DNA from: a virus
DNA: 22,055 nucleotides
Direction: 5' to 3' (one strand)
IMG/VR virus record: IMGVR_UViG_3300024231_000061
Coordinates: 1 to 22,055 of that record
Below, in pieces: positions 1 to 22,055 of the stretch. The notes beneath the pieces were generated by a model, which saw only the letters and a list, made by a program, of their open reading frames with translations, had not been told where the DNA came from and ran no database searches. Made by a program: the position numbers and the translations under genes. How positions within the stretch are numbered: position 1 is the stretch's first letter; every line of letters begins with the position of its first letter.

Positions 1-420
1 CACCTCGTGGCAAGCGTGATTGTGAGGGAATCAACCGTAGAGTTGCATCATGGCGATTGTGTTGGCGTTGACATACAGGCAGCAGTTATAGCAAGTCGAG
101 TGGGAATCCATACGGTATGCCATCCTCCTGTAGACGAGTCACTCCGAGCACACCACAACTCAGATACTATATTGCCCCAACTAAACCACTTCGCTCGTAA
201 CCGAAATATTGTCGAAGCGAGCGACGTTCTCATCGTCATACCATACCAAGACGAGTGGCAACCGCGTGGTGGTACTTGGTACACGCATGACTACGCTGTC
301 AAGAAAGGAGTTGATGTAGCAATCATCGAACAGAGCGGCACCATACGATGGCAGTGGGGATGTCATATGGCAGAGCGGACTGCGGGCGAGAACCCAGACG
401 GCGACACGCGGCAGGACTAA
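1..420 (+). CDS. SLOG/DprA-like Rossmann protein, 5' end missing
   Basis: The frame is open to the first base, so the true start lies outside the window; an internal GTG at 7 is unlikely to be the start. What remains (139 codons) has the signature of the SLOG/DprA-like nucleotide-binding superfamily: HGDCVGVD near the left edge, a CHPP segment, RNRNIVEASDVLIVIP, then a RGGTWYTHDYA motif. In this family HGDxxGxD normally lies about 40 residues from the N-terminus, so roughly one strand-helix unit is probably lost to the window edge. Members bind nucleotides or nucleotide-derived ligands; the substrate here is unknown. The tail after about residue 115 (rich in G, D, R, E) looks disordered. Stop TAA, then a 27-nt gap to the next gene. 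Fold assignment is fairly firm; biochemical role is not known. Confidence 0.75.
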   Translation, partial: HLVASVIVRESTVELHHGDCVGVDIQAAVIASRVGIHTVCHPPVDESLRAHHNSDTILPQLNHFARNRNIVEASDVLIVIPYQDEWQPRGGTWYTHDYAVKKGVDVAIIEQSGTIRWQWGCHMAERTAGENPDGDTRQD

Positions 421-447
421 ATAATCGTGAATGATAAAGGAACTTTT

Positions 448-723
448 ATGAAAGTGAACACAAACTGTACGGGAGGTTGGAAAGACCTCGAAGTCTATTT
501 CTGTGACAGCGCAGAGAAACCCACCATATTCCGAGTATATGAGAGCATGTATGAGAGCATGAAGAATGCCTTCTATGGTTCAACTCAGATACCAGTATTC
601 ATCATCGGATACCATATCGTCGACAACAACACACCCGAGAAGTGTATCTGTTCCCAGAAGTCGTTCATCAATATGCGCAACGTCACCCACATCAAGGTGG
701 TTGGCAGGAGTCAAGACATATGA
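448..723 (+). CDS. Conserved hypothetical phage protein, 91 aa
   Basis: The ATG at 448 is preceded by AAGGA about 8 nt upstream, which favours it over an in-frame GTG at 427. The product begins MKVNTNCTGGWKDLEVYF and has alternating hydrophobic stretches typical of a small alpha/beta protein, with three cysteines (C7, then two near residues 70-72 in KCICS). No transmembrane segment or signal peptide is apparent and no family is recognised. It ends in a 4-nt ATGA overlap with the next gene, so the two are probably translationally coupled and co-transcribed with the MazG-like gene downstream. Confidence 0.7.
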   Translation: MKVNTNCTGGWKDLEVYFCDSAEKPTIFRVYESMYESMKNAFYGSTQIPVFIIGYHIVDNNTPEKCICSQKSFINMRNVTHIKVVGRSQDI

Positions 724-1094
724 GCGATAGCGACGAGGACAACGTGGTCTCTTTGTCAGAGTTCCGTGTTAAGCGAGATGCCTCTGAGTATAGACTATCA
801 GAAGATTTGGAAGATTTGTTCCAAGACTTCGCCACGGAAGATCTAATTGCTATTCAAGAGATCCTACAGGGACTGTCTGGTTTGGACGAGAGGGAGAAGA
901 CAATAGAACCTCTAGAGTTTGTACGGTTTGAGGTGGGACTCCGTTGTCTCACCGATATATTTAATGGCACTATGTTCTCGACTGAGTGTGTCAGCAAGAG
1001 TGATGAAGTATACCAGAGTCTTGAATCAATAAATGAGCAGTTAGTGAACCTACAGATGTGGGCGAATAAATGGAGAGATGATAACAATGCGTGA
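720..1094 (+). CDS. Acidic hypothetical phage protein, 124 aa
   Basis: The start ATG at 720 overlaps the stop of the preceding gene as ATGA; GGAG about 10 nt upstream can serve as ribosome site. An upstream in-frame ATG at 642 lies wholly inside the previous gene and is rejected. The product is strongly acidic, opens with SDSDEDNVVSLSEFR (the VVSLxxFR stretch is frequent at N-termini of small phage proteins) and is otherwise predicted largely helical, with possible short coiled coils around residues 24-55 and 95-118. No enzyme motif was seen. It overlaps the MazG-like gene by 8 nt. Function unknown. Confidence 0.7.
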   Translation: MSDSDEDNVVSLSEFRVKRDASEYRLSEDLEDLFQDFATEDLIAIQEILQGLSGLDEREKTIEPLEFVRFEVGLRCLTDIFNGTMFSTECVSKSDEVYQSLESINEQLVNLQMWANKWRDDNNA

Positions 1095-1713
1095 AATGAC
1101 AGCAAGAGAAGCACTATATACACTGTGCGTAAAACTTGGACCAATACCCACCACACTTCGGGAGGACAACCTGTCTCCTGATGAGATTCGTGTGAACGAG
1201 GCAGTTCGGGTACTTATGGATTCAATCTTGGAGGAAGAAGTGCGGCGTGAGAGTGGACAAGTTGTAGAGTTGATCGACCTCATTCGCGGATGGCACCATG
1301 CTCGCAACCTGATCGATGGTGCTACTGACAAGGATCAGTACATGAAACTGATTCAGGAAGCAGGTGAACTCTCCGACAATATCTGTAAGGGCAAAGACAT
1401 CCGAGACGACATCGGTGACATGATGGTAGTTCTCATCAATATCGCCGAGCGCAATAACCTGACCGTTGGTCAGTGCCTCCAGACTGCTTGGGACGATATC
1501 AAAGACCGCAAGGGTACTATGGTCGACGGAGTCTTCATCAAAGAAGGCGACGACCTACCTGCTGTCGAAGAGTATGAGGAATATATGATGATTCCAATTG
1601 CTCCTCCACAGGATCACTACACCGAATACACCGAAGAAGAATTGGAAATGCACCGAGAGATGCAAGCAAGCATGTTCCCACACGAACAGTTTAGTATCGA
1701 AAAGTATTTGTAG
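1087..1713 (+). CDS. MazG-like nucleotide pyrophosphohydrolase with terminal extensions
   Basis: Residues about 66-152 match the MazG/all-alpha NTP pyrophosphatase pattern: WHHARNLIDG, then QEAGELSD (E91 and E94 as the first acidic pair), then DDIGDMMVVL (D107, D108, D111 as the second), ending with WDDIKDRKGTMVDGVFIKE, the usual C-terminal signature. These enzymes hydrolyse (d)NTPs to monophosphates and bind Mg2+ through the four acidic positions. Phage MazG proteins are thought to adjust nucleotide or alarmone pools during infection. A 65-residue N-terminal helical extension and an acidic, Tyr/Glu-rich tail of about 55 residues flank the core, making it longer (208 aa) than a minimal MazG domain. 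ATG 1087 is chosen because GGAGAG lies at useful spacing; the in-frame ATG at 1078 would be too close. It overlaps the upstream gene by 8 nt. Confidence 0.82.
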   Translation: MREMTAREALYTLCVKLGPIPTTLREDNLSPDEIRVNEAVRVLMDSILEEEVRRESGQVVELIDLIRGWHHARNLIDGATDKDQYMKLIQEAGELSDNICKGKDIRDDIGDMMVVLINIAERNNLTVGQCLQTAWDDIKDRKGTMVDGVFIKEGDDLPAVEEYEEYMMIPIAPPQDHYTEYTEEELEMHREMQASMFPHEQFSIEKYL

Positions 1714-1716
1714 TAG

Positions 1717-2580
1717 ATGCCCGATTTGATTATGGCAAGGGCAGGTGAGGGCGCTGGTGATATGGTCCTCGCTCTTAACAATTGCTTTGCTTGGGCAGAG
1801 TTGTATAAGACTACTGTTGAACTCGAATACCACTGGGTCTCCGACAAAGACTTCAAGTATGTTGATGCAGACCCAGAGACTATGGGAGAACGTGTTGACT
1901 TGATGCATTCAAAAATGATGAACCCAGAACTTGTTCGCGTCGAGCATGTTTGGGGTTCAGACGTGTTTGAGTACCACAATGCACACAACAACCTGAGACT
2001 GAGGGCGAAGATTCAACCTCGCAAATTCTTCTTTCCTAAAAAGGTGGGTGGAGGGCATTTGCATCCGCATATCAATCAAGTCCCATTCGGTGGTAAGATG
2101 GGGCAGGCAGAATGGGAATGGGCAGAGAAACCCACCATATCGAAAAAGATTGTGATGTGGGACTTCGAACTCAACAGAGAGGGCGTGAAAGAATACAAGG
2201 TGCCCAACCGTGGTATCGACTGGGTGCATATTAGGGAGAAGGCATATGAACTCTTCCCCGACTATGAGTTTGTGCACCTAACATACAGGGACTCCTTTCA
2301 GAAAGCACACGACGAGATACGAGACTGTGCGTTTTGTCTTGGGTATGACGGCATGTGGCATATGGTATTAAGAAACTTCGGCAAGTTGTTTGTCACGTTC
2401 ACTGACAACATGTCCCACTGCCACGCCAATACAGTGCCCAGTTGCTCGGCGTTTAGAGATGGACAGATATTTGATTACCTTGAGAGACTCTCCGACCCAG
2501 AGTTTCTGGCGAAGGAACAGAGGTTCTCTCAGTATATGCACAATAGAAGGATGAAGTGGTATGCGAATCCTAGAGGATAA
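1717..2580 (+). CDS. Glycosyltransferase-like (GT-B/GT9-like) protein
   Basis: A 287-residue protein starting MPDLIMARAGEGAGDM, which resembles the N-terminal phosphate/nucleotide-loop region of GT-B fold proteins, followed by a Trp/Tyr-rich segment (FAWAELYKTTVELEYHW). Near the C-terminus, CLGYDGMWHMVLRNFGKLFVTF (residues 207-228) resembles the conserved GxxxxxH...GKP region by which heptosyltransferase-type GT9 enzymes hold the sugar nucleotide, but the match is partial. Similar proteins occur in marine myoviruses without a known acceptor. No clear ribosome site precedes ATG 1717; ATG 1735 is an alternative. It follows the MazG-like gene by 3 nt and overlaps the downstream 2OG oxygenase gene by 20 nt, which implies shared expression and perhaps a shared substrate. 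Family call tentative; that it is a real gene is secure. Confidence 0.6.
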   Translation: MPDLIMARAGEGAGDMVLALNNCFAWAELYKTTVELEYHWVSDKDFKYVDADPETMGERVDLMHSKMMNPELVRVEHVWGSDVFEYHNAHNNLRLRAKIQPRKFFFPKKVGGGHLHPHINQVPFGGKMGQAEWEWAEKPTISKKIVMWDFELNREGVKEYKVPNRGIDWVHIREKAYELFPDYEFVHLTYRDSFQKAHDEIRDCAFCLGYDGMWHMVLRNFGKLFVTFTDNMSHCHANTVPSCSAFRDGQIFDYLERLSDPEFLAKEQRFSQYMHNRRMKWYANPRG

Positions 2581-3226
2581 TATCTTCGTTTGGGAAGAAG
2601 CGATGAGTCGTGAGTGGTGCGAAAACCTCACCCGCATAACAGACGAAAAGATAGAGATCGCCGAGAAGACTGGAGACATTGTCTTTAATGAAGGTGGAGA
2701 GTACAACGCAAACGGTTGTTACTTTCGAGAAAACGACAAGAGGATAGACACCTCTCTGCTCATGTCCAAATTTGGATCCCTACATGTAAAGCAAGAGGAA
2801 CTTCTCCTTTCTCTTGAGCACTGCCTACAAGAAATGCGGTCACACTATAGGGACATAACACGTGCTTCTCCTCCTGCCATTGAACAGTGCGAGGAGATAT
2901 GCTGCAAGGTCCAGAGGACTCCCCCTGGAGGTGGATTCTGCGACATGCATTATGAGCAGGGCGGCAATCAAGGAGAGAGTGCACGACGCTGGGGTGTCTG
3001 GATGTTGTACTTGAATGACGTGACCGAAGGAGGGAAGACCGATTTCCCTGTGCAGGATCTCTCTGTTCAACCAACAGCGGGGACTATGGTCATATGGCCA
3101 GCAGCATACACCCACCCTCATAGGTCTGCGCCAGACCTTGGACAGTACAAATACATTGTCACTGGTTGGTTCCAATATTACATAGAAGGTGAATCCTTTC
3201 ATCCACGAGAGGTCAGTAGAAGATGA
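2561..3226 (+). CDS. 2OG-Fe(II) oxygenase, prolyl-4-hydroxylase-like
   Basis: The 221-residue product has the double-stranded beta-helix signature of phage 2-oxoglutarate/Fe(II) dioxygenases. CKVQRTPPGGGFCDMHYEQG supplies an H-x-E metal pair (H130, E132) in place of the usual H-x-D. WMLYLNDVTEGGKTDFP (about 147-163) and AGTMVIWPAAYTHPHRS (about 173-189) are classic family blocks, the latter holding the distal Fe ligand (H185 or H187). K197 in YKYIVTGWF is placed to bind 2OG. Such enzymes hydroxylate protein or nucleic-acid substrates; none is indicated here. The gene sits between the glycosyltransferase-like gene (20-nt overlap) and the radical SAM gene (ATGA overlap). Hydroxylation followed by sugar transfer is a plausible but unproven theme. 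Confidence 0.85.
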   Translation: MRILEDNIFVWEEAMSREWCENLTRITDEKIEIAEKTGDIVFNEGGEYNANGCYFRENDKRIDTSLLMSKFGSLHVKQEELLLSLEHCLQEMRSHYRDITRASPPAIEQCEEICCKVQRTPPGGGFCDMHYEQGGNQGESARRWGVWMLYLNDVTEGGKTDFPVQDLSVQPTAGTMVIWPAAYTHPHRSAPDLGQYKYIVTGWFQYYIEGESFHPREVSRR

Positions 3227-4203
3227 AACTTGAACGAGTAGTCCTTGAAGTATCTGGTGGGTGCAATTACACCTGCACTATGTGCCCACAGACCAGTCCT
3301 GGGAGGGGCAAGGAGTGGACGCGGAAGATGCATCTATCGCAGTTCGAGGACATCCTTGACCAGATCACTCCAAAGTACGGGACTCCCCAGATAAACCTTG
3401 AGGGTTCAGGCGAACCGACTCTCGCCAAAGACCTTGACAAGTACATCGCTGCTGTCAAGAAGCGAGGACTAAAGGCATACATGTACACCAACGCATTCCG
3501 TTTGGAAGGCGACTACATGAAGCGAGTTGTTGATGCTGGCATCGACTTCATCCGTTGTTCGGTCATCGGGTACAATCCAGAGAAGTACCGCCACTGGATG
3601 GACGTGGACAACTTCCACAAAGTTCGACAGAACGTCATAGAACTCCAAGACTATATCGCAAACTCCTCCTCCAGCGCCGAGGTGTCCTCCTATCACCTGA
3701 TCACTGACAACGGGAGGGTAGACTATGAGGTGGGTCAATATCAGTCTAATTTCATACAACAGACGGGCACCAAGGCATACATCTGGAAGATGCATAACTG
3801 GTCTGGGAACTATGACACCAACGGCAATGCTCGAGGTGGCGCTGAGAGGAAGACCTGTGGTCGACCATTCAGTCCTGAGTTGACTGTCCGCGCCGGAGGT
3901 AATGGCAAACTTGGGGCAGTGACACCGTGTTGTCAGACTCTGGGACCACCAAACGAATCCAAGTCAGTCCTTGGTCACTTCGAGGACCAGACCTTCGAGG
4001 AAATCTACTGGGGTGACAAGTATGAAGAACTGCGACTTGCCCACACAGAAGAACGGTTCGACGATATCGAATACTGCAAGAACTGCGACTTCCTGTATGA
4101 CGACCCCGAAGTGCTAGTCTGGTCCAATGACCCCACCGCCCGAACAAAGCATATGCTCGGCACAGACTTCTCCCTGAACGACAATATCATCGTAAGTTGT
4201 TGA
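3223..4203 (+). CDS. Radical SAM protein with SPASM-like C-terminus
   Basis: Residues 13-22 contain the CxxxCxxC cluster motif (C14, C18, C21) that binds the 4Fe-4S cluster and SAM. GSGEPTL (61-67) is the SAM-binding GGE-type motif and YTN (88-90) follows at the expected third strand. The C-terminus carries further cysteines (C212, CC at 236-237, CxxC at 285-288) around a GHFEDQTFEEIYWGDKYEELR block, the usual layout of a SPASM/twitch auxiliary-cluster domain. SPASM proteins often modify peptides, but some act on other substrates. No precursor peptide is obvious nearby. Start overlaps the 2OG oxygenase gene as ATGA. The last codons (GTA AGT TGT TGA) are supplied by the promoter cassette that follows, so the C-terminal VSC is cassette-derived. 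Confidence 0.88.
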   Translation: MKLERVVLEVSGGCNYTCTMCPQTSPGRGKEWTRKMHLSQFEDILDQITPKYGTPQINLEGSGEPTLAKDLDKYIAAVKKRGLKAYMYTNAFRLEGDYMKRVVDAGIDFIRCSVIGYNPEKYRHWMDVDNFHKVRQNVIELQDYIANSSSSAEVSSYHLITDNGRVDYEVGQYQSNFIQQTGTKAYIWKMHNWSGNYDTNGNARGGAERKTCGRPFSPELTVRAGGNGKLGAVTPCCQTLGPPNESKSVLGHFEDQTFEEIYWGDKYEELRLAHTEERFDDIEYCKNCDFLYDDPEVLVWSNDPTARTKHMLGTDFSLNDNIIVSC

Positions 4204-4280
4204 TTCTATTCAACTAATTCACGTTTGCCTTTGGACCTCAAATATGAGATAATACTTGTATTGTGAATGAGGAGAGAAAC
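4193..4280 (+). promoter_or_regulatory. Promoter cassette copy 1 (subtype A)
   Basis: The TAAGTTGTTGAT box starts at 4193; a dyad-like TTGAT-N4-TTCAA lies at 4200-4213; -35 TTGCCT at 4225-4230; 17-nt spacer beginning TTGGACC; -10 GATAAT at 4248-4253 with an extended TG (4245-4246). The leader contains TGTATTGTGAATGAGGAGAG, whose GAGGAGAG is the ribosome site for ATG 4281. From -10 to ATG is 33 nt. Unlike most copies, the TAA is out of frame with the upstream gene, which instead stops at TGA 4201-4203 inside the cassette. Confidence 0.85.
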
Positions 4281-4472
4281 ATGAACTTTGGAACTGTTAT
4301 CGCTGGAATTGTAATGGACTTCGTGATCTGTTTGGTAGTCGCGACGAACTTCCTACAGGACGTCCACGTCGCCGTGGCGATTGCAGGTGCCGTGCTGCTC
4401 TCTTGTGTGAAGTTCTGCGTCCAAGTTGGAGTCGTGACGACGGTAAGGACAGCAATGAGGAAAGAAGTATGA
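4281..4472 (+). CDS. Small membrane protein, first member of a tandem duplicate pair
   Basis: A 63-residue product, MNFGTVIAGIVMDFVICLVV onward, with two hydrophobic segments (about residues 4-24 and 29-52) and a basic end (RTAMRKEV), suggesting a two-pass inner-membrane microprotein. ATG 4281 has a strong GAGGAGAG ribosome site; the in-frame GTG at 4263 lies in the promoter leader and is rejected. It is expressed from promoter cassette copy 1 and overlaps its paralogue as ATGA. About 80 nt at the 5' end differ at only 7 positions from the next gene by eye, so this is a recent tandem duplication. It carries about 7 extra residues in the middle (around HVAVAIAGAVLL) relative to its sister. Function unknown. 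Confidence 0.75.
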   Translation: MNFGTVIAGIVMDFVICLVVATNFLQDVHVAVAIAGAVLLSCVKFCVQVGVVTTVRTAMRKEV

Positions 4473-4639
4473 ACTTTGGAACTGTTATCGCTGGAATTGC
4501 AATGGACTTCCTGATCTGTTTAGCAGTCGTGACGAACTTCCCACAAGAGAGTAGCGCCGCTACTATACTGATGTGTGTTGGAGTCGTCGTGATCGCAAGG
4601 ACAGCATTCAAGGTCTGGACTTCAGACCTGATTGGATAG
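4469..4639 (+). CDS. Small membrane protein, second member of a tandem duplicate pair
   Basis: A 56-residue paralogue of the preceding gene: MNFGTVIAGIAMDFLICLAV matches MNFGTVIAGIVMDFVICLVV, and the C-terminal VGVVVIARTAF matches VGVVTTVRTAM. The middle is shorter, so the two hydrophobic segments are closer together. The ribosome site (AATGAGGAAAG) is itself a copy of the cassette leader, so the duplicated unit includes the leader. Start overlaps the first gene as ATGA; stop TAG lies 2 nt before promoter cassette copy 2. Function unknown; probably a host-envelope or membrane-directed accessory protein by analogy with other phage microproteins. Confidence 0.75.
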   Translation: MNFGTVIAGIAMDFLICLAVVTNFPQESSAATILMCVGVVVIARTAFKVWTSDLIG

Positions 4640-4641
4640 TG

Positions 4642-4726
4642 TAAGTTGTTGATTTGATTCAGTTTATTCAGGTTTGCCTTTGGGCGTCAAATGAACGATA
4701 ATAGTATCTGAATTGAGGAGAAAGTA
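4642..4726 (+). promoter_or_regulatory. Promoter cassette copy 2 (subtype B)
   Basis: TAAGTTGTTGAT starts at 4642, just after stop TAG 4637-4639. TTGATTTGATTCAG at 4649-4662 is the dyad with one extra mismatch. -35 TTGCCT 4674-4679, 17-nt spacer, -10 GATAAT 4697-4702, leader GTATCTGAATTGAGGAGAAAG, ATG at 4727. From -10 to ATG is 30 nt, which defines subtype B. Confidence 0.85.
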
Positions 4727-5023
4727 ATGCGAATATATCAAGTGGTGCAGCAAGTGTCTTATGAGGGAAGCAGGGTTATCGCCGTGTACTCATCTTTGGA
4801 ACTTGCCAATGACGCAGTGCGAGAGATACACACGCACGTAGATGATTACAGCATTGGATACAACGATGAGGCGTCTGAATTGTTCACTGATGAAAATGGC
4901 GGGTTGTGTTTCTCTCGCAGCGATTCATCGTTAGTTATTCGCTCCCTTGAACTGGATGTTGATATGTCTCAGTTTACGACTCGGGAGCAACGGTGGGAAG
5001 CTGCCCACGGGGAAGATGAATGA
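4727..5023 (+). CDS. Hypothetical protein, DUF7336-like layout, 98 aa
   Basis: The product starts MRIYQVVQQVSYEGSRVIAVYSSLELANDAVREI. This pattern of a first beta strand, then VYSSxExA..AV and a closing acidic strand with LELD resembles small DUF7336-type phage proteins, but the family number is only a suggestion. It is acidic, soluble, without TM segment. ATG 4727 has GAGGAGAAAG at ideal spacing and lies directly behind promoter cassette copy 2, so this is the first gene of the 4727-7375 operon. It overlaps the following small gene by 4 nt (ATGA at 5020). The product of 5184-5642 has a similar N-terminal layout, so the two may be distant paralogues. Confidence 0.72.
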   Translation: MRIYQVVQQVSYEGSRVIAVYSSLELANDAVREIHTHVDDYSIGYNDEASELFTDENGGLCFSRSDSSLVIRSLELDVDMSQFTTREQRWEAAHGEDE

Positions 5024-5187
5024 ACCCATCTCAGGAAGAAACATTTGCTCGTTGCATCGGGCGATTCATTAAAAACGACATGCCTATAGACTGGGCGCAC
5101 GTTTTTGCCTGCATGAAAGCAAATGGTATTCCAGAGAGGAAGACCCAATTTATGATGGACCAATACAACTTAGGTAATTGGAGATGA
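5020..5187 (+). CDS. Small hypothetical protein, 55 aa
   Basis: A short gene filling the gap between its neighbours: it starts in an ATGA overlap with the gene before and ends in an ATGA overlap with the gene after. GGGGAAG lies about 4 nt upstream of the ATG. The product, MNPSQEETFARCIGRFIKND and onward, is predicted helical, with two cysteines (C12, C31) and a basic middle (GIPERKTQ), and ends NLGNWR. It contains no TM segment. The tiling by 4-nt overlaps on both sides is the strongest argument that it is real. Function unknown. Confidence 0.7.
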   Translation: MNPSQEETFARCIGRFIKNDMPIDWAHVFACMKANGIPERKTQFMMDQYNLGNWR

Positions 5188-5642
5188 GAAATACCATGGA
5201 TGTAATAGAATATAAAGTTGTCGGCGTATATGGCGCTCTTGATGATACATACGATATCGCCGCGTGGGATACCCTCGAGGAAGCGAGTGAACATGCAAAT
5301 GCGATCATACTCAACGACTGCATCTTAGGCAATATGCGCTACACCAGCATCGAGGTCGTCAAGGTATCCGAAGAGAGGGTGGATATTTCTGTCAAACCAG
5401 CACCCAAACTGTTTGACCCAGACTACGAGAGACAGGGTGTTGCGCCCAAAGCAGTCGAAGTTGTTGACCCAAAAGACTTTTGGGAGATGGTGGAGATTCT
5501 GCGTAATTTAGAAGATAGGTTCGTTGGGTTTCGTGATGAAGTGATGCTCAATCTCGGTGACGCGATGCTCGATATCAAGCATATGCAAGGCGATGTTGAT
5601 ACGCTCAAGAATGAGAAGATCAGAATAGGAGAATCGCAATGA
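5184..5642 (+). CDS. Hypothetical protein with C-terminal coiled coil
   Basis: The N-terminal half (MDVIEYKVVGVYGALDDTYD...TLEEASEHANAI) has the same strand-loop-helix layout as the 4727 gene product. The C-terminal part, from about DPKDFWEMVEILRN to the end, shows heptad-like hydrophobics and is probably a coiled coil, suggesting oligomerisation. Start choice: ATG 5184 forms an ATGA overlap with the gene before; ATG 5196 (MDVIEYK) is an alternative with GGAG 12 nt upstream. The in-frame TTG at 5178 is not needed. It ends in ATGA with the next gene. Function unknown. Confidence 0.72.
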   Translation: MRNTMDVIEYKVVGVYGALDDTYDIAAWDTLEEASEHANAIILNDCILGNMRYTSIEVVKVSEERVDISVKPAPKLFDPDYERQGVAPKAVEVVDPKDFWEMVEILRNLEDRFVGFRDEVMLNLGDAMLDIKHMQGDVDTLKNEKIRIGESQ

Positions 5643-5902
5643 ATGTAGCAACGCTGGAACTGGTACACAGACGATTGCTCGACAAGGCAACAAGCATGGA
5701 TGCCGAGATCGAGAAGTATCGAACAGGTGAACTGCAAGACGATGCCATGTACGGTCGGTTGGTCTATAAGCAGTCCGGCGTCATGGCGTGTGTCCTCACC
5801 ATCAACGATATGATGAGTGAGGCATTTCAGGCAGGGCGTGTATCAAAGGAAGAGGACGATATGTCCGACGAGGTCAGTCAGTTAGTGAAGATGGGACGAT
5901 GA
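5639..5902 (+). CDS. Hypothetical helical protein, 87 aa
   Basis: The start overlaps the preceding stop as ATGA, with AGGAG about 9 nt upstream. The product (MNVATLELVHRRLLDKATSM...) is predicted almost wholly helical; residues about 5-35 form an amphipathic helix and a Met-rich segment (NDMMSEAF) follows. It ends acidic and then basic (VKMGR). No domain is recognised and no membrane segment is seen. It shares an ATGA overlap with the next gene, so it is part of the same translationally coupled operon. Confidence 0.7.
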   Translation: MNVATLELVHRRLLDKATSMDAEIEKYRTGELQDDAMYGRLVYKQSGVMACVLTINDMMSEAFQAGRVSKEEDDMSDEVSQLVKMGR

Positions 5903-6099
5903 TTATCTATCACATAGAAAGAAAGGTAGATGGTGAGTGGCAGGATGTATGCCGTCCCACTGAACACGAGGAACTCGCAAGGAAGATCTGCCACATGAAG
6001 GCAAGCAAGGATAGCACCACCATCCGTGTAGCAACCTATGATGACAGGGAACCCGAGGCACGTTTGTTGTGCCTGATGAATGACACAGGATGGGAATGA
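5899..6099 (+). CDS. Small hypothetical protein, 66 aa
   Basis: The product starts MIIYHIERKVDGEWQDVCRP, looks like a compact alpha/beta protein, and resembles the many phage small proteins that open with a strand carrying Y-x-I-E-R-K-x-D-G-E-W. It has three cysteines (C18, C31, C58). No catalytic motif and no TM segment. It is tied on both sides by ATGA overlaps. The ribosome site is weak (AAGATGGGACG). Function unknown. Confidence 0.68.
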   Translation: MIIYHIERKVDGEWQDVCRPTEHEELARKICHMKASKDSTTIRVATYDDREPEARLLCLMNDTGWE

Positions 6100-6281
6100 G
6101 ACCCGAAGACGTGAAGGTGGGACAAACCCACTTCATCCACCCATTCCGTAAGAACCGGAATGCTGGCGCCAAGGTCATCGTCGAGACATTATTCGGTGTC
6201 GATATGATGGTCAGGGTGCTTCACACAGACGAACCCGTCATGGTATTTTTCACAGAACTCTGGAGGGGAGAAGAAATATGA
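6096..6281 (+). CDS. Small hypothetical protein, 61 aa
   Basis: ATG 6096 is preferred: it overlaps the previous stop as ATGA and has AGGA 5 nt upstream. An in-frame ATG at 6090 would add two residues. The product (MRPEDVKVGQTHFIHPFRKN...) has a short beta-rich sequence with VKVGQ and IVETLFGVDMMVRVLH, consistent with a small SH3-like or beta-barrel fold, but this is only an impression. It ends in an ATGA overlap with the ligase gene and contains the ligase ribosome site (GGAGGGGAG) in its last codons. Confidence 0.68.
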   Translation: MRPEDVKVGQTHFIHPFRKNRNAGAKVIVETLFGVDMMVRVLHTDEPVMVFFTELWRGEEI

Positions 6282-7375
6282 TTACACGCGAAACAATATT
6301 CAAGGTCGACTCGAAGGGCAAAGTCCGAGAGTGGCGTATGGAGATCGACGGTGCCAACTATCGCACTGTTGCTGGTGTCCAAGGTGGACAGCAGGTTATC
6401 TCTGGTTGGAAGGAAGCAAAACCCAAGAACGTAGGTCGTTCAAATGCTACCACTGCGGAAGAACAGGCGGTTGCCGAGGTTGATGCCAAGTACACCAAGA
6501 AACTCGACGGTGAATACCACGAGACTCTAGAGTCCACGTCGGTGGCAAAGTTCTACAAACCTATGCTTGCCACTAAGTGGGAAGACCTGAAGGACAAGAT
6601 CGATTATCCGGTCTACACCCAACCCAAGTTGGACGGTGTACGTTGCATCGTGAACGCAGAAGGTATGTGGAGTCGCACTGGTAAGGCAATCACCTCTTGC
6701 CCTCATATCATCGAGCAACTGGCACCTTGGTTTGAGTTGCACCCCGATCTGGTTCTGGATGGTGAGTTATACAACCATGACCTGAAGGATGACTTCAACA
6801 AGATCATCAGTCTGGTACGCAAGACCAAACCTACAGAGGAAGATACTGCTGAGGCAGCAGAGACTGTGCAATACCACATGTATGATGTGCCCAGCGTGGA
6901 CCTTGACTTCCACGAGAGATCTGCCCAGTTGAGAGGCATCGATGGCGATGCACTGGAAGTCGTTAAGACTCTGGTTGCATACAACGAGGAGGAAGTTGAC
7001 GCGCACTTCGGAGAATTTATCGGAGAAGGTTACGAGGGTGGTATGATACGTTTGAACGCACCCTATGAACAGAAGCGCAGCAAGACGCTGATGAAGCGCA
7101 AGGACTTCGAAGATATGGAGTTTGAGGTCATCAGCATTGAGGAAGGGCAAGGCAACTGGGCAGGTTATGCCAAGCGTGTCGTGTTCAAACTCGAAGACGG
7201 TCGAGAGTGTGGGTCTGGTCTAGCAGGTAACCAAGAGTTTGCCCGAGACCTACTGGCGCGGCGAGACGAGTATGTCGGAGGACAGGTGACCGTACAGTAC
7301 TTCACCCGAACACCGGATGGGGTGCCACGGTTCCCTATCGCCAAGGCACTGTACACAAACAGGAGAGATGTATAA
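6278..7375 (+). CDS. ATP-dependent DNA ligase with N-terminal WGR-like domain
   Basis: All covalent nucleotidyltransferase motifs are visible in the 365-residue product: motif I KLDGVR with adenylated K117; WSRTGK (131-136); motif III DGELYNH (161-167); motif IV EGYEGGMIR (250-258); motif V LMKRKDF (271-277). An OB-fold-like segment follows from about 280, with VQYFTRTPDGVPRFP near the end. The first 80 or so residues have a WGR-like pattern (SKGKVREWRMEI, PKNVGRSNATTAEEQAVAEV), a putative nucleic-acid-binding module that some phage ligases carry. The enzyme seals 3'-OH/5'-phosphate nicks in DNA using ATP, in replication and recombination. The start has a strong GGAGGGGAG site and overlaps the preceding gene as ATGA. 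It is the last large gene of the operon begun at cassette copy 2. Confidence 0.93.
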   Translation: MITRETIFKVDSKGKVREWRMEIDGANYRTVAGVQGGQQVISGWKEAKPKNVGRSNATTAEEQAVAEVDAKYTKKLDGEYHETLESTSVAKFYKPMLATKWEDLKDKIDYPVYTQPKLDGVRCIVNAEGMWSRTGKAITSCPHIIEQLAPWFELHPDLVLDGELYNHDLKDDFNKIISLVRKTKPTEEDTAEAAETVQYHMYDVPSVDLDFHERSAQLRGIDGDALEVVKTLVAYNEEEVDAHFGEFIGEGYEGGMIRLNAPYEQKRSKTLMKRKDFEDMEFEVISIEEGQGNWAGYAKRVVFKLEDGRECGSGLAGNQEFARDLLARRDEYVGGQVTVQYFTRTPDGVPRFPIAKALYTNRRDV

Positions 7376-7378
7376 TCT

Positions 7379-7636
7379 ATGACAAGTAAGCATGTGCAAA
7401 CAAAAGAACGTGGACTTGATTGGTACATGAAGTGGATATCCACCGTGCTGATCTTGAGTAGCGTGGCGTTTCGCTCTGCCGGACCAGAGTACCGAGACTG
7501 GGATATCACCATCGGGTTCATCGCAACGTGCGGTTGGACCACCGTCTCCATAATGTGGAACGACCGTGCGCTCATCCTGCTCAACGGTGTCATGGGTGCC
7601 ATGCTCGGGTCTACCTTGATCCAGATCTGGTTGTGA
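7379..7636 (+). CDS. Small two-TM membrane protein, DUF6552-like
   Basis: The 85-residue product has a charged N-terminus (MTSKHVQTKERGLDWYMKW) followed by hydrophobic segments at about 19-35 and 44-60 and a third at about 64-83 (RALILLNGVMGAMLGSTLI). The pattern W-x-S-x-V-L-I-L..AFRS, then GWTTVSIMWNDRALILLN, recurs in small phage membrane proteins that I associate, without certainty, with DUF6552. It begins 4 nt after the ligase stop; AGGAG lies 13 nt upstream, a long spacing. Role unknown. Confidence 0.7.
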   Translation: MTSKHVQTKERGLDWYMKWISTVLILSSVAFRSAGPEYRDWDITIGFIATCGWTTVSIMWNDRALILLNGVMGAMLGSTLIQIWL

Positions 7637-7637
7637 T

Positions 7638-8330
7638 ATGAAAGGCAAGCACCCGAGAAAAATCTTTGACGAGTACCTGTCCGAGTCGGAGAGGACAGAA
7701 GTATTGGAATCAATCTATAGACTGAGAGACCACTGGTGTCCTCTATTCGGTGGCATCGACAAAGCGTTTCTATTGCCTGCTGCTCTCTACGCTAAAAGAA
7801 GAAACGCCGAAGAATACTCAAAGTTACAACTCGCAGCGCGAGCAGATATGATGACCGAGTTCAGTTGGTTATACACTAAATTGGTGGAGACAGTATCTGA
7901 TCGGTATGGACTCCCTGCGGTGTTCAGTCCCAACTTGAATTTCCCAGGATTCCATATATTTTTTGGACCAGTAGACAACAGGGGTTTGGACTCTACGCAG
8001 GAGTATTACCTTGCGGCAAAGGAAAGAGTCCACCTCGACAACTTCCCAGATTTCATCCCAGAATTCGAGAGACAAGAACACATTGAGTCTTTTATCGTCC
8101 CGATCCAACTGCCAAAGAATCGCGACACAAACCTCTGGTGGTGGGACTCTGTAGATAAGATAACAAAAGAACCGCCGAACATACTCACTTATTCGGAAGG
8201 TATGCTCGGGCACTGGCATGGGCAATACCCACACGCCATCGGCGAAGTCGTCCTCGAGGAGGGCGAAGCGCGAATCTCCCTCCAGTTCCATGTCTGTATC
8301 AAACCCGATCGGGTTATCCTCTTTTGGTAA
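7638..8330 (+). CDS. Predicted 2OG-Fe(II) oxygenase-like double-stranded beta-helix protein
   Basis: A 230-residue protein with a mostly helical first 90 residues and a beta-rich second half. The second half holds a plausible metal triad: H132-x-D134 in RVHLDNF, H199 in QYPHAIGE, and R212 in ARISLQFHV, placed where R binds the 2OG carboxylate. GFHIFFG (104-110) just before the H-x-D supports this. Together this resembles the H-x-D...H...R geometry of 2OG/Fe(II) oxygenases, but the blocks are not the standard prolyl-hydroxylase ones, so the family is inferred. A Trp run (NLWWWDS) is unusual. Only 1 nt separates it from the previous gene and no clear ribosome site is seen. Its stop TAA is the first codon of promoter cassette copy 3. 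Confidence 0.6.
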   Translation: MKGKHPRKIFDEYLSESERTEVLESIYRLRDHWCPLFGGIDKAFLLPAALYAKRRNAEEYSKLQLAARADMMTEFSWLYTKLVETVSDRYGLPAVFSPNLNFPGFHIFFGPVDNRGLDSTQEYYLAAKERVHLDNFPDFIPEFERQEHIESFIVPIQLPKNRDTNLWWWDSVDKITKEPPNILTYSEGMLGHWHGQYPHAIGEVVLEEGEARISLQFHVCIKPDRVILFW

Positions 8331-8415
8331 GTTGTTGATTCTATTCAAGTTATTTCCACTTGTCTTTGGACATGGTTTGTGAGATAATATCTGTATTGTG
8401 AATGAGGAGAGAGTT
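8328..8415 (+). promoter_or_regulatory. Promoter cassette copy 3 (subtype A)
   Basis: The TAA stop of the upstream gene (8328-8330) begins the box TAAGTTGTTGAT. TTGATTCTATTCAA dyad 8335-8348; -35 TTGTCT 8360-8365; 17-nt spacer starting TTGGACA; -10 GATAAT 8383-8388 with extended TG; leader TGTATTGTGAATGAGGAGAG; ATG 8416. From about 8346 onward it is nearly identical to copy 4. Confidence 0.87.
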
Positions 8416-8685
8416 ATGGGTTTAGCAACGATGGATAATATGGATACGGTCGTCGGATCTTTTGTTGAGAAAGACTTTGGGAAGACCCACGAGTATAGTC
8501 TCATCGGCGACGATATGTTTGGGTTGTTGTGGATGGGTGAAGAGTACCCACACAAACTCTGGACTCTCGACGGATTCCGTCACGCCCGAATCTTAAAGAC
8601 TGTCGCATACATCATCGTCGACGAGGACGAGTATGGACTTCCCGTTATCGAGAAGTGGGCAATCAAACAGCACCAGCAGTTCTAA
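8416..8685 (+). CDS. Hypothetical protein, 89 aa, flanked by twin promoter cassettes
   Basis: ATG 8416 follows GAGGAGAG; the in-frame GTG 8398 is in the leader. The product (MGLATMDNMDTVVGSFVEKD...) is acidic and soluble, with a beta-rich core (HEYSLIGDDMFGLLWMGEEYP) and a C-terminal VIEKWAIKQH stretch similar to ends of other small phage proteins. No enzyme motif. It stands alone between cassette copies 3 and 4, which share a block of roughly 65 nt, so it is a single-gene module that homologous recombination could delete or amplify. Its stop TAA is the first codon of copy 4. Confidence 0.72.
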   Translation: MGLATMDNMDTVVGSFVEKDFGKTHEYSLIGDDMFGLLWMGEEYPHKLWTLDGFRHARILKTVAYIIVDEDEYGLPVIEKWAIKQHQQF

Positions 8686-8770
8686 CCTATTGATTTTGTT
8701 CAAGTTATTTCCACTTGTCTTTGGACATGGTTTGTGAGATAATATCTGTATTGTGAATGAGGAGAGAGAT
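8683..8770 (+). promoter_or_regulatory. Promoter cassette copy 4 (subtype A)
   Basis: Stop TAA 8683-8685 begins the diverged box TAACCTATTGAT. TTGATTTTGTTCAA dyad 8690-8703; -35 TTGTCT 8715-8720; 17-nt spacer; -10 GATAAT 8738-8743 with extended TG; leader with GAGGAGAG; ATG 8771. From the TTCAA half-site to the ribosome site it is essentially the same sequence as copy 3, so the two are a recent duplication or are kept alike by gene conversion. Confidence 0.87.
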
Positions 8771-9109
8771 ATGAATGAAGAAATGGACGTAGCACTGGAT
8801 AACCTGATTGACCGTATCGTCGAGGACTATGCTCGATACACCAAGGACTTTGATCATCCTCGAATCGAGAGATTTCATGCTGGTCTGACCATTAGTGAAG
8901 GTAAAAAGTACATCAAGGTTATCAAGGGTGACACCGCCGACGATCAGACATCGGTCTGGGGATTCATTGTGAAAGAAGATACCCCCAAGTTCAAGAGAGG
9001 AGATATCCTGAAACCTGCGGGATGGGCAGCACCTGCCACCAACAAGGCGCGTGGTAATATCCTGAGCGAAGATTACTCGATCCAGTGGACTGGTCCAAAC
9101 TATCTCTAA
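8771..9109 (+). CDS. Conserved T4-superfamily hypothetical protein, 112 aa
   Basis: The product has blocks I recognise from widespread uncharacterised phage proteins: GKKYIKVIKG (about 44-53), then VWGFIVKEDTPKFKRGDILKPAGWAAPA (about 63-90), KARGNIL, and a terminal WTGPNYL. The GDILKPAGW...ARGNI..WTGPxYL pattern is common in T4-like and larger phages and probably forms a compact beta domain; its function has not been established to my knowledge. ATG 8771 has GAGGAGAG at good spacing. Promoter cassette copy 4 drives it. The stop TAA overlaps the ribosome site (AAGGAG) of the small ORF that follows. Confidence 0.8.
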   Translation: MNEEMDVALDNLIDRIVEDYARYTKDFDHPRIERFHAGLTISEGKKYIKVIKGDTADDQTSVWGFIVKEDTPKFKRGDILKPAGWAAPATNKARGNILSEDYSIQWTGPNYL

Positions 9110-9117
9110 GGAGTTTT

Positions 9118-9196
9118 GATGATCCCATGCCCGATAAAACTGTTGACCTGCCCACCGTCGGGTGAGGGGGCATCATGCATCGGGGTCATCATTTTT
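9118..9196 (+). promoter_or_regulatory. Structured RNA element with U-run (terminator or attenuator-like)
   Basis: GATGATCCC (9118-9126) can pair with GGGGTCATC (9182-9190, one G-U), and ATTTTT follows (9191-9196). Inside, GGGCAT (9168-9173) can pair either with ATGCCC (9127-9132) or, through GGGCA, with TGCCC (9149-9153). The second option extends to a CACC-GTCG-GGTG hairpin. Two mutually exclusive inner pairings above a U-run are the layout of an attenuator or conditional terminator upstream of the 9220 gene. The same DNA also encodes the candidate small ORF 9119-9223, so the pairing could be incidental. Confidence 0.45.
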
Positions 9197-9223
9197 CAAG
9201 AATACATTAAGGAACAAGCATGA
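9119..9223 (+). CDS. Candidate small ORF / leader peptide, 34 aa
   Basis: AAGGAG (9108-9113), which includes the upstream stop, lies 5 nt before ATG 9119. The reading frame runs 34 codons and ends at TGA 9221-9223 in an ATGA overlap with the next gene. The product starts MIPCPIKLLTCPPSGEGASC and has three cysteines; no TM segment or domain is seen. Excellent ribosome site and perfect coupling are typical of genes in this genome, but the same DNA can fold strongly (9118-9196), so it may be a leader peptide whose translation governs the downstream gene, or simply a small gene. Confidence 0.5.
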   Translation: MIPCPIKLLTCPPSGEGASCIGVIIFQEYIKEQA

Positions 9224-9465
9224 GAGTTTTGTTATACACAGAAGAATATGCCAAGGAAGATATCCTTGCTGCTGAACCCGCCAAGTCTCTAGACTATGAC
9301 GACCCAGTGAAGGCAGTGCTGGAAGGCACTCACCTGATGGACGGTGTTGAGTACAAGTCTGCCTTGCTCACCATGGACGACGGGACACCCAAGGCATACT
9401 ACTGGTGGAACTACAAGATCAACCGTCACGGCGCACAGAGGTTCTATGATGCAGATGTTGCGTGA
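9220..9465 (+). CDS. Hypothetical protein, 81 aa
   Basis: The product (MRVLLYTEEYAKEDILAAEP...) is acidic and probably a small alpha/beta protein; GVEYKSALLTMDDGTPKAYYWWNYKI looks like a beta hairpin rich in aromatics. AAGGAA lies about 8 nt upstream of the ATG. It may be controlled by the structured element at 9118-9196. It overlaps the next gene by about 20 nt. No family recognised. Confidence 0.68.
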   Translation: MRVLLYTEEYAKEDILAAEPAKSLDYDDPVKAVLEGTHLMDGVEYKSALLTMDDGTPKAYYWWNYKINRHGAQRFYDADVA

Positions 9466-9721
9466 GAAAACTAGTTGGACAAGTTGTAAACACGAAGTGA
9501 CCAACATGGACTACCTTCTACAAGAAGACGGTCGATGTGTCGCCATCCGCAAGTTCGGGGACGATCAACCTTGGCAGAAGTTCACACGACCCATGCCATT
9601 CAGTAAGCGTTGGCGGTCGTTCACTAAACTCAAGGAAGCAGTTCCAACTGAGTTTGTCGCACCCTTCACCCCAGATCCATGGGACAATACATCATACAAT
9701 TCATTAGAGGCATACATGTAA
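9446..9721 (+). CDS. Hypothetical protein, about 91 aa, start uncertain
   Basis: Frame 2 is open well upstream, but the earlier part is a shadow of the preceding gene. Candidate starts are ATG 9446/9449 (AGAGG just upstream), 9455, and 9506 (MDYLLQEDGRCVAIRKFG, 71 aa). The core from DYLLQEDGRC to the end is the likely folded part, with WQKFTRPMPFSKRW and a Pro/Asp/Trp tail (FTPDPWDNTSYNSLEAYM). No family recognised and no TM. The stop TAA shares its last A with the ATG of the next gene. Confidence 0.6.
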   Translation: MMQMLREKTSWTSCKHEVTNMDYLLQEDGRCVAIRKFGDDQPWQKFTRPMPFSKRWRSFTKLKEAVPTEFVAPFTPDPWDNTSYNSLEAYM

Positions 9722-9909
9722 TGGATAAAATGGTCCGCATTGAATCTTGTAAAGACAGCATGCGTTGGTATTCAGACAAGATCGGCGAGTACTTTCCTGT
9801 CCGGCACGAGGGCGAGACGGAGACATATGTCTCTACACTGGATTCGTATAACACTGGTAATTACGTTCAGAACACGGATGTTTCTATTTTTAATGGAGTA
9901 ATTGAGTAA
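9721..9909 (+). CDS. Small hypothetical protein, 62 aa
   Basis: ATG 9721 forms a TAATG junction with the previous gene, with AGAGG 12 nt upstream; the in-frame ATG at 9679 lies inside the neighbour and is rejected. The product (MDKMVRIESCKDSMRWYSDKIGEYFPVRHEG, in two parts MDKMVRIESCKDSMRWYSDK and IGEYFPVRHEG) has the pattern of a short helix followed by a GxYFPV strand and an ETETYVSTLDS strand, suggesting a small SH3-like beta domain. The KIGxxFPV motif is common in small phage proteins. It ends in TAATG with the next gene. Function unknown. Confidence 0.65.
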   Translation: MDKMVRIESCKDSMRWYSDKIGEYFPVRHEGETETYVSTLDSYNTGNYVQNTDVSIFNGVIE

Positions 9910-10184
9910 TGGCAAAAGCAAAGAAAATAATCCTACCTCCCGTTGACGTTGTTGGTCGTAAAGTGTCATGGACACCTTCCAAACTGTCAGATAAATTGTA
10001 CGGAGAAGTTGTAGCAGTTAAGTTAAAACCACATCCGCATCCTAAATATCCTAACAGCAGCAACCGCATACTGAAGACTGTTCTTCATGTTATGATTCCA
10101 GATGGGCGTATCTTCAAGATGTCCGGAGAGATGGAAGACCTCAAGAAGATCGGAATGGTTGCGGAGTCTAATAACGAGGAATGA
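9909..10184 (+). CDS. Basic hypothetical protein, 91 aa
   Basis: The product starts MAKAKKIILPPVDVVGRKVS and is Lys/Pro-rich, with a His/Pro stretch (KPHPHPKYPNSSNR) in the middle and an acidic end (ESNNEE). GRKVSWTPSKLSDKLYGEVVAVKL and VLHVMIPDGRIFKM resemble strands of a small beta-barrel. A nucleic-acid-binding role would fit the basic charge but is not shown. It starts in a TAATG junction and ends 1 nt before the large membrane protein gene, whose ribosome site (GAGGA) lies in its last codons. Confidence 0.68.
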   Translation: MAKAKKIILPPVDVVGRKVSWTPSKLSDKLYGEVVAVKLKPHPHPKYPNSSNRILKTVLHVMIPDGRIFKMSGEMEDLKKIGMVAESNNEE

Positions 10185-10185
10185 T

Positions 10186-11157
10186 ATGTTTTGGGTCACA
10201 CTTTTAACTTCACTGTCCATTGCGGGAGTCGCGGGTTGGTATTCAATCGTCGGACTCATGGCAATATTCTCTGGGTCTGCGATCTCTATCGCTATCATGG
10301 GAGGGGTGCTCGAAGTCGGCAAGTTGGTAACTGCCTCTTGGTTGCACTCTAACTGGAAGGGACTACAGTGGTGGTTGAAGTTGTACCTAACCAGTGCGGT
10401 GGTGGTGCTTATGCTCATCACTTCACTAGGCATCTTCGGTTATCTCAGTAAGGCACATCTTGAGCATTCAATATCAACAGGTGGAACAAATGAACTTCAG
10501 ATCGAAAACCTTCAGCGACAAATTGGAAACCAGCAGCGTTCTATTAAGGATGCAGAAACAGTTCTCTCGCAACTCGACGCCACGGTTCAAACCCTCATCG
10601 ATTACGATAGGATCAGAGGCAAGGACGGTGCGATCGCTACAAGGCAAGCGCAAGGTGAGGAACGTGCGACTCAAAACGAGAGCATCAATAATGCATATGC
10701 TAATATCGAGCGACTCCAATCGAGTCTCAGTCCCTTGCAGAGAGAACGACTCGAAATTGAAGTTGAAGTGGGTCCTCTCAAGTATATCGCTGAACTGATC
10801 TACGGTGACGATGCAGAGAATATGTTCGACGAAGCAGTCCGCGTCGTTATCCTTCTCCTCATCTTCGTGTTTGACCCACTCGCTATTGCCTTGTTGCTCG
10901 TGGCGACCAGAGACTTGACCACGAACAATCGCAGAAAGGATTATTATGACGACGGCAACCTGAAGGTGCACCCGAGCAATGTTGTAGACGTTGACGATAG
11001 TTTGACCGAGATGACATTTGAAGACGACATCCCAGAAGATGAAGACCTGTCTGAGTATGAAGTGGTTGTGGCAGAAGAAGAAGACCCAACTGAGATCATA
11101 CGAAGACGCAAGCACGAAGACGGTTGGTACACGCAAGGTGGTACGCCGAAGATTTGA
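10186..11157 (+). CDS. Four-TM membrane protein with central coiled coil and acidic tail
   Basis: ATG 10186 with GAGGA 5 nt upstream is chosen; the in-frame ATG at 10102 overlaps the previous gene by 80 nt. The 323-residue product has hydrophobic segments at about 3-23, 25-50, 67-87 and 218-240, a Gln/Glu-rich coiled coil at about 100-195 (IENLQRQIGNQQRSIKDAET and onward) between TM3 and TM4, and a very acidic cytosolic-type tail (about 268-302). The GVLEVGKLVTASWLHSNW block and LMLITSLGIFGYLSKAHLE recur in uncharacterised membrane proteins of marine myoviruses. Charge and layout suggest an inner-membrane protein whose coiled coil lies between membrane passes. A role in membrane remodelling, lysis timing or superinfection exclusion is possible; none is demonstrated. 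Confidence 0.75.
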   Translation: MFWVTLLTSLSIAGVAGWYSIVGLMAIFSGSAISIAIMGGVLEVGKLVTASWLHSNWKGLQWWLKLYLTSAVVVLMLITSLGIFGYLSKAHLEHSISTGGTNELQIENLQRQIGNQQRSIKDAETVLSQLDATVQTLIDYDRIRGKDGAIATRQAQGEERATQNESINNAYANIERLQSSLSPLQRERLEIEVEVGPLKYIAELIYGDDAENMFDEAVRVVILLLIFVFDPLAIALLLVATRDLTTNNRRKDYYDDGNLKVHPSNVVDVDDSLTEMTFEDDIPEDEDLSEYEVVVAEEEDPTEIIRRRKHEDGWYTQGGTPKI

Positions 11158-11182
11158 CTTTGAGTAACAGTTGAGATAGAAT
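11154..11182 (+). promoter_or_regulatory. Sigma70-like promoter, possibly giving a leaderless mRNA
   Basis: TTGACT (11154-11159) and TAGAAT (11177-11182) are separated by 17 nt, overlapping the end of the upstream gene. The ATG at 11189 lies 7 nt after the -10, exactly where transcription would be expected to start, and no Shine-Dalgarno precedes that ATG. It lacks the cassette boxes found at the other promoters. Confidence 0.5.
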
Positions 11183-11188
11183 AACATT

Positions 11189-11812
11189 ATGAATATATTT
11201 CCGATAGAAAGAACACCATCGGGTGAACCCTGCCCCATCGAATCAGCACGAGTCCAGTGCGACCAGCATGCACAGAAGATGTACCTAGAGTCTGCGCAGA
11301 TGTTATCCACTGCCCACCGCCTACTTGACGGTGCGGTTGAGTTTGTCCCGAGTACGGATAAACAGGGCAACATGGTCTATCTCAAGTCAGGCAAACTCCG
11401 TGTCAAGAAGCACTGGAGACTCGAAGACGATCGAGAAGATGCCATGTACTTGGCGGTTCACCCCAAGCACCCAACCACTCTCTGGACTATGGAGTCTGCT
11501 GAGAACTATGACTGGCACTATGCACACTTTGTAGAGTTGCTGCTGGAGTTCGAACGCAGACACGGGAAGATGCCCAAGACAGCAGTGATGAAAGATGTTC
11601 TGGCACGAAGACCAGATAACATCCCACGAGTACCATCAACTCCAATCAAACTTGCCATGAAGCAATTCCCACAGTGCGTGGTCCGAGACCGCGATGGCAC
11701 AATCGACGTGGTGGAGTCATACAGAAACTTCTATATAGAAGACAAGGAGCGGTTCGCTACTTGGAACAAAGGGAGACAAGCACCCGAGTGGTGGACTGCC
11801 CGAGTTAATTGA
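11189..11812 (+). CDS. Conserved phage protein with CDxH...STAHR motif
   Basis: The 207-residue product starts MNIFPIERTPSGEPCPIESA and carries C24-D-Q-H27-A-Q-K30-M and E34SAQML-STAHR (40-44), then later WTMESAENYDWHY and FERRHGKMP. This combination of an N-terminal MNIF, a C-D-x-H..K-M-x-L-E-x-A-Q-x-L-S-T-A-H core, H-P-x-x-x-W-x-x-E-S and N-Y-x-W is widespread in T4-like and cyanophage genomes as an uncharacterised protein. The conserved C, D, H, K and E cluster suggests an enzyme active site or metal site. The final RQAPEWWTARVN is also typical. Probably expressed from the promoter at 11154; the start may be leaderless. No function can be assigned. Confidence 0.8.
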   Translation: MNIFPIERTPSGEPCPIESARVQCDQHAQKMYLESAQMLSTAHRLLDGAVEFVPSTDKQGNMVYLKSGKLRVKKHWRLEDDREDAMYLAVHPKHPTTLWTMESAENYDWHYAHFVELLLEFERRHGKMPKTAVMKDVLARRPDNIPRVPSTPIKLAMKQFPQCVVRDRDGTIDVVESYRNFYIEDKERFATWNKGRQAPEWWTARVN

Positions 11813-11824
11813 TGAGAGGCAAAT

Positions 11825-12064
11825 ATGAGCGAGTATAAGAAAGGCAACACCCGACTGTTCAACATTCGGGTTCCTGAATACCTCCACGCAGAGTTTAAAG
11901 TAATCGCTAAAGAGCGTGGCGTGTCTATGGCAAACCTGTTGTTAGGTTACATGGAGAGAGTGGTCAACGGAGAAGAGGAAGCGGCGATCAAGACCAAAGA
12001 GAATGCTGACTTTGATCCTCTTGCTGACATCCGCAACCAGTATAGGGCGGGTGAAGACTTTTAA
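11825..12064 (+). CDS. Ribbon-helix-helix (Arc/CopG-type) DNA-binding protein
   Basis: The 79-residue product has the RHH pattern: a strand RLFNIRVP (10-17), helix 1 at about 18-31 (EYLHAEFKVIAKER), a turn GVS (32-34), and helix 2 at about 34-48 (MANLLLGYMERVVN). The strand would insert into the DNA major groove as a dimer. The tail after residue 50 is acidic. RHH proteins are repressors or activators of phage genes or antitoxin-like; no toxin partner is adjacent. AGAGG lies 5 nt upstream of ATG 11825. The stop overlaps the next start as TAATG. It is the only obvious sequence-specific DNA-binding protein in the window, so it is a candidate (untested) regulator of the promoter cassettes. Confidence 0.8.
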   Translation: MSEYKKGNTRLFNIRVPEYLHAEFKVIAKERGVSMANLLLGYMERVVNGEEEAAIKTKENADFDPLADIRNQYRAGEDF

Positions 12065-12648
12065 TGCCACTCTCGTCAAGTAAAAGAGTTGGACTGTTCC
12101 ACGTCCCTATGATACAAGCAGTTGCTGACTTGCCTCATAAGGAAATCGAGATGTATGTCCGAGAAAGGATGGACGCGCATAAATCATATACATCGTATTA
12201 CGATTTGGACTTCAACAAAGATCTGTTGAAAGACCTCCCTCACAGAAAAGAGATGGAATCTCAAATGAGGGAGTTGTCGATTCAATACCTGAAGATGCGT
12301 GGTGCGCCCCAAAAGATCTGGGTTGACACCATACCATTCTGTTGGTTCTCGGTCTATAACGAGGGCGACAATCATTGCCTTCACAACCACCCTGCTGCTG
12401 CTGTCGCTGGCACATACTACCCATACGCGGATGAAGAATCTGTCCCGATTCGGTTCAAACATCCGTCCTCCGTTCTCATTCAAATGTCAGACTTAAACTT
12501 CAAAGAAGAGTTGTGGCATTTCCAGAAAGTCCACACCGGAGACATGAATGTTTGGCCACCGTGGTTAGAACATCAAGTGGGAACTCAATCCAAGGTCGAC
12601 CATGCCAAGGCAAGGATCGCGATCTCGTTCAACTTCGGCAAGGCGTAA
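12064..12648 (+). CDS. Putative 2OG-Fe(II) oxygenase (PF13759/TIGR02466-type)
   Basis: The 194-residue product fits a family common in T4-like marine phages: FSVYNEGDNHCLHNHP (about 95-110) with H107-x-H109 as the metal pair, AAAVAGTYYPYAD, a strand IRFKHPS, then VHTGDMNVWPPWLEHQV (about 156-172) with H170, and RIAISFNF (184-191) with R184 as likely 2OG ligand. The HxH form instead of HxD is normal in this family. Substrate unknown. It is coupled by TAATG to the RHH gene upstream. Its stop TAA is the first codon of promoter cassette copy 5, which ends the operon. Confidence 0.85.
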   Translation: MPLSSSKRVGLFHVPMIQAVADLPHKEIEMYVRERMDAHKSYTSYYDLDFNKDLLKDLPHRKEMESQMRELSIQYLKMRGAPQKIWVDTIPFCWFSVYNEGDNHCLHNHPAAAVAGTYYPYADEESVPIRFKHPSSVLIQMSDLNFKEELWHFQKVHTGDMNVWPPWLEHQVGTQSKVDHAKARIAISFNFGKA

Positions 12649-12730
12649 GTTGTTGATTTGCTTCAAGTTAATCAGGTTTGCCTTTGTACCCCAATTATGC
12701 GATAATAGTATCTGAATTGAGGAGAAAGTA
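12646..12730 (+). promoter_or_regulatory. Promoter cassette copy 5 (subtype B)
   Basis: The upstream stop TAA (12646-12648) begins TAAGTTGTTGAT. TTGATTTGCTTCAA dyad 12653-12666; -35 TTGCCT 12678-12683; 17-nt spacer; -10 GATAAT 12701-12706 with extended TG; leader GTATCTGAATTGAGGAGAAAG; ATG 12731, 30 nt from the -10. Confidence 0.87.
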
Positions 12731-12835
12731 ATGGAACGTGATTGGTTAAAAATAATTTTTTGGGGCGCGGTTGCCCTGTGTGCGTTAAATCTTTTGGGTT
12801 GGGCAGCTGCCTACATCCTAATTCTTTCAGTCTAA
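12731..12835 (+). CDS. Single-pass membrane microprotein, 34 aa
   Basis: A short gene directly behind promoter cassette copy 5 with GAGGAGAAAG at ideal spacing. The product MERDWLKIIFWGAVALCALN (then LLGWAAAYILILSV) is one hydrophobic helix with a charged N-terminal cap (ERD, K). The cassette's fixed geometry and the strong ribosome site are the main evidence that it is translated. Such microproteins often target host membrane proteins; no target is known. Confidence 0.72.
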   Translation: MERDWLKIIFWGAVALCALNLLGWAAAYILILSV

Positions 12836-12850
12836 TTAAGGAATAACTTT

Positions 12851-13084
12851 ATGATAAATGTACTCATGCTCAAGACCCCATTGTATGACCGCATGGTTCG
12901 ATGGGCAGAATCAGGCAAGGCAAAGTCTATGCCTCTTCATCCGCAAGACTACTATACGCTGAGTAAAGCGGGTCTAGTTGAAAAGATGGAAGAGAAGTTC
13001 AAACTTCCTATCATCTGTCTTGGTGGCGAATCTGGTCTCGCTGCGTTCATGAAAGATCGCATGCGGTCTCAGGAAGAAGAATAA
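12851..13084 (+). CDS. Hypothetical protein, 77 aa
   Basis: The product (MINVLMLKTPLYDRMVRWAE...) is helical and soluble. LYDRMVRWAESGKAKSMPLH followed by PQDYYTLSKAGLVEKMEEKF resembles a small winged-helix-like or helical domain, and it ends KDRMRSQEEE. AAGGA lies 7 nt upstream of the ATG. The stop overlaps the next start as TAATG. No known family. Confidence 0.7.
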   Translation: MINVLMLKTPLYDRMVRWAESGKAKSMPLHPQDYYTLSKAGLVEKMEEKFKLPIICLGGESGLAAFMKDRMRSQEEE

Positions 13085-13296
13085 TGGACTTCGGTGACCT
13101 TTCTGATACCAGATTGATCTCCGAGTTGACGAAGAAATATGGCACTTCGGTGCCATTGTCTTCGACCGGAGATGTTTGGCACACCGTCGAATGGGATAAA
13201 GTCTTGGAAGAATTCTGTGAAGCAACAGGGTATGACAAGATAACTTCCTCTGAGATGATTGTTGAATTCATGAAGGAAAGTTCAGATTCTGCGTAA
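13084..13296 (+). CDS. Hypothetical acidic protein, 70 aa
   Basis: MDFGDLSDTRLISELTKKYG, then VWHTVEWDKVLEEFCEATGYDKI and a helical end (EMIVEFMKESSDSA). No TM. AGGAAG lies about 8 nt upstream and the start is in a TAATG junction. The stop TAA is the first codon of promoter cassette copy 6. The product is probably a small helical protein; no family was recognised. Confidence 0.7.
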   Translation: MDFGDLSDTRLISELTKKYGTSVPLSSTGDVWHTVEWDKVLEEFCEATGYDKITSSEMIVEFMKESSDSA

Positions 13297-13378
13297 GTTG
13301 TTGATATTGCAAGAGTTTATTTCATTTGTCTTTGGATCCGATTTGAGCGATAATAGTGTCTGAATTGAGGAGAAAGTT
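13294..13378 (+). promoter_or_regulatory. Promoter cassette copy 6 (subtype B)
   Basis: Stop TAA 13294-13296 begins TAAGTTGTTGAT. The TTGAT left half-site (13301-13305) is kept, but the right half is lost (ATTGCAAGAG instead), as in the isolated boxes at 16894 and 16922. -35 TTGTCT 13326-13331, 17-nt spacer, -10 GATAAT 13349-13354, leader GTGTCTGAATTGAGGAGAAAG, ATG 13379. Confidence 0.86.
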
Positions 13379-13462
13379 ATGAGTAAAGACGACGTTGTTG
13401 GTTATATTATTATCACAGGACTCGGGTTGTTCATCGGGTTGTCATTAGGGTATTTCATATAA
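13379..13462 (+). CDS. Membrane microprotein, 27 aa
   Basis: Starts behind promoter cassette copy 6 with GAGGAGAAAG. MSKDDVVGYIIITGLGLFIG (then LSLGYFI) is a charged N-terminus plus one Gly-rich transmembrane helix. The stop TAA shares its last A with the ATG of the next gene, as is usual in this genome, which supports translation. The glycine spacing (GLGLFIGLSLG) could favour helix-helix packing in the membrane. Function unknown. Confidence 0.7.
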   Translation: MSKDDVVGYIIITGLGLFIGLSLGYFI

Positions 13463-13782
13463 TGCCCGTCTATGGTTCTATGCGTCACGACTTCACTGGT
13501 CGCAAGATCAAGAAGAAGGTTGTGCATGGCGAGAGGTTCAAGAAGTTCGAAGCACCTGCCTTCACGCCCAAAGTCGCTGATGCTGGTCCGTATCGCAGAG
13601 ATGCTGACGTGCAGTACAAGTCTGCTGAGTTGGGCGCACCTAGTGTTTGCGCTGCTCCAGAGAAGAAAGAATACACAGGCACGTTGATCAAGGGTATCGC
13701 CACGATGCACAAGAGCAACGCTGTTCCGGTAATCAACCAACAAGAAGCGACGGATATCGCTAACATGAGGAGAGGCGGATGA
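13462..13782 (+). CDS. Conserved hypothetical phage protein, basic, 106 aa
   Basis: MPVYGSMRHDFTGRKIKKKV is a start often seen in T4-superfamily genomes, followed by a KKFEAPAFTP segment, PYRRDADVQYKSAEL (the Y-R-R-D-x-x-x-x-Y-K-S pattern recurs in these proteins) and a C-terminal NMRRGG. The product is basic and Pro-rich, probably partly disordered, with no catalytic motif. It starts in TAATG with the microprotein and ends in ATGA with the dCMP deaminase gene, so the three are coupled behind promoter cassette copy 6. Confidence 0.75.
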   Translation: MPVYGSMRHDFTGRKIKKKVVHGERFKKFEAPAFTPKVADAGPYRRDADVQYKSAELGAPSVCAAPEKKEYTGTLIKGIATMHKSNAVPVINQQEATDIANMRRGG

Positions 13783-14249
13783 AGTCCAAGTTAGTCGAAG
13801 CATATATGCAGACGGCACAGGTATTTGCCAACTGCTCAACTGCCAAGAGACTCAAGGTAGGCGCGATCATCGTAGACCCAGATACAGGCGCGATCATCTC
13901 TGTTGGTTATAATGGCACACTCCCTGGATCTTCGAACCAATGCGAAGAGTTGATTGATAAACCTGCATTTAAAGTGCACCCCGACGACGAGCACATATAC
14001 TTCAAGTATAGAACTCGGGACGATGTCCTACACGCAGAAGAGAATGCTATCGCCAAACTGGCAAGAAGTCCATCCTCTGCTGATGGCGCATGGATGTTCC
14101 TGACGCACTCGCCTTGTATCAAGTGTGCAAGGTTGGTCGTGGCAAGCGGGATCTCCCGAGTGTTCTACAAGGAGCAGTTCGAAGGTAGGTTGGGTTGTGG
14201 TCTGGAATTGCTACACGCACACGACGTCAACACATTTCAGGTCAAGTAG
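13779..14249 (+). CDS. Deoxycytidylate (dCMP) deaminase
   Basis: The 156-residue product has the zinc-dependent deaminase signature: HAEENA with zinc ligand H85 and proton-shuttling E87, and PCIKC (C113 and C116) as the other ligands. GYNGTLPGSSNQCEE (43-57) is the stretch typical of dCMP rather than cytidine deaminases. It converts dCMP to dUMP, feeding dTMP synthesis in phage replication; T4 cd is the functional parallel. Length is normal to slightly short. Allosteric-site residues cannot be judged by eye. The start overlaps the preceding gene as ATGA. With the MazG-like enzyme and ligase it belongs to the nucleotide/DNA metabolism genes of the window. Confidence 0.92.
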   Translation: MKSKLVEAYMQTAQVFANCSTAKRLKVGAIIVDPDTGAIISVGYNGTLPGSSNQCEELIDKPAFKVHPDDEHIYFKYRTRDDVLHAEENAIAKLARSPSSADGAWMFLTHSPCIKCARLVVASGISRVFYKEQFEGRLGCGLELLHAHDVNTFQVK

Positions 14250-14251
14250 TC

Positions 14252-14383
14252 ATGAATATTCTTTGGAAACTTTGCACCATAATTGGAATGTTACTTATCA
14301 TTTCCGCTATTAGTAAGCAGGAGAAAGAAGAACTAAATAGACTGCAAGAAACTAACGAAGAAACCGGAGACGGAAATGTCTAA
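14252..14383 (+). CDS. Small membrane-anchored protein, 43 aa
   Basis: ATG 14252 starts 2 nt after the deaminase stop. The longer in-frame ORF beginning at 14195 overlaps the deaminase and is rejected. MNILWKLCTIIGMLLIISAI is an N-terminal TM helix, followed by a charged tail (SKQEKEELNRLQETNEETGD) likely to face the cytoplasm or periplasm. The last 8 nt overlap the start of the next gene. The ribosome site is weak (AGG about 14 nt upstream). Function unknown. Confidence 0.62.
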   Translation: MNILWKLCTIIGMLLIISAISKQEKEELNRLQETNEETGDGNV

Positions 14384-14723
14384 AGAAAGGGTAGAAGACT
14401 TACCAGAAGCAGTCCTCATGTGTGTTGAGAAACTGTCTCACTACTTCGAGCAAGATGCTGCTGCATCTCACGATGCAAATGATAACATGATCTTCATCTG
14501 GACTTTCGAGCAAGATGGTGACCCTGTTCAGGTACACATGCTGAAGACACAGAACGGTGGGTATGCTCTCGCTGCTGCTGACTTCGGGCAGGACGGCAAA
14601 CTCGCAAACAAGTGGACCAAACAGAACAAAGGTCACTGGAAGAAAGCGAAGAGTATTATCATGAGCACTGCTGGTGTCAAGAACATCTATGAAGGCATCG
14701 GTGGGGTTAAGAACCTCGTTTGA
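14376..14723 (+). CDS. Hypothetical protein, 115 aa
   Basis: Starts MSKERVEDLPEAVLMCVEKL with GGAG 8 nt upstream, overlapping the previous gene by 8 nt. The middle shows a beta-rich stretch (NMIFIWTFEQDGDPVQVHML, GGYALAAADFGQDGK) and the C-terminus is basic (KWTKQNKGHWKKAKSIIM) followed by a Gly/Val-rich end. No TM and no family recognised. It ends in a 4-nt TTGA overlap with the second radical SAM gene, so it may be coupled to it and could be its partner or substrate, but nothing in the sequence shows that. Confidence 0.72.
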   Translation: MSKERVEDLPEAVLMCVEKLSHYFEQDAAASHDANDNMIFIWTFEQDGDPVQVHMLKTQNGGYALAAADFGQDGKLANKWTKQNKGHWKKAKSIIMSTAGVKNIYEGIGGVKNLV

Positions 14724-15388
14724 GGTTAGAACTCAACATCACAGAACTGTGCAACCTCCGTTGCGGGTTCTGTCCTCGTGCTCACGGATACCCGAACGAG
14801 AACAAGCATATGTCCATAGAGACTATGCTGAAGATCTGCGCGCATGTTGATGAAGTTCCTGAACCAGTTGAAGTGCTGGTGTGTGGAAGAGGCGAACCAA
14901 CTCTGCACAATGACTTCGAACGATTAATGGAACCACTGTTCAACTCAAAGGCGACAGTGATATTGACAACCAACGGGAAGAATGTCGAGAAGTATCGAGA
15001 GACAGTTGACCGTTTTGATTATGTCAAGCAGAACAATTATGACTTCTACGTTCCACCGAAGGTAAACTCTCGGGCGGGTACTGTCCCTGAAGAGATTGTA
15101 GGGGTTGTCGACATAACCGATTTGCGATATAATTATTGTGATAAGATATTCGACTGGTTGTATGTCGATTGGCAAGGGAATTATAACCTTTGCTGTAATG
15201 ATTGGGACCCTGTTGTGGTCTTGGGTAACGTACAAGAAACATCGTTGCTCGAACACGACAGGAATAACCCAGAACTGCAAGAATATAGAATGTACTTGCG
15301 GACAGGGAACAGAGTTTTAACTCCCTGCGATAAATGTGATTATAGGATAAAAAGTAATGCCAAAGAATTTCAATCTAGATTTAACTGA
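14720..15388 (+). CDS. Short radical SAM protein with SPASM-like cysteines, TTG start
   Basis: The start is TTG 14720, overlapping the previous stop as TTGA. It places MRLELNITELCNLRCGFCPR at the N-terminus, the normal start for this family, with C11, C15 and C18 binding the 4Fe-4S cluster. GRGEPTL (56-62) is the SAM motif and TTNG (83-86) the third strand. NLCCNDW (C158, C159) and CDKC (C203, C206) near the end are SPASM-type auxiliary cysteines. At 222 residues it is short: only about 70 residues separate TTNG from the CC pair, against about 145 in the 3223 gene product, so much of the second half of the TIM barrel is missing. The frame is intact, so it may be a minimal enzyme or one acting with a partner. 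It overlaps the nuclease gene by 32 nt. Confidence 0.85.
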   Translation: MRLELNITELCNLRCGFCPRAHGYPNENKHMSIETMLKICAHVDEVPEPVEVLVCGRGEPTLHNDFERLMEPLFNSKATVILTTNGKNVEKYRETVDRFDYVKQNNYDFYVPPKVNSRAGTVPEEIVGVVDITDLRYNYCDKIFDWLYVDWQGNYNLCCNDWDPVVVLGNVQETSLLEHDRNNPELQEYRMYLRTGNRVLTPCDKCDYRIKSNAKEFQSRFN

Positions 15389-16046
15389 TCTGCCAAAGGT
15401 CAAACGAGTCACTGTAGAAGGCAAACGCCACTACGTTCGTGAAGATGGAAGTGCTTGCGTTCCTTATCCTTCAGTGACAACCATAACATCTTCTTGTAAG
15501 AAACTGCAAGCAGGACTCGCTGCATGGAAGCGACGAGTTGGCAAAGCAGAAGCACAGAAGATCTCGACGCAAGCGTCGACTCGGGGAACTTCGGTCCACC
15601 AACTCATCGAAGACTATTGTCAGGGGATCGAATCCGAGGGTGTAATAATGCCCAATGCTTTCGATATGTTCACTCGCCTACGCGACGTGGCAGACAAGTC
15701 TATCGATAACATTCGAGTCATCGAAGGACTGATGTACTCCGACCACCTACGCACAGCAGGCACGGTTGACATGATTGCAGAGTTTGATGGTGTACTCTCT
15801 GTGATTGATTGGAAGACCTCTGCGCGTCGCAAGACACGTTCTAAAATATATAACTATTTCAAGCAAGAAGCAGCATACGCTGTTATGTACGAGGAGATGA
15901 CTGGTACTCCAGTGACTCAACTAGTGACTGTCATCACCTCTAGTGAAGGCAATTCGCAAGTGTTTGTTGAGCACAGAGACGAGTGGATTGGTGGGTTTGT
16001 AGAATTAAGGGACGCATATGAGTTGGAATTACAGGGTAACGTATAG
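15357..16046 (+). CDS. PD-(D/E)XK nuclease, Cas4/RecB-type exonuclease
   Basis: The 229-residue product has the full Cas4/AddB-type active site: PYPSVTTI near the N-terminus, RGTSVH with H81, E123 in VIEGLMY, GTVD with D138, IDWKTS with D151-x-K153, and Q170xxxY174 in FKQEAAYA. No cysteine cluster for a 4Fe-4S centre is evident (the few Cys are not grouped as in Cas4), so it is the iron-free phage form. Such enzymes degrade or process DNA ends in phage recombination/replication or host DNA breakdown. The ribosome site is AGGATA about 10 nt upstream. It overlaps the radical SAM gene by 32 nt and the following small gene by 29 nt. Confidence 0.88.
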   Translation: MPKNFNLDLTDLPKVKRVTVEGKRHYVREDGSACVPYPSVTTITSSCKKLQAGLAAWKRRVGKAEAQKISTQASTRGTSVHQLIEDYCQGIESEGVIMPNAFDMFTRLRDVADKSIDNIRVIEGLMYSDHLRTAGTVDMIAEFDGVLSVIDWKTSARRKTRSKIYNYFKQEAAYAVMYEEMTGTPVTQLVTVITSSEGNSQVFVEHRDEWIGGFVELRDAYELELQGNV

Positions 16047-16251
16047 AGGTAAGAATGCCATGGAAGGACATTCAATTCGTGAAGTCTATTATGACGATAG
16101 CGGAGAGATTACCCTGTATACAAAATCACCCTGCGAACCTTTCGGTGACGACGAGGAGGAACTCAAATGGTGTCTTGGCAAGATGATCGATGCGTTCGAC
16201 AAGGAACCGTTGAACCTCGACCATTTGGACTTTTTGCTGGAAAGCAAATGA
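16018..16251 (+). CDS. Conserved small phage protein (WNYRV...EVYYD type), 77 aa
   Basis: MSWNYRVTYRGKNAMEGHSI, then IREVYYDDSGEITLYTKSP and a terminal helix EEELKWCLGKMIDAFDKEPL. WNYRV plus EVYYDxxGxI plus a helical end with M-x-x-A-x-x-x-P-L is a widespread small phage protein type without known function, probably a beta hairpin plus helices. AAGGGA lies 8 nt upstream. It overlaps the nuclease gene by 29 nt and is the last gene of the left + strand series before the convergent minus-strand gene. Confidence 0.8.
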   Translation: MSWNYRVTYRGKNAMEGHSIREVYYDDSGEITLYTKSPCEPFGDDEEELKWCLGKMIDAFDKEPLNLDHLDFLLESK

Positions 16252-16258
16252 CGAGCAT

Positions 16259-16280
16259 AAAAAAGCACCCCGTAGGGTGC
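16259..16280 (-). terminator. Intrinsic terminator of the minus-strand gene
   Basis: Read on the minus strand: GCACCC-TACG-GGGTGC, a perfect 6-bp GC-rich stem with 4-nt loop, followed at once by TTTTTT (16264-16259). On the plus strand there is no T-run after the stem, so it terminates only the minus-strand transcript, 25 nt after the stop of the 16305-16706 gene. Confidence 0.85.
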
Positions 16281-16304
16281 CAAGGTTGGTCGCAGAGGTG
16301 TTGA

Positions 16305-16706
16305 TCACTGATCATCCTTGATCTCGTTTATATCCTCTTCGTGAGATAGAGAGCGCTCTTCCAAGCGCCCCAACCTGTCGTGCAGAATAGAGTTTAGATC
16401 TTTTAAACTCTCAGAGTTCTCCTGAACTCTTTCTTCGTATACTGCACGTGAATCCTTCACATGCGTTAGTTGGAGATCAACATAGTTCATTATACCGAAG
16501 ACTGCTGTACCTACGACCCCCAGAAAACCTATGACTCCTGAAACAATTGGCGCATAGTTTGTTTCTTTGGAAGCACCACGGAGCATATGCTCTTCGATGC
16601 GATCAATGTTACCAACAATTTGCGCAATGTCTTGCTCAGATGACTTTAGTCTCCCCTCGTGGGTAAACAGTTTGGTCTCAACTTCAGAAATTCTTTCATC
16701 TGTCAT
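16305..16706 (-). CDS. Coiled coil-TM-coiled coil membrane protein (holin/lysis candidate)
   Basis: The only convincing minus-strand gene. 133 residues: a charged helical N-terminus with heptad pattern (ISEVETKLFTHEGRLKSSEQ, about 3-42), one hydrophobic segment APIVSGVIGFLGVVGTAVFG (52-71), and a second charged coiled coil (about 85-130, ending EEDINEIKDDQ). AGAGGAGG lies about 7 nt before the ATG, the strongest ribosome site in the window. The layout of an amphipathic coil plus single TM resembles XhlA-type and other phage membrane adaptor proteins, so a lysis or membrane-anchoring role is possible. Opposite orientation, own terminator and a TATAAATA about 150 bp upstream suggest separate, perhaps late, control. 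No homologue recognised with certainty. Confidence 0.75.
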   Translation of the reverse strand: MTDERISEVETKLFTHEGRLKSSEQDIAQIVGNIDRIEEHMLRGASKETNYAPIVSGVIGFLGVVGTAVFGIMNYVDLQLTHVKDSRAVYEERVQENSESLKDLNSILHDRLGRLEERSLSHEEDINEIKDDQ

Positions 16707-16796
16707 GAAACCTCCTCTTGCAATGGTGAGTGGGTATAATAATAATTAAGACAGTACTCACGTCACCAGTAGTATATAGGAAACAGAACCAGAGAA

Positions 16797-16811
16797 TTCG
16801 CGACACGCGAA
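16797..16811. repeat. Perfect inverted repeat, candidate operator
   Basis: TTCGCG-ACA-CGCGAA is a perfect 6-bp inverted repeat with a 3-nt centre, GC-rich inside an otherwise AT-rich region. No T-run follows on either strand that would make it a good terminator, so a protein-binding site is more likely. Placed upstream of the minus-strand gene and downstream of its putative late octamer. Confidence 0.5.
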
Positions 16812-16857
16812 GCGAAAGGCAATTAAAACGCCACGTAAGTTTTTTCAATTGTACTAT

Positions 16858-16865
16858 TATTTATA
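16858..16865 (-). promoter_or_regulatory. T4-type late promoter octamer on the minus strand
   Basis: The plus strand reads TATTTATA, so the minus strand reads TATAAATA, the exact T4 late promoter consensus. It points to the minus-strand gene, whose ATG is about 150 nt away. That long leader is a weakness, and the AT-rich setting makes a chance match possible. Confidence 0.4.
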
Positions 16866-16893
16866 AATTTAAGGGTTTATATCGAAGTCGAAC

Positions 16894-16944
16894 GTAAGTT
16901 GTTGATATTACAGGGGATTCAGTAAGTTGTTGATATTGCAGGGG
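16894..16944 (+). repeat. Tandem isolated cassette boxes (28-nt period)
   Basis: GTAAGTTGTTGATATTACAG at 16894 and GTAAGTTGTTGATATTGCAG at 16922 are two copies of the upstream part of the promoter cassette, each followed by GGG and T-rich sequence, with starts 28 nt apart. Neither has a TTGYCT or GATAAT at the cassette's fixed distances (checked for the second: 16954 and 16977), so they are boxes without promoters. They match copy 6 (13293) most closely. A partial third, GTAAGTTTTTTCAA, starts at 16835. Confidence 0.75.
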
Positions 16945-16997
16945 TTTTTTAAATAACTTTAGTTATATGCTTATTCCAAATGAGTATCAGAAAGTTC

Positions 16998-17026
16998 TTG
17001 TCGAACCACCGGATCTGACGTATAAT
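16998..17026 (+). promoter_or_regulatory. Sigma70-like promoter, diverged cassette relative
   Basis: TTGTCG (16998-17003), 17-nt spacer, TATAAT (17021-17026), a perfect -10. The leader CCTGTATTGAAATTGAGGAT is a hybrid of the two cassette leader subtypes, so it is related to the cassettes, but the upstream box and dyad are absent at the expected distance. From -10 to ATG 17055 is 34 nt. Confidence 0.8.
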
Positions 17027-17054
17027 TCCTGTATTGAAATTGAGGATAATCTTA

Positions 17055-17318
17055 ATGACTAAAGCGCAAGAAAGAGCAGAAATAGAGAGACTTACACGCG
17101 ATTTCCTCGCCCGTGATAATAAAGTTTATATTGCACGTAAGACCGGAGTTTCTCGAGCAAAACCACAAGGTGTCAGAACCAAGACCAATTCCCCTAGTGT
17201 TAACGAAAACCGTTCATGGGAGACAGTATCAGTGGTTCAGAATTATAGAGGCGGTTCTGCTGCTTCCTATGGACTGCGCGGAACGTTTAAAGAAGAAGGT
17301 CTTTGGACAAGTTCCTAA
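17055..17318 (+). CDS. Basic hypothetical protein, 87 aa
   Basis: ATG 17055 has TGAGGA about 8 nt upstream and follows the promoter at 16998; the in-frame TTG at 17034 lies in the leader. MTKAQERAEIERLTRDFLAR begins with a charged helix, followed by a Lys/Arg-rich and Ser/Asn-rich segment (ARKTGVSRAKPQGVRTKTNS) and an end with RSWETVSVVQNYRGGS. The basic central part suggests nucleic-acid or ribosome contact, but no fold is recognised. The stop TAA is the first codon of promoter cassette copy 7. Confidence 0.72.
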   Translation: MTKAQERAEIERLTRDFLARDNKVYIARKTGVSRAKPQGVRTKTNSPSVNENRSWETVSVVQNYRGGSAASYGLRGTFKEEGLWTSS

Positions 17319-17400
17319 GTCATTGATTCTGTTCAAGTTATTCAGTGTTGTCTTTGGACCCTAATTGACCGATAATAGTATCTGAATTGAGGAGATTGCA
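17316..17400 (+). promoter_or_regulatory. Promoter cassette copy 7 (subtype B)
   Basis: Stop TAA 17316-17318 begins TAAGTCATTGAT. TTGATTCTGTTCAA dyad 17323-17336; -35 TTGTCT 17348-17353; 17-nt spacer starting TTGGACC; -10 GATAAT 17371-17376; leader GTATCTGAATTGAGGAGATTG; ATG 17401, 30 nt from the -10. Confidence 0.87.
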
Positions 17401-17772
17401 ATGTTTAAAGAAATTTGTTTAGGTGGTGTGTTACTTTTCGTCGGTTTAGACGCATCGGCGCATCAGTCGCCAGAACCGATCCAGCCTGGACAAGCAGAGA
17501 TTACCGTCCCTGCTAATGCCAAGGTGATCGTCGTCGAGTCTACTTTCCACGGTTGTGATCCAACCTACAACCCTTCCACGAATACCGTCTATGTGCCTCG
17601 GTGTATGTCTCCATCCGAGCAACAGGGACCAAAACCAACTATGCTTGAGCGTATCCTCACCACTACAATTGGGAATACCTCACGTGAAGTCGAGTCTTCA
17701 GTTCAGAACGGAATTGACCGAAAGATATTTGAGATCGGAAACAAGATCGACGAAGCGTTGGGGACATACTAA
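17401..17772 (+). CDS. Exported protein with N-terminal signal peptide, 123 aa
   Basis: MFKEICLGGVLLFVGLDASA is a typical signal peptide: short basic start, hydrophobic core, then ASA-HQ, a plausible signal peptidase I site after A20. The mature part begins Pro-rich (HQSPEPIQPGQAEITVPANA), has two cysteines (in FHGCDPTYNP and VPRCMSPS) that could form a disulphide, and ends with a helical, coil-like region (REVESSVQNGIDRKIFEIGN). A phage protein sent to the periplasm or envelope might act in exclusion, lysis control or envelope change; none is shown. Driven by cassette copy 7. The stop overlaps the next ATG as TAATG. Confidence 0.75.
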   Translation: MFKEICLGGVLLFVGLDASAHQSPEPIQPGQAEITVPANAKVIVVESTFHGCDPTYNPSTNTVYVPRCMSPSEQQGPKPTMLERILTTTIGNTSREVESSVQNGIDRKIFEIGNKIDEALGTY

Positions 17773-18356
17773 TGTATACAGCAGAACTTGAGAAAAGCGA
17801 AGAACTCGGGACAATCTCCGTCTCCGACTTGCCTCTTGACTCATACGTGGCATCTGTCGGTGCCACTCACATATTTATGAAACCATGCGAGTTTGTTCAT
17901 CGCAAACATCCCAAAGGAACAGAGGCGGGTCAGTGGGTTGAGTGTGTACAGTTTGTGCCGCATTGTCAAGAAGCGCATCGGGTTATGTGGATGCAACTCA
18001 CCAAAGAAATCAGTAATGTTCATGCAGTTAGTATGGTTCGCATCGACCCCAAGTTTCAGGGATTCGGTCTTGCCCCTAAAGTGTATGAGAAGATCATCAA
18101 AGAAACCGACATCGCCCTTGCCACCGACGAGTGTCAGACCCCTGGAGGTCAATACATCTGGTCTCAGGTTCTCGGTAAGAGGGGCATCGAAATCGCTGCA
18201 TTCAAATCAAAGTTGCTCAGAGCGCCAAGAGTCTTACACCCTGTCGAGAAGAGTTCTGTTGTTAATAGGATTGAGGTCTGTGACAACTATGCATGGGGGG
18301 ACGAGGGCAAGAACGACTGGGGATTTGTCATGTTCAAGTCTAAGGCGAGGGCATAG
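17772..18356 (+). CDS. GNAT-family N-acetyltransferase-like protein
   Basis: The 194-residue product has a GNAT-type core: a strand VHAVSMVRIDP (83-93) followed by KFQGFGLAPKVYEKIIKE (94-111), the acetyl-CoA loop (Q/R-x-x-G-x-G/A) and its helix, then IALATDECQTPGGQYIWSQVL (114-134), the usual late strand and helix. The loop reads Q-G-F-G-L-A, close to the consensus. The N-terminal part is unusual and may form the acceptor site. Phage GNATs of this sort are of unknown target. The gene starts in TAATG with the exported-protein gene and lies 4 nt before the metalloprotease gene. Confidence 0.75.
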   Translation: MYTAELEKSEELGTISVSDLPLDSYVASVGATHIFMKPCEFVHRKHPKGTEAGQWVECVQFVPHCQEAHRVMWMQLTKEISNVHAVSMVRIDPKFQGFGLAPKVYEKIIKETDIALATDECQTPGGQYIWSQVLGKRGIEIAAFKSKLLRAPRVLHPVEKSSVVNRIEVCDNYAWGDEGKNDWGFVMFKSKARA

Positions 18357-18360
18357 TGTT

Positions 18361-18819
18361 GTGCAAGTCTATTTCTCAAACCGATTCCCCAAGTACCTCG
18401 AAGACTTCACGTATTCGGCAATGGACTTCCTTGGTGTCTCTAATCTGCGTGGTGAAGTTCGTATAAGAATGGTTCGGCGACTCGAAGACGATTGTTACGG
18501 ATCTTGTCTAGGTAACGACAGAGAAGTTGATGTGCAAATCGCCACGACCATGATGGGTGAACCAATTAGTCGAACCAACAAACTCCTCACCGTAGGGCAC
18601 GAGTTAGTCCACGTAAGGCAATGCCTTATGCGCCAGTTGTACATAGACGCGAAGGGGGCGACTGTTTGGAACGGAGCAGACTATTCATACTGCGAAAAAT
18701 CTGTGGAACGGTCTCGTGGGTTGCCTTGGGAGACAGAAGCATTTGCCTTGCAACAAAGTGTATTGGATAATTGGTATCGTTACAAAAAAACTGAAGACCC
18801 GAGACGTATAAATATATGA
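18361..18819 (+). CDS. HExxH zinc metalloprotease-like protein, GTG start
   Basis: GTG 18361 is the best start: GGCGAGG is about 10 nt upstream and it follows the GNAT stop by 4 nt. The frame is open much further left, but that part overlaps the GNAT gene. The 152-residue product carries GHELVHVRQ (H80, E81, H84), the zinc-binding HExxH, and LPWETEAFALQ (121-131), where an E supplies the third ligand. The HExxHxxQ...PWExEA pair is a common small phage protein type, probably a zinc peptidase; its target is unknown. The stop codon region carries an exact late promoter octamer for the next gene. Confidence 0.8.
   Translation: MQVYFSNRFPKYLEDFTYSAMDFLGVSNLRGEVRIRMVRRLEDDCYGSCLGNDREVDVQIATTMMGEPISRTNKLLTVGHELVHVRQCLMRQLYIDAKGATVWNGADYSYCEKSVERSRGLPWETEAFALQQSVLDNWYRYKKTEDPRRINI
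18807..18814 (+). promoter_or_regulatory. T4-type late promoter octamer
   Basis: Exact TATAAATA, lying in the last codons of the metalloprotease gene, about 50 nt upstream of the ATG at 18862. In T4 this octamer is the sole late -10 element, recognised by the gp55 sigma factor with gp33 and the sliding clamp. No gp55 gene is in the window. Confidence 0.75.
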
Positions 18820-18861
18820 AACCAATACGGTCCACAAAATAAAATACTTCGGAGAAAAAAA

Positions 18862-19296
18862 ATGAAAACTTTTGAACAACTCAGAGAGGAACTGGAATCC
18901 ATCAAAGAAATTTCCACCTCCCTTTTAAAAAGGTATACGAAGAAGGCAGGCGCTTCAGGTCGTTCAGTCAGTGCCGCTGGTTATGACAAGGCGCACGGAT
19001 ACGCCAAGGTTGCGCCGACTGGTGGAGCATCTGCTGCTGATCACGCAAAAGCGAAAGCTGTCGCCCACAGTATTGCCAAAGCACACAAAAACCTCAAGGT
19101 TAGTTCTCACGGAAACGAGCATTTCATTCACCACAAAAATGATGAGGACGGACATGAACATGTCCGCGTAACCCACGCCAGCAAAGGTAAGGTGCAGGTG
19201 ACTCATGAATATGGCACGGCGGGAAGCGGCAAAAAGACTTTGTCTCATGCTGCTGCTGTCAAGCACGGTCATTCTATAGTGACCAGTCAAAAGTAA
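18862..19296 (+). CDS. His/Lys-rich late protein with capsid-targeting-like N-terminus
   Basis: The product starts MKTFEQLREELESIKE, close to the T4 internal-protein capsid targeting sequence MKTYQEFIAE. It contains two motifs fitting the T4 prohead protease rule (L/I-x-E, cut after E): L7-R8-E9 and I14-K15-E16. The rest is basic and rich in His, Ala and Lys (SKGKVQVTHEYGTAGS, KTLSHAAAVKHGHS), consistent with a DNA-associated head protein. SLLKRYTKKA (20-29) is another recurring phage stretch. GGAG lies upstream of ATG 18862 and TATAAATA at 18807 provides a late promoter. It may be packaged in the head and injected with the DNA; that is an inference. Confidence 0.7.
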   Translation: MKTFEQLREELESIKEISTSLLKRYTKKAGASGRSVSAAGYDKAHGYAKVAPTGGASAADHAKAKAVAHSIAKAHKNLKVSSHGNEHFIHHKNDEDGHEHVRVTHASKGKVQVTHEYGTAGSGKKTLSHAAAVKHGHSIVTSQK

Positions 19297-19315
19297 TACT
19301 CCGGTATTCAACTTG

Positions 19316-19334
19316 CCCCACTTCGGTGGGGTTT
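19316..19334 (+). terminator. Intrinsic terminator with TTCG tetraloop
   Basis: CCCCAC-TTCG-GTGGGG is a perfect 6-bp stem closed by the very stable UUCG loop, followed by TTTCGTC. The T-run is short, so it may be a modest terminator. A second small hairpin AATAC-TCCG-GTATT (19295-19308) precedes it at the end of the 18862 gene. It lies between the two late genes and insulates the late promoter at 19363. Confidence 0.75.
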
Positions 19335-19362
19335 CGTCATTAAGGGGGGTTGTCTCTGGGTC

Positions 19363-19370
19363 TATAAATA
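19363..19370 (+). promoter_or_regulatory. T4-type late promoter octamer
   Basis: Exact TATAAATA, 21 nt before the ATG at 19391 and just after the terminator at 19316. GAGGAG between them is the ribosome site. This is the best placed late promoter in the window. Confidence 0.82.
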
Positions 19371-19390
19371 GACTATAACGAGGAGCATAC

Positions 19391-20695
19391 ATGCCTACAT
19401 TAAAATCAAGAGACGAGTTAAAGATCCAACTTGACCAGTGCGGGTATAAGGATCTGACAGATGCCAAGATGTCAAAGATGGTCACCATAGAGTTGCCGAA
19501 GGGTTCTGACCGCGAAGAAGTTTTGAGAAATATCGCCAAGAAACTCTCAAGCGGATATGGCGCAAAATATTCATCAAAGATAAATCGGTCGAGTACTGGA
19601 CACGTTGACTTCACTGGCGGTTGGGTTGCTGTTGCCAAAATTAAGGGTGGCGGTGGTAGTGGCGCAGGGTCAGACGTGACTGCCATTGTAGAAAGTGCCC
19701 AGTGCATATATCTTGCTGCTGGTTATAAGCAGAACAAATCAAAAAGTGAAGACACAACTTATACCACCACCGCATTCAAAGCAGCAAACTCCAAATTTGA
19801 TTGTGACTTATCGCTCACTGCGATACAGAAAGGTCTGAGCGATGATTGGGTCAAATCTTCCAAAGCAGGCGCAAACCTGATCAACAATAAGTTTAGCAAC
19901 AGCGGAAAGAACTATGTTGCCCATCGAGGATCTTCTTGGGTCAAACGTTTGGAAACTCACTTCAAGAAATTGAACAGAGAAGCAGGAAGACCGTTTGGCG
20001 ATGTCAACAAGTGGTCTCCTGCTGACATTTGGATCGTTTCATCCAAGGGCGCAGGAGTCAAACTTGAACAGACGAAAACCTTCATCGAATTCAACAACCT
20101 GCTTCTAGAGAACTATCGCTCAGGTGATATTGTTGGGATCTCTCTCAAGAAGATTGTCGGTGGCACGGGCGCTACCAAAGAGATCAATGTCTCCAAGGAC
20201 AGACCTACATATGAATTTGAAAAAAGTACGTTGGGATTGAGAGACTTCTTTGCTTCACAAGACGGATACCTTTTCTTTGACGGTGGCCGGATGCAGGTCA
20301 GGTCATTCGGTGCTACATGGCAGGGCGAAATCAAAGGCAAGAATGCAAATATGGGCAAAGTTTCGGGCGGTCCAATTGCAAGGTTTGCCAAAGAATATCT
20401 CGGAAAGGACATGATGCCTCAGAGGGAACTTGCTGGCAGAACAACTGAGGATATGGAATTGTTTTATAAATGGTATTCTTCAGTGCGATACACGAACGAT
20501 ATGACTGAGTATGATTTCTACAAGGCATGCTCAGAGAAAGATGGTACATGGTATCTCTCGAAGATTATGTCCACGCAACTGGTAGCACTGATTGAAAGTT
20601 CAACAAAGAAGAAACGCACAGCATTCATATCAGCAGTGATCAACTATGCTGCCTCGGAGTCCGAGTTATCTGGTCCATACTTCAAGATATATTGA
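19391..20695 (+). CDS. Large late protein, unknown, with nuclease-like SLKK motif
   Basis: A 434-residue protein with strong late promoter and ribosome site. The N-terminal 80 residues are Lys-rich and mixed alpha/beta; a Gly-rich linker (KIKGGGGSGAGSD, 83-95) follows. The central part holds E101 in ESAQCIYLAA, KWSPADIWIVS (208-217, D212) and GDIVGISLKK (245-254). An E...D...x-K order (E101, D212, S-L-K253) is reminiscent of PD-(D/E)XK endonuclease cores, where SLK sometimes replaces ExK, but this is only a pattern. The C-terminal 150 residues are helical (YKWYSSVRYTNDMTEYDFYK). Its position beside virion genes suggests a structural or packaged protein. No family is assigned. Confidence 0.7.
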   Translation: MPTLKSRDELKIQLDQCGYKDLTDAKMSKMVTIELPKGSDREEVLRNIAKKLSSGYGAKYSSKINRSSTGHVDFTGGWVAVAKIKGGGGSGAGSDVTAIVESAQCIYLAAGYKQNKSKSEDTTYTTTAFKAANSKFDCDLSLTAIQKGLSDDWVKSSKAGANLINNKFSNSGKNYVAHRGSSWVKRLETHFKKLNREAGRPFGDVNKWSPADIWIVSSKGAGVKLEQTKTFIEFNNLLLENYRSGDIVGISLKKIVGGTGATKEINVSKDRPTYEFEKSTLGLRDFFASQDGYLFFDGGRMQVRSFGATWQGEIKGKNANMGKVSGGPIARFAKEYLGKDMMPQRELAGRTTEDMELFYKWYSSVRYTNDMTEYDFYKACSEKDGTWYLSKIMSTQLVALIESSTKKKRTAFISAVINYAASESELSGPYFKIY

Positions 20696-20716
20696 TATGG
20701 AAAAGAATTTCGGTTT

Positions 20717-20724
20717 TTTAAATA
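20717..20724 (+). promoter_or_regulatory. Late promoter octamer, one mismatch
   Basis: TTTAAATA, one mismatch from TATAAATA, 19 nt before ATG 20743. AAAGGA (20729-20734) is the ribosome site. Placement matches that of the 19363 octamer, so it is probably a weaker late promoter of the virion protein gene. Confidence 0.5.
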
Positions 20725-20742
20725 CAATAAAGGAATACTAAA

Positions 20743-21501
20743 ATGGCAACTTGGAGCAAACCAAAAAATACATATTTTCGTGGCGGTGATCTATTCGAAG
20801 TGGTAATGATTGCGGATGCAGACGGGAACGTCGGAGGGTCAAACAGTCCAACTATCGCCCTGCCAACTGGGCAGTCTCATATCAACAAGTTCGGATACAC
20901 TGGTACTGACGTCAACGGCACCGCAACCATTTGGGACGCCAACGGCACGACCGCTTTATACCCATATCCAACCTCCGGTGTTGTTTCTATCACTTCCTCC
21001 AGCGGGAGCGATACAGGCGAGGCGGTAGAAGTTCAGGGTCTTGATGGAGACTTTAATCTAGTCACCGAGACAATCAACGTGGGCGCGACTGGTTCAGTCA
21101 CTTTCTCTCGGGTCTTCCGTGCGCGCAAGGTAGACGCATCGAACGTCGGTATAGTTAGCATCAACGTCGGCGGTTCCCTCGCGGCACAGATACTCGCTGG
21201 GAACGGACAAACACTCATGGCAGTCTACACCATTCCTGCTGGGTTCACTGGATACTTGTTAAAGTTTCAAGGCAGTTCGGATAAAGCAGCAGCAGTCCAG
21301 TTCAAGTTGTTTGCTCGACCTACAGGTGGAGCATTCAACCTTAAAGGGCAATGGGGCACCCAAGGCGGCAACCCAATAACCTATGACTATCCTGTTCCTA
21401 TATCTTTCGCAGAAAAGACCGACCTGAGGGTTGACACAACAACTGGCAATAACTGTGGTTGCGGTGCGGTCTTTGACATACTTCTAGTGAGAAACGACTA
21501 A
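20743..21501 (+). CDS. Virion structural protein (marine T4-like type)
   Basis: The 252-residue product starts MATWSKPKNTYFRGGDLFEV. It is rich in Gly, Ser, Thr and Val with little charge, as expected for a beta-structured virion protein. VQGLDGDFNLVTETINVG (about 97-114), VYTIPAGFTGYLLKF (about 162-176) and FAEKTDLRV are blocks I associate with uncharacterised virion structural proteins of T4-like marine phages. It probably decorates head or tail; which part cannot be told. The C-terminal GNNCGCGAVFDILLVRND is also typical. The stop shares an A with the next ATG. Late control is likely from TTTAAATA at 20717. Confidence 0.75.
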   Translation: MATWSKPKNTYFRGGDLFEVVMIADADGNVGGSNSPTIALPTGQSHINKFGYTGTDVNGTATIWDANGTTALYPYPTSGVVSITSSSGSDTGEAVEVQGLDGDFNLVTETINVGATGSVTFSRVFRARKVDASNVGIVSINVGGSLAAQILAGNGQTLMAVYTIPAGFTGYLLKFQGSSDKAAAVQFKLFARPTGGAFNLKGQWGTQGGNPITYDYPVPISFAEKTDLRVDTTTGNNCGCGAVFDILLVRND

Positions 21502-22055
21502 TGGAATCTTTCTTCGCACATCAAATTCTGTCAGAGCAGAAGAACACCCATATGACGCACCTCGAGGACAAAGTTCTCTACGGTGGGGTATCGGGCACCC
21601 GTGAGGCGATCAACGCTCTCCGTGGGTTAAGAGATATGCTCCAAGGGAAGCACAAGGGAGATATATCCGTTAAGTGGGATGGTGCTCCAGCGATATTCGC
21701 CGGAATCGATCCGAGCGACGGTAAGTTCTTTATCGCCAAGAAGGGCATCTTTAATAAGAACCCCAAAGTCTATAAGACCAAGGCAGACGTCGACGCAGAC
21801 ACCTCGGGTGATTTGAATACCAAAATGAACGCAGCACTGGAGTTGCTACCTTCACTCGGAATCAAGGGTGTCATACAAGGAGACTTTCTGTTCGGTCCAG
21901 GTGACATCAGTAATAAGAAAATTGGCGGAGAATCGTATACCACATTTCACCCCAACACTATCGTATATGCTCTGCCAGCAAAAAGTGCAGGAGCGAAAGA
22001 AGTCAAAGCAGCGACTATTGGTATTGTGTGGCACACCACATACAACGGCGATTCA
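21501..22055 (+). CDS. KxDG nucleotidyltransferase/ligase-like phage protein, 3' end missing
   Basis: Runs off the right edge after 185 codons. VKWDGAPAIFAG (about 57-68) matches the K-x-D-G motif I of the covalent nucleotidyltransferase superfamily (ligases, capping enzymes); FFIAKKGIFNKNPKVYKT follows, and VIQGDFLFGPGD is where motif III (DGE-like) would be. The family (I associate it with DUF6267) is common in T4-like marine phages and not characterised, so catalytic activity is inferred. The N-terminal MESFFAHQILSEQ holds an L-x-E site like those cut by T4 prohead protease. Start overlaps the virion gene stop (TAATG). With the left-hand DNA ligase this would be the second such protein in the window. 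Confidence 0.75.
   Translation, partial: MESFFAHQILSEQKNTHMTHLEDKVLYGGVSGTREAINALRGLRDMLQGKHKGDISVKWDGAPAIFAGIDPSDGKFFIAKKGIFNKNPKVYKTKADVDADTSGDLNTKMNAALELLPSLGIKGVIQGDFLFGPGDISNKKIGGESYTTFHPNTIVYALPAKSAGAKEVKAATIGIVWHTTYNGDS

Follow-up and report, generated by a model that had tools for sequence, protein, structure and literature searches.

A putative saccharide-modifying module of T4-like marine phages: a GT9-like and BtrN-like gene pair, joined in one clade by a 2OG oxygenase

T4-like marine phages known as pelagimyophages carry cassettes of radical SAM and glycosyltransferase genes in variable glycan clusters for host recognition, and the authors who described them propose that the phage glycosyltransferases modify the host O-chain (PMC7029224). 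Radical SAM genes have likewise been reported in T4-like marine phages in another study (PMC7150976); according to both papers, such genes are often met in marine phage contigs, usually with no assigned function. The phages compared here resemble the pelagimyophages in being T4-like and marine, in their variable glycan gene clusters and in their radical SAM cassettes, but a pair of GT9-like and BtrN-like genes, an inserted 2OG oxygenase gene and a carbamoyltransferase gene are not described in the consulted passages of PMC7029224. We found no description of the GT9-like/BtrN-like pair in the open-licence literature, a scope that does not cover subscription journals. The enzyme families are known, and the conserved pairing of the glycosyltransferase (GT) with the radical SAM enzyme seems to be undescribed.

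The closest described radical SAM enzymes are BtrN, DesII and BlsE. Their substrates are an aminocyclitol or sugar nucleotides, BtrN being a 2-deoxy-scyllo-inosamine dehydrogenase. For the other two proteins of the locus the closest described systems are the GT9 heptosyltransferases WaaC, WaaF and TibC and the bacterial prolyl 4-hydroxylases (3itq/5hv0).

The window is the entire virus record IMGVR_UViG_3300024231_000061, a fragment of 22,055 bases (22 kb). Its phage belongs to a T4-like, mainly marine group, the large relatives of which carry a T4-type major capsid gene. Three ORFs on the + strand, all with ATG starts, encode a GT-B glycosyltransferase-like protein (1717..2580, 287 aa), a 2OG-Fe(II) oxygenase of the prolyl-4-hydroxylase type (2561..3226, 221 aa) and a radical SAM/twitch enzyme (3223..4203, 326 aa). 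The ORF coordinates confirm the layout described in an earlier note on this DNA, with overlaps of 20 nt (2561-2580) and 4 nt (3223-3226) and a gap of 3 nt between the end of a MazG-like ORF (1713) and the start of the GT-like ORF (1717). The gene order is kept in relatives, at identities of 33-46% for the GT-like protein, 37-53% for the 2OG oxygenase and 71-81% for the radical SAM protein. Because these relatives retain all three genes in the same order, we regard the trio genes as real.

The upstream neighbour in the same unit, the MazG-like ORF (1078..1713, + strand, 211 aa), matches phrog_1992 (E 4.5e-39) and PF03819 (E 0.0011), the latter with 19.6 bits and thus below the cut-off of 22. 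Its N-terminal part of about 50 residues (1078-1230) corresponds to a stand-alone small ORF of 54-86 aa, beginning MTPREALYHL, in five sister phages (L003, L004, L006, L007 and L009), and the MazG-like ORF of the window is a gene fusion with this small ORF.

Naming the first protein from its sequence failed: it matches nothing in Pfam or PHROGs (both searched to E 1) or in NCBIfam (E up to 0.1), and a profile of 48 GT-like sequences has none among the PDB chains (E up to 10). Since the family databases are silent, the label GT-like first became testable by fold prediction, and the fold alone was informative. An alignment built from nine relatives (A1) was scanned against viral contigs and gave 182 relatives, from which 48 diverse members were aligned (A4) as input to AlphaFold2. 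The resulting model has a pLDDT of 85.3 and a pTM of 0.87, with low prediction confidence in the loop 111-121. Foldseek ranks the WaaC heptosyltransferase best (E 2.3e-4) and also finds TibC, and VIA-align returns TibC (Z 11.8 over 213 residues, 4.1 A) followed by WaaF and WaaC (Z 10.6); many GT-B structures score Z 9-12 against the model, and the TM-scores are just 0.35-0.47. The earlier assignment of this protein as GT-like is thus supported by a confidently predicted GT-B fold, nearest to that of the GT9 heptosyltransferases.

Residues that are invariant in the 48 sequences include G12, G14, D15, Y210, D211, G212 and W214. Two motifs stand out, an invariant one of the GxGxGD type near the N-terminus, and YDG(M/I)WH. 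We tentatively place D15 on the catalytic Asp of WaaC, in its GD motif, and YDGMWH on its DTGxxH motif. The protein resembles WaaC, WaaF and TibC in the predicted fold and in the comparable places of two motifs, one N-terminal, Gly-rich and containing an Asp, the other a C-terminal DG..H. It differs from them in being shorter, in an identity of 10-14% with no sequence-level match in Pfam or the PDB, and in having a radical SAM enzyme as its partner. The first protein is GT-B and GT9-like by predicted fold, and as the sequence-level test failed we keep it out of the GT9 family.

The third protein matches PF04055 (7e-15) and the SPASM family PF13186 (1.7e-08) and the second matches PF13640 (2.6e-10), which agrees with the radical SAM/SPASM and 2OG oxygenase assignments made before. 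In 31 phage and cellular radical SAM sequences, the motif C14xxxC18xxC21 (CX3CX2C) is invariant, and so are the auxiliary-cluster cysteines C212, C236, C237, C285 and C288, five candidate ligands that would fit one twitch-domain auxiliary [4Fe-4S] cluster. BtrN (4m7s) is the top match in a profile search (E 6.6e-16), in which the second domain aligns to BtrN 185-240, as well as in Foldseek (1.2e-11) and in VIA-align (Z 22.5, 237 residues, 2.8 A). Next in VIA-align are DesII (20.4) and BlsE (19.9), with enzymes that act on peptides behind them (19.6 and below); peptide-acting enzymes such as AnSME and SuiB, at Z 19-20, are only about 2-3 below BtrN. Because the top three fold relatives act on an aminocyclitol or sugar nucleotides, the comparison supports a sugar-like substrate, short of proof. 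The phage enzyme has the CX3CX2C motif and the twitch-type auxiliary-cluster cysteines in common with BtrN, DesII and BlsE. Compared with BtrN, it is about 20% identical, has a longer inter-domain insert with conserved IWKMHNWSGNY and TCGRP motifs, and lies beside glycosyltransferases in phages and SAR11, whereas BtrN belongs to an aminoglycoside cluster. A short second radical SAM/twitch ORF (14720-15388, 222 aa, TTG start) is also present in the window and has no more than weakly similar counterparts in the fetched relatives.

The twitch domain also bears on RiPP-type maturation, in which the SPASM/twitch enzyme would modify a small phage peptide and the other two enzymes would finish it. 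Many SPASM maturases are among the weak NCBIfam matches of the third protein, none of them close to its cut-off, and the small ORF upstream in the five sister phages could be taken for a precursor. However, in the window this ORF is part of the MazG-like gene, inspection by eye gave no leader/core pattern in it, the cysteines form one auxiliary-cluster (twitch) set and not the full SPASM set, and BtrN outranks every RiPP maturase by sequence and by fold. A search for conserved small ORFs near the trio gave no precursor candidate: none is common to all trio loci, the single candidate being the MazG-linked one in five loci, in line with the earlier remark that no precursor peptide is obvious. 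We consider RiPP maturation highly improbable.

Occurrences of the unit were found by searching with the GT gene alone, which gave 66 distinct GT loci. This radical SAM gene follows within three genes in 62 of them, the contig stops too early in three, and the remaining locus (L092) does not fit, having a DNA methyltransferase-like ORF after the GT. The two genes are direct neighbours in 48 loci, usually with an overlap of 4-44 nt. Eight loci, all in the clade of the window, have the 2OG gene in between (a ninth contig, L008, is cut before the GT), and L084 has an insertion of two further genes, one of which belongs to the HAD family, a type that elsewhere adjoins the carbamoyltransferase. As the 2OG gene is limited to this clade and the pair is found in about 60 distinct loci, it is the pair, not the trio, which is the conserved unit. 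The tight coupling from which the earlier note had argued for a shared substrate therefore stands at least for the first and third genes, by their co-occurrence, and the trio as a unit conserved in other phages is not supported. Many other phages, and SAR11 too, have the radical SAM gene but not this GT, so that the GT depends on its radical SAM partner more than the partner depends on the GT.

In the radical SAM tree, the trio members are nested among GT-less ones and the GT-bearing set needs two changes. We dropped the idea that the pairing arose twice, as the GT-bearing rows as one clade were not rejected (p-AU 0.77, with the better likelihood). GT/radical SAM pairs were also seen in two MAG contigs labelled Sphingobacteriales and Euryarchaeota (L176, L177); since the L176 assembly also contains T4-type capsid genes, both appear to be phage contigs that ended up in cellular bins. 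L054 has six radical SAM genes within about 10 kb (1018-12077), with unknown proteins between them, and neighbours of similar size are found in many GT-less relatives (L030-L074).

The typical gene order around the pair is GT8-like, HAD phosphatase-like, NodU-type carbamoyltransferase, small membrane protein, GT, radical SAM, GT25 and GT8-like. Where enough upstream sequence is available, the HAD gene is found upstream in 49 and the carbamoyltransferase in 36 out of 63 loci; downstream of the pair, GT25 is found in 35 and the GT8-like gene in 37 out of 66 loci. The annotated genome C48C1 (Kyanoviridae) has the same arrangement, and a sulfotransferase lies directly 3' of the trio in L004-L006 and L008. 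In G001 (151,660 bases), the nearest large phage with the trio, genes for a carbamoyltransferase, GT25, GT8, an NDP-sugar epimerase, a sulfotransferase and a methyltransferase are located at 2-13 kb, just past a tail-lysozyme-type gene. The trio and a second sulfotransferase are located at 44-48 kb, about 30 kb from this glycan cluster. Every recognisable gene product around the pair acts on sugars. Among the neighbours scanned, no flippase, polymerase or lipid-carrier enzyme was found beside the cassette, nor was a gtrABC-type flippase/bactoprenol transferase pair seen.

SAR11 homologues of the radical SAM enzyme, with 57-65% identity, lie in O-antigen-type clusters together with a DegT aminotransferase, sugar epimerases/dehydratases, NTP_transferase and GT2. 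The GC content of the trio phages is 43-48%, compared with 22-30% for the SAR11 loci, and because of this difference the host of the window phage is probably not SAR11.

The second protein, besides PF13640, matches phrog_61 (3.7e-30) and the profile of the bacterial P4H 3itq (E 1.2e-10). Its metal/2OG motif HxE...H...K, formed by H130, E132, H187 and K197, is invariant in eight sequences (A2), and these sequence features point to a P4H-type double-stranded beta-helix with Hx(D/E)...H...K. The match to the bacterial prolyl 4-hydroxylases (3itq/5hv0) covers the C-terminal jelly-roll, and the distal His/Lys spacing is alike in these and phrog_61, but the phage protein has HxE, not HxD, and its gene is inserted between the GT and radical SAM genes. 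Another 2OG oxygenase (PF13759) is encoded at 12064-12648 of the window, and an unassigned protein with an HxD...H...R pattern by eye, which has a relative in L003, at 7638-8330.

The likeness to enzymes acting on peptidyl-proline suggests a modification of proteins, by which the P4H-type oxygenase would hydroxylate a fibre or baseplate protein, the GT9-like enzyme would glycosylate it and the radical SAM enzyme would alter the sugar or the peptide, giving a glycosylated virion. TibC, the best VIA match of the GT, glycosylates an autotransporter, and a gene of the tail lysozyme/baseplate type (phrog_13211) often adjoins the cassette, as in L097, L139, L141, C48C1 and G001. Furthermore, the radical SAM gene of L012-L017, a lone relative beside the tail tube gene, lies between the genes for head closure (phrog_218) and for the DNA end protector (phrog_429). 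Yet in most relatives the pair has no intervening 2OG gene, and the SAR11 copies of this radical SAM enzyme are encoded among NDP-sugar genes, so that we judge this explanation unlikely. A 148-aa neighbour of the cassette had been considered as 'gp4'; this was rejected, as it is the tail lysozyme/baseplate-type gene and the head-closure gene is the neighbour in L012-L017.

The trio also lies in a region of nucleotide metabolism, with the MazG-like gene, a dCMP-deaminase-like ORF at 13779, a DNA ligase and an exonuclease, and a phage alpha-glucosyltransferase acting on DNA is GT-B as well (Z 9.2). These observations would suit a hypermodification of phage DNA, with a nucleobase as the substrate of the trio; both glycosyltransferases and radical SAM enzymes have such a role in known phages with hypermodified DNA. 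The known thymidine and cytosine systems, however, need a dUMP or dCMP hydroxymethylase of the thymidylate synthase fold (PF00303), and this family is absent from all pair-bearing phage records including G001; PF02511 (ThyX) was also sought in G001 and is absent there, none of these records being certified complete. PF00303 is present in G015 and G018, which do not have the pair, and in a Sphingobacteriales genome (G016). Moreover, the cassette carries GT25, GT8, sulfotransferase and carbamoyltransferase genes, and we regard DNA hypermodification as quite improbable. Among the substrates that the earlier note had offered (a phage protein, a host envelope component or a nucleobase), an envelope-type or virion glycan fits best, and the nucleobase is disfavoured by the lack of PF00303 and PF02511 in G001.

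We favour, with reasonable but not firm confidence, the reading that the trio of this T4-like phage is a module for modifying a saccharide, within a larger phage glycan-assembly system. The gene order, predicted folds, cysteine sets, co-occurrence and neighbours are observed; the sugar substrate, the type of reaction, the order of steps and the final acceptor are inferred. In a plausible order of steps, the GT9-like enzyme would transfer a sugar from an activated donor, and the BtrN-like enzyme would make a 5'-deoxyadenosyl radical and take a hydrogen from a sugar C-H. The result might be oxidation to a keto sugar, an epimerisation or the loss of a substituent (deoxygenation), and in a dehydrogenase-type reaction the auxiliary [4Fe-4S] cluster would accept the second electron. 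In the clade of the window only, the 2OG oxygenase may add or oxidise a hydroxyl on the same product. The carbamoyl- and sulfotransferases and the GT25 and GT8 enzymes encoded elsewhere in such phages may extend and decorate the chain. Since SAR11 has this radical SAM enzyme in O-antigen-type clusters, and the pelagimyophage authors argue likewise for the glycosyltransferases of their phages (PMC7029224), the host LPS/O-chain appears to be a more likely acceptor than the virion coat.

A broader reading, which we put forward tentatively, is that marine T4-like phages have a dedicated pathway to a radical-SAM-modified, carbamoylated and sulfated oligosaccharide, with the GT9-like and BtrN-type enzymes as an obligate couple. 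That this pathway would bring radical chemistry, known mainly for small-molecule aminosugars, to an assembled phage or host surface glycan is likewise possible but doubtful. The link of the radical SAM enzyme to a GT partner, to glycan clusters and to the SAR11 O-antigen-type clusters gives a testable substrate class for a large radical SAM family. If the reading is true, abundant ocean viruses use antibiotic-type radical sugar chemistry to reshape host or virion surfaces, which would be a point of contact with phage recognition and superinfection exclusion.

The next transcription unit starts with a promoter-like module, TTGCCTTTGGAC-N11-GATAATA, at 4225..4254 on the + strand, 22 nt past the last stop of the trio. 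Seven near-identical copies of the module TTGYCTTTGGRC-N11-GATAATA, with the 17-nt spacing of the sigma-70 type, are found on the + strand of the window at 4225, 4674, 8360, 8715, 12678, 13326 and 17348, compared with 0.01 expected, and three of them are followed by the same leader TTGTGAATGAGGAGAG. There is no such module within 1-4203; as the first one begins after the trio and none lies before it, the trio appears to be transcribed as the 3' end of a longer unit. In the fetched relatives no exact match was found apart from L001, which is the window's own sequence, and the module is probably a repeated promoter of this phage's own. Behind a promoter module, the stretches 4266-4360 and 4454-4548 form a tandem duplication (89% over 95 nt) that contains the start of a small ORF, MNFGTVIAGI.
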